From assembly GCA_025201365.1 (NCBI GenBank), contig JAIXMF010000017.1:124001-188000 (forward strand): a stretch of 64,000 bases of DNA. The letters run 5' to 3'. The position numbers and the translations under genes are program-made. Below the pieces are notes generated by a model that did no database searches, was not told where the DNA came from, and was given only the letters and a program-made list of their open reading frames with translations. The stretch comes from Syncephalis plumigaleata. Taxonomy: Eukaryota; Zoopagomycota; Zoopagomycetes; Zoopagales; Piptocephalidaceae. This document shows positions 1 through 64,000 of the stretch, piece by piece (the stretch's first letter is position 1; each line of letters opens with the position of its first letter).

Positions 1-2583
1 CTTAAGCGCATTATTCTTGGCATCAGCGGTTTCTCTATCGGAATTTGCAAGAGCACCAGCATGACCGAATTGCACTTCGGTCTGGAACATTTTGGCACAA
101 GTACCAATGCACCAGGCAACGACTGGCTTCTTGATTTGACCGCTACGCACTGCTTCTGCCACGCGATATTCCTCGTCGCCACCTACTTCGCCGAGTAATA
201 GCATCATCTTGCAGTTGGGATCCTGTTCATAGCGTATTAGATGGTCGATAAACGTCGAGCCTGGATAGCGATCACCGCCAATGGCTACACCCTCGTAGAC
301 GCCATCGGTGCATCTCGATAGGATATTGTTGAGCTCGTTCGACATACCGCCCGATTTCGAGACGTAACCCACGGAACCGGCTCGATATAGCTTGGATGCC
401 ACAATGTTATCCATCATACCACCGGTATTACCGATCTTGAAACAGCCTGGTTTAATACCACCAACCGTAGCGGGACCAATCATAAGTACACCGCGTTCCT
501 GTGCCACGGTAAGCAGTTCTCGCGTGTGTCGTTCGGGAACACCTTCGGCGATAATGGCCACCGATCGTACTTGCGGCTGACCATGCTCGTTATTGATCGA
601 TAGTAACTCGAGGGTACTTGCTCGTACACTACGACACGAGGCAAAGTTGACTATCGTGTCAGCATCAGGATGCTTCTCGAATGCCTCCTTTACTGTCTTG
701 TATACGGGAATGAGCGTTTCTTGCGTGCCCCAGTAGAACTTTTGCATATGTCCCGAGCCAAATGGATAGACCATGCACGCTACCGAGGGAATAGTACGAT
801 TGCAGATAAAGTCGAAATCCAACATGCCTTGCACTGCGCGTGGTTGCATACCGTAGACTATGGCACGCGTATGCGACGAGAAAGGCGACACACTCGATGG
901 CTCCTCGGATTGATTGGTCGTGTCGGTCAGTGTACCAGTGGCATTACCGCCTTCACCATCTTGTGTTGGGAAGTGAGCGAGTTCCCTCGATTGCTCGACG
1001 ACCGTCGATGGATCGACAAAGTCCGGCGAACCAGCACGCGGTGTCATACCGTCGAGTGGTGTGCCAGCCTGCGAGTTGCCGGCTAGTAGACTGGCTGCCG
1101 TGGGACGTAGTAAGGGTGCGGCCTGTGGTTTCAACGCCATAGGAACGATGGCCGTGATGTGTGTCTCCGGACCGAATACACGAATCTCCACGCCTAGCTC
1201 CTTGCCCAATTGTCGCATCGCCCGTAATCCTTCCTGGTAGTTGGGACCGGCTCGTCGTACGAACACGCGCACCTTATGCGTAATTAGTTGATGCTGGTAT
1301 TCGGTAAGTGCTCGCACGATACCCTTGAAGGTACTAGCTACATTGGTGAAATTGGCAATGCCACCACCGATAAATAGAATCTTGCCCTCGCCACGTCGTG
1401 TGTCGTCCCGCGTCATTAGATCGAGGATAGTCTTGGCATAGTCGTAGGTCTGCGTTTCTGAGGGAGCACCGCTGTATTCACCATAATTGGCGAGTTCATC
1501 GGCAAATCCTAGGGCGGCAATGGCGTCCGAGTAGACGACACTAGCACCGCCACCCGCCACCATCGTCCAAATACGTCCCTTTCGATTGAGCACGGTCAAT
1601 TTGAGTGAAGCACCGGTCTTTGCGTCCAACTCTGCAATATACGCTTCTTCCGCGGTTAGTTCACGACCAAATGGTGCGGGGAATATCATGGGTGCACCGT
1701 CATCGAGGGAAACTGCGGATGTGCCACTTGCCAATACGACATCTTTACGGGCGGCACTCCATTTGGGACCTGCTTCAAATTCGGCCGTTTGATCCAGTTT
1801 GGCTGCCATATCAAGGAAGTAAACGCCTAGATCGCCATCAGGTGAGGTGGCCGTAACAACGAGTGGATTGATCTCCAAATAGGCAAAGTGTAGATCGACG
1901 TAGACGGCGTAGGCACGTTCAATAAACGCAGCAAGTGCTAGTTGAGCCTTCTCCGAGGCGATATCCTTCAGCAGGACACTGCGAATCGTGTCGGCATCCG
2001 GTAGCAATTTACCAACAGGTATATCCAGAGTAAGCGCCTTCGCATCGACATCGCCCACATCAACACCGCCGGCATGCGTGAATAGAATACGATCGCCTTG
2101 ACGCGTTGACTGTATACAAATGTAGTGCTCCTCCTCGTCCGTGTGCGGCACGAATGGTTCTACAATGAACGTACGTAGAATACCCGTAACACCATCCACT
2201 GTAACGGGATGACCCGCTTTCTCCTCGATCCACGCGCGTACAGTGGACCAGTCGGCGTTCAATAGAAGGAGGCCGCCCTTACCACGTCGCTTGATAAGTT
2301 GATCTGGCTTAGCGACTAACTTCTCGGTGCGTAGCCAGGCATAGCGTGATTCCAAATCATCCAACTGCTGTCTCAAGGCAGCCTGATTGATTCCGGGAGC
2401 ATCTGGTGCGTCGTTATCGGCAACAGGCGTTGTTAATTCCACTTGGATTTGCGCCACTCGTACCGGTGGTAGCAAGTTGGCGGGGAATGCCGGCGTAGGT
2501 GTGACAGCGGCGGAGGGAGCCGTCAGCAAGTGATGGAATAGCAAAAGCTTTCCGTCGAATTCGCGAATGGCTTTAGTCGACAT
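1..2583 (-). CDS. ACLY: ATP-citrate lyase, single-chain form (C-terminal part beyond the window)
   Basis: Cleaves citrate with ATP and CoA to acetyl-CoA and oxaloacetate in the cytosol, feeding lipid and sterol synthesis and histone acetylation. An uninterrupted frame of 861 codons runs from the ATG at 2583 to the left edge. It begins MSTKAIREFDGK, close to animal ACLY. Landmarks in order: KPDQLIKRRGKGG, GGVDVGDVDAKA, GRIWTMVAGGGASVVYSD, a Ser/Thr-rich linker near residue 500, then GPATVGGIKPGCFKIGNTGG, SKSGGMSNELNN and FGHAGALANSD, whose His (about residue 841) is the phosphohistidine of the succinyl-CoA-synthetase-like half. The C-terminal citrate-synthase-like domain lies outside. From family knowledge, ascomycetes split this enzyme into two genes while animals and many other fungi keep one chain. 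No intron or frame break is seen in 2.6 kb. It diverges from the methyltransferase gene at 4119. Confidence 0.96.
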   Translation of the reverse strand, partial: MSTKAIREFDGKLLLFHHLLTAPSAAVTPTPAFPANLLPPVRVAQIQVELTTPVADNDAPDAPGINQAALRQQLDDLESRYAWLRTEKLVAKPDQLIKRRGKGGLLLLNADWSTVRAWIEEKAGHPVTVDGVTGILRTFIVEPFVPHTDEEEHYICIQSTRQGDRILFTHAGGVDVGDVDAKALTLDIPVGKLLPDADTIRSVLLKDIASEKAQLALAAFIERAYAVYVDLHFAYLEINPLVVTATSPDGDLGVYFLDMAAKLDQTAEFEAGPKWSAARKDVVLASGTSAVSLDDGAPMIFPAPFGRELTAEEAYIAELDAKTGASLKLTVLNRKGRIWTMVAGGGASVVYSDAIAALGFADELANYGEYSGAPSETQTYDYAKTILDLMTRDDTRRGEGKILFIGGGIANFTNVASTFKGIVRALTEYQHQLITHKVRVFVRRAGPNYQEGLRAMRQLGKELGVEIRVFGPETHITAIVPMALKPQAAPLLRPTAASLLAGNSQAGTPLDGMTPRAGSPDFVDPSTVVEQSRELAHFPTQDGEGGNATGTLTDTTNQSEEPSSVSPFSSHTRAIVYGMQPRAVQGMLDFDFICNRTIPSVACMVYPFGSGHMQKFYWGTQETLIPVYKTVKEAFEKHPDADTIVNFASCRSVRASTLELLSINNEHGQPQVRSVAIIAEGVPERHTRELLTVAQERGVLMIGPATVGGIKPGCFKIGNTGGMMDNIVASKLYRAGSVGYVSKSGGMSNELNNILSRCTDGVYEGVAIGGDRYPGSTFIDHLIRYEQDPNCKMMLLLGEVGGDEEYRVAEAVRSGQIKKPVVAWCIGTCAKMFQTEVQFGHAGALANSDRETADAKNNALK

Positions 2584-4118
2584 TGTTCACCTTGTATATG
2601 ATGGTTGCTTATTTCGACACTAGCAGCAGCAGCAGCAGCGGTAATTGTAAAGGTTACTTTGTAGTATACTCTGTTTAGCGTAGATAAGAATAATAGACAA
2701 ATACGCTGCACAGGTACAAGTATAAAAGGGTAGTAGTAGTAGTAGTAGTGGTGATAATATGAGTGGTTGCGTATAGCTTTATATAGAGCTTTATATATCG
2801 CGGAAACAGCGTTTGTATTGGTGGATGGTTAGATGGACTTGGTGCACACGCCTCTACAAGCTACAAGGTTTATATGATCATGCGTGCTTGACACACGCAT
2901 TCACTCACTCGCAGTCATGCACGCGTCATATCATCGTTATCTTCGTCCGCAACCATTGGGGATACTGTTTTAGTCCAATGAGAATGTACCGCTCTAGTCA
3001 GACGATGCGGCAACATACGATCCCGATATAATCCATCTATTTTTCTTATCAGTAGTATAGGATTTCTCGTTGATAATCTGTCATCGAGATGCTATAATGT
3101 CAAGTGATAGTTGTTTAAGTAAATGGCATACTCATGTCATGTTTCTATATTCATCAAAGACATATTGATCATGCTTGCTACTTTATTTGCTATATGTGAA
3201 GCATGGAACACGTGCGTATGGCTATATTGCTTTGTACATATGTTATACGGTTGTGTACACTAGATGTTTCCACATTGTATGATTCTAGCGTGTAGGTGTG
3301 TTGGCATACGAGTTGCAATAAAGTTTCCGTATTGCAAACTACTGCAAGCATGTTGGAAGACAAGCATATTTAATGGAAGTATTGATAAAGACATCATAGT
3401 CGATATTGGCATTCGTTGACTAGACAACATTTTTATTGCAATTGCAATAACTTATGACAGGTTTATTATATTATCATTCGATCCAGTTGTAGACATGCTT
3501 ACTCGTATTCAACCAAAGTAATCTACAATGTTGCTTATTTCTATGTAAATGCTTGCAAGTAATCAAAAAGTGTTGTAACAAATATTACTAATCAATAAAT
3601 CGACTTATGCTTGCTAGTTCATCATCATCATCGTCATCATCATCCACTTTTGCACAAATAGTAAACAACAAGCTAGCTGCTTATGTAAATAGCACTAGAC
3701 ACGTCGCGTACCATCATAGTCAATGTCAATGAGCATGATAGTCCTTCAATAAGGTCGCGATGTTCCAACTTTTTTACGCAGGTTACAGAGAATTTTAATT
3801 CCTCTGCCAAAAATAGGAGGATGTCGCATTTTCATTCGTTTTTTTTGTCATTTCCATTTGGAGGTAGCATCCTAATTCTGCAAATGATACAGCCTATCAG
3901 TTGCAGCAGCGTTCTTTTCCTTCATATATCGTCAGGTTGTATTGCCAATTAGTAGGATAGTAATTAGCAGTTTGAACCGTTACCACTTCTTGCTACACGC
4001 ACACGATAGTAGTAGCCGCTTAATGTTGTTGAAATAGGCTGCAACACCATAAACACGAGATACTATTGTACGGCTGCTTATGTGCAGTATTAGTATTTAC
4101 GAAGTATAAAGAAGCAGT
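2584..4118. other. Divergent intergenic region, ACLY / methyltransferase gene
   Basis: About 1.5 kb between two divergent start codons, presumably holding both promoters. It contains an (AGC)6 tract at 2622-2639 and a (TAG)6 tract at 2731-2749, both in the probable ACLY leader. A TATAAAAG on the plus strand near 2721 faces away from ACLY. I see no convincing gene; short open frames here are low-complexity. Confidence 0.6.
2789..2797 (-). promoter_or_regulatory. Candidate TATA box for ATP-citrate lyase
   Basis: On the minus strand this reads TATATAAAG, about 205 bases upstream of the ACLY start codon. Position and orientation fit a core promoter, but the region is A+T rich and no transcript start is known. 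Confidence 0.3.
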
Positions 4119-7100
4119 ATGGAATCCGTGGATAATAATAATGATATTAATGGGTCAGAAAATGTTAAACTCATGGACTCCTCTGGAAACACTGCTATTA
4201 ATGTAGTTACCGTAAAGGATAGCCGTAGCGGTAACAATTCAGTAATGTACTGTGATTCATGCAACACTACTATTGGCGTGAAATCGCTACACTCGCTACG
4301 AACACTTCGACTATGCCTAGCTTGCTATGGCGTGTTTGCAGTAGGTTCTGTAGATAAGCAGTCGCGTGCTAAACAAAAGCCAACATCGGATGTTAAGGTG
4401 GTCGCGTCAGCAACTACCACTCCAAACAATAAGAAAAGAAAGACCACGCATCAATCGAGTAGGCCGAGAAGCGATGAGCCATTAACGGATTGTAAGGAGG
4501 AGGACAACGATGCTCCATCATCTATTGGAACGATAACTGATCCAGTTACATCTGTACAACTGGATACCTCTCTAAATGATTGTGATGATATGACGGAATC
4601 TGCAGTTTTATTGAAGGAAATCACCGTGACGACCGCGACAATTGATAGTTGCGAACAACAAAGCCAGTCTAGTTCCGCTAGTTCACCAAAGAAGAAGAAA
4701 GCTGCCTTGACATTGTCGGATGGTACGCCTGCTATAACATGCGCTTCATGCGATGTTATCCAACCGGTCAATACTCGATTCGTGCATGTGGCCGGTGGTA
4801 TCAAAGTTTGTCGCAACTGTGAACCGCTATTTCGATCACGTTCCACTGCGGCAACTGCCGTGTCAACGACCAAAGAAGCTGCTTCTACTAATGTCGCTAC
4901 AGTAAAGGTATATTGCACATCATCATTCGTAGGCATGAATATAGAGCTAATCATAATATTGCTATTATGTAGAAATCAAAGCACACTGTAGTATTGACAG
5001 ATAGTCAGCAATCCACTAATAATCCTCAAGTATTACACAAGAAGACAAAGGAACAGCCGACAAACAAAACACCAAAGTCTAAATGCAAAACAATATCGGC
5101 ATCATCAACTGAATGCCGCAATACAGCATCTCCATTGAAGGGTAGAAAAGGCAATAATAACCATAAGTCTAATAGTGTATCCTTAGCTGTAAACACCGAA
5201 CAGGATAATGAACCTGCGGCATCTGTCGATAAAAAGTTAGAAGAATGTACATCCTGTTTGCGTACATTTACTGTTCCACTTGTCATAGTGGGCAATGGAG
5301 TGCAGGTGTGTAGCGCGTGCGAATCGGTATTCCGAGCTAGCGGCAGTCTGCATCGTCGTGCATCGGTAAAGGTGGCAATGAATCTGGTAAGTATGTTTTA
5401 CTAGTAGATTACACTTGATACTCATGCACTAATAGGAGACGCCAAAGCCGAAAGCAACTCCTACTAAGCGTAAAATTACCAAAAGCAAAGCAATGCCAAT
5501 TAAAGCAGAAACAACATCGATAGATACTAATACAGAAGATGCAGTATCATCCTCAACCACTGCTATGGATACAGACAATGCTTCTGTTGACGTAGAGTCA
5601 GCATCTGCAGCAACAATAACATCGGAATCTAAAGAAGAGACTTCCGAGGCAGTGTCCACCTCGCCACCGACCACGAAAACATCCAGCAACGCTAAGGATC
5701 ATCGGGTTTGCGACTCATGTTCATCTTCTGTATTGCTTACTACGATGCAGCGTGCCGGACAATTACAAATATGCTCCCAATGTGCACCTCTATTCCGATC
5801 ACGCGCTACTGCTATCTCATCGACACCTGCACGTAATAGTACGAATAATGTCTCGGTAGTATCTAAAACGCCTAAAACTCCAAAAGTGAACTCCTCAACA
5901 GGATCACTCGCTACAAAGTCAACTACTAGTAAGCAGCGTAGATCATCATCAACTGCAACAAATGGTTTAGCCATTAAATCGCCTAAAAGTCGTAGTCGAT
6001 CATTAGCAACACCAAAGCAACAGCAACAACAACCACTGTCCACTCCATTAGCAATCAATGAGAACGAAGTAGCAATTACACCATCATCACAGCAGCCACA
6101 GCAAGTACCTTGCGAGAGTTGTGGTTGTGTGACTGTCCATGGGTTACGTCAAATCGGTCAATTGATGGTATGCCCGGCTTGTGCACTTGTCTTCAATTGT
6201 CGCGGTCGTGTAATCCGTACGGCGCCTGTCATGAACGAGGCTGTACACAAGCAAGTGGCGTCGTCAGAAAAGAAGACAAAGCCCAGTGTCAAAGCAATTA
6301 CATCAGATGCAACCGATGTGAACGAGTTGCAATCATCATCATCATCGACTACTAACTTGACGGAAACGGAGGAGATGACAGTTGTTGAAGACACCACTAG
6401 TACAAAACCTATCATTCCTGACGTGTTATGCGAATGCTGCGGTGGTTCCGTTAAAGGTTATGCGTTGACGCGTATCGGTCGATTAAACGTGTGTATTAAT
6501 TGCGTGCCTCTATTTCGATCGAGAGCAGCGGCTCAAACAAAACTACTCGCCAATCGTATCAAACAATATGAAGCTGACGTAAGCAGTTTATTCAACGGTA
6601 TACTTCTTTACGTGTACTAATGTAATGTAATTTATCATCTATGCTTGGTATACATACATGTTTGTTAGGTATCTGCTCGAACGCATCGCAAGCGGACTAG
6701 AAGGACATCAAGTAAAAAGAAGCGAGCTAAAACGGATACCGCAAATGCCACACGCGACAATTTGTCCTTCTGTGGGGATGATGCACATGGAGATGAAGCG
6801 GAAGCCGATGAAGACAATGAAGAGGAATACAAGGAGTCGTCTTCGGATGGTGATGACAATTCAGTTCAGGATTTAGCGAATAACGCGAGCGCACCTACGA
6901 AGCGTGTCCGCTGTGAATCCTGCCATATTGAAGCACCCGATACCACGGATCCTGATTTGCAATTTAGGATATTGGGATCGTTGCTGCTCTGTCCAGGTTG
7001 CGAGCCACTCTTCGCCACTGGCCTGCGAGGAAAGCGACGAATCTTGCTACCACCATGGGCGTTAGATCAAGCGGTAATTGCATCATCTAACACTTGCTAC

Positions 7101-10100
7101 TATCTAGATATTAATTGATGCAATTGTATTATATTATGTATACGATTAGTCGTTTGAGAAGCTGAATCTAGATGATCTCGAGAAACATTTACGCTTGGAA
7201 ACGATGAATTTTGCTAATTCACACATCACATCAACGCCACGACCATCTAAAGGCTCGCGATCCACGCGTAAGAAAGGTGACGGTCAAGCATTGGCTAAGA
7301 AGGATGGTGCAAACGATGAAGCCAATGAGATTGAATACTTTCGCGAGGAAATGGCCAATGAAGGTGAGTAGAGTGCCTATTCGCATTGTAATAATGACTG
7401 ATAATGTTACGTTTAGACGGTGAATCCTGGCTTCTTTATTGCGATCAATGTCGTATGGTAATTCGACAATTCCGGTAAGATTATGATTGATATACACATA
7501 TATGAGAACGTGTGATGACCATTGCTAACTATAATCAAGTTATTACTGCACTTATTGCGAGGTACCATCCCAGGACAAATCGTATTCAAGCTTCGAGCTT
7601 TGTATCAAGTAAGTCGCGTATTGTCATCATGATTGCGCACTTGGCTCATGTTACATATTACTTCTTCTTCCTAGTTGCTTCACCAATTTCTTCCCTTGGC
7701 ATCATCAACATCCACGATCATCGTTCGCTGAACAATGCGTACTGGACGAGACAAGTATTACCTCGGTTAAGACTACGCGTGAATTGGCCGTACGATATGA
7801 ACTCGATTTGGTAGACTACACATTTAATCCAGCAGTTGATCTATTGGACGCAGCAAAAACACTCGAAGAGTTTAGCAGTGCTTGCGGTAGGGATAGCAAT
7901 GCGACGACAACAGATAGTAATAATGCGATGTTGAAAAAGATCGATGGACTTTCGTTGGCAGAGGCCGATACCGGTTACGCATTCCTTAATCAATGGTCAA
8001 AACGACGCAGATGCGCATTATGTAATGATGACGAGGTTGGCGGTGAACTAGGCGATTTCATCGGACCATATCCGTTTTTAATGCAAGATCCACAATCGCT
8101 ATCTAAGAAGGCAATGCGTACACTTTTGTCGTCAACGGCTGCCATGCAGCAGAATAACTCCCGTTCCCAGGCTGCAACAATGCTGATGTCGTTTAATGCA
8201 GATCCTGCAGCTTTGGAGGAGAAGGTGTTGAAGGCAGTTACCGGTAAGTTGAGCAGTTTGTTTCTTCATCCACATCCACGCATGACATAGATGTGTATAC
8301 AGCCAGTCTAATCAATAATGTGATATAGCTCGTCAGAGATTCTGGGTGCATGATGCATGTGCGCGATACTCGCCTGAGGTCCACGTTGCTACCGGTAGAA
8401 CATGGTATAATGTGACAGCGGCAGTGCGTCGTGGCAAGAATTGGTAAGTAGCTGATTGTCGCAACTAGTAAGTCATAATGTATCGCTGATAAATGTATCC
8501 TGCACTTTACAGAGATGTATTGCATGTCAGGAACGAGGAGCGACCATCGGATGTTTCGAGCCAAAATGTCGACGTAGCTTCCACTTGGCTTGTACGGGCA
8601 AGCCTATCGAGAACTTTCGACGAGGCATTGTCTTTTGGTGTCCACAACACGAAGTGAAGAACCATAAAGTTGGTGAGTAGCGTATTTAATGACAAGCAAA
8701 CATGCAAACAAGCTAATATTACATGGGTGATGATGATAGATGCCTATATTGATATATTCTCATGTAATCGATGTGCCGCTCAACTTGAAGACAAATGGTT
8801 TAGCTGTATAGAATGCGAGGATTTCTTTCAAACCTATGACTTGTGCCATCAGGTAATGACTCAATAGAGATAGCAGGATTTGTATGGCTCACTTTTATAC
8901 TAACACTATTGATCCATTAGTGCTTTTCGTCAGAAACAGATCCTTGGAATCATGAACATGCATCAGATGTGTTCACCGAGAAACGTACGTATAATAGAGA
9001 GGATAAGTGCAATGGCTAACTCATACGATACTAATGATATGTAATCGCCATTTACAGATAAAGATATGATTGTTAATCAAACAATTATAGTAAACAACGC
9101 ACCCAAACCTATTAAGAAGCGTAAGTATATACATTATTATTATATAATATATATAATAGAAAGTATGGACATCCAAGTAACAACTATGAATGATAGAGCG
9201 TAAACATTGGAAAGGTATGCGTGGTGTACGATTTGCTCGAGTCACCCGTTGCTCCTATTGCTGGACCGATGCATCACCCACTTGGCGTAAAAGTAGGATA
9301 GAACTCATTTTAGCTTATTGCTATACGCATCAATCATCTATTGACTAATATAATATGTCGTCACTCTAGTATTCAATGGTGTTCGCGTGTGTGAACGATG
9401 CTTTGCCAGCTCGAAGTCAACTACGGAAACCTCGAATGCATTGGAGCCTGCTGATGAGCCATCAGCATCGTTGTCATCATTGGAGACGACCAGCACGGAG
9501 ATTGATAAAACTACACCATCATCGTCATTACCTTCACTGGTGTGTTCAGATGCAGAGACAGAGAATGCAACTACGACATCGTCATCATCATCATCATCAT
9601 CGTCAACAACAGCAGCATCTATCTCAGCGTCTATTTCAGTATCTATTGCATCGATAGCGGATAAAATCACTGATGGATACCAGCCGAATAACGAGAGCTA
9701 TGTCGGTGATGTTGATGATTACATGCATAATCCGTATCTTACTCGACGCTGCTATACTGATGGTCGATTCGAGGAGACGCAATCCAATGCTAAATACCTC
9801 GAGTCTTATGGGCCGGAAGAGCACCAAATGTACTCGCTACCCTATGATACAACCTATTTTGACATACCAGGTCGAGCACCACGCTGTAAGTAATCACTAC
9901 ATGTTTATTCGCATGTAAACAATGGTTAAACTAATACAATGTAAATATATAGGGGCTACTCATTCAGGAACGGATTATCATGGTGAGTACAATGAATATA
10001 ATGATATCGCATTTCACTCATGATTACAACGTGTTTATTGCATTATTATAGGAACATGGCTACCACAAACTGTTCGAAGGTAGGTCAAAATGGATAGGGA

Positions 10101-12399
10101 ATAAAATACGTAGACATACATATATATATATATTAATATATATCATGTAGAGCATTACTACGTTATACACGAAAGAATGATCGTATTTTGTCAAACTTTC
10201 TCGGTAGAGGCACTGATGCCATCGAATCATTCTTATTACAACGAAGGTAATTGCTAAACTACTATTACTACTCTATTGATCTGTCATATTCATATTCATC
10301 TATTGCAATCTAGATGTGTTGGTGTTGATATTAATCCGGTATGCTAAAGATCAATACACTATCGCTACGATAATTATTAATGAATCTATCCGTGAATTAA
10401 TACTAGACGGCGGTGTCATTATCACAGAGGAATTGTTCATTCGCCGTGCCACCGGAATTCGGCATTACCGGTGATTTACGACCGACTATTCTAAAGGCTG
10501 ATGCACGCTACCTGGATGGTCCGAACTTTATCGAGGGATCCTACGATCATGTTCTCTCGCATCCACCGTATAAAGACTGCGTGGAATATTCCGCTGGTTT
10601 GCAGGGGGATTTGTCGCGATTTGCCAATTCACAAGAGTTCTACTATGAAATGGCTAAAGTAGCCCGTACTTCATGGAGGTATAGTGAAGTATAGTAGATG
10701 TATGTGTCGAATAATGTTATTAACAATGCCACTTCAAGACTGCTTAAACTAGGCGGGAGATGCACCATTGGTATTGGTGATAATCGAGAGTTTTGCTTCT
10801 ACATTCCTGTGGGATTTGACTTGCTACGTACATATCTCGATAATGGCTACAAACTAGAGGAATTGGTAAGGAGTAGTCATGAATATTTAGTAATTATTGC
10901 TATTACTAAACATGACATTTAGATTGTGAAGCGACAACGTTATTGCTCTGCCTTTGGACTAGGCACATTCCTGTGTGTTCAGTATGATTTCTTATGCTTT
11001 ACTCATGAATTCATCATTACCGTAAAGAAGGTGACTGACGCTGACACCATCAACAATCATTATACACTTGACGAGGGTAGGCCATGTTCTATTGCTACAT
11101 ACCTAATGGATTACTGTATTGATTGCACTATTTCCTTATAGATCGTGATGATTCATCAATGTCAAAGCTAGAACCGAAACAAATACTACGTAGTGTGCCC
11201 GCACTACCCATTAGTAGACAAAGTGTCATCATGGGCACTGTATGGACATTTAGAGCGGATACCAGCTATTCTTTCTCTCAGCTATGTATGTCTCGTATGG
11301 TAAGTGTAGAGAGCAGCATGAATAGTGAGATACGCGTATGATTAACAACATGATAAATGCAATCTATTACTCAAACTAGGTTGAACGTTTCGGTAAAGAT
11401 GATACAAACTGGAAAGAGATAAACTTGTATCCAGAGCATGGTATAAAGGTAAGACGCCAAGTATTCATCATGACGAATGCAATTGTATATTAATATTTGA
11501 ATTGAGAAGGAACCGATTAATCGTGATGTTGTACATAATAACATATCAAGTAAGTAAAGTCGCTTCTACGACAATTATACATATCCATGCATGCTGAATA
11601 ATGTACATATTCCTAGATAATGAGAGCAATAGCGAATTAGTACCAGCCACTTATGAAGAACAACGCAAGAAGCAAATAGTAGAAAACAATCAAATGCTAA
11701 TGTCATTGGTAATTATTACACTATCATCATCATTACTACTAGTAGTAGTTATTCATATGTTGTATATAAATGATCACTTCATCTTTAGGGTCTTATCACT
11801 GATTTAGGAGACGATGCGAATGATGTACCACATCTAGAAAAGTTACTATATGGATCACCGCCTATTGTAACTGACAATGTACCATTGAGTATTGTTATAC
11901 TTCCTCATATTGAAGATACGAATCCGGAACAGCCGCACTTTACCTCGTTCGAGCAACTTGCCACATATCGTCGTGGTGTTGTCGAGACGGCACAACAAGC
12001 CTACAATGATCTATGCATCTCTGGCTTCTTTATTGTTGGCGTGAAGGATGTACGTATTCCACATACATGCACGGATGTCGATGCAAGTGAACGAACCGAG
12101 CAACTACTTTATCCGCTTGGTATGCTCCTGCTCGAGGACATGAATCGCGTGTTTAGGACGGACCAATTGAAATTGAAAGAACTCGTGGTCACCGTGCCTA
12201 ATGGCTATTCACGCGATCCGTATAAATGGGACAAGAACTATCAGGAGATTCATATTAACGATCTACCCGAGGATTCGACACAACGCTACTTGCCAATTGT
12301 TCATGTAAGATAATAGTTGCATTTGTTACATTCAGTAATGCTAATCTTGTTGTGGTTATTTATCAGGCGTATTATCTAGTATTTATGAAACTTGGCTAA
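4119..12399 (+). CDS. Multi-zinc-finger (GATA-like array, ZZ, extended PHD) fused to an amino DNA methyltransferase
   Basis: 28 exons joined by frame and splice motifs give about 2142 residues. Seven CxxC-x16-22-CxxC modules lie near residues 45, 208, 354, 492, 625, 732 and 863, most followed by LFRSR-like text. A ZZ-like finger (about 990-1047) follows, then an extended PHD (about 1143-1303; CALC, FWVHDACARYSPE, CIACQERGATIGC, FWCPQH), a second ZZ (about 1313-1372) and a GATA-like finger (about 1403-1440; CSYCWTDASPTWRK, VCERC). The methyltransferase (about 1605-1840) has motif I NFLGRGTDAIE with GVDINP and motif IV SHPPY, then GLQGDLSRF, IGIGDNREFCFYIPVGF and QYDFLCFTHEF. A further segment (about 1970-2142) resembles a second methyltransferase C-half. 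Inferred role: chromatin-guided methylation of adenine N6 or cytosine N4 in nuclear DNA. Nothing proves activity. The exon 9/10 junction at 8443 is not canonical. Main exons: 4119-4907, 4973-5386, 5436-6578, 6669-7073, 7675-8243, 9370-9885, 10407-10678, 11789-12304, 12367-12399. Confidence 0.85.
10121..10146. repeat. A+T-rich TA microsatellite inside an intron
   Basis: Alternating TA stretch in the short intron (10080-10150) between the exons at 10052-10079 and 10151-10246 of the methyltransferase gene. No other feature is visible in it. Confidence 0.6.
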
Positions 12400-12555
12400 T
12401 AAATAAATTATTGAATATAATATAGAGTCTCAAATATATGTGACTTTATTTAAACACAATTTTAATGAACAAAGTAATAAGCACATATATCTGTTAACTA
12501 TGAAAAGGAGGGGGGGGGAGTTGAATGACTAAGGAAAAGAAAGGCAAGAAAATAA

Positions 12556-15500
12556 CTATATTATATTATAGTTGCGGAACACTTCATTACGTGAGATAGT
12601 GTCACGAACGTCAAGATCATTAAGTGATGGTTCCGGTTGTTGCTGTTGCTGTTGCTGTTGCTGCAGTTGTTGTTGCTTATGCAATTCTCTCATTTGAATG
12701 GGTGAACCAGCGTCTTCCGGCATGTTTATTACTTGCTCGGTTGCAGGACCGGATACATCCTTTCTTTCAACACGCTTAATCCTAGATAGATAAAAGTAAA
12801 TACATGTAAGTCAATAATGTTCACTATCATTACTAGCTAGCTAGTAGTACTAGAAGCAGCAGTAGCAGTGGCCGAATATACTTACTTTTGACCGGTGTTT
12901 CTATATCGAATCATACTCAGATAGATAAGGAATATGTTGAACAAGGCGAAAGCAATGATGATACCAAAGTTACGCCAGCGATGCGAGAATGACCAGCCCA
13001 ACGGTTCAAAGTATTCGTCGCCCACCTTGTACTGGCAGTAGCGACAGTCAGCGGTAGCCATTGGATTGTCGATATAACCAGGATTGGAGCGTAGGAAATT
13101 GGCCATGTAATCGCCGCATGTCTTGCCAGAGGGCGGTTGCAGAATATTGAATTCATCCGACTTGCATGTAACCGTCTTGCCATACATGTCATTAGTGAGG
13201 AAACCCTATAATGTATGTGATTAGTACAATGTGTAATAATAAATAAATATGTATGTCGTACCTCAATAACGTAATGATATGGATCGATCCAGTACATCCA
13301 TCGTCGCCAGAATGTTGGCATGGCTACTGAGGGAATCATAACACCGCTAAAGTTACCCATCATCGAGGAAATGAACGGCGCGAGCAACATGGCCACCGGG
13401 AGATTAGGCGTCATGGCGGCCATGGCCTGTCCGAGGAAAGCGCTAAAGAGCGAGAATACAATGTAGAGCAGTAGAAGTAGATGGCACGATCCGAGGCAGG
13501 ATTATAATTGGTAAGGTAAAAGTTGATGGCAAAGAATATGGTGGCCTCGAACACGACATAGGGGATTTCCGCAACGATCATGGCGGTGGTGAAGACCCAC
13601 CATGAATAGTAGCCGGAGGAGGATTCGCGTCTGAATAGCGTGCGTTGCTGGAAGAATTGCGGCATGACATCGTTAATGACAATGACACCGAGAACTGCCG
13701 TTTGGAAGATGGCGAATGATCGATTGAGCAGGGCATCCTTGCTATAGTCGAGACGATAGAATGTGAAACCAAGAATAAGCGCAATAATGATTTGATGCAA
13801 CAAACGACCAAAGTTGTAATCGGGCATACGCCAGTAATTAAGGATCATACGACGAATGACGATATCGCACTGGATAAGCCCGTTCGTTTGATACGATAGC
13901 GGTTTCTTATGCCTCTTCTTGTGTTGCTGCTTAGCAAGTGCCTCCTCCTCGGCTACGGTACGTTCACAGGCTGTCTCGTACTCGTTGACGGTAACCTGCA
14001 CTTCATGAGCTTCGGGCGAGTTCCTCCAAATGGTCGGCCAGTCTTGAGTGGCTGCCGCAGACACACCGGCACCAACCGCATCCAATATGTACTCGGCTGG
14101 ATTGGCCGTGGGTGGACATAGGGAAGCGCCGTTACGTTCAAAGTACGAGATTAGAATGCGTGCGTCCATGCCGATTTTACCGAAATAAACAGTCTTGCCA
14201 CCACGTGCCAGCAGCAATAGCTTGTCAAAGTGCTCGAATAGAATGGCAGAAGGCTGATGAATGGTACAAATGATAGCTTGACCTTGTTCGGCGAGACGTT
14301 TGATCAACGACACAATAGTGAATGAAGCTTGAGCATCTATATTACGTAATAATAAAATAATAATAAATAATATGCTATCATTGTTCTTTCATTCGCAACT
14401 TACCTAGACCAGAGGTGGGTTCGTCCAAGAAGAGAATGGTCGGTTTAGCAACTAGTTCCATAGCGATGGAGAGACGTTTACGTTCCTCTACCGATATACC
14501 ACGACCGGTTTCCGGTTCACCGATCATGGCATGGGCGATCTCGTTCAATTCTAACAAATTGATGATGTAGTCGACATAATCGTTCTTCTCCTTAGTGCTT
14601 ACACTCTGCGGCTGACGTAGGTAAGCGGAGAAGCGCAGTGTTTCACGTACTGTGGCATATGGATTGTGAACATCCATCTGCTCGCAATAGCCGGTAAGCA
14701 AACGGAAATCGGGACCTGGCACATGATTTTGCAGACGAATGTTGCCATTGACTACACCGACCGATTTACGCTGTGCCAACACATCGAGAAGTGTGGTTTT
14801 ACCGGCACCGCTACTGCCCATCAGGGCGACAAGTTCACCGGGACGTACCCAGCCGGCAATGTTGTCGAGTAGCTTTCGCTTACCACCGGGATCCGATTTA
14901 AATGGTACGGTGTAGCTGATGTGATTCCACAGGAAGATGGGCACCTCGTTGAGATGCTCCATATTGGCACGTTGCAGTGATTCCGACGACATGGTCATGT
15001 CTGCTCGTAGCCCGAACGAATGGGCACCGGCTTGCCATCCGATCCGATTTCCCTGCCACGACGAGCGGATTTCGGCAAACGAGACTTGTAGACATTGGTC
15101 GAGTAGCCACCCTTGCCGAACTCGAGCACTTCAATGCAGACCGATGTGATGATAATGTACAAGAGCCAGAAACCAATGGAGATGACGATATCCGGCCAGA
15201 GCATCGACTCGTGCGCGCTTAGTTGTGTTCGCATGTAGTTGAGACCGGGCACCTTGTCGCTACCGGGAGTGGCACCGGCAATCGTACACGTTTTGTAGCG
15301 TAGATCGTCGTAGCCCGGACCATACGGTAAAAGATTGGGTGGCGAGCAATCAAACGTCAATCGTCTGTATTCATTAAGTAGCAATGCCTCGAGTCCCCAA
15401 GCCAACGGATTAATGTATCTTATCCATATGAACCACCCTTCATGTCTTTCAACGGAATAATGTAGCCCGCGTAGACAAGGAAGGAGAGAAGGAAGATACC

Positions 15501-17597
15501 GGCGTAAATGTTGGCCACTTGTATGTTAGGCGAGATCGTGCCCAGTAAACGGAAGAGAGCAGTCATGGCCATGGACAGAACAAAGAGCGTGAACAAAAAG
15601 GTGAAGAATGTGTCTGCCGCCGAGTAGAATCCGACCATCCAGTAGATCATAGGGCGAACGATCCGACAAACACTAAAAGACGCGGGACATCTGCAATCAC
15701 TGAGCAATATAGAAGGCAGAGGGATGATAGAGCGCGAGTGTCTTGTGCTTATACAATACACCACGACCGAAGAACGTCTTGGGCAGTTCCGATTGCGAGG
15801 AGAGCGCATTGAAGAGAAGCGACACGAATAGCGCACCACCTCGAGTGAAGGCGCCCGAACTATCGGAGGGCAACTTGAAGAAGAGCGATCCAATGATGAT
15901 GGCCTTGATCGCGTTCGACACTAGACGTGTGATAATTTCACCACGTCCACCGTAGAGTAGATGTGCTTCACGGCCAGACACGCCATCAACTGATGACGAT
16001 AGGGTGTCATGTAGGGTGAGTGTTTGCGCACGCCTTTATGCTTGACTTGGATGACCGCTTCACGGAATTCGACGTCAGGACGTTCCTGCTCCAGTTGCTG
16101 TTGATAAGCATTGAGTTCCTCCAAGTTGTTGCTATACTCGGGACTTGACTGGAATTGACGTGCAAATTCATCGGCCGTACTAGGCACTAGACTCTCGAAA
16201 CCGGGTCGAACTGTACGCTCACGCAGCTGTGTAACACCGGTGAGGAAATCGGGAGTTGTCATACGGGCCGGACACTCGAGACCGAGTCGTTCAAAGTAGG
16301 ACTTTGCAGTGGTGGTCGGTCCAAAGTAGAGACAATGGCCCTGGTCGAGCACGAGCACCTTGTCGAACAACTCGTAAATACTCTCGCTAGCCTGATAGAA
16401 CGAGGCGAACGTGGTACGTTGTAGGACATCCGTGGCAACACGCAGCGATCTTACAAAGTCAAGAGCCGTCGAGGCGTCAAGACCCTTGGTACTACCATCC
16501 CAGATGCCCACCGTGGCCATCGAGACAACTTGTTCGGCGATCGAGAGACGTTTGCGTTCACCGCCTGATACACCACGAATCATGGCATTGCCAACTTGCG
16601 TGTTCTTACAATGTGTGAGACCGAATACCTCGCAAGTGGTATTGACCATTTCATCGATGAATTCCTTGGGATTCTTCACGTATTCCTTGCTTGGTGTACG
16701 ACACTTGCACACAAATTCCAGTGTATTCTTGACGGTAAGCTATACGAGCAAATACAAATAAATAAGTAAATAAATACTATATAACTAAAAGTATTACTAC
16801 TTACTGTTGGATAGTGAACATCATCCTCTTGATTGTAGGCAATCTCTCCTTTGTATTGATCCATCTCCTCGGCTGGAATACCGCCATAAGTGACAGATCC
16901 ACGCACCTCCGGTAAGTACGACGGTGATTGGCTAGCACGCGTAGTAGGGTGGAGCAGCCCGATCCCGGTTTACCCAAGACGAGCACCATCTCACCGTCGG
17001 CACACAATCCGGTAATGTTGTGTAGAATCTCGAATGGAATACCAGGATCTGGCTTAGGCAAAAGATGTAACATGAAACCGAGTTGTCGTATTGGTCGATA
17101 GAACGGTGTCCAAAAGGTGCGAATGTGCTCGCGTGTCGTAGAATTACCGATGACCGTAAGATCACGGAACGCCACACCAAGTCGTTTGTGTCGAATGCCT
17201 TGCTCGCGAGCCACATCCAATCGATTGTTCAAATACTCTTGGAGATCGATGCCAGCGGGTGGTAGGCCGGCATGCTCCTCCTCCAATTGCCAGCACCGGC
17301 CACACTGGGACGAACCGAGTTGTGACTTAGCGTTCTGCCTAAGGCAGCGTAGCGTGACTTTGCATCGTCTACGTCGACCGAGCTCACCTCACCAAAATTC
17401 ATGGTGACGCCGCCTGGCATCGATTCTTCCGTACGAGGCGCAAGATTGATCGTCTCATCGGCAAACTGCAAGTGTGGCGAGGTGGACGACTGATGATTAT
17501 CCTCGCTCTGCGATCCATCATCATGATCGGACGAGTGGGATAGACTGGCCTGGTAGGTGCCTATCCTTTTATGAGATGGCCGTCTTTCCATATGCAA
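12556..17597 (-). CDS. Full-size ABCG transporter of the pleiotropic drug resistance (PDR) type
   Basis: Plasma-membrane ATP-driven exporter of lipophilic drugs or sterol-like compounds in known relatives. Order along the minus strand is NBD1, TMD1, NBD2, TMD2. NBD1 has [11 protein letters not shown], signature VSGGERKR and the fungal-type degenerate Walker B region [11 protein letters not shown], with Tyr in FYQASE where the switch His would be. NBD2 has [31 protein letters not shown] and CTIHQPS. A Cys-rich loop (CGDY, CRYC) precedes the last membrane helix, as in fungal PDR proteins. Introns lie at 12782-12885, 13206-13261, 14337-14403 and 16740-16804; the tail is Gln-rich and ends at 12556. 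The frame slips by one base near 17289, 16910, 15972, 15700, 15648, 15437, 14999 and 13466. Several fit one G/C lost from a run. It is either a misassembled live gene or a decaying one. Its 3' end converges on the methyltransferase gene, 157 bases away. Confidence 0.9.
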
Positions 17598-18621
17598 ATA
17601 GATTGTTTAGAAATAGAATAAAATATACGTTATGATGTTAATGATGATGATAATGATGATAGTATTAATATGTGCTCAAAAACAACTTGTTTGCAATGAA
17701 CGTAAAGGAAAGAACTTTTTGGACATTGAAGAAGAAAGAGAGAAGAGAAGATGAGCGAGCAAGAAACACGTCAAGCGTCGTCTTCTTAAAGGCATAAATA
17801 GGTTTACATTTTACTAATGCAAAAAGGTTTTACTAAAGGACAAATATAATGCCGAATACCGAATACCGGAGTTGGGGATATGACCGCAAGCTATCTTTCG
17901 TTCTATCGCTCTCACTCGGTCTAGCTATGCCGCGATGACGGTTGCATGCTTTTGTTTTGATCCGCTTTTAGTTCCAGTGTATGATGAATGATGCTAGATA
18001 TGTATGGATATGCTGAACTAAAACCGATTCACATTCATACACACACACACACAACATACATGATTCATGATATTTGGTTTTTCCCATCGCTTTTATCCTA
18101 CTTGGTTATTGCCGCTAAATAACAAATTCAACTAGAAAAGATACGCATATCAGTCAATCATTGATATAATAGTAGTGGTGGTGATAGTGATAATGATTAG
18201 CACATTACTACATCGGATGTATTCGGGCGTATTACGGCGCATGGTTTTGCCGGACAGATAAACGGATGTTACGATTATAATAGGCGATGATCCATGGATT
18301 AGTCATTCAGGCAATACTATAACGAGCGATGATTGACGAAATAATTACTACGGCTGTCGCCTTAGCTTTTTATTAAGGATATGTGAATAAATGGGGAATA
18401 TATAGAGAGAGAGATCGTCATTTACAAGAAAAATGAGCGATACACATATGGTTTGACAAGTATAGGAAGTAAAATGGGGCATATGTAATAAAGAGCTATC
18501 AATTCAGCTTTTATATTTAGTAAAGAGAATGAATGACATGTGTATTTATTAATATTAACTATGAACAAAATGAAACAATAACCTATAGCTAATATGCCAA
18601 TCCATAGCAGTATACTGCTAA
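17598..18621. other. Intergenic region upstream of the PDR gene
   Basis: About 1 kb between the PDR start and the 3' end of the nucleoside transporter, both on the minus strand. It is A+T rich with a short CA repeat near 18040-18053 and a GA-rich stretch at 17725-17757. I see no gene or clear promoter element. Confidence 0.5.
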
Positions 18622-20453
18622 CTAGTCAGTAATAAATGGATTACATCCACAAACGATGGCCTGCATTAGAAATGAGAAAGCTGAACCACTGGCCAATCCT
18701 ATCACTAGTGCAAAGTTCATGGTAGTACTAGCCAATGGTCGATCGATTCTATCCACGAGATGTGGTGCATTCAAGAATGACATGGAAGTGAACCAGCCAT
18801 TCGTGATGGCGAGCAATCCTAGAATCATCAGGAAAAGCGTGCTACTCGACAATAATGGATCATACCATCGATTAGGATCTTGTATATTCGTTAGGAGAAG
18901 TATAGCGGGTACAAACACTATTCGTAATAATGACGCGACTAGCAAGTAAGTATGACGATGTAGCCATTTAACGTAAATCAATGCTGGTACCATACGACCA
19001 CACCAGTCACCAAAGTTAAACAGTAGAAAGTGGACAGCCACGAATACCTCCCGTTCATACTGGGTGACATGATGACCGGACGGTATGACTTTGGAGGTAA
19101 TGGCCGGAAACAAAGCAATGGTTACGGTAAATATAAACCATACCGATAGGGCAGGTCGCCATATCTTACGGATTACCACGGGGAATGGCAATCTATCCAC
19201 CGATACTAATGAATGGCGCTCGTCATTATTATTAGTATTTGATAATACATCGGCTGTTGTTGTATCCACTTCTCCGGATGTTCCCTCCTCCTCCTCGTTA
19301 TCCTCGTCTTCAATAGTGTTTTTACGTATCGATGATTCATGTTCCGCTTTGTATTGGTGATAAGTGGCACTATTAATAAATCGTATGAAATATTCAATCA
19401 CCATCGCACTAGAAATGGCAGCGCAAGTGAACACGATAAAAGTACGGGTGCCGGCATTCGATTTATCCGTCAATGTGGGATCCTTTACGCCATTTATGGC
19501 ACTGATCAATTGCAGTATCGAGGGTAGTAGACCGGCCACTGCTTGTCCACTAAACAGCAATACTTGTTAGAGTGTGTATTCGCTAATAATAAAAAGTAAA
19601 TATAATTACTTGAGTGTTGCCTGAATGTTAATCGGTGGAAACCATGTTACAATGGCAAAGCTGTACACTTGCATGATAGCACTGGATACAGCGGCTACGA
19701 CAGCAGCCGAGAATATAATATAAAAGCAATGATTTGGATCTAGACTATCCAGTTGTGTTACGACTGCCACCACCATGAATACGATGGCAATGATCGAGGA
19801 GAACACAATAATACCACGAGTTTTATTGGCCTTATCATATCGATATCAATATATATATATATATATATATTCGTTAGATTACTATACTAGTTATACTTCT
19901 ATTCATATCACGCTTACCTGATGCTGATGTGCAACGGCAAATCCCATAGTAATCATGGAAGATGCGGTATATCCAAATGATATGTAACTAGCAAAGTTAT
20001 CGGCAAACGCCGAATCCTGAAATCGTATCCGAAAGTATTCAAATGCATTAATGAACACTAGTGATAGGAACAAATTGAAAGGAAGCACAATAAGCTGCAT
20101 TGCTACCATTATCATTATAGCATCGCCGTTTACTACTTACTACACCATGGTATAAGGGCTAGAAATCCTAAATAGAGAAATGTAATATAAGTTTGACGGG
20201 TATTACGACGACTATGTACTTGTTGCTGGTTTGCTGATTCTAACAAGTGCGTTTCTTCATCTTCATTACTGCTCTCTTCTTCATATCGCTTATTGTTGTC
20301 CTTGGAAGTATGTTGAACTGATAGTTGACCAGGTGTTTCTTCAACATTCTCTGCCACTAATTGGCTACTATCCATTGTATGATAGTTAGATGGTTGAACT
20401 ACCAATGGTCTAGAAACATTCTCACTGCCATTACTATGATTGTTGTTTGACAT
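18622..20453 (-). CDS. Equilibrative nucleoside transporter (SLC29/ENT family), paralogue 1
   Basis: Facilitative carrier for nucleosides across the plasma membrane or vacuole. Four exons, 20141-20453, 19918-20102, 19610-19830 and 18622-19549, stay in frame and give 548 residues, in the family's usual range. The N-terminus is a soluble acidic tail of about 80 residues, followed by about eleven hydrophobic segments and a long acidic loop (IRKNTIEDEDNEEEE). Family marks are NGQAVAGLLPS after the third junction and FNFGDWCGRMVPAL, matching the ENT FN-x2-D-x2-GR signature. The first helix reads ALIPWC rather than the usual PWN; the short (39 nt) first intron is the least certain junction. It stands head to head with a second ENT gene at 21473, so the pair probably arose by inverted duplication. 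Confidence 0.88.
19848..19869. repeat. (AT)n microsatellite in ENT intron 2
   Basis: An alternating AT run of about 20 bases within the intron 19831-19917. It is a simple repeat only. Confidence 0.75.
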
Positions 20454-21472
20454 TGCTCAACGATACTCGTTGACGAGAATAACGAATAGTGTCTGTATTG
20501 AAGAGTAATAACAAAAGAAAGTAGACACGATAAAATAATAGAACGATGATTATCGAGTTGTTAACCAACTATTTGGACCGTAGCTTGCGTCATCCTATCA
20601 TGATTATCATTAGATGGAACATTCGAATTAAGACATAGTGCTAATACTTGAATGTTTCACCAAGCCATTCACTCATTTGTTTGTTTGTTAGTATATCTAC
20701 GCTTGTAATGTCGAGTATATTATCGAGTGTGCTTTTGTGTATTTTGACTTGTCTGTCTATTTATCCATAAAGTATACGATTCAAGATGATTGTTAATAAT
20801 GAGAACCTATTAGTTATACTAAGTATGCAAAGGTTTATCTCTACGTAATTCAGGCAAATGGTGCAACATAGGTGACGGTCTATCTCTGTTATAGTTCAAC
20901 ATATTTCATTATTTCATCATTATCATTCTTTTAACATATCTTATCAGTATATCAGTATATCTGCATAATGTATGATAATAAATAGATCTGCTATACTGCT
21001 ATCGCACATGTCATTTATTCATCATAGGTATATAACCTACAGTATGTATATTCGGGGAAAGAAGAAGTAAGAACCTGTTCCATTTCAATGAGTTCTACAC
21101 AGTATACTCACAAATGCCGTTCATGCTGCTGCATGATTCTCTCGTATCTTAGTTACCATCCATGAACGAATACGCATTGCGCTATTTTTATTACCACCAC
21201 CACTACTATTGCCATTAAGGGTAGTCGGTTTTTTAATATAAATGAAGGTGCAAAACATGTGTTCTAGCTTCCTTTCTAATCTTTTATTTTTTCTGCAACT
21301 TTTTATTATTTGTTCTTCCTCCGCCGTCAAAATACAACACCGCTCTCCTCCTATCTGTCCGCTCCTCACTTTACTTTACACTTTTATACTATCCTATACT
21401 ACGCACTCGCTCGCTTGAGTGTTGCCGTCTACTCGTTAGTCAGACGACAATCCAGCCGTCATTGTGTCAAGG
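20454..21472. other. Shared upstream region of two divergent ENT paralogues
   Basis: About 1 kb separates the two divergent start codons, so it must hold both promoters. It is A+T rich, with a C/T-rich stretch from 21300 to 21420 before the plus-strand gene. No coding signal or clear TATA box is seen. Confidence 0.5.
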
Positions 21473-23148
21473 ATGTCGTTCAACGATACCGCCTATAGTA
21501 ACGAAATGTCTACGAAACAACACGCATGGTCTAGTAGTGCTCTCGCGGAGGTTAATGAAAAATGCCCGCCTACACCTTATAACGATATTAAGGATGTCAA
21601 CAAAGCAGATACACCGCCACGCGATAAATTCTTCCTAGCCTATGGTATCTTTTTTATCCAAGGCATATCAATGTTACTACCATGGAACGGTAAATATCCA
21701 TATGATATATCTATAGAACTTATGCTGATAATCCATTAGTATTTATCACGGCTTCTGAATATTTCACGTTTGCCTTCCGTGGTGGTCATTTTGCCGGTAA
21801 CTTTCAGAATTATTTCAGTATCTGTTTCATGCTATTCAACATGATCTTTATCTGCATGGCCGTAGTTCGACAACATAAGGCAAGTAATTAGCAATGATGC
21901 ACGCTTTTTCTTTTCTTCTCTTTTACTAACACGCTAGATATCAACTACAATCGTTTAGGCCAACTTCCCAAAGCAGATTATTACATCGCATTGCATCAAT
22001 TTACTTATCTTTATTATTGTCATTGTGCTGATCAAAATACCTAACATTGCACCAGATACGTATTTCGCTATCATTCTTACGCTAATGACCATCACCGGTA
22101 TTACGTCGTCCTATCTGCAAAATGCGCTATTTGGACTGGGTGCTCGTTTGCCGCCCATCTACGTGCAAGGCTTTCTTACGTGAGTGTTAACGTACAATTA
22201 CCCGTTAATTCATCATCATCATCACATAACTAACCTTGATACGATAAATACATATAGAGGACAAGGCATGTCATGAAAGGGATACTAGTCATCATTATTG
22301 CTAACAACTAACGATATTCTTAAATGACACAGGTCTCGCTGGATTAATCTCGTCGCTTGCTCCATTGATCATTGCATTGTTGTCGGATGCCAGACGGCTG
22401 GCACTCTCGAGAGTGTCAATCGACGAGCAATCATTTACTTTGCCTTCTCTGCCGCACTCGTCCTCGTATCGATTGTCACCTATTTGCTGATGCGTCGCCT
22501 TCCCATCTATCGCTACTACAACCAGAGCGATAACGCATTGGGCCAGATAACCACCATCACCCTACAGAACTACACTCGCAAAGATACCATTTGTGTGGGA
22601 CGTAGAATATGGAAATACGGTTTGGCCGTTTTACTCACCCTGTTCGTTACGTTGGCCTTGTTCCCATCGATTACCGCCAGTATCACGTCGACACAGCCGG
22701 ATGGAGCACGCTGGAGAAGTCGCGAGGTATTCGTCCTGATCCATTTCGTCATTTTCAATGCCGGTGACATGTTGGGTAAAATGCTACCAGCACTACTTCC
22801 CATTCAAAATGATCGCGCTCTACTCATTCTATCGCTACTACGTATGGGATTCGCGCCACTCTTCGTGCTAAGCAACGTGCAATACGGCAGTAGCGATGTT
22901 ATGACACGTACGACACCGGTCGTGTTCGGCGATGCCGCCTACTACGTCATACTAATGTTGTTCTCGGTGACCAATGGCTGGATAGGCACTTGCGTGATGA
23001 TGTACGGTCCCGAGAAGGTGCCGAGACTGATCGTGGCTATTCCGGCATGATGCTTTCCATGTTGATGACTATGGGTTTGGCGGCAGGTTCACTTGCTAGC
23101 TTTGCTGTTCGTGCGGGTATTTGCAACTGCAACTCATTCATGTCCTAA
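21473..23148 (+). CDS. Equilibrative nucleoside transporter (SLC29/ENT family), paralogue 2
   Basis: Same family and predicted role as the gene at 18622. Exons are 21473-21689, 21740-21879, 21959-22179, about 22258-22273 and 22333-23148. Marks: LLPWNVFITASEYF at helix 1, GARLPPIYVQGF, GQGMSGLAGL across the fourth junction, AIIYFAFSAALVLVSIV, FNAGDMLGKMLPAL (ENT signature with K for R), and a C-terminus ending CNCNSFMS. The intron at 21880-21958 begins GCAAGT after AAG, a GC-AG intron. The donor after 22273 shows no GT. The frame slips by one base at 22390 and 23021; in both places a CC would need to be CCC to keep the family sequence. The start at 21473 is the only in-frame ATG before helix 1. 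Confidence 0.85.
21880..21958 (+). other. GC-AG intron in ENT paralogue 2
   Basis: The donor reads AAG/GCAAGT and the acceptor TTTAG/GCC. Only this junction keeps the frame through RQHK-ANFPKQ. GC donors with an otherwise strong consensus are a known minor class of U2 introns. Confidence 0.75.
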
Positions 23149-24075
23149 TGACGCAAAAGAAAGGATACACACGAGATACAAAGTGGATATCACGAATATT
23201 ATGGTTACCCATACTCCATTTATTTGACATACGTTTACCAAAAATAAAATAGAAGCAATGGAACCATAACGATGGTGGTACAATTTCCCTTGTGCAGCTG
23301 CATGACACGACATTCTATTATCATGTACAAGGCCAAGCTGTCATATGATAGAGATAGCTGCTTCATGATTTAAAAAGCCAGCGAATACTGTCTAATGAAC
23401 ATAGTATCCATGGTAACAACTATATACTTTGACAGGAGTGCACTCTTTATTGTTTACTTTCTTCTACACGACCATCAATGGATACGATTAATGGTGATAA
23501 AGGATAGCGTGTATTCACGTGCATGAATATTTTTATATTACTGCTACCAAGTTGCAATTCTGTATAAATCATAGACTAGTCATATCACTACCATTGCTAC
23601 TACTACTGCTATTACTCTATCAATACTGCTTACCAAATAATTGGATATCTAGCTTTACGTATATATATCTATATACTTGTAGAATACTGATTGTAACAAT
23701 ATTTCCGTGACGAATATTCTAAGGTACGGGACCACCACTTTAACAGTGACAGGAATATGACGACTTATCGCACTTTCATACGTAACAACTCGTGTGAGAA
23801 CTCTTTGTGATACCATTGTGCCATTAACCTTCTCCATAAAATAGCCAAAGAAAAGCGTTTTTACTGAAACTGACACCGTATCATTTACTATTGTCAGTGC
23901 TGCTATTACCACTACTACTTCTTTGCGTGTTAGCTTGCATATAACTTCACCTTACTTGCTAATAACTATTCTCTATTATATCTACAGTCTGACTTAACAC
24001 AGCCAACTTTGCTTGCTCATTTATTTGAAAGGAGCTGTCATTTACATACGATAGTTTGTACATTCAAGTGACAAC
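23149..24075. other. Intergenic region
   Basis: About 930 bases between two plus-strand genes, A+T rich, with a CTA/CTG-type tract around 23595-23625. The short open frames in it have no recognisable features. Nothing else is seen. Confidence 0.5.
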
Positions 24076-25884
24076 ATGTCATTGCAACGAGTTCAAGAAT
24101 TGAGACGACCCGCTCCATTGATACGTCGATGGACGGCCGACACACCCGATACTCTGGAAAGAATCTACGGTAGCTCGCCACCAGAAGGCGATGCCAAACA
24201 GCATAGTCCACTCCACAGTGGACGTAGCAATACCGGTGACGAACGGACATGGCACTGACCATCGATGATAAAGCCACTTCTTTCACGAGTACATCACCAT
24301 CTTTCTCCTCTCCTTTTAGTAAACGGAATATAACTGCACTCGATGATCAAGCAGTGCCAATTACTTCTAATTTGACTACAATGTCGCCAGAATCATCCGC
24401 AGATCATTCACATCCACAATCACCACAGCAACAACCACATCAGCGATTGCCACCCCAATGTTGCAGCGTATTCCAGCCAGAGAATGGAGGCGTTGGCTCG
24501 ATGAGTTGCCGCCACTTAAGGTGGCACAGCGTAAACCACGACGTACCCGCACTACTACTACCGCCATGCTACTGGTGATATGATCGATAAATCTAAAGAG
24601 AACGTGCATGGCACTACTACCACCACTACCACTGCTACTACGACGACGACAAGTGTTAAGCGACCGGCTGAACCATCACAAATGACCCCGGAACAATCAC
24701 GTCGAGTAGATTCTCCTTGCCACATGTCACCATTCCAGCATCGTGTTATACGCCACCCATATCCGATAGTGAATATTCATCATTTGCCGAGGATAGCATG
24801 GAACCATCTAATGATGGTACTACCACTACTAGTAGTCAAATGGCACCGTTCTATCAAACATCGGTGACCTCGGATGTTGCTGATCAGGCCTGTGCCAATC
24901 TCGGTGTTAATGTATCGCCCTTAGCGATGAACGAGATGGTATCGGAATTGGGCCAGCCACGCAATGGTGCTCTCGAATTGCCACGACCAAGTAAATTGTG
25001 TCAATCCGAATTGGCGCTACCCTCACCGAGCGATGATTCAATGGGAAAGAAACCGATATCAATATTGACGACAGTATTGATCATAATGGTAGCGTTGAAG
25101 GTGCATCTAACGAGAACAATACCACCGAAGTGACCATTACCGGTTTCTGTGCATCGCGTGAAATTATGGTGGCGATGCTTGATCGACCGGCTGAAATGCG
25201 AGAATTATTCACGGCTAATCCAGAGTATTTCGCTTTGGTGCAACGTGTGTTGCTCGATGCACCCGTTCTAGATGATTTCGGTGTACCGGGCATGAATCTA
25301 CATCATTTGTCATCGCAGAATGATGCGATCATCGATTCGAATGCAGCCTACAAACAATTTATATCTATTCTATTCCTAGGCCGTAACGAACTACCCGATC
25401 GAGCATGGATCAACGTCATCAGTGGTATATTGCAGGGTGCCGAGCCACTTATCGAGAAGTTCAAAGATATGGTGGGCTACGACGAGGATACGTGGGATGA
25501 TGACGAGGACGATCATTACTATGCCGATGGCGATGGCGATGACATGCCCACCGATGACGATGACGTGATGATGATGATGGCTCATTGGTCGATGACACTA
25601 ACGATGAGTATGCATGTCCATCGGAAATCATTGAAGTACAACGACGATTTAGCGAGTCGTCCATCAATGAAGATGCTGAAATAATCAATAAGCTTGTTAC
25701 TACTATTACCAGCACTACCAGCACTACCACTATTGTTCATACGGATGGTAGTGATACTGATGAAGTAGATGGTAACGAATTATTACAAAGTAGCATGTTG
25801 TCAGACTCGGCCATTACCACTCGAGTTGCAAGTGGTGAGGGCAACAACAATGATGAGAACGACAATGTATCGTATTGTATGTAG
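24076..25884 (+). CDS. Unrecognised Ser/Thr/Pro-rich protein with an acidic C-terminal half
   Basis: I do not recognise this protein. Overlapping open frames on the plus strand, with consistent codon use, look like one gene interrupted by about five single-base slips (near 24252, 24480-24570, 24735, 25045 and 25590). The N-terminus (MSLQRVQELRRPAPLIRRW) is basic. The middle is low-complexity Ser/Pro/Gln and poly-Thr. A compact segment around 25125-25480 looks folded: TGFCASREIMVAMLDRPAEM, then RVLLDAPVLDDFGVPG, and AEPLIEKFKDMVGYDED, followed by Asp-rich text. Such helical LIEKFK-type segments occur in transcription cofactors, but this is only a resemblance. No intron is obvious. The C-terminal frame ends at 25884 after NDNVSYCM. 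Confidence 0.55.
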
Positions 25885-26208
25885 AATAAGTAGATATGTT
25901 TATTGATTTAAATCTACTCTTTTATTTACAATTCGAATTGAAGATGGTACAGCGTCGTGTGTAATTGATCATCTACCGTGGTTAACTAAGGCATTATTGC
26001 ATTGTAGATGATGAATTATGTTATATATGCGGTTCATTCAGTTCTAATGAGAGAAGAATTGCTTTGAACAACCTCATACTTTCTTTCCTATTATTGCTAT
26101 CAACTGTAATAAATCAAGATTAATCTACTAACTTTTTATGAATGTACTATATTTTATTGCTATAACGATGATTAAAGAATACCAAGAAAATCAGAGAAAA
26201 AGAAATGA
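25885..26208. other. Convergent intergenic region
   Basis: About 320 A+T-rich bases between the 3' ends of the gene at 24076 and the DUF1769 gene. Only 3' untranslated sequence is expected; nothing else is seen. Confidence 0.5.
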
Positions 26209-27521
26209 TTACTCTTCTAAACTGAATGTCACGACAAAGTAGGTGGTTTTCGCGTCCAAACTACGACAAACATAACGAATGGGACGTCCACCCAAGTAGC
26301 GATCGACTTTTACGCTCACGCCCAACTTCAATTGAAACGTGTTGAAATCCATATGTGGCGAGTAAAAGTCAAATCCGTATTGCTTATCGGGCGTGAATAG
26401 GAAGCGTTGTCGATTGGCCTGGTTCAAAAAGTATTTTCGTCGTTTCTTATACGTCATCGAGGTACTGGGATCGCTTCCCGGCAGTTGCAGACGTGTGTCT
26501 TCCTCGAGGGCACGTTCATTGCCCAGTTTATACTCGGACAAGGGCAGCACGTTAAACATTTTACTTTGCAGGTTATTGCTCATGGCAGCCATCATTAGCG
26601 AGTGTTGTGCTGCATTGGCATCGTACCACGTCGTCGTCGTTGTTGTCCTCCTCGATTCGCCGTCATTAGGGAAGAGGTAGTGTCACCACTACCAGCACTG
26701 ATATCGGCATCGTTGCTAGCGGTACCGGGACTGGCATCGAAGATGGCGGGCCATGACATACGATTGGATGGAGGTGGTATACCGGTAAGCGAGGTGGGAT
26801 CAGCTGGTGCGTAGAAATCACTATTCCTGAAAGCACAACTGCTATTGTTGTTGGGGTCGCGACAATCTTGCGCGTCGTAAAACTTGTCTTCGGCTTCGTC
26901 GTCGTTGTCGTTGTTGTTTTGCCGTTGCCGTTGTCACTCTCGTCGTTATCGTCGATCTCTTCCTCTTTGCCGCTTTCCTCGCCACCGTGCGAGCATTCTA
27001 ATTCCTTACCGGTGCATAGTTCCGGTGCAGTGGCAATGTTAAAGGCGTTAATGCCACACACAAGCGGCGACATGATGTATGGTTTCTCGTTTTGTGCGTT
27101 GTAATACACGGCCGGATCGATCATTCTAGCCGCTGCCATACCAATATCGAATATCTTTGGGATAGCAGGCTTATATTTGTATATCATTCAATTTAGTTAT
27201 AGTTATGATCATGCTATTGCTATCGTTTGCTCCACTTACAATATTGTCAAAATCGACACCGTAATACACATCGTCGGCAGAGACTGTCTGCTTAAATCGA
27301 CCCTCTACTTGAATGGAGAATTTACGTCTCCTTCCATTAAAGTAGGGCGTGTTCTTGATGCGTGTCTCTCCTGGTGGCACGATGCCGGTAAAGTCACGTA
27401 TACGCACCATTACACGTCCTGTAAAATGTTCCGAATCGATCAGCACTGGATGCTTATCGTCGTTAACATTAATAAGGGCCTGTTGCTGATAGCTAGGCCC
27501 AACATGGACTGCAAGCGGCAT
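26209..27521 (-). CDS. DUF1769-family protein (fungal; relative of fission yeast Duc1)
   Basis: The family is fungal; its fission yeast member Duc1 is reported at the cell cortex, so a plasma-membrane-associated role is possible. Starting at 27521 (MPLAVHVGPSYQQQ), exon 1 carries SEHFTGRVMVRIRDFTG, KFSIQVEGRFK and SADDVYYGVDFDNI. An intron at 27170-27240 leads to PAIPKIFDIGMAAARMIDP. The C-terminus has FLFTPDKQYGFDFYSPH, DFNTFQLKLGVSVKV and RYLGGRPIRYVCRS, the typical end of DUF1769. The middle is a low-complexity acidic and Thr-rich insert where the frame slips twice by one base (near 26915 and 26640). Assignment rests on recalled family motifs. Confidence 0.8.
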
Positions 27522-28017
27522 GATGAAACGATACTAACGATAGGAAATGAGATAACAAGCTACACGGATAAATGGCTATTTGATGTGATAACGTGTAAGA
27601 TGATGATGATGATGATGATGATGTTGTTGTGTGTACACTTTGCAAGTTGTGGTTATACGTTAAGGGAATAGAACGATTACTAATTAACAAGAAAGCTAAT
27701 CATTTCTACTACCTAGCTTCATTTACTTGTTTGCATGTTTGTTGTTTGTTAAACATTCATGTTCTTGACTAGGTGTTTCGGTGATGTCGGATATGCACAA
27801 TCCGCTTATCTCACTCATATCTCCACATCCTTACACGAACAACACAAGATGTGAATCGATTCGGTCTCACTTCATTATCTTCATTATACACACTTATGCT
27901 TGCCTGCTGCTTATCTAGATTCACGTATGTTGATTGCAACTCGGTTTTGATTTTATTCTGCTTAAATCTGATCCAGACTGGTTAAATGGTAGAAAAATAA
28001 ACTAATAAAATTAACAA
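27522..28017. other. Intergenic region with (GAT)8 tract
   Basis: About 500 bases between two minus-strand genes; the part next to 27521 should hold the DUF1769 promoter. A (GAT)8 run lies at 27600-27623. No gene is seen. Confidence 0.5.
27600..27623. repeat. (GAT)8 microsatellite
   Basis: Perfect trinucleotide run in the region upstream of the DUF1769 gene, presumably in its leader or promoter. Confidence 0.8.
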
Positions 28018-29379
28018 CTAGCATTCAAACTTGAAGCGGAAGTAATCTGGATCGAAATGATGAACGCGTACGTAACCGTCTTCACCACCACTCGAGAAAC
28101 TAAACACACACACACACACACACACACACAGTTAATGCCACGCTCTATTCTATTCTATTCATTCTATTCTATTCAGCTTACCTCTTGCCATCAGGATGTA
28201 CGGCAATGGTGTTGATCGGACCGAAATGACCCTTGACACGACCACACTCAATGGCGAACACCTTATGATAGAATCGACATTCGAATTTACCCTGTCGCGA
28301 CGAGGTTGTAGTGACATTCATGGCATCTTGTCCACCACCTAGAATAACGAAATCTTGAGTTGGCGTAATAGCTGCCGAGTTGAGCGGTGTATCGGTAGAG
28401 TATACTTTGATGGTTTCAAGGGTAGTGGCATCGATTAAACGCGCCGTCTTATCCTTGGAGGACGTGATGAAATAGGTGCGATCCTTGGACATTTGCATAT
28501 CACTGATGACCCTTCATGAGCAGCTACCGTGTTGATGCATTCACCTGTCTAAATAAGATGACAATTGATTAGTACAATCGATATAACAGCAATCATAGTA
28601 GCTCACCTTCCAGTCGTATTGACGAATAGATCCATTTTCATGACCAGAAATGATGTATTGGTTCAAGTAGCTCCATACACCTACCATGGCCTTGGGACCA
28701 TCTGGTATAATATTAATCACCGGCTCAGATGATTCTAAGATTGCCATTATTATTATTAATTAAGATCTACTCGGATATGATAATAGTGGTAGACTTACGT
28801 GTTTCCGATTCAGAATCAATGCCCATTACCGTGATGGTACCTGGATGACCCATACGACGTTCAGTAACCATAAGTACATAGCGATCATCCTCGCTAAACT
28901 GAACTCGCTTAACGGCAGTGGGGAACTCCCATGTGTGGAGTAGACGACCGGTGCGTATATCCCATAGACGAGCTGTGTTGTCGGCCGATCCAGTTACTAG
29001 ACGTTCCGTTTTACCTATCATAGCAGAGGAACAAGTCAAGTGTTATAACACAGTATGTACACAGTATGTACACGCGGGTATAGAATATCAATGCAAGCGT
29101 GTTGCTATCATAAAGGATACTGTCGCTGTCAACGGTCCATAGCGCACCTTGATGGCCGTGATAGGTGCCGAGACGCTCGCCATTATGCGAGAACCACACG
29201 CTTACTACGTGGTCCTTGCTTACCGAGAACAATAGATCGCCTTCGCGATTATACTTGATTTGCGTGAGAGCACGCGTGTGTCCCTGTAGAAGAATAGGAC
29301 GCTAGATGGATGTGACATACACGACAGTCCCGTTAGCAGGTCGCCTATACGTACGCTAGAGAGGCTGTATACCTACCAT
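28018..29379 (-). CDS. EIF3I: Translation initiation factor 3 subunit I (WD40)
   Basis: Core WD40 subunit of eIF3, which loads mRNA onto the 40S ribosome (yeast Tif34). Six coding exons: 29377-29379 (ATG alone), 29121-29301, 28799-29014, 28607-28734, 28182-28548 and 28018-28099. The protein begins [19 protein letters not shown] and carries [80 protein letters not shown] and [17 protein letters not shown], collinear with human eIF3i. One base appears lost in the CCC at 28510-28512; allowing for it the total is 325 residues, the length I recall for the human protein. The intron 29015-29120 has a U12-like donor. The first coding exon holds only the start codon, with a GTAGGT donor directly after it. 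Confidence 0.96.
28104..28130. repeat. (AC)n microsatellite in the last eIF3i intron
   Basis: Simple CA repeat of about 27 bases within the intron 28100-28181, beside a TATTC-type pentamer run at 28145-28173. Confidence 0.85.
29015..29120 (-). other. Candidate U12-type (minor) intron in eIF3i
   Basis: On the minus strand the intron starts GTATCCTTT, a full match to the U12 GT-AG donor consensus, and ends GATAG. A CACTTGAC stretch about 21 bases before the acceptor is a partial match to the U12 branch site TTCCTTRAC. Frame across the junction ([14 protein letters not shown]) supports these ends. The donor match is strong, the branch site weaker. Confidence 0.5.
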
Positions 29380-30623
29380 GATAAGAACGATCGTAGATTA
29401 AAAGAGAGTGACAATCAACGAGATCTCTTGGTAAAGAGGCAAAAAAGCGGTGGAATATAGATCTGCTTAGTGGATAAGTGCGAAAATAGAAAAAAATAAC
29501 CATTTCTAGAGTGAAGTAAAAACTGCTAATTACTTGCACACACACACACATACATACACACATAATGTGTCATTCAACTGCGATTATAACTGTTCTATCT
29601 AGGATATGGTTACACTTGTAGTACATCATTTGTAATCGATATCACTCGATAGATCTATAGAGTTGATTAGATGTCAATACCAAGTAGTCACTTGTATCTT
29701 TATTAGTAGCAAGTAAAGTAGAATCTATTATAAATTGGAAACAAGTTATTGACATCAGCATGATGTTCTCTACACCCGTGTTTAATCTCCACCTAGAGTA
29801 CACGGATTCATTAAACTTTAGTCGTATTAGTAAATGGTTATTAGATACAGCATTGTTCATTCTATAATACAACCTGAATACAAGTATTGCTTTAGAATTA
29901 CTCCTCACGTGTATCCAAGTTATCTAGTACACGCGATTGTAGGAAATAGCCACTTGTAGTATGATATGTGACCACCATGTGGCAATATCGTATAAAAGCC
30001 ATGCGTTATGGCATATCGTCCAACCTGCTACTTTTATCTATTCCATTTCATTACCGTTGCTTCTTCTTCTTCTTCTATTGTTGTTGTTCGTATTCATTCG
30101 TTAAATTAACGTTTATTATCGACTAGTTAACCCGTGTGTGTGTGTGTGTGGGTGTTACTCTACTCTTCATTCTGTACGTATGGTGTTGGCTTATTCTAAC
30201 TTCTCTCCTAACTTAATTCTCCTTTTCTTCTTCTTTGTCTGTGCACCGCTCGTTAACTACCGCCTTACTATATGCCACACGGAATAGGCTATTCAAGCAG
30301 ATCCACGCTATTTATTAATACATACGGCGCCTTCTTCCTTTGCCAAGCTATTAAGCTGCACCGTTCCACCTGACCAAGCCTTGGTTCCACTGCATACACC
30401 TCTTTTTCTTTATTCTCCTCCTTCTCTATTCCTTGTAATAGATATTGTAACCGCATACATTATTATACTCGCTGACTGTCTTCATTGCATACATAAGTGG
30501 TCATCTACTCCATTATTATCATAATTATTATTACTAGTAGTCATACTCTATTGATAACTTGTGTAGTAAATAGTTAGTACTCTACCTTTCTTATTCAATC
30601 GATATATACATATATATACATAT
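29380..30623. other. Divergent intergenic region, eIF3i / RGS gene
   Basis: About 1.2 kb. It holds a plus-strand TATAAAAG at 29991-29998, a (TTC)n stretch near 30061-30075, a (GT)n run at about 30134-30151, and a long C/T-rich leader-like stretch to 30600. No coding signal is seen. Confidence 0.5.
29991..29998 (+). promoter_or_regulatory. Candidate TATA box, RGS gene
   Basis: TATAAAAG faces the RGS gene but lies about 630 bases before its start codon, implying a long C/T-rich leader or a leader intron. Tentative. Confidence 0.35.
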
Positions 30624-33600
30624 ATGCATAGGATGGCATCATCTTCCGTCAGTGCCAAGGAGACGGACAGCAGTCCATCTTCATATCCTTCATGGTCTAC
30701 CCCGACACTACCGCAGCGTGCCATGCCAGCGCTTGTTGGTCTATCTGCCGAGCAGTTAGCATCCCGTTCTTCACCACAAATCCAATCTGGTAATACGTCA
30801 TTTCAATCGTATGCCGATATATTGTCACCATTAAATAGCGGCGAGTGGCCATCCTCTCCACTACGGCCACCACCCTGTACACCACCACCTAACCGACCCA
30901 TTTCAGATCCCAGTGAATCGACGATGCATTCAACAAGTAGTCATACCCATAATAACGACCATAGTGGGATCATTCTTAGTCCCACTTATCAACACCATAA
31001 TCACAGTCAACATAGCCAACAAAGTCAACACAGTCAATATAGTCAATATAGTCATCATCATGGCTGGTCCACGAATGAGCGACAACTTTATATGGCATCC
31101 ATGGAAGCGGAGAAACTCGTCAATAGCAGTGATGAATTACTATCACCGATCCATCCGCATTCCATAATGGAACAGACTGGCCTCGAGCGTGACTCTTTAT
31201 GTAGCACGCTGGATGATTATTTTAGTCAAGACGAGTCGGATGCTGAAGTGGCAGTGGCCACCATGCAAAGTTTTTCGTCCTGCACTGTTCTTCCCATTAA
31301 CGCACAAGTAAAAGCCACACCACCCGATCTACCATTGCCCGAGGAGGAACGTTTACAACGGATGCGCAGCATACGTAACGCACGAACTGCTAACCATATC
31401 ACCGAGTTCATTCGTATATTGGTGGCTGTTCTCGAGGACGACGTGGAAGGAGTCACCGCGTTAACTCGAGCAGAGCCAAAGACTTTTCCGGTTACCGTAC
31501 ACCGTGGACACACCGTGGAAGAGCTCACTCGTATGGTGGAGGCAGAGTATGCGTTCCTTTACGGTGAGCCAGCCCGCCACCGCTGCCTATGAAATCGCCA
31601 GCTCGTCGTAATGACTCACGCTCCAATGGTGGCTTTTCATCTAATTCTACCACTGCCACTGCCATTACTTCTCCAGACACAAGCAATGGTCGACGTCCCT
31701 CCTATTCGCAACAGTCCAACGCTAATGGTAACACAGGACATATCGTCCATTGGTTTGTGGTCAGCTATTTGTGGGTATGGTGCCACTACGTTACGATGAT
31801 TTTATCGGCGAAGTATTAGACATGAACGACGTGGTTCGTGTTATAAACATCTATGAAGATGATGCGATTGGTGCGACACCCAAGAGCTCGCCGACACCCT
31901 CGACCATTAGTGGCACTGAAACGAATGGTGCATCGCCGGGAAGTGTCAACTCGAGAAGTAAGAGTGAGTTCAACGCATCACCCACCAGCCTTTACTCGTA
32001 TAAAGTGGAGTCAACGAACGAGAACTTCACCATGCGTGGTTGTCGACCACAAGCGGGCGGATTAGAGGATCGATTCCGTCAGTGTATCTATAATGAATTT
32101 TCACTGGCCGCATTCCAGGCACATTGTGCACGAGAATTCACTCTAGAGTCGTTGCTCTTCTTCTTGGAAGTGGAGGTGTTCCGCGATTTAGCCGGTGGCG
32201 ATCCAGGCAGATTACCGCAGGGTATGCGAATCGAACAATACGCTCGTTACATTTACGAGATCTACATCGATAATGACGCACCATTACAAGTGAACCTAAG
32301 TGAAGAGATACGCGAGGAGGTTGCCAATGCCGAGCGGTGTTCTGCCTGTCTATTCGATGGTGCGCAAGATATGGTACATGCCACATTGAAGCGACACAGT
32401 TTCGTACGTTTCGAGGCCAGTGATGCGCACATGCTATTGGCACGATTACGACAACAAGGTGAGTAGTAGAATTATATAAATAGTATACGAGTTTATTGAT
32501 TATTATATATATATTAGATCCTACACGTTATTACAATGCCAATATGGTGCGATCCTTGGCTCAACTATTCCCGCCTAATAACAAGCTGTTATCGTATATA
32601 CTCTCTGATGCTCAACGACCGCGTGCGTCTAGTTCGTCTTTCCAACGACAACGATTTGACGCATCGGACGATGTCGTGGTGGATATGTGTCGGGCACGCG
32701 AGGAAACACTGGCCCGTGTCCTATCCCGATTCCATCCCGGTCCTGATGTCACCAATGCCATCGATGGCTACTTCACCGACGATAGCGGGCGATTGACGCC
32801 GGCACAGAAGCAACGGTGTATACGGAAGGAGCGTAAACTGACTCACTTCTTTGGACATCATCCTGATCCATCGCAAGTGCAGAAACAAGCGGAATCCTCG
32901 GAGGTGTCCACTATTATTTGTAGTACACAACGGCCGCGACTTCGATCATCGGCATCTGCTGCCTCGTTGGATTCCATCATGTCCAAGACGAGTGTGACCA
33001 CCATTAATAGTACCAATCTCCATAACTCGGATAGCGACACGGCAGCCAATACCGGATTTCAGCATCGACGACGTCGTCTACGCAAGCTGGAGGGCTTCTT
33101 CGGTGATAGATTGCCGGGCGATATTGTACCCACTACATCATCGGGCACTCATCCCATTAGTCTGAGCCATTCCACGCAAACTTATCCAGGAGGTATGCGT
33201 GATTTGAACAACAGCAATAGCAATAGCAATATGACGACAATGACGCATGGAACAACAACGTCCACAGCAGTAACGACATCTAGTCAAGGTCAAAAGATAC
33301 GTCGTCCTAATAAAATCATCAAGAAGAATCCGAGTAATCGACCGCAAGCCGTTCGTGTCTCGGATGAACTAGACCAAGAATTGATGGTGAACCAAGCACG
33401 CGAGGCTACTACACCTCAGCCACTGCCTCGACCGATTCTATGGATACGAATAACGAGTTGGATCCCGACATGCGACGTGAGCTAAGACGTCGTCGCCACA
33501 AGCTGAATCGACTATTTGGCGAGCCACTCAATGAGGAAATGGTATTCGACCGACTAGTCAAGCCTAATCTAGCCTCACTTGGATCCGAGAAGGAGATGAT

Positions 33601-34853
33601 CGATATGGGAATGATCACGGCAGATCGTACTCCCATCACGCTTGCTACGACATATCCGCACCGTTACCTGCATCCTTATCGTCTGCATCTGCCTCTCCGT
33701 TAAATAATTCATAATTCCGTTAGAGTCCCTGTCTACCACGGAACTCATACTTGATGCATCCTACATTTACGATGAAGATAAACATTCAAATCCTAATCGT
33801 ACTTCCTCAGTGGTACCCGCACTATTCGACGCCGACTCTCTTTGTGCTCGATCCATGATATCTATATCTAATTCGGCCATTAACGAGGATCATCATCATC
33901 ATCATAGTCATAGTCATCATCAACAGTATCTTCAGCATCAGCATCAGCATCAGCATCATCTAGAGGAGATTGGTACTAGAAATCGATCTGCTAGCACGGA
34001 TGCTATATCCAACTCGGATTACTCGATATCCATGAGTCGTATTGAACCTTCGGTGGAGTTGTCACCCGAGGAAGCAGCCGAGCAACTTGCGCGTGAACAA
34101 CGTCGCAAGAAAGTAGAGAAGCTGTTCAGGGTGCTTGGCGTACACGTACCAGCAGAGATGATCAATGCTGCTCAGGAGCGTATCAACTCATCCCGCGACT
34201 ATGCATCGCAGCGTCCATCTAATTCCGGACAAAGTCTACCCAATGTGGTCACCGTAACCATAGATGAATCCGAGATGAGCACCATGTTACCAATGTCGGC
34301 GAGCGAGAAACGAGCGGGAGTACGTCGTGCCGAAAAGTTGGAGCGTATGTTTGGCGCACGTCCACCGCAAGATCTAGTGGTGCACGCCAACCCCACTCCC
34401 ATGTCACGTAATAGCATTAGTGCAGATAGTGGCGTGGTACAACTTGATACCTCGATGGCTACCACTAATGCTAATACTACTAATGCTGTCATTTCATCTT
34501 CATTGGCAAGTCAAGCACCTTCATTGCTTGATCTATTAGATATGGAGGATAATGAACAATTGTCACCAACCATGAATGATAGTTATCAGCAACATCAGCA
34601 ACATCAGCATCATCAACAGAACAATGGTAGCTTGACACCTTTACCATTGGATGGTGCCTCGTTAATTTCACTATTATTAGAGGATGACACAACGGTTGAT
34701 TCATTATTAGAGTATGTCTCTTCGACTGAAGCGAGCTACGAAGATCCTAATACACCTGAAGCTATTTACGATAAAGGCATTCGACAGCGACGACTACGTA
34801 AGCTGAAACGATTCTTTGGTCATGAACTAGAAGCAGGTCAATTATCACCTTGA
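30624..34853 (+). CDS. RGS-domain protein with six FFG-type motifs
   Basis: RGS domains speed GTP hydrolysis on heterotrimeric G-protein alpha subunits. The Ser/Pro/His-rich N-terminus is followed by a segment VTVHRGHTVEELTRMVEAEY and, after low complexity, YRPLVCGQLFVGMVPLRYDD. The RGS domain then runs from DRFRQCIYNEFSLAAFQAHC through ESLLFFLEVEVFRDL to MVHATLKRHSFVRFEAS (about 32065-32430). An intron at 32461-32517 follows. Downstream are six short motifs of the form basic-KL-x2-FFG-x4-P: KLTHFFGHHPDP, KLEGFFGDRLPGDI, KLNRLFGEPL, KVEKLFRVLGVHVP, KLERMFGARPPQDL and KLKRFFGHELEAG, spaced by Gln/His/Ser-rich linkers. The frame slips by one base near 31574 and 31737 and at 33420 (run-of-C or run-of-G contexts), and near 33650 and 33710, where a short intron is an alternative. 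Confidence 0.85.
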
Positions 34854-35509
34854 TTTAATTTCATATTTATTTAACAAACTACTTTACTATTTAACAATAT
34901 ATTTGCCTATTTATTTATCTTTCTATTTAACATGTTCCTACTATTATAACGATGCTATCTGATTATAATAAACAATTATTTTGACAACTATTACTCTATT
35001 GTAATGACACAGAAGATGTCATTCGTTTACCACACACGTGCCACCACAGTTGTACACAATTCTCTACGTCATCACTTGCTTCTTGTGCTGCATACTAACT
35101 CAAGGACAGTGAAAATGATGAGATACAAAAAGGCATGCCATTTCTTGACACGTCACCACCACCACCACCATTAGTAACTTATCCCTTTCTACGCCTTGAA
35201 TCTATTCTGACCTGTGATATATATTTGGCCAACTACGCACACTTACAAACGCTCTAACCTACGTACGTACGTCTAGTTGTCAATATTGGTTCAGTTGAAG
35301 GTAGGCACACCTCACACTTTACTTGATACTATTCATGACTGTATATTCCATAGTGTATAGTCTATAATATAGTATACACTAGTAACTTACTAATCATACA
35401 CATACCTATATTTATGCGTATGGCTATTATCGTTTATCGAACACTTTAACTACTTATACTGCTTATATTTCATTTTATTCTTATTGATACTGCTTGTGTT
35501 TCTAATATA
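34854..35509. other. Intergenic region
   Basis: About 650 bases between two plus-strand genes. It has a (CAC)-type tract at 35156-35172 and otherwise A+T-rich text. No gene is seen. Confidence 0.5.
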
Positions 35510-38405
35510 ATGTCCGTACCATTATCACGTCGTACATTATTGCTGGTGGCTACCATCATCGGTGTGGCATCTATCGTCTTCCCATTGCTATTGCCCTGGC
35601 TCGTTAGCAAGCATCGTTTATCGTCGTCGTTGAACATGTCTGATCGTCAAGTATTGCCTACTGCCGTGCATCCATTGCACTACACGCTCACTCTTACACC
35701 GGATCTTGTTAATTTTACCTTTACCGGTCATGTAGATATCAAGTAAGTGGAGGCAGCATGTCCATACCATAACATCTAATCGTTGTTGTTGTTGTTGCTG
35801 CTGTTTAGTATTGAAGTCAAGGAGCAGACCAATACTATTTCCCTTAATGCTCATGAGCTAGAAGTGCAATCGGCTCGTTTGGTCAACATTATTGGCAAGA
35901 CGGAACAAACACTCGACACCACCAGTATCGATTTCGACAAGGAGAAGCACATTCTTACGCTGACCTTCCCCGAGGCATTGCCCGTCAAGTCCACCGGCAC
36001 CCTATCCATCGATTTCACCGGTATTCTTAACGATGAAATGTGCGGCTTCTACCGTAGCTCTTACGAGGATAAGGAGGGTAACAAAAAGTACATGGCCGTG
36101 ACGCAATTCGAATCAACCGACGCACGTCGCTCCTTCCCGTGTTGGGATGAGCCAGCGATCAAGGCCACGTTTGACGTCACTCTCAATGTACCCCGCGAGT
36201 TGACCGCCCTCTCCAATATGAATGTCGTCTCTAGCACGGATGTGGAGACCGATGGAAAGCCGCTTAAGTCGGTGGTATTTGCCAAGACGCCACTCATGTC
36301 AACGTATCTACTGGCCTTTGCGGTGGGCGAGTTCGACTACATCGAGGCGAAGAGTTCCGGCGAGAAGAACGGACAATCGGTAGTTTGTCGTGTGTACACG
36401 CCACCCGGCAAGACCGAGGAGGGTGAATTCGCATTGAGTATCACCACACAAATCATCGAATACTTTGCCGAGATATTCGGCCAGCCGTATCCATTGCCTA
36501 AGATGGATCTACTCGCTGTGCCTGACTTTGAGGCGGGTGCCATGGAGAACTGGGGCCTAGTCACCTTCCGTACCGTGCTCTTGTTGTGGAATAAGCAATC
36601 CAGCTCTGCACGTGCCAAGTTAAATGTGGCAACGGTGGTGGCTCATGAACTGGCTCATCAATGGTTCGGCAATCTTGTCACCATGGACTGGTGGTCGGAT
36701 CTATGGTTGAACGAGGGTTTCGCCACCTGGGTGGGTTGGCTCGCCGTCGATCACCTGTTCCCCGAATGGGAGGTGTGGAATCAGTTCGTGGATGAGTTGT
36801 GGCAAGTGGATTGAATCTCGATTCACTACGCTCGTCGCATCCTATCGAGGTACCGGTGAAGGATGCAGCGGAAATACCGCAAATCTTTGATAGTATCAGT
36901 TACAACAAGGGTGGCAGTGTTATTCGTATGCTTAGCAATTACATGGGACGCGATGTATTCCTGGCGGGTATTCGGCGCTACTTGAAGAAGCACGCCTTTG
37001 CCAATGCAAGCACGAATGATTTGTGGGCCGCCCTATCCGAGGAGTCAGGCATGGATATTAGCGAGTTCATGACATTGTGGACACGCCACATTGGCTATCC
37101 AATTATCACGATCAAGGACGTGGATGACAAATCGTTTACAGTACGTCAGAATCGATTCTTATCGAGTGGCGATGTCAAGGAGGAGGAGGACAAGCATCTC
37201 TGGTGGGTACCGTTGGCATTGACGACCGAAGCAGGCAAGGTGGATCCGGAAGACAAGAATGCCCACGTGCTCACTACACGCGAGGCCACCTTTGATAAGC
37301 CAAAGTACGAGACGTTCTACAAGTTGAATCAACGTTTGACGGGTGTTTACCGTGTGCACTACACGAAGGAACATCTGGCCACGCTAGCGTCCGCCATTCG
37401 TAAGGGTGCCATGACCGAGACCACCGATCGTATTAGCGTTCTATCGGATGCCGGTGCATTGGCAGCAAGTGGCACGGGCAGTACAGCGGATGTTCTCGCG
37501 TTGTTGGACAGTTTCGAGAATGAGCAGGAATTCCTCGTGTGGCGTGAAGTGAGCACACGTATCCAAGACATTGCCGCGATATGGTTCGAACAACCGGAGG
37601 CTGAGCGTGCCGCACTCGATCGAATGAGCGCACGTCTCTTTGGCAAACAAGTGGAACGATTGGGCTGGGAGGCCAAACCCGAGGAAAGCTTCCTTACCAC
37701 GCAATTACGTACTTTGGCCATCAGTCGAGCGGGTAACACGGGCAATCAAGGGTAAGCACAAGACTATCAACTTTCAATATGTTTATATATTTATTCATTT
37801 GTTTGTTTATAGTGTCATTGATGAGGCGCACAACGATTCAAGGAATTATTGGTGGCGATGCATCGGCACTTCATCCTGATATACGCGGTGCTGTATTTAG
37901 CGTTGTCGTAAAGACCGGCAAAGAGGAAGACTTTGAATCGGTATTTAAATTCTATCGCGAGTCCAATATTGCCGATCAAAAGTTGATGGCACTTTCCGCA
38001 TTGGGTAGCACGACGAGTGTAGCAGCGATTGAACGTCTACTCGATATGACGATAGCCGAGAAGGATATTCGTCCGCAGGATATCATTTACGTGTACCGTG
38101 CTCTCTCCTTGAACGCGGTAGCACGTCGACCATTCTGGCAATTCGTCAAGACGAACTATGATCGCTTGGCCGAACGCCATCGTAGCTCGCCACAAATCCT
38201 CATGGCCATCATCAAGAGTTCCGCGTCGACCTTTGCCTCGCAAAAAGACGCCGATGACATTAAGGCATTCTTCGATGCACGCGATCATCGTAATGTGGCG
38301 CGTAGCGTACAACAAAGTCTTGAGAAGGTGCAAGCGAATGCTGCCTGGTTGGAACGTGCCAAGAATGAAGTGTCTGCCTGGTTAACCAAGCATGTACAAA
38401 GCTAA
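35510..38405 (+). CDS. M1-family zinc aminopeptidase (puromycin-sensitive / Aap1-like), membrane-anchored
   Basis: Removes N-terminal residues from peptides. Exon 1 (35510-35742) starts with a basic stretch and a hydrophobic run (LLLVATIIGVASIVFPLLL), a likely signal anchor; the next Met (MSDRQVLPTAVHP) would give a cytosolic form. Exon 2 starts at 35809. The substrate-binding FEAGAMENWGL and the zinc site HELAHQWFGN with NEGFA (HExxH-x18-E, first His about residue 356) are intact. The ERAP1-like C-terminal helical domain follows, interrupted by an intron at about 37753-37811, and ends WLTKHVQS. The frame slips by one base at 36808, where GG would need to be GGG to read WQVGLNLDSLRSSHP, and twice near 37825 and 37849. 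With these the whole family length of about 950 residues is covered. Confidence 0.93.
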
Positions 38406-41400
38406 TTGCAATCAATGATGATTACATCAAGTATGATTGCTATAGTTGGTTGATGATTAGGTCTCAATAAACTACTGCTATTACCTAGCTCATTAGTAAG
38501 TTCAATATACAGCATAGTCCTAAAGACATGTACCTTTACAATGACGTGATCCTCTATTACTTGTGTACCTCTATCAATGCTATTATTGAAACATTGATTC
38601 GCTTATAGATCATAGGGATAAAGCATAATATCAGGCCCTTCAAACACTTGATAGCTTGCTAACTGGTATATGTATATCCAAGCGGTGAAAGGATATACAA
38701 TTTTACCTGTATCCTATGCGGGTAATCATCATACTGAAGTCAAAACCCTAATTACTAGGCTACTAATGAGAATAATCAGGACTTTCATGATTGTATGGAA
38801 GAACCAGTTTGAACTACATACTAGCATGAAACATGTCTATTTTCTATTGTCTACACTGCTGTTTATTAACATAGAAATCGCTCAGGTATATTACTACTGG
38901 TAGTTCTTACGGTTAAACTGACCAGTGTGTTGTATAGCCCAGTTTGTTTTCATATAACTACCCCTATTACTCCTACTCTCCTAATTAGTATATCTCGGTA
39001 AATTTGTGTTACAAACGTAGTTTTACATTCGAATGATACCTTCTACATACTAGTTTTATGGAGGTTAAAACAACAACAACAAGCAAAATGATGCTGCTGC
39101 TGTTGATGATGGGAACCGCAGTAGCAAGTAATTGCTCGTTGTAGTTGTAGTAGCAGTGATACTGTTACTTGTTATAGTCATTGTTGTTGTTACTGTTACT
39201 AGTAATGGTTTTTATTATAAGTAGCCCGCCTTCCCCTTTCTCCACTTGAGATACCGCTCTTGTCCTTTTCCTTACCATTTCCATCTTTACCTTTCTCTTT
39301 TTACGGCAAACACACCTATTCCTCTATTCGAACTACGACCAGAAATATCATATCCGCTATATCCTTTTCTTTACGTATCGTTTATCAATTCTACTTGACA
39401 CACCTATACGGCATTTTCCGTTTCTTGTGTTCCTTTCGCTTACACTACCACCACCACCGCCACCATCATTGTCGTCCATATCGTCAACTGCAACTCCTGT
39501 TGCCTTTGGTGTTTTACGCTTGTACACGCACACGTCTACATATATCTATATATATTGAATAGATCCTACGCATAAGTAGATCTATTTATATCGTCCTGCT
39601 AAAGCACCGGTGGCACAGGAGTGTAAGCTATTATTGCTTACACGACGATACACACGCTCTCCTCCTCACTCCTCACCTCTTCTCTTCCCTCTTTTCTTAC
39701 GTACAATAACGCGCATTTGAGTATAATTATTACCATAAATATACCAAGTGTGTACGTATACGTATACTCTTGCTAGACTGGCTGGCTCCACCTACGCATA
39801 TCTCTTTCCTCCTCGTTACTCATTCTTCATTCTTATGGTCATTCTGCATTTCATTTCATTACAATACATCTCTCCGAGTTTACACTGGATATTATCCATA
39901 CTGCAACACGCAACGAGTCAAAAACGATATTTCTCCTGGTCGAATTTACGCCGTTTACGAACCGCAATATAACCGTACGACAATAAGACAAGACAAGACT
40001 AGACAAGACTAGACAACACACACACGAACACGAACACGAACACGCACTACAACTAGTATAGAACAGTTTACTGGTAAGTAATAATCACAGCAATAATAAT
40101 GCGGTAATAATGGTGGTAGAGTATTGCTATCCTAAATGTATATACGGGTACAACCGTAGACCCTCTGTGTAATAGAGGCGTTTAACGTTGTTCACCCTAC
40201 CGATTATCAACCATTTCTACAGTAGAGAGAGAGAGGGAAAGAAAAATGAGTGCAGTTAGGCGTAGTAGAACCCGTTAACGCGGCCTATATTCCTCATTAT
40301 ACACAACTGGCCTCAACTCATTGTCACCTTTTTTATTCATTCTCTCTGCCCCGCCACCTCCTCATTCCACCTCATCCTATTGTTTGATCTACACGTTGTT
40401 TCTGCGGGAATGAGGATGTGGTTGGACATTCGTGTACGCAGACACATGTACAAGCATCGAACGAATTTATTAATTACAGTTGGTAGCATTGTGGTTTATT
40501 GTCTATCCTCGTATAATGATAATGACACCATTGACTATAATTAGAGAGAATGACATCTGGAAGCATGCTGGACATGCATTGTTATCGTTCTATTATTGTG
40601 TTAGTAGTAAGCACATGCACATTGCACTTGTTTATCGTGGCTACGATTTAGAGAATGTAGACGTTTTAGGACTGGTTGCATTGATCAGCCTCTAAATATG
40701 GATATGCTAATGATGATGTGGATGCTTGAGGTTCTTTTTTCCTCTCCTTCTTTCAATTATCTCAATCATACGACAATGTGAAGTACATTACTAACTCGTA
40801 TGCTACACATCGTTTCTTGATCTATTTCTGAGGGAGCTTGCCCGCAGTCTGTGTTACGCGCATGGTATCTTTTACTACCAGTATTCTCTCTTAAATACTT
40901 GCCATGCTCGTATCTCCTGACCATTTCCTTCTACTTCTACTACTTTTACTACTGCTGCTATCGCTACTACTACTATTACTATTACTGTCACTATTGTTCG
41001 TTTCTTTTGATTTTTCTTTCTTTTCTTTCTTTCTTCTACTTTTCATCTTAATGGTGCACTCTTGACCTATTCACCCTTCTATTGCTACTGCTGCTGCTGT
41101 TGTTGTTATCTTTCAATATTATATCTATCTGTGGAAGCTTCGCCTATTATTTATTTATTATTTATTTGTAATAGTGGTGAAAATAGGGTGTGTTACATCC
41201 AAAGAATTAGAGTAGTAACCACATTAATAGTGAGCTTATAGCAATATCGTCGTGCTATTTCTCACATATATATCTCTAATTCTGAGTCTACATTACCATT
41301 AGAGTAGCCTAATAAGACGTGAGTACGCGCGATCCATCTCAATATTCCCATGTCTTGCCTTCTTTTCTTTTCTTTTCATTGCTCTGCTCTACTTCAACTA

Positions 41401-41701
41401 TATTGTTTATCTTGTCTATCCTAACGATTGTTCATATCCACTAACTAACTGTTGTGTACGTGTTTTTTCCTGTTATTCTTTGACGTTAAATAGGCCTTGT
41501 CTTTCTTGCTTTCTTTTTAGTTTATCCCACCGCTGGTCGGCACACTATATAAACTAAAAATCAATTCAATTTAACTAACGCTTCATTATCAACGCCAAAG
41601 AAATCACACAAAAGCGAACGAAGGAACGAACGAACACGTACGCACGCGCGTACACACACAATTAAGTACAAACACATCATTCACTCACTCGTCGTTATAT
41701 C
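38406..41701. other. Long gene-free region with C/T-rich stretches
   Basis: 3.3 kb without a convincing gene. From 39220 on it is rich in C/T (CTTCC, CCACC, TTTCTTTT) and simple repeats, as in long fungal leaders. There are tandem AGACAAGACT units near 39986-40014 followed by CGAACA units, GA repeats near 40223-40236, and CTG/TTG runs at 41088-41106. A GGTAAGT at about 40073 after ACTG could be a leader-intron donor for the gene at 41702. Open frames here are low-complexity. Confidence 0.5.
41546..41553 (+). promoter_or_regulatory. Candidate TATA box of the membrane protein at 41702
   Basis: TATATAAA about 150 bases before the start codon, in a C-rich then A-rich setting typical of a core promoter. 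Confidence 0.5.
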
Positions 41702-43120
41702 ATGATTATGAACTTCTTGAATATCAACAATGGCGCTGGTCGTCGCCACACTTCTCAGAACACGTTCACCAACGCCATTCATATGCTACTACTGTTGATT
41801 ACAGTATTTGCATCGTTCAACTTTATTAATGCGCAAGTAACGCGTATGCCTGCCAGACAGATAGCTTCGCAAAACCCAACCATCACCGCGGTAGAACGTC
41901 AAACTTACCTTCGCTACGGCGTAAGATGGCTGGACGTTAAGCAACGCTTCTTTGGTGCAACAATGAATATCAGTCTAGCCGATGCCATGGCCACTCCCGG
42001 CTGGAAGGTATCCTTTAAGTTCAAGAATCCGGATGTCGGTATCATGGAGTACTGGGGCAACTGGCAGTCCAACATGCTCGCCCAAGGTGAATACGAGGCC
42101 TATCCGGACAATCTACTTCCGGACCAGGATGGTGTTTACTACTTTAGTTTCAACGGCTTTTTCGGTGCTGACACCGTGTCGGATGAGACACTACGCGGTC
42201 TCAGTCTCAGTGCAGCTGTCATCTATCCCGCTAGTGGCAGTGCCATTGACGCAACAAAGCTGGGCAGCAACTTTTACCTTGCACCTATAGCTACAGATTT
42301 GCCGAAACAGGCGTTTGGCAATTTCTTACGCTCAGAAACCGACAATTTGCAACGTAAATCTGCTACTAGCAATCGAAGTGACACCTCGCATCTAGAGGCG
42401 AACGACAAACCCGTCGCGACAAACCCGGCGTCTAAGGTCGGTCTATACGTTACCGTGTCGATATTGGGTGTTTTCGTGGTTGTTGTCGGTGCCACCACGG
42501 TATTAAGTTATCGATCACGCGCGAAATACCGAAAGGAAATAGCCAGTCGTGATAGTCAAACGCGTAGTCGTCACGTTGACACTACTAAACTGCCACACAT
42601 AGAAGATGACAACAATGGTGCTGGTGGTTATGCACCCGTGCTAACTTCACGACCTACACGCGAGCAATTGCTTACGATACCGACGAATCCAAATCGTATG
42701 TCACGACGTATCCAGATGCAATCGGTCGATCTACAATCACCAACGCCGCTGGGACATCCAGCACGATTTAATCGACAATTGCAAGATACACCCGAGACAT
42801 CAGTCATACAACATCATGCTGGTGCTGTTGCTGCTCCTAGATCGCCATTCAGTTCGCATCAAGTCATCGAAGACTACGCAAAGAATCACGAGCATTCCGA
42901 TGATCTGAGCGCCATACTGCCGGACGATTTACACCAAGTAACGGTGGAGATGAACTCGGATCGTATGACCGTGTTGCCCCGCGCAATGAATGGCACGGCG
43001 ACATCTCGTCGTTTCCTAACCTCTGAAAGTTATCCGCCACCACCGCCAGAACTGTCTGATATTTGCGAATCATACCATGAGACTGATGATACACCACGTC
43101 GAGTAGTTAACGGAAGATAA
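41702..43120 (+). CDS. Single-pass membrane protein, signal peptide and long cytoplasmic tail, function unknown
   Basis: I do not recognise the family. The 472-residue frame has no intron. A hydrophobic run (about residues 26-44, HMLLLLITVFASFNFINA) looks like a signal peptide with cleavage near NAQ. The outside part of about 190 residues is rich in aromatic residues and Gly: MEYWGNWQSNMLAQGEYEAY, GVYYFSFNGFFGAD. A clear transmembrane helix (VGLYVTVSILGVFVVVVGA, about residues 242-262) is followed by a basic stop-transfer stretch (YRSRAKYRKEIASR). The cytoplasmic tail of about 200 residues is Ser/Pro/Arg-rich with PPPPPELSD near the end. A cell-surface receptor or wall sensor would fit this layout, but that is inference. 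It converges on glycerol kinase. Confidence 0.75.
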   Translation: MIMNFLNINNGAGRRHTSQNTFTNAIHMLLLLITVFASFNFINAQVTRMPARQIASQNPTITAVERQTYLRYGVRWLDVKQRFFGATMNISLADAMATPGWKVSFKFKNPDVGIMEYWGNWQSNMLAQGEYEAYPDNLLPDQDGVYYFSFNGFFGADTVSDETLRGLSLSAAVIYPASGSAIDATKLGSNFYLAPIATDLPKQAFGNFLRSETDNLQRKSATSNRSDTSHLEANDKPVATNPASKVGLYVTVSILGVFVVVVGATTVLSYRSRAKYRKEIASRDSQTRSRHVDTTKLPHIEDDNNGAGGYAPVLTSRPTREQLLTIPTNPNRMSRRIQMQSVDLQSPTPLGHPARFNRQLQDTPETSVIQHHAGAVAAPRSPFSSHQVIEDYAKNHEHSDDLSAILPDDLHQVTVEMNSDRMTVLPRAMNGTATSRRFLTSESYPPPPPELSDICESYHETDDTPRRVVNGR

Positions 43121-43401
43121 TAATTAAAATTCTTTATTAAGTTGTACGAATATATGTGTGTATGTATATAATATGCCAATTCAATAGAGGTCATTGTCGT
43201 GTATACGATTTAATTACTAGTCAGCTGCCATTGCCATAATATAAATCGCTTTATTCATAGATAACTAATGGTAGGTTTACATGTGCTATGCGGTCAATAG
43301 ATGATAACAGGGTATTATCTTCAATGATACGGGGCAACATGATAAATAGCGGTAGTAGCATTATTATGATGATATATGCCTACGACATGATGCTAGCGTT
43401 C

Positions 43402-46167
<2,766 letters not shown>

Positions 46168-46267
46168 TTAGTAGTTTGATTGATGGGTGAATGGGTGACA
46201 CAGTATGTTCACGGGAACAATATGCCAGGCTGCAGAAACACAACACACGAAAGAAGTAAGGCCTGGA

Positions 46268-46440
46268 ATTTTCATCAAATAAATTCTCTAGAAAATTACT
46301 TTAATATTCATAATATTATACATGAATATATATTTTGCTTTTACCCTTTTCTCTTTATTAATATCGAACTAAATAAAGTAACTTGGGATTTTCCTCCTAT
46401 AAATAGTGCCTAATGTGAGCATGTATATTTCTCGCTTATC
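46268..46440 (+). repeat. Left inverted terminal repeat of the DIRS element
   Basis: Starting AATTTTCATCAAAT, it matches in reverse complement the right end to 55539. The two ends differ near the tips (for example around AATATTCATAAT against AATATGAATAAT), as is usual for DIRS termini. Confidence 0.8.
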
Positions 46441-46530
46441 CTTTTCTCTTTCGCGGTCATCACCGCAAAGTTCTAGTTAAAGCGTTCTATTATCATTATA
46501 TTTTATATAGCGTTATTTACAACATTTGCA

Positions 46531-47364
46531 ATGGAACAAAATCAAGGTTTCAACCCACAGGAGATGATGGCGATGTGGCAGCAAATGCAAGAAGCTATGC
46601 AGCAGTTCAAACAGATGCAAGAAACTCTGCAGGTTCAACTCCCGACCAGGCAGAAGGACACCTGGATTCCGGACGAAAACTTTGTTAACCACGTCAGTTC
46701 ATGGTCAGCAAGGCTGGATAACTTTAGCTTATCTGAGAAAGACAAGAAGGCAATAGTCGATGCCTACGCTCCAATAGAAGGTATTGACTATACGCCAGTC
46801 AGTAGCTATGAATCGAGCTCAAAACTCAACAAGTATCAGAAGGCATACGACAGCCGATTCAAGCAAATAGCATATTTATTAACAGGCGTGGTACGCCCGC
46901 TAGATGTTATCCTACAACAAGCAATCCTTCAAGCAGACCAGGAAGCTGACCGCCAGTTTGTAGTAGCTCTAGACGATATTAGATCGTTGCTGTTAAACAC
47001 GATTCACACTGTGAAATCGTTTAGAATGGATATGGTCCTCAAGTCAATGGACAGTGACTTCACACTCATTCAGAGAGAAGAGCAACCAAAGGAAGACCTT
47101 GCAATTATCCAACAAGCCTTCATTGAGCAAAGCAACCAAAAGAAGGCCATACTGGAACACAAAAAAGCCCAGCAGTTTTTTCGAGCGGACCCGCCACGAA
47201 ACGCTGGCGGGCAGGATCAATCCAATTGGCACAACAGGAACTCTTACCAGAAGCGCCCATTCAACCAAGCCAACAACAACAGAAGAGGAGGCAGAGTCAA
47301 GCCCCAATTCAACAGAGGCAACCACCACCACCACCACAACAACAACAACAACAACCAACAGTAG
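46531..47364 (+). CDS. DIRS gag-like protein
   Basis: 277 residues, Gln-rich N-terminus (MEQNQGFNPQEMMAMWQQMQ) and a basic Asn/His/Gln-rich tail. Its place before the reverse transcriptase and its partial overlap with the next frame fit the DIRS gag position. No zinc knuckle is visible. Confidence 0.7.
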   Translation: MEQNQGFNPQEMMAMWQQMQEAMQQFKQMQETLQVQLPTRQKDTWIPDENFVNHVSSWSARLDNFSLSEKDKKAIVDAYAPIEGIDYTPVSSYESSSKLNKYQKAYDSRFKQIAYLLTGVVRPLDVILQQAILQADQEADRQFVVALDDIRSLLLNTIHTVKSFRMDMVLKSMDSDFTLIQREEQPKEDLAIIQQAFIEQSNQKKAILEHKKAQQFFRADPPRNAGGQDQSNWHNRNSYQKRPFNQANNNRRGGRVKPQFNRGNHHHHHNNNNNNQQ

Positions 47365-47640
47365 GAGGCAGATTCCAGCGCTTCCATCTAGCCTGGGCTC
47401 GATTGACAGACAGCAAGTGGGTACATGCCGTCGTCAAAGAAGGTTTCCGGATACATTTCAGCAAGTGGCCACCAATCTCAAACAAAGTGCGACCGACGAT
47501 CCCGCTCAACCAGGAACAGCGCGTATTACTGAGGCAAGAGATCAACAGTCTATTGGCCAAACGAGCAATAGAGCCTGCCACGAATACGCCAGGTTACATG
47601 AGTCCCATGTTTGTCATCCCGAAGTGGAACGGAGGCTATC
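47226..47640 (+). CDS. DIRS reverse transcriptase, 5' part (interrupted by insertion)
   Basis: Starts within the gag tail and reads LAWARLTDSKWVHAVVKEGF and FVIPKWNGGYL, the start of the DIRS polymerase region. The Ty3/gypsy element is inserted at 47641. Confidence 0.7.
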
Positions 47641-47810
47641 TGTAATACGCACAACTTTAGACGAGAAGATAGATGATCTTTATTTTAAATAAAAGTAATA
47701 AAGTATTTATAGGGATAAAATTAATTCGATTACTGTGTGAAATATGGTAAGTCTAACTACCGCTTCGGTAAGTCTTACCGAAGGTTTTCACTATCGTAAC
47801 AATTGTTACA
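47641..47810 (-). repeat. 3' LTR of the Ty3/gypsy element
   Basis: 170 bp, TG...CA ends on the element strand; matches 52529-52698 base for base by eye. It contains a hairpin-forming inverted repeat (CTTCGGTAAG / CTTACCGAAG). Confidence 0.95.
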
Positions 47811-47833
47811 ATCATCCTTCCTTAAGAACGAAC

Positions 47834-50800
47834 CTACGTAGTAAGTGTTCGTTTGAATTCAGCTACTTTTGCTTTTGCATTAGTTAATCCAATTGCAGGT
47901 TCCCAGGTATTTTCTTCGTCTGGGTAACCGAGCCATTTAACAAGGTATTGTACTTTTCCTCGTTTTGTACGTACATCTAATATACGCTCTACTTCGTATT
48001 CTTCTGTATTGTTGATTATGTCGGGAGGTGGTCTATCGTTCTCTCGATGTGGAAATTCCGCAGTATTTGGCTCATAGCGTTTAAGTAGTGAGACATGAAA
48101 GACATTATGTATTTTCATTGTTGTTGGTAGTTGTAATTTGTAAGCGGTTTTACTCACTATCTGAGTGATCTGAAAAGGACCGATGAAACGAGAGGTGAAT
48201 TTTCGCGAAGGTCTTTCTTTGTCGATGTCTAGAATAATATGAGCACTTGATAATAAGACTTGATCACCTAGTTGAAAATCGTCTTCTCTTCTGTGTTGAT
48301 CGGCATAGTGTTTCTGTCGATCTTGTGCGTTACTAATGGCGTTCTTAGCTAGTTGTACTATCTCGTTGATCTTGTTGACCATGTCGATTGTGCTGGCTAC
48401 ATGTGTAATTTTGTCTACTTTCGTGCCTAGTGTGTCGACGGCGCGAGGTTGTTTTCCTAAATAGCAATAAAATGGAGACATTTTTATAGAAGCTTGTTCG
48501 GCGCTGTTGTACGCGAATTCGACTGCAGATAATAATTGATCCCAATTGTCTTGCTTATAATTGACATAATTTCGTAGCATTTGTTCTAGCGTTCTATTCG
48601 TTCGTTCAGTTTGACCGTCCGTTTGTGGGTGATAAGCGGTTGACGGTTTAAGTTGGACATCTAATATGCTGAAGAAGGAACGCCAGAAATTTCCGACGAA
48701 ACGAGCATCTCTGTCTGTAATAATGCTTTTTGGTAGGCCGTGTAAACGGAATATGTTGTCCATAAACAGTTGAGCTGTTTCCGCTGCAGTTACAGTAGTA
48801 GTAGTAGGTATAAAATGTGCGTACTTTGTGAGTCTATCTACTACTACTAATATTGCGTCTTTTCCGTTTTTAGTACGTGGAAGTTGAACAATAAAATCCA
48901 TAGTGATGTCTTCCCATCTCTCGTTGGGTACTGGTAACGGTTGTAATAATCCAGCTGGCTTCCTTTGAGACGGCTTGTTACGTTGACATTTGTCGCAAGA
49001 TGATATGTATCGTTCTATTGTCTTTTTCAGTTCAGGCCACCAGTATTGTTGCGCTACTCTGGCTAGGGTCTTATCAACGCCTAAGTGACCTGATATCGGT
49101 ATGTCGTGCTTTTCACGTAGTATTTTCGCACGTAGTTCTCCTTGAGGAATGCATAGGCGTGGTATTTCTCTACGCATTTCGTAGATTAAGCCGTCGTTTG
49201 TTAGTCGAAATCGTTTTGAATAACCGCTTTTTGACGTGCTTCCACCCCCCTTAAGAACAGACTTCACTTCCAAGAAGTAAGGATCATTGTTGTATCCGTT
49301 TCGAACATGATCTAGTAGTTCGTTATTTGACGAGAGTCGAGTAATGGCATTCGATTCAGACGTGATTGCCGCGGGTTTTCTTGAGAGGGCATCGGCTACA
49401 ACATTCATTTTTCCAGGCTTATATACAATGTCCATGTTAAATTTTGACATGTCGTTTAGCCAATCTGTCTGTCTATCTGATAAGTCATTTTGATTTTGCA
49501 AATGTGTCAATGGCCGGTGATCAGTGTACACAGTGAATTTTTGTCCTATTAAGTACGGTCGCCAGATACGTAAGGCTTCTTTAATGGCCAAAAATTCCTT
49601 ATCGTAAGTAATGTACTTTTTGTGTGAATTGCTCAATACTTTTGACATAAAAGCTACTGGCCTATCACCGTTACCGTCGTCTTGCATTAATACAGCGCCG
49701 ATTGCGTCATTTGACGCGTCCGTTGTAACGGTGTATGGTAAACTAGGATTACTAGAACGCAATACCGGTGCATTAGTCATTCTTTCTTTTAGTTGATTGA
49801 AAGCATCTCTTTCTTCTTTTTCGAATTTGAATGGAACATCCTTGCGTAATAGATTCGTTAAAGGCTTTGCAATGAAAGCATAACCTTTAATAAATTTACG
49901 ATAATACCCGGTAAGTCCTAGGAATGACCTAACACTCGTAACGTCTTTTAATTCTGGCCAATCTCGTATGCTAATGACTTTATCTTCTGACGCTTGAATG
50001 CCTTCTTTACTGATAGTATGGCCTAAGAAGTCGACTTTATCGCGACCGAATTCACATTTACTGAGCTTTGCGTACAATTGATGTTGTCGTAGCAATTCGA
50101 ATACTTGTCGTAAATGAGCGGCATGTTCTTCGTGACTCTTGCTGAACACCAGTATGTCGTCTAAAAATACTACTACGCATTGGTCGAGAAGCGGTCTGAA
50201 AACGTCATTCATTAGTCGCATGAATGTACCGGGCGCGTTCGATAATCCGAATGGCAACACTTTGAATTCATATAGGCCATAACGAGTAGTGAAAGCCGTC
50301 TTATGTACGTCCTCCTCTTTGATTCGAATTTGATGGTAACCAGACCGTAAATCGATCTTACTAAATACCGCTGCACCTTCTAGTTGATCGAATAATGATT
50401 CAATATGTGGTAATGGATACTTGTTTTTGATAGTGATCTTGTTCAACATACGATAGTCAACGCACATACGTAGCGGTCCATCCTTCTTTCTAACGAATAG
50501 AACTGGTGCGCCGAATGGAGAGGTACTCGGTTGTATAAATCCTTTCTCCAATAGTTCATCTATTTGACGTTTCATTTCTTCTTGTTCATCTCTTGCCATT
50601 CTATAGGGTGTGCGTGCAGGAGGTGTTATATGTGGTTCCAATTCGATGGCGAAATCCACGTTACGACGTGGAGGTAGCCCAGGGGGTAAGTTATCGGGTG
50701 TTACGTCAGTGAACTCTGTTACTAAGCTATGGTAACGCTTATCGCCATTGTATTCACCAGTGTTCAAATCGGATTCACGTACAATGGCTAAATAACTAAT

Positions 50801-51238
50801 AGTGTCAGGTTCGTCGAAACAGGAGCTTAACTCATTCAATGTCATGAATTTGGGCTTGGTCATAGTATCGCTACTTTGGTAAATAGTAACTAGTTCGTTA
50901 TCGATGTAAAATGTAACGATTCTACTTAACCAATCAATCTTAGGATTGTACTGTTCGAACCAAGGCATGCCTAATATTGCGTCATATTTCCCCAATTGCA
51001 TAACATCAAAATCAAGATATAGTAAATAATTTTGTATTAATAAAGGTATTTTATGCGCACAATACAAGACACTGCCAACAGAGCCATTTCCTAGGGTAAC
51101 TGATTGTTTGTTCTCATAGGGAATAAGCGGGTGATTGATCCGCTTAACAAACGAGGTATCGATGAAATTGTCGGTAGCACCGCAATCAATTAATACGTTC
51201 GCCATTATTCCATTAAAGGGCAATTGAACTGATATCAA
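47834..51238 (-). CDS. Ty3/gypsy pol polyprotein with chromodomain
   Basis: 1134 residues: aspartic protease ([12 protein letters not shown]), reverse transcriptase ([22 protein letters not shown]), RNase H ([12 protein letters not shown]), zinc-binding integrase (H-H-C-C around [11 protein letters not shown] and CDKCQRNK) and a C-terminal chromodomain ([17 protein letters not shown]), which in this group directs insertion toward marked chromatin. Separate frame from gag, as in many relatives. Confidence 0.97.
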
Positions 51239-51351
51239 GGGTCTACTCTTGCGTGCTATCCATAATTCACCAAGTTCTTCGGTTAAACAAGTAGGTAAGA
51301 GAAATGGTGTATCAGCGGTATCGAGCGCTTCACCAGTAACACCGCTGTTGT

Positions 51352-52434
51352 TTACTGGTGGGATTCGTTTCCCGTATTCTGAGCATTGTTGATTTGATCA
51401 AAGTGATCGTCAATTTGTAGGTTCGGATCGTCGGTCGTAATGGCGTTGTTTCTACGGAAAGGATTATGATGTCTATTACTGTTACTATTACGGTTTTTGT
51501 CATAATTGTTGAATTGCGCGTTGTTACGGTTGTTGTTAAACTGGGAATTTCCACGATTATTGTTGAATTGCGAGTTGTTACGGTTGTTGTAAGATCGTCG
51601 CTGTGGATTTGCCAGACATAGACGTGCAGTGTGATTGATTCCCCCACAGTGATAACAAGTAATAACATTGTTATTTTCGACCCGTCCTAACTCCATAGGA
51701 GCTACACCATCATTCTGTCGCTGCCGTTGAATTGGTTGTCGTTGAAGTAGATTAATGTCGGGATGATCGAATTCTTGAGCAATTTCAATGCATCTTAGAA
51801 CTGTATCAGGTGTTTGACGCAATAATTCGCTAGCTGCTGGGCCACGGTATCCACGAATGAAAGCGGCTACTTTTTGTTGTTGTGGTACATGACCCAGTTT
51901 ACTAGATATGTCGTAGAATTGTCTCACGTATTCGGTAAGATCACCTTTCTGTGTTAAATTCAGCAGCATCAATTCATTCCTTAGGTTCGAATGGGCAGGT
52001 TGAAAACGACGGCGTAACCTTTCCCGGAGGTCATTCCACGTAGTCAATGGAGCGTATCCTGGCGTACCGTTTTCTGCTTCATTAACTATGTGTTGTAACC
52101 AAGCACGAGCTTCTCCTTTCAAACACTGTGAAATGAAACATATTTTGGCACCATCTGTATAATCTTGATCGCCAAGTTGCATATTCATATTGAATAACCA
52201 TCCCTCAAAATCTTCATTGGGTCTGCCGTGATAATCTTCGTGATGAAGTTTGATGCCGCGTAAGTTGTTAGTGTTAATATCCATTGCGTCGGCCATATTA
52301 GTGAGTGGAGGGAAAATTTCGAGTAATATAGATGAATCTTCTGATATTTCTGAGCAGGTAGCGAAGGGATGCGAGGAGCTATTTGAACTAATTGAGCTGT
52401 CTTCTTCACTAATAGGAAGACCAAAAATAACCAT
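51352..52434 (-). CDS. Ty3/gypsy gag
   Basis: 360 residues with the retrotransposon gag domain ([44 protein letters not shown]) and a zinc knuckle [14 protein letters not shown] before an Asn/Arg-rich tail. Confidence 0.95.
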
Positions 52435-52528
52435 AAAATCACCCAGGAAGGGTATGACTAAAAAGCTAAAACAATAAAATCAGAGATATTGTAAGTTGGT
52501 ATTGTGGCGATTCAGCCGTTGCTACCAA

Positions 52529-52698
52529 TGTAATACGCACAACTTTAGACGAGAAGATAGATGATCTTTATTTTAAATAAAAGTAATAAAGTATTTATAG
52601 GGATAAAATTAATTCGATTACTGTGTGAAATATGGTAAGTCTAACTACCGCTTCGGTAAGTCTTACCGAAGGTTTTCACTATCGTAACAATTGTTACA
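52529..52698 (-). repeat. 5' LTR of the Ty3/gypsy element
   Basis: 170 bp, identical by eye to 47641-47810. Followed on the right by the second CTATC copy of the target duplication. Confidence 0.95.
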
Positions 52699-54328
52699 CT
52701 ATCGACCAGTGTTCAATCTGAAGGCACTGAATCAGCACGTTATATCCCCTCACTTCAAGATGGAGACAATCCAACAGGTCACCCAGCTAGTAAGGAAAAA
52801 CGACTACCTCACGTCCATAGACATTACCGACGCCTTCCTACACATTTTGGTACATCGCAGCTCAAGAAAGTACCTCCGTTTCAATTGGGAAGGAGACACA
52901 TTCCAATTTCGCACCACACCCTTCGGCCTATCAGTAGTCCCGTGGGTTTTTACACGTTTAACAAAACCCGTCTTAACGTGGGCAAGGTCAATAGGCATTC
53001 GAATTTCAGCATACCTAGACGATTGGATCATCATCGCCAGCTCAAAGCAGGAATCGAAATGTCACACAAACACAATAATGGCCAAACTAGCAGAACTAGG
53101 TTGGCTGTGGAATCCCAAGAAGTCACAGCTCACTCCAACGCAGTCTCTAGTTCACCTAGGCTTCAAGATAGAAACGAAGACGATGACCATCAAGCTTCCC
53201 ACCAAGAAGATCCGCGACATACGCAAATCGATCAAAGCAGTGCTCAACAGCAATGCGACAACACCTCGAATGATCCACAGTCTCACAATGAGAATCAAGG
53301 CAGCGACGATCGCAATATTTCCTGTGAACTTGTACACCCAAGCATTGATGTTCTTCAAGAATTCCCATGTGAAGAACAACAAGAACTGGGACAGCAAACA
53401 GACGCTACCAGCAGATTGCAAGCGAGAACTGAGATGGTGGTCCACCAACCTATCCAAGTGGAACGGCAGATCACTAATAACACGTCCACCAACATCATCA
53501 ATCTATGTGGATGCCAGCGACAAGGGATGGGGTGGAGTTTACAAGAACAACATGATACAAGGTCTATGGTCACACGAAGAAGCGAAGCAATCAATCAATT
53601 GGAGAGAGCTGAAAGCAATCGAATTGATGATCAAATCATTACCGCAACTATCGAATACGACGATTCTGATACGCACAGACAACACGACGGCGAAGTCATA
53701 CATCAACAAGCAGGGAGGAACGAGATCTCGTCAACTCAGCTCACTAGCAACGCAGATATGGGAGATGTGTCTCAAGAGGAACATTCAGATTCGAGCCAAA
53801 CACATTCCAGGCTCTCAGAATACCGAAGCAGACTACGCATCGCGCAAGTTCTACCTCAAGAACTTATGGCAAATACATCCACGCACATTTGCACAGATAC
53901 AACGCAGGTACGGTCAACACGACGTAGATCTATTCGCCGATCGAACGTCTCATCTACTACCAACGTATGTAGCGTGGAAGCCAGACCCTCACGCGATAGC
54001 CACAGATGCACTATCAATCAGCTGGAGACAATTCAGCCATCCTTACCTGAATCCGCCGTGGAACTTGATATCCAAATGTGTGAACAAGATACAACAGGAG
54101 AAGATAGCACAAGCAACGATAGTGACGCCATTCTGGCCGTCAGCAATGTGGTTCCCCATACTGAGCAACTTAGCCACAGCTCCCCCAATAATACTCGACC
54201 CACAACACCACGCGCAAACTACCTCCCCTTCCGCCAGTTGGCCATGGATAAATCACAAGTGGAGAATATCCGTGTGGAGTGTCTCAAGCGAAAATATGAG
54301 GAGCCAGGATATTCGGACAAGGCAGTGA
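52699..54328 (+). CDS. DIRS reverse transcriptase / RNase H / methyltransferase-like segment, 3' part
   Basis: Reads the DIRS-type polymerase: YLTSIDITDAFLHILVH, ISAYLDDWIIIAS, RNase H (IYVDASDKGWGGV, ILIRTDNTTAKSYI), then DVDLFADRTS and YLNPPWNLI, the NPPW of the methyltransferase-like domain known in DIRS elements. It overlaps the recombinase frame, as is usual in this family. Confidence 0.9.
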
Positions 54329-55236
54329 AAGTTCTAGCAGAAGTAAAGCACAAAACGTACATCAGAGGTCAACAATTATTCATTTCATGGGCAATCCAAA
54401 GGGATATCAATATCAGCAAATTTACATCAGCAGATTTGGTTAATTTCATAGCAGATGCACATGAAGCAGGCTACAGCAAAGCAACTCTACAAACTTATAG
54501 AGCAGCAATTGTCAAGCTACACACACGCCCTGAATCAATCAAAACCAATCCTGACATACAAGCACTGATAAGGAACTTCAAATACATCCCACGTCCACTG
54601 AATAAATCAAAAGTTGATATTACGCCCACATTACGTCACTTATACGCCATACCGACGTCACCAGCAGCTGATTTTGATCAACTACGACGAAAAACGGCTT
54701 ACTTACTGGCAATGTCAGCACTATTGAGACCCTCTGATATCAATAGAATTTGCAGATCACAATCAAAAACAACTGACGAAGGCCTACAGCTATACATCAT
54801 TAATCCGAAAGAAAAGCGAAAGAAGGAGTCGATTACTAAACCAATCATTATTCCACCTAACAGCAACATCCCACAGCTATGCCCCGTACAAGCATACGAA
54901 ACACTATTACAACACCCACAATATATCGTCAGAAACAACTACCTATTCACTAAGTTAGGCAAGCCTCACAATAAAGTCGCCGATAACACCATTGCTTCTT
55001 GGTTGTCAAAGTTGACAGCGCTCTCAACAGACATTCGCCCAACTCCTCGTGTCAGATCAATCGCTTCAGATTTAGCACTTGAAAGAGGTGTACCACACGA
55101 CGACATCATTACACTAGGCAATTGGGCAGATGCACGCACATTCGAAAAACATTACAGACGCCAGCGTTTATTAAGAAGTAATGTTACAGAAAAAGTGTTA
55201 GATTTAAGTCCAGTACACTTTGCGTCAGCTGAATAA
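52885..55236 (+). CDS. DIRS tyrosine recombinase
   Basis: The recognisable domain is the C-terminal third (from about 54240): SALLRPSDINRI carries the first catalytic Arg, and RTFEKHYRRQRL the likely nucleophile Tyr. The upstream part of this long open frame overlaps the reverse transcriptase in another frame and may not be used. Confidence 0.85.
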   Translation: MGRRHIPISHHTLRPISSPVGFYTFNKTRLNVGKVNRHSNFSIPRRLDHHRQLKAGIEMSHKHNNGQTSRTRLAVESQEVTAHSNAVSSSPRLQDRNEDDDHQASHQEDPRHTQIDQSSAQQQCDNTSNDPQSHNENQGSDDRNISCELVHPSIDVLQEFPCEEQQELGQQTDATSRLQARTEMVVHQPIQVERQITNNTSTNIINLCGCQRQGMGWSLQEQHDTRSMVTRRSEAINQLERAESNRIDDQIITATIEYDDSDTHRQHDGEVIHQQAGRNEISSTQLTSNADMGDVSQEEHSDSSQTHSRLSEYRSRLRIAQVLPQELMANTSTHICTDTTQVRSTRRRSIRRSNVSSTTNVCSVEARPSRDSHRCTINQLETIQPSLPESAVELDIQMCEQDTTGEDSTSNDSDAILAVSNVVPHTEQLSHSSPNNTRPTTPRANYLPFRQLAMDKSQVENIRVECLKRKYEEPGYSDKAVKVLAEVKHKTYIRGQQLFISWAIQRDINISKFTSADLVNFIADAHEAGYSKATLQTYRAAIVKLHTRPESIKTNPDIQALIRNFKYIPRPLNKSKVDITPTLRHLYAIPTSPAADFDQLRRKTAYLLAMSALLRPSDINRICRSQSKTTDEGLQLYIINPKEKRKKESITKPIIIPPNSNIPQLCPVQAYETLLQHPQYIVRNNYLFTKLGKPHNKVADNTIASWLSKLTALSTDIRPTPRVRSIASDLALERGVPHDDIITLGNWADARTFEKHYRRQRLLRSNVTEKVLDLSPVHFASAE

Positions 55237-55237
55237 G

Positions 55238-55539
55238 CAAAATATATATTCATGTATAATATTATGAATATTAAAGTAATTTTCTAGAGAATTTATTTGA
55301 TGAAAATTACACTTTAATATGAATAATATTATACATGAATATATATTACCCACCACACCCTCCGCAAGCATGAATTGACCGCGAAGAACGGATAAGCGAG
55401 AAATATACATGCTCACATTAGGCACTATTTATAGGAGGAAAATCCCAAGTTACTTTATTTAGTTCGATATTAATAAAGAGAAAAGGGTAAAAGCAAAATA
55501 TATATTCATGTATAATATTATTCATATTAAAGTGTAATT
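55238..55539. repeat. DIRS internal complementary region and right inverted repeat
   Basis: 55238-55350 is complementary to the left tip followed by the right tip, meeting at AATT. From about 55375 to 55539 it is the right terminal repeat, inverse of the left one. This layout is diagnostic for DIRS replication through a circle. Confidence 0.85.
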
Positions 55540-55993
55540 CTACGACACCTGAAAAACTGATGTAAAAACGATAGTGAAATGATGCCACACGTGTTGACAA
55601 GCAACGAAAGAGGCCATAGGTTTCCGACTTGGTTGGTCTTTTTGTACACAATGGTCAGCAACGACAACCAATTGTCTGCCATTTGTCTCACGTCTTCGTC
55701 ATTGTTGCGTGTAACTTTGTTGGCGCTAGTTAATTGGTGTAAGATTGACGATATGTGTTCATTAATTTAATGACTGTTTTAGAATGGACTATTTTGACAA
55801 GATATCGTAGACAGCAACATTTACTGCAAGTATTTAATCATATCTGTCATGTAGTCTCAGTCTCATTACACTTTATTGGCTATTATTGCTATGGTTATCG
55901 TTGTTAATTAATAATAATAAAAAGATGGCGATGTAGTAGTAGTAGTCTAGGCATGCTATTGATCTAAAGCTATTTCAACTGTACAGGTGTAAA
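55540..55993. other. Intergenic region beside the DIRS element
   Basis: About 450 bases between the DIRS right end and the 3' end of the aquaglyceroporin. A short TAG repeat lies at 55934-55947. No gene is seen. Confidence 0.5.
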
Positions 55994-57202
55994 TTAACGT
56001 TCGAACGAAACGTGTCTCGAATAGCTATGCCGAGGTGTACCATATGAGGGTTCGAATGTGTCATTCACCGGGTGGATAGATCGAGATCCCTCGCGAGACT
56101 GAGTGACCACAGCATCTCGTAGTTGTGGCCGGATAAGGATGATATACATGAGACCGCCGAGTATGGCACCAAATAATGGCCCGAATACTGGTACCCAGAA
56201 ATACGTGTGATGTCCGTTGAATGTCTCGGCGCCATAGCCTGCTGAAAGGGCGAACAAACGTGGACCAAGATCACGAGTGGGATTCAATGCTATACCAAAC
56301 GGACTACCTAAATACAACGAGAATATTGCCAGTATTAGCTAGCTAATTAGCTGGTTAGTTAATGGCTACTAACCGAATGATAATAAAAGTGCCGTCACTG
56401 CAAATCCAATAATAATCGGAGCTAATGGACCAACAAGTGGATTATTTTTTCGATCGGTGACTGCTAGTACGAATATAATCAGTATGGCAGTGGCGTAGAT
56501 TTCCGACCATAGCTTGGAGCCATTCGTGTAGAATGTTTGCGGTAGCGTGTAGAATATGTTGCCGGTACCGGTGGGTCCCTCGACCTTCTTAATATGACCG
56601 TCATAGTGATTGATGGAGGGTAGCCAGCACAGGTAGGTGAATGCTGTGCCTAGGTACGCGCCACACAGCTGAACACCCCAAAAGCCGAGCATCTTCCAGA
56701 AACTTAGATCGCGAAACAGAAAGAAAGCAAGGGACACGGCCGGATTAATATGGCCACCCTACCAATTACAAGATATGCATATTAGTTGTTGTTGTTGTTG
56801 TTGTTGTATTCTCTTATTGCTTACCGAAACACCCGCCGTCACGTAGACACCCATCATCACGCCAAATCCCCAGGCAAAATTAACAGGAAAAAAGGTTTCT
56901 TTATCGTCTACACTTATCGCGTATTGTGCGTTCACGCCAACCCCTATAGAAATGAACACCCATGTGCCTAATAATTCACCGAGATATTCTCTGAGTAGTC
57001 GTTGCGTTCTAATGGCCGCATTAACCTTGTCCTCATGAACCATATGCGAGCCGACTGGTACGGAGACGGCACCCTGAGGCATTGCTGCAGGTGCACCCGG
57101 TCCTGAGATATATGGTGTACCCGCCATATGCTCCACTGGAGCGATGGCCGGTGAGCCACCCATCACCGCCGTTGCGCCAGGTCCTTCCAGTATTTTACTC
57201 AT
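55994..57202 (-). CDS. Aquaglyceroporin-like MIP channel 1
   Basis: Six-helix membrane channel passing glycerol and water. Three exons (57202 to about 56827, 56761 to about 56373, about 56307 to 55994). The first NPA motif is GGHINPAVSLA at the second exon's start. The second is GIALNPTRDLGPRLF, where NPA has become NPT but the following Arg-Asp, typical of glycerol-conducting members, is kept. VTDRKNNP precedes the second half. The start chosen is MSKILEGPGA at 57202, after an A+T-rich leader; an in-frame upstream ATG at 57331 is less likely. The N-terminal tail is Gly/Pro/Ala-rich. A tandem paralogue follows at 57793. Confidence 0.93.
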
Positions 57203-57792
57203 TAGTATATTGTCCGATGTCGATATTACAAAAAGTGTACAATAAGAATGGTAATACAAGGGTAATGCTCGGCTACTAGGATGCTTACTGTCGATCAGTG
57301 TTAAGGATAAAAACGAGTATACAAGTAACACTTATGAACTACATTAATTGAGCATGATCAAATAAGTTTCACGTCAATTATTAAATATGATCAGCGAGTA
57401 AAGTGTAATTAATTTCATAACTAACAAATTACAATGTTATTACACTATTATCAAATGAGATGACATTAGCATGGTCATTGATCATGCGTTGTTCAGTAGG
57501 TGCACACACTAATTGTCATGATAATATGTATTGTTACATTGATTTATTAATCGATTATACGAAAGGTTTGTATGTATATGTGTATAGGTTGGAGAAGAGT
57601 GGCATTACAAATAAAGGAATATCGATGGAACAAAAGTAATAGTAATCAATGTATTCATAAATTGTAGATAGTGGCATAATGGCGTAAAAAAGAAAGAGAG
57701 AGAGACTAATCTCAATGCTGATGATGTAATGATAGTAAACTAATGGATACTGATAAAGAAGCGTATCATGGCAATTACATTTGATTTGTATC
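57203..57792. other. Intergenic region between the two channels
   Basis: About 590 A+T-rich bases between tandem minus-strand channel genes; should hold the promoter of channel 1. Nothing distinct is seen. Confidence 0.5.
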
Positions 57793-59056
57793 CTAACGAC
57801 CGGCCACCTTCTCTGTCGTTATTGAGGTTGTCGGCAGTAGATTATTATTGTTATTGTTATGACTATTGTGAATGTCAATCGTCGCTAATTCGGCGGTATT
57901 GACGATTTCGCCTGTTTCCATCGTGTATTCCTCGCCTAGTGGAGTTGATGGGACGAAGATGTCGTAGACTAGACTGCCGCACAATGCACCAACAACGGGA
58001 GCAAACACCGGTATCCAAAAGAAGAAATGGTTATTCGAGAATGCCGATCCACCGTAGACGAATAGACCAAAGATACGAGGACCCAATTCACGAGCTGGAT
58101 TAAGTGAGAGTCCGGTAGTGAAACCTAACACGATCATTGTCATTAGTATTTGCGTATTTATAATGATGGTGGAGGAAGATGGCACACATACCTAATGCCA
58201 CTAGAAGACAAGTGACAGTGAATCCGAGAACAATGGGAAGGACGATATCCGAGTCAAAGTTATTACGACGATCTGTTACCGCACAAATCGTGACCATTAA
58301 GATGAGTGTGCCCATAAATTCTGAGAGGAAATGATTGGCGAAAGACACCCCGGGACTAGGGTGAACGTAGAAGATGTTACTAGTGGCTTGGTCGCCCTCC
58401 CACTGACGGACACCGCCATCGAAATTATGTATACTCGAGATGAAGCAGCCGTAGACGACCATTGCAGCAGCGGAACCAGCCAGTATTTGTACCAGCCAGT
58501 AGCCAAATACTTTACGAACGGGAAATCCACGGAACAAGCAAAGTGCCAAGGTAACGGCCGGATTCAAATGAGCACCCTAACATAACAAGGATTAGCGTAT
58601 GTACATACATAGATACATAGAATGATGCAATACTATGAAGTAGCGATGATGATGATGGTGATGATGGTCATCATCTACGTCATGCTGTATTGTACTTACC
58701 GAGACACGACGCCCAATGTAGACACCGCATATAATGGCAAGACCCCAAATGAAGCATGGTGCGAATGAGTCGGTTGCTTTTACATTAAGCGTATACTGTG
58801 CGTTGGCAGCAAGACCTAGGATGAGAAACACCATGGTGCCGAGGAATTCGGCAAGATATTCACGACAGTCATATTGGAGACGACGGATGGTGCGTACGAA
58901 CTTCCAATTCGAATTGCTCATGCGAGCCACAAGTGGTTTCGAGGCCACACGCTTCAGTGGTGTCCCAGTGTTCGACTCTGCGCTTGGCATCTCCAATTCC
59001 GTAGGATGTCGACTTCTTAGGTTATCCGACGAGTTAATTTGAGTCGTACCTTCCAT
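57793..59056 (-). CDS. Aquaglyceroporin-like MIP channel 2
   Basis: Tandem paralogue of the gene at 55994. Starts MEGTTQINSSDNL at 59056 with a soluble tail, then YLAEFLGTMVFLILGLAANA. Introns lie at about 58577-58699 and 58130-58190. NPA motifs are GAHLNPAVTLAL and GLSLNPARELGPRIF; the residue after NPAR is Glu where glycerol facilitators usually have Asp. VTDRRNNFD and HFFFWIPVFAPVVGAL support the assignment. The C-terminus is hydrophilic with an Asn run. Candidate minus-strand TATA sequences lie near 59305-59312. Confidence 0.93.
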
Positions 59057-61071
59057 TGAATGATTTAGTAAGTTGTTTCTGCTACTACTATTAGTACTAG
59101 TGCAGCCGTATTAGTGGAATAGACCAGATATTCGTATCAGGTAGCAAATGATGACTAGTCGAGTAACTCGATGCAATAGATGATAATCGATCGACGAATG
59201 GAACTACAATGTTACAATACAATCATACGATGATGACGATGATGACGTTAGCGTTAGCAACATTAAACTATACGTATGGCTATAATCCATATCATGGATA
59301 CGCCTATTTATACTTACTACGTGTTCGTGATAATAGCTAGAATGAGCTATAAAAAGGAATACCAAACTCGTGATATGATACTAAATGACGAGAAGGAAAG
59401 AAAGAGTAAAAGAGACTTGATTGATTGCTAAGACAAAGTACACTGCTTATTGGAGTGTCGTATTTTTTATAGTTGCTGAGCTGAATGTCATCCGCTGTAA
59501 ACATACACTGTTGTAAGTAATTTATTTTTCACCAATCGAATTCTATTTAACCTATGAGTACAAACAAGTTTCCCTATGCGCTATTTCGAGGCTATACCTC
59601 GTGCCACTAGGATGCCGCTTTGTTACATTTACCCATCGGGAAATGAAGGTGTGTCGAGGACCCATATTACTTCTCCGTATGGGAGTTCTACGCATTTCTA
59701 CTACAATAGAATCCGAACGACTAATTATCGAACTACCGAAATAGTCCCTAGTGATTAGAGTTGCCAACCACTTGTGGCATTATCATAAAAAGGGGTCCAT
59801 TTACAGCTAGACATCGTCGTAAAACGTGTTCCACACAAACATACATGCATACGGAAAGGCAAAGAGAAAGAGAAAGAGAAAGAGGGGCATTGAATACTAT
59901 ATGTTCCACTAAAGATACCCGTGTCAATGGTCTACAAACGCCAAAGGGCATCTTGCCATCCCAAGACTACAGGCAAATAGTTAATATCAGATAAATAGAC
60001 AGATAGACAGGCGGGCAAGTAAGTAGGAAAAAGAAAGGGGAAGCCAATCGTCAATAGGCGAGCACAGAACGCAAAATTACCGGTTGGCAATAATGAGGCG
60101 AGTCGTGTAAGAGAAGAAAAGTAAAATGAAATAAACAAAGGCAAATCTCTGCCATTACAATTCTATTGTGTGCTAGTGCTAAGGTGCTCAATAGCTAGAT
60201 GGAAAAAGAGATGCCAATTAATTGTATCAAAGATGAAGATTTGGTGCTTTCTATTTGTAAAACAATAAGACGATCATGATAGAAGCGACACTAGTGGCAG
60301 TGGTAGGGGCGCTAATGCCTTAGATCAACCCTAGTCAAAAAGATAATGACAACAATGCGTACTACTATTACCACATACTACCACAATGTAAATCCACTCA
60401 CTATACAACCATTCTATAATATCAACATGTACTTACACGCTAGTATTTGAGTCAATAATCGAAAAGAAATAATAAAGAGTCAATTGTTTAGAAGAAGGAT
60501 TGCACTAGTGTTGTTCCTATTGCCAAGTTAAGGATTGATTAACTTTGCCATGAAGCGACTGTATACGTTGTCAACAATCTCCTTTTAATCATTCGTAAAC
60601 AAATGATACATTTCGTAATACATTTGTCATTGTCCTCAATACACTTTACGCGTTGTGTATTAATTAATTACTGCATATCAAATTAACTTGCACCATATTT
60701 ATTAACGTAATGATGATATATTACTTCATCACTGGTTGTACATGCCATTACAAGCAATGAACGTAGAAATGGAATAATTATCAATTGGTTAGATTATAAT
60801 GCACTAAATGAGCCTGTAAAAGAAAGAAAGAGAGGGAGAGAGAGAGTGAGGAAATTTATTACGTATCACTCGATTGGATAACTTGTCCAACTTTTTTGTT
60901 TTGTTTTGTTTTGCTTGATCATACTACCATTGACTACTTCTATTACGGTTGCTACGAGAACAACAACAACGAATACTACGCTCACTCTACTTCTACTTGT
61001 ACGTTTTCCTCTTTCTCGTTTATTGATAGTCTTTCTGTTTTTAGTATTGTGTGCATGTACATACAATCAGT
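59057..61071. other. Divergent intergenic region
   Basis: 2 kb between divergent genes. It contains a GAT-type tract at 59229-59245, a GAGAAA repeat at about 59864-59883, GA repeats at 60834-60850, and a stretch 59580-59760 with small inverted repeats (CGAGG/CCTCG; CCCATA/TATGGG). No coding gene is seen. Confidence 0.5.
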
Positions 61072-63132
61072 ATGGTAAAGAAACGTAATCGTAATAAGGC
61101 TGGTCTACAGGCATCCACCGCCACTACCAGTGGTCACTCGAGTGCAGCAAGTAGTCCCGGTCTGTACAGTAGTTCAATGCCTACTACGCCAACCACACGA
61201 TCACGCCAGCATAGTCGTAACAATTCGTCGGATGAGTTTGAGCTTCCTCACTCGCAATCCTTCAGTTTCACTGATAGTCGAGGCGATAACCACGCCACGG
61301 CTGTGCACGCTAGCAGCAGCTCACATAGTCCACCCGTGACACCTCCGGGTAGTTATCACGCTGGCGGTACAAGCAGTAGTATGTCACCCAACACGAGTAG
61401 TCGTGTATCTGGATCGTACGCACGTCATCAACAACACATGCATCAACACATGCATCAACAGAAACAAGCATACGCAGTAAGCTATTGATGTTTACTATTA
61501 GCATGCCATTAATACCATACTTACTCTCTCTCATTATATATATATACACGTAGACTAGTCAGTTGCTTGCCAATCAGCCAAGTGACAAGAAATGGCGTAA
61601 CTTCTCCGTGCGTACACTCTGGACACTCATCATGATCGGTGCCTTTTTCCTAATCATGGCTGCCGGCCATTTCTGGGTCGTGTCAATGGTGATAGCCATT
61701 CAAACGATGGTTTACAAAGAGGTGATCTTCATTGCTCATGTCCCTTCAAAAGAACGTAAATTGCCATGGTTTCGTTCACTCAATTGGTGAGTATATCATA
61801 TATATATATATATACTATACACTAGACATTTACTTACTATTGTATTATCAGGTATTTCCTATTAGCTACAAATTATTATTTCTACGGTGAATCGATTATA
61901 TATTACTTTCGTACCTATATGCTCGTTGATGCATTCCTGCTTCCTCTAGCTACGCATCACAAGTTTATATCGTTTACCATTTATTGTCTAGGTGAGTGCA
62001 ATAGTAGATTACTCGATTGTTATAGCATGATACTCATCTCTATTGTTCATGATAGGCTTCGTGCTATTTGTGGCTAATCTTAAAAAGGGTCATTACGCCT
62101 TTCAATTCACGCAGTTTGCATGGACACATATGACGCTACTGCTAGTAGTGGTACAATGCCACTTTATCATCAATAACATCTTTGAGGGCATGTTTTGGTT
62201 CTTCATCCCAGTAGCATTGGTCATCACCAATGATATATTCGCCTATATCTGCGGCTTCTTCTGGGGTCGTACGCCATTGATCAAGCTTAGTCCGAAGAAG
62301 ACGGTCGAGGGTTTTATTGGCGGATGGGTTTGCACGATGATATGGGGCATCATCTTCACCGAGGTCACACGTCGTATGCCGTATATGTTGTGTCCGGCCA
62401 ATGGACTTACCTCCTCTGCATGGACGTTTAACGCGGCTGATTGCGAGCTGAATCCGATATTTGAACCGAAAATACTCAATACCGGTCCATGGTTATCTGC
62501 CCTATTACGCTGGGTAAGTGATGCTTAATGGTGACAGCATCTATCATACTAATGATACTAATAATGATGATGATATACGATGTAGCTCTTCATTAATGTT
62601 CGTGAAGTGCCAATTGCTCCCATTCATTGGCATGTTCTATTACTGTCGTGTTTTGCCTCGTTTGTAGCACCATTCGGTGGTTTCTTTGCCAGTGGCTTAA
62701 AACGAGCTGTAAAGATCAAGGTACGTAGCATAGTTAATACACTGCCATTTACATGTCTAATATCCTTTGTACGTATCTGTGTGTCTGCATATAGGATTTC
62801 GGCGATTCTATTCCTGGACATGGCGGTTTAACTGATCGTATGGATTGTCAATTCCTTATGGGCAGCTTTGCTCACATTTATTTCCAAAGCTTTATTAAGG
62901 TATATATAATGAATGTATAACAATTAGTATTACAAAACTATCATGGCTAATAATGCTTAATTACCATCAATTGCTTGTATAGATATCGACTATGCAAATG
63001 GGCCTAGTATTACAATCGATTATCACGGGTTTACAACCGAAAGAGCAGCTAGAATTGTATAATAACCTAAGAACCTACTTAGTAAGCCAGGAACTATTGG
63101 ATGAGCCAACTAACGTGGCTACATCTACTTAG
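61072..63132 (+). CDS. CDS1: Phosphatidate cytidylyltransferase (CDP-diacylglycerol synthase)
   Basis: Makes CDP-diacylglycerol from phosphatidate and CTP in the ER, the precursor of phosphatidylinositol and other phospholipids. Seven exons (61072-61476, 61563-61786, 61852-61991, 62056-62513, 62586-62720, 62795-62899, 62983-63132) give 538 residues with every junction canonical and in frame. The N-terminus is a Ser/His-rich cytosolic tail of about 135 residues. Several membrane helices follow, with [18 protein letters not shown] and [14 protein letters not shown], then the family signature [18 protein letters not shown] with LTDRMD. The length exceeds the yeast protein because of the N-terminal tail. 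No frame break is seen. Confidence 0.97.
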
Positions 63133-63633
63133 TCAAAGCATTCCGATATTACTTTATCCATATTAGATAGTTGTTGCTGCTTGTTTCCATCTTTTACCAA
63201 GTGAGAACAGTCTAGCAAGTAGCAATCATATCATCATGTTTGCGTCAGACATACATACAATTATTTCACACTAGCCTTCCCTTTTTCCTTGCTTACTAAT
63301 AATGACGAAACAATAATCGCAATAGTAGTAATAATAGTAATAGTAAATTGTTATAATTAAAACAAATGATATTATGATGATGATAATGAATGCTACAAAT
63401 TACCACAATGTGTCGATCGAAACAAATAAGTCAATCAATACGAAACTAATTGGCAACGTTGTAACTAACGAAGACTGCACAGTAAATCACTCTTAAATAG
63501 CATCCATTATGGAATACCAAATGCTATACCATCTTGTCGTTCATTCACCGTCGCTATATCCTTCTCTCTCTCCCTCTATTTGCTTTCTGCTATTTAGTAT
63601 ACGGCAAAACAAAACAAAGCCAACCGTTCAACC
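63133..63633. other. Intergenic region
   Basis: About 500 A+T-rich bases, with a GAT/AAT-rich stretch near 63295-63390 and a C/T-rich leader before 63634. No gene is seen. Confidence 0.5.
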
Positions 63634-63951
63634 ATGATTAAAGAGGTCAACTCGCTCACTGAATTTGCCGAGGCCACTTCACTCGGACCAAAGCAAATGG
63701 TAATGGTGGAAGTGTACGCAAAGAGTGTGGGATCATCAGCACGAGTACCAGTGGATTTGGAGCAGATATCCGAGTCAACTAATGTCCCGCTAGTACGTGT
63801 TGACTTGCATAAAGTCGAGGAAGTAGTGCATGTGCTCGATATTACCACTGTGCCATCAGTAAGTCTAGTAAGGAATGGCAATAAAATCGAGACGATTGTC
63901 GGTGAAGATCCACATGATATCGAGAGGAAGATTCGAGAATACACTCTCTAA
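63634..63951 (+). CDS. Small thioredoxin-fold protein lacking cysteines
   Basis: 105 residues, intronless, the length of a thioredoxin. The second half matches the fold: VPLVRVDLHKVEEV, then DITTVPSVSLVRNGNKIETI with the cis-Pro of the VPSV turn, and VGEDPHDIERKIREY as the last helix. Where thioredoxins carry WCGPC this one has YAKSVGSSARVP, and there is no Cys anywhere, so it cannot act as a redox enzyme. A binding or regulatory role is possible. The start (MIKEVNSLTEFAEA) fits the usual thioredoxin N-terminus. Confidence 0.75.
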   Translation: MIKEVNSLTEFAEATSLGPKQMVMVEVYAKSVGSSARVPVDLEQISESTNVPLVRVDLHKVEEVVHVLDITTVPSVSLVRNGNKIETIVGEDPHDIERKIREYTL

Positions 63952-64000
63952 GCAAGCAAACTGACTTTACTTGCTCGCTTGTATGGATTCTGATGAAATA

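Follow-up and report, generated by a model that had tools for sequence, protein, structure and literature searches.

A fungal protein combining chromatin-type zinc fingers with a methyltransferase core of prokaryotic origin, a candidate DNA methylase of early-diverging fungi

Why should an amino-methyltransferase domain of bacterial type lie inside an intron-rich fungal gene, and on what might it act? Early-diverging fungi provide some of the firmest eukaryotic cases of adenine methylation (6mA), and its writers have been sought in the MT-A70 family and in MetB. In the window (the whole stretch of Syncephalis plumigaleata DNA analysed, 64,000 nucleotides), a gene with 28 exons and 27 introns of 49-90 nt was modelled manually by GT-AG ends at 4119-12399 on the + strand. 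The remaining ORFs of the window, judged by eye, look like ordinary fungal genes. The encoded protein has about 2,140 aa (1,258 + 883 aa flanking an out-of-frame junction) and carries, in this order, GATA-like fingers, a ZZ-like finger, an extended PHD finger (ePHD), a ZZ finger, another GATA-like finger, the methyltransferase core and a degenerate methyltransferase C-terminal half.

In this assembly copy, the junction of exons 9 and 10 (8443 to 8513; 8439..8512, + strand) breaks the frame by one base. The locus has a second copy, on contig C380 (98.2% identity over 7,060 columns), which is in frame at this junction, but contains other single-base indels further on. Therefore, an error in the reads or in the assembly is a more probable cause than a dead gene, while a broken allele is conceivable. 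A frame-keeping 29-nt intron at 8444-8472 was considered and rejected, being far below the 49-90 nt of the model, and since the canonical intron leaves C380 in frame. When PF01555 was searched exon by exon in the organism's own genome no match was obtained, presumably because the domain is cut by introns; a protein search of the same genome recovered both copies of the gene, that of the window and that on C380.

The N-terminal part is rich in putative reader modules. A pattern scan detected an array of six GATA-like fingers (C-x2-C..C-x2-C) at 4251..6503 (+ strand), and a further one with looser spacing was seen by eye at 6912-7001. In the N half the scan counted seven patterns, one of which belongs to the first ZZ-like finger, against a mean of 0.0125 and a maximum of 1 in 2000 shuffles of the same letters. 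This ZZ-like finger (YCDQCRMVIRQFRYYCTYCEV..LCINCF..HHQHP; 7417..7720, + strand) matched Pfam ZZ weakly (14.2 bits, below the cut-off of 21.4), and its motif is also present in relatives. The ePHD, on exons 8-10 (7999..8653, + strand), scored 43.3 bits with PF13771 (cut-off 29.1) and 40.3 bits with PF13832 (cut-off 27) on the in-frame letters of C380, and 24.3 bits, below cut-off, on the window's C half alone. In the second ZZ-type finger (8740..8984, + strand) the cysteines can be seen directly, with both Pfam scores below cut-off (ZZ_ADA2, 22.5 bits against 27.5; ZZ, 18.2 bits against 21.4). The last finger, GATA-like CSYC..WTDASPTWRKIFNG..CERC (CX2CX17CX2C; 9250..9401, + strand), gave 19.5 bits with PF00320, below the cut-off of 26.8. 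In alignment A3 (39 rows, five of them prokaryotic), ePHD was found in 25 rows, MBT in 13 and GATA matches at E 0.01 in six.

The core itself comprises 248 aa on eight exons (9831..11033, + strand), as delimited by PF01555, homologue searches and alignment A1. The original prediction had placed a bacterial-type amino-methyltransferase at 9953..11141; the domain is there, but it starts upstream of that span. All of the predicted motifs were found on the + strand, interrupted by GT-AG introns: NFLGRGTD (motif I) in exon 10151-10246, GVDINP in 10314-10338, SHPPY (motif IV) in 10407-10678, IGIGDN in 10739-10865 together with IPVGF (predicted as VPVGF-like), and FTHEF in 10923-11076. The core matched PF01555 (N6_N4_Mtase) with 40.9 bits (3e-10; curated cut-off 26.7), which bears out the bacterial-type assignment, and 34 of its 248 positions, including LSHPPY, motif I and the GDNR of GIGDNR, are invariant in A1 (the window and 14 relatives, two of them partial). 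Taken together, the passed cut-off and this invariance indicate that the predicted motifs are beyond chance. Motif IV of PF01555 is [DNS]PP[YFW]. Departing from it, all 15 A1 rows and all 6 A2 rows read HPPY, not [DNS]PPY, and the window core thus represents a divergent branch of PF01555. Among 124 proteins inspected, seven have GRGTD without SHPPY within the next 140 aa; six of these stop at most 94 aa past GRGTD, and the seventh, P0067, lacks the stretch, probably owing to its gene model.

A Pfam search with the window protein, read down to E 1, gave neither PF05063 (MT-A70; DPPW, where the window has HPPY) nor PF02384 (the MetB family, N6_Mtase) nor any THUMP family. As had been anticipated, the enzyme thus belongs to a family other than MT-A70. 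PF02384 searched exon by exon across the own genome at E 0.001 also gave no match, while separate MT-A70 matches are present in that genome.

The closest relative is a Syncephalis fuscata protein (P0050; 66% over 99% of the C-terminal 883 aa), and the relatives' records name 28 genera, all of which we take to be early-diverging fungi. ePHD and PF01555 are annotated within a single protein in 13 fungal genera. Phycomyces and Rhizopus, both studied for 6mA, are among the genera having the fusion. The prokaryotic origin of the catalytic core might suggest prokaryotic contamination or an assembly chimera. However, the 27 introns, the eight exons within the core itself, the fusion in those 13 genera and neighbouring ORFs of fungal appearance leave this a negligible chance, and the gene can be taken, as was originally proposed, as a real fungal one.

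In a further correction of the original prediction, the region after the core proved to be a second, degenerate methyltransferase half without the catalytic motif (11222..12396, + strand). By hhalign it matched two prokaryotic C-terminal halves with a probability of 97.1 and a score of 74.8 over 95 columns (maximum of 40 column shuffles, 16.1), and prokaryotic catalytic domains with a score of 51.4 (40 shuffles, maximum 22.6). Direct comparison with the fungal catalytic core was weak (34.0; shuffles, maximum 27.6). Among 34 C-terminal halves selected by pattern, [DNSH]PP[YFW] was absent throughout. The same active-plus-degenerate layout occurs in two relatives, fused in P0095 and as an overlapping second ORF in L032.

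In the phylogenies, the 27 fungal-type cores grouped as a single clade (100/100) that branches from within prokaryotic and IMG/VR sequences, as a bacterial derivation had led one to expect. The clade was nearest to two long-branched IMG/VR rows in the larger tree (94/87) and to P0095 in the smaller one (93/94). Alignment A2 as IMG/VR query retrieved 29 relatives; P0095 alone retrieved none. The neighbourhoods of eight close relatives were read (L029, L032-L035 and L037-L039; L036, a near-copy of L035, was left out). A DpnII endonuclease gene was found at three (L029, L033, L034) and a D12 adenine methylase at four (the same three and L035), and no DpnII gene was seen at the other five loci or beside the fungal gene. 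HPPY is shared by prokaryotic relatives, including those in restriction loci, and by plasmid enzymes, some annotated as 'DNA adenine modification methylase'. The single fungal clade among prokaryotic and IMG/VR rows, the DpnII loci and the shared layout point to one ancient event; judged from these sequences, the fungal core is probably a restriction-type enzyme captured one time, long ago. The idea of a captured bacterial enzyme is therefore retained as to origin, but not as a local event, the capture being old and common to early-diverging fungi.

As to the substrate, sequence and fold comparisons gave different first matches. Against PDB sequences, the fungal-type core profile matched first 2zie, a putative DNA modification methylase (1.3e-12), and second aTrm11 (2.5e-8), and the prokaryotic profile matched 2zie (2.6e-14), MboIIA (1.3e-9), N4-cytosine enzymes (1.8e-8) and aTrm11 (3.4e-8). 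In PHROGs, the top matches with a description were DNA methyltransferases. The closest solved structures, in contrast, were the tRNA m2G10 methylases Trm11, TrmN and Trm14 (14-25% identity over the structural alignment), in a fold search that aligns sequentially, so that permuted DNA methylases are unlikely to score well. Matches to tRNA or rRNA methyltransferases, the outcome that would have spoken against the original prediction, were thus best among folds but not in sequence profiles. These folds, the unpermuted motif order common to Trm11-type enzymes and the window core, and plant METTL4, which can act on RNA although its family is known for DNA (so far as the available text states), would fit a Trm11-like amino-methyltransferase of RNA (e.g. 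tRNA or snRNA), nuclear or not, whose zinc fingers bind RNA or proteins. Trm11, Trm14 and TrmN carry a THUMP domain. None was found in the window protein up to E 1, nor, at E 0.01, in A3 rows (25 of 29 families listed) or one further profile search. A structural model of P0095, which belongs to the same prokaryotic group as the relatives beside DpnII genes, has the same Trm11-like fold match, and the match may therefore track motif order rather than substrate. With the DpnII genes beside three relatives and the ePHD, MBT and ZZ modules indicating chromatin, an RNA enzyme seems rather unlikely. As the best solved folds are nevertheless those of tRNA methylases, DNA can be named only as the putative substrate. 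By analogy with relatives adjoining DpnII-type genes, N6 of adenine would be the likelier target.

Catalysis might also have been lost, leaving a scaffold that binds DNA or chromatin, as the departure of HPPY from [DNS]PPY and the missing catalytic motif of the second half could suggest. However, prokaryotic relatives, restriction loci included, carry HPPY, and the motif therefore looks ancestral, not decayed; A1 shows no variation in motif I or GDNR, and between the two locus copies, from the ePHD to the overlap end, 9 synonymous changes stand against 1 non-synonymous in 627 codons. A scaffold is accordingly quite improbable. Preferably, and with reasonable though not high confidence, the protein may be seen as a chromatin-guided amino-methyltransferase, likeliest a DNA methylase, whose core and degenerate half were captured jointly, once, from a prokaryotic or phage enzyme of restriction-modification type. 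An ancestor of the early-diverging fungi would have acquired the enzyme, which has been retained since. The ePHD, ZZ and GATA-like fingers (an MBT/tudor-type module in other fungi) would tether the protein to selected chromatin or DNA, the core would bind S-adenosylmethionine at NFLGRGTD and, in the S-HPPY pocket, methylate an exocyclic amino group, and the inactive half may act within the same chain as a structural or DNA-holding partner, much as the inactive MTA9 does for MTA1.

The degenerate half was seen only with P0095 and L032 among the DpnII-neighbour and HPPY plasmid methylases, which share the core's motif order and HPPY but are without chromatin modules. Many eukaryotic captures of adenine methylases were reportedly described by Iyer, Zhang and Aravind in 2016 (BioEssays), a survey outside our literature coverage that may include this fungal family; in the literature covered, no paper dealt with fungal PF01555 proteins or with this family. 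The anticipated parallel with N4CMT of bdelloid rotifers holds in idea, a eukaryote having joined a PF01555 amino-methyltransferase of bacterial origin to a chromatin reader, but not in closeness: N4CMT has one chromodomain, is permuted (catalytic before SAM motif) and reads SPPY, whereas the fungal gene is unpermuted, with HPPY, a tandem degenerate half, ePHD, ZZ and GATA-like fingers, and MBT elsewhere. In the available text its authors describe N4CMT as restricted to bdelloids, without eukaryotic homologues (PMC8885841). MTA1, with its inactive partner MTA9, methylates adenine N6 in early-diverging fungal DNA; the likeness lies in pairing active with inactive, but MTA1/MTA9 and METTL4 are PF05063 proteins with DPPW, and the partner is a separate protein, as far as that source's text goes (PMC12695648). 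Fungal 6mA had been credited usually to MT-A70; MT-A70 is not the sole known writer, since Mucor and further early-diverging fungi have MetB, a bacterial-derived, MmeI-like 6mA enzyme. It too is a prokaryote-derived amino-methyltransferase, but of PF02384; in the accessible part of that paper (Lax 2024) no reader fusion is mentioned, and the deletion candidates did not include the reader-plus-methylase fusion (PMC11258239).

The fusion gene and its relatives across early-branching fungi mean that these fungi may own an overlooked DNA-marking enzyme. It is conceivable, though we put it somewhat below an even chance, that this is a third writer of DNA base methylation besides MTA1 and MetB: single-chain, chromatin-addressed, with a built-in inactive half and an uncommon HPPY active site, taken over in one piece from a tandem methylase of prokaryotes akin to enzymes of DpnII-type restriction loci. 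If so, 6mA (or 4mC) would be placed by histone state, and no such writer was found in the literature covered. If active, the enzyme would couple histone state and base mark in one protein, a crosstalk testable by a single gene deletion, and would add another independent instance of a restriction-type enzyme that became an epigenetic writer, more widespread than N4CMT of bdelloids and probably older.

The gene encoding the putative methyltransferase runs, in our manual model, from an ATG at 4119 to a stop codon at 12397–12399 on the forward strand, its 28 exons being separated by 27 introns (49–90 nt). All of the amino DNA methyltransferase motifs named in the original prediction were found on this strand, in the order proposed and split by introns with GT-AG ends. 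The profile search agreed with it as well, the core (9831–11033) scoring 40.9 bits against Pfam N6_N4_Mtase (PF01555; cut-off 26.7). An extended PHD finger (ePHD), read from the in-frame letters of a second copy of the locus on contig C380, lay above two Pfam cut-offs (43.3 vs 29.1 and 40.3 vs 27), while two ZZ-like fingers and one GATA-like finger were visible by their cysteines, with Pfam scores below the cut-offs. The N half contains seven C-x2-C..C-x2-C patterns against a mean of 0.0125 in 2,000 shuffles; six are GATA-like and the seventh is part of the first ZZ-like finger. N-terminal fingers of the same pattern number three in Piptocephalis (P0071) and one in Entrophospora (P0053). By eye, ATP-citrate-synthase-like ORFs (1–2583, reverse strand) lie upstream of the gene and those of a PDR-type ABC transporter (12556–17388, reverse strand) downstream. 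Two further parts of the window look, by eye, like mobile elements: a Ty3-like LTR retrotransposon (47834–52479, reverse strand; long ORFs of 1,187 and 375 aa resembling polyprotein and gag-like part, with a chromodomain-like end) and a DIRS-like element (52660–55236, forward strand), whose overlapping ORFs of 858 and 546 aa resemble a tyrosine recombinase and a reverse transcriptase.

In the window's assembly copy, the frame is off by one base at the junction that joins the N-terminal part (1,258 aa) to the C-terminal part (883 aa). The second copy, at the end of C380 and 98.2% identical across 7,060 columns, is in frame at this junction, where it has a canonical intron and reads KKLRC like Syncephalis fuscata; at 9589/9634 and at 10604, however, it has its own one-base indels. 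Because the one-base breaks differ between the two copies, read or assembly errors fit better than decay, a broken allele being a possible cause too. With three indel-bearing codons skipped, the copies differ by 46 synonymous and 26 non-synonymous changes in 1,758 codons (Ka/Ks 0.17). Over the stretch that starts at the ePHD and runs until the overlap stops, these counts are 9 and 1 in 627 codons, and in the covered part of the catalytic core 3 and 0 in 184. The conserved part of the gene thus looks constrained, on counts that are small. The locus pair lies on contigs C79 and C380 of the species' own assembly, in which further families are paired across contigs (C24/C293, C2/C363, C103/C373, C340/C27). 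Since the second copy of the locus is joined by other families in pairs, the assembly may contain two haplotypes.

Relatives were sought in 5.8 billion proteins with the core, the C-terminal half or the neighbouring finger region. Their given names represent 28 fungal genera, all of which we take to be early-diverging fungi. No genus of Dikarya was among the named matches of these searches, which pick candidates by shared words and one of which scored only 8,000 candidates. In a precomputed Pfam list, 13 of the 28 genera have ePHD and PF01555 in a single protein (Syncephalis, Thamnocephalis, Benniella, Entrophospora, Choanephora, Phycomyces, Diversispora, Coemansia, Fimicolochytrium, Kickxella, Geranomyces, Piptocephalis and Rhizopus); many relatives from the other 15 are fragments (Spiromyces, Mortierella, Lobosporangium, Haplosporangium, Endogone, Powellomyces, Lunasporangiospora, Linderina, Basidiobolus, Dimargaris, Phlyctochytrium, Smittium, Clydaea, Polyrhizophydium and Borealophlyctis). 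The closest relative is that of S. fuscata, with 66% identity over 99% of the C-terminal 883 aa, a match that by itself points to a probable Zoopagales host. Among 39 aligned rows (five prokaryotic and 34 of eukaryotic type, the latter including several fragments), N6_N4_Mtase was detected in 38, ePHD in 25, MBT in 13 and Agenet in 5 at E 0.01.

Prokaryotic proteins P0093–P0096 and P0098 matched the core at 35–40% identity over 92–97% of its length, and the fragment P0100 at 35% over 81%. It had been proposed that a bacterial enzyme was captured, and the phylogeny upholds this: in a 40-row tree, with six rows from plasmids and bacteria as the outgroup that sets the root, the 27 cores of fungal type (that of the window, those of 16 named fungi and 10 from unnamed metagenome proteins) form one clade (100/100) inside the prokaryotic rows. 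The clade's neighbour within those rows (93/94) is P0095, a 421-aa protein that has a second half and is encoded on a 4,648-base contig of a MAG labelled Actinobacteria. After addition of eight IMG/VR rows the fungal clade was still recovered inside the prokaryotic rows (100/100). P0095 then paired with L032 (99/96), and the rows nearest to the fungi were the long-branched L037 and L038 (94/87), a position that may reflect long-branch attraction. Judged from these sequences, there is good support for a single capture, with prokaryotes or their phages as the source, but not for any one exact donor.

Over 95 columns within its final 275 aa, the window protein can be aligned to the P0095 second half and to the L032 second ORF, the latter overlapping the catalytic ORF there (probability 97.1; score 74.8, where 40 column shuffles reached no more than 16.1). 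The prokaryotic second half in turn resembles prokaryotic catalytic domains (probability 97.4, without shuffle control); the L032 second ORF alone scored 20.2 bits against PF01555, below the cut-off of 26.7. The fungal half scored 51.4 against prokaryotic catalytic domains (shuffles up to 22.6) and only 34.0 against fungal cores (shuffles up to 27.6). The motif [DNSH]PP[YFW] is missing from all 34 C-terminal halves of fungal type that were selected with a pattern. In the P0095 model (mean pLDDT 71.7), the element list reads as a shorter strand/helix run in the second half, resembling the rear of the first. Because the degenerate half aligns with prokaryotic second halves that themselves resemble catalytic domains, the pairing of an active with a degenerate half probably predates the fungal family.

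In Fusobacterium vincentii (L029), the relative lies downstream of a D12 adenine methylase gene and of genes for two endonucleases, one DpnII and one Mrr-type. D12 and DpnII genes immediately precede it in the IMG/VR contig L033, in L034 it is followed by another PF01555 enzyme and by an ORF in which D12 and DpnII are fused, and a D12 gene lies upstream in L035, with two ORFs in between. No such restriction-type genes were recognised in the ORF lists of L032, L037, L038 and L039, where the Pfam scan covered only three neighbouring ORFs of L032. A DpnII gene is present in three of the eight loci read (not counting L036, which nearly duplicates L035 and is truncated on its upstream side), which argues for DNA, at adenine, as the ancestral substrate. 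On the same DpnII neighbourhood, N6-adenine is the favoured prediction for the target base. A histidine precedes PPY, in place of D, N or S, in 15/15 rows of the alignment of the window with 14 relatives and in 6/6 prokaryotic rows; no paper on such an enzyme was found in the literature searched.

Several records deserve separate mention. The fused ORF of L034 (5078–6982) is a 635-aa single chain of D12 methylase and DpnII endonuclease, adjoining two PF01555 enzymes. The L029 record (NZ_CP084075.1) is labelled a plasmid, yet at 2,108,235 bases and with a single annotated feature it may be a chromosome. P0095 matches 816 plasmid records, 759 of them typed conjugative. At its C-terminus, the single plasmid enzyme scanned (L031, 1983–2864) weakly matches the DpnI Dam-replacing HTH domain (21.9 bits, cut-off 23).

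As far as their accessible text goes, the bdelloid paper (PMC8885841) gives N4CMT no eukaryotic homologues, a 2024 review (PMC11065753) repeats its bdelloids-only occurrence, a 2025 survey (PMC12695648) covers MT-A70, and a 2026 review (PMC13297926) gives MTA1c and MetB, along with a METTL4-like enzyme of Botrytis, as the writers of 6mA in fungi. The deletions in the accessible text of Lax 2024 (PMC11258239) are metA, metB, metC, mta1 and p1, and the window-gene family is absent from them. No paper linking PF01555 to fungi was found in the literature searched.

The S. plumigaleata genome has five MT-A70 matches (L001–L005): L001 is METTL4-like, L002 looks like its second copy, and L004 and L005 resemble MTA1/MTA9. 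It also has seven AlkB-type PF13532 matches and two PF00145 matches that look like copies of one gene. Since this genome has MTA1/MTA9-like genes as well as the window gene, and gave no PF02384 match, any 6mA in S. plumigaleata could come from MTA1-type enzymes, from the window protein, or from both.
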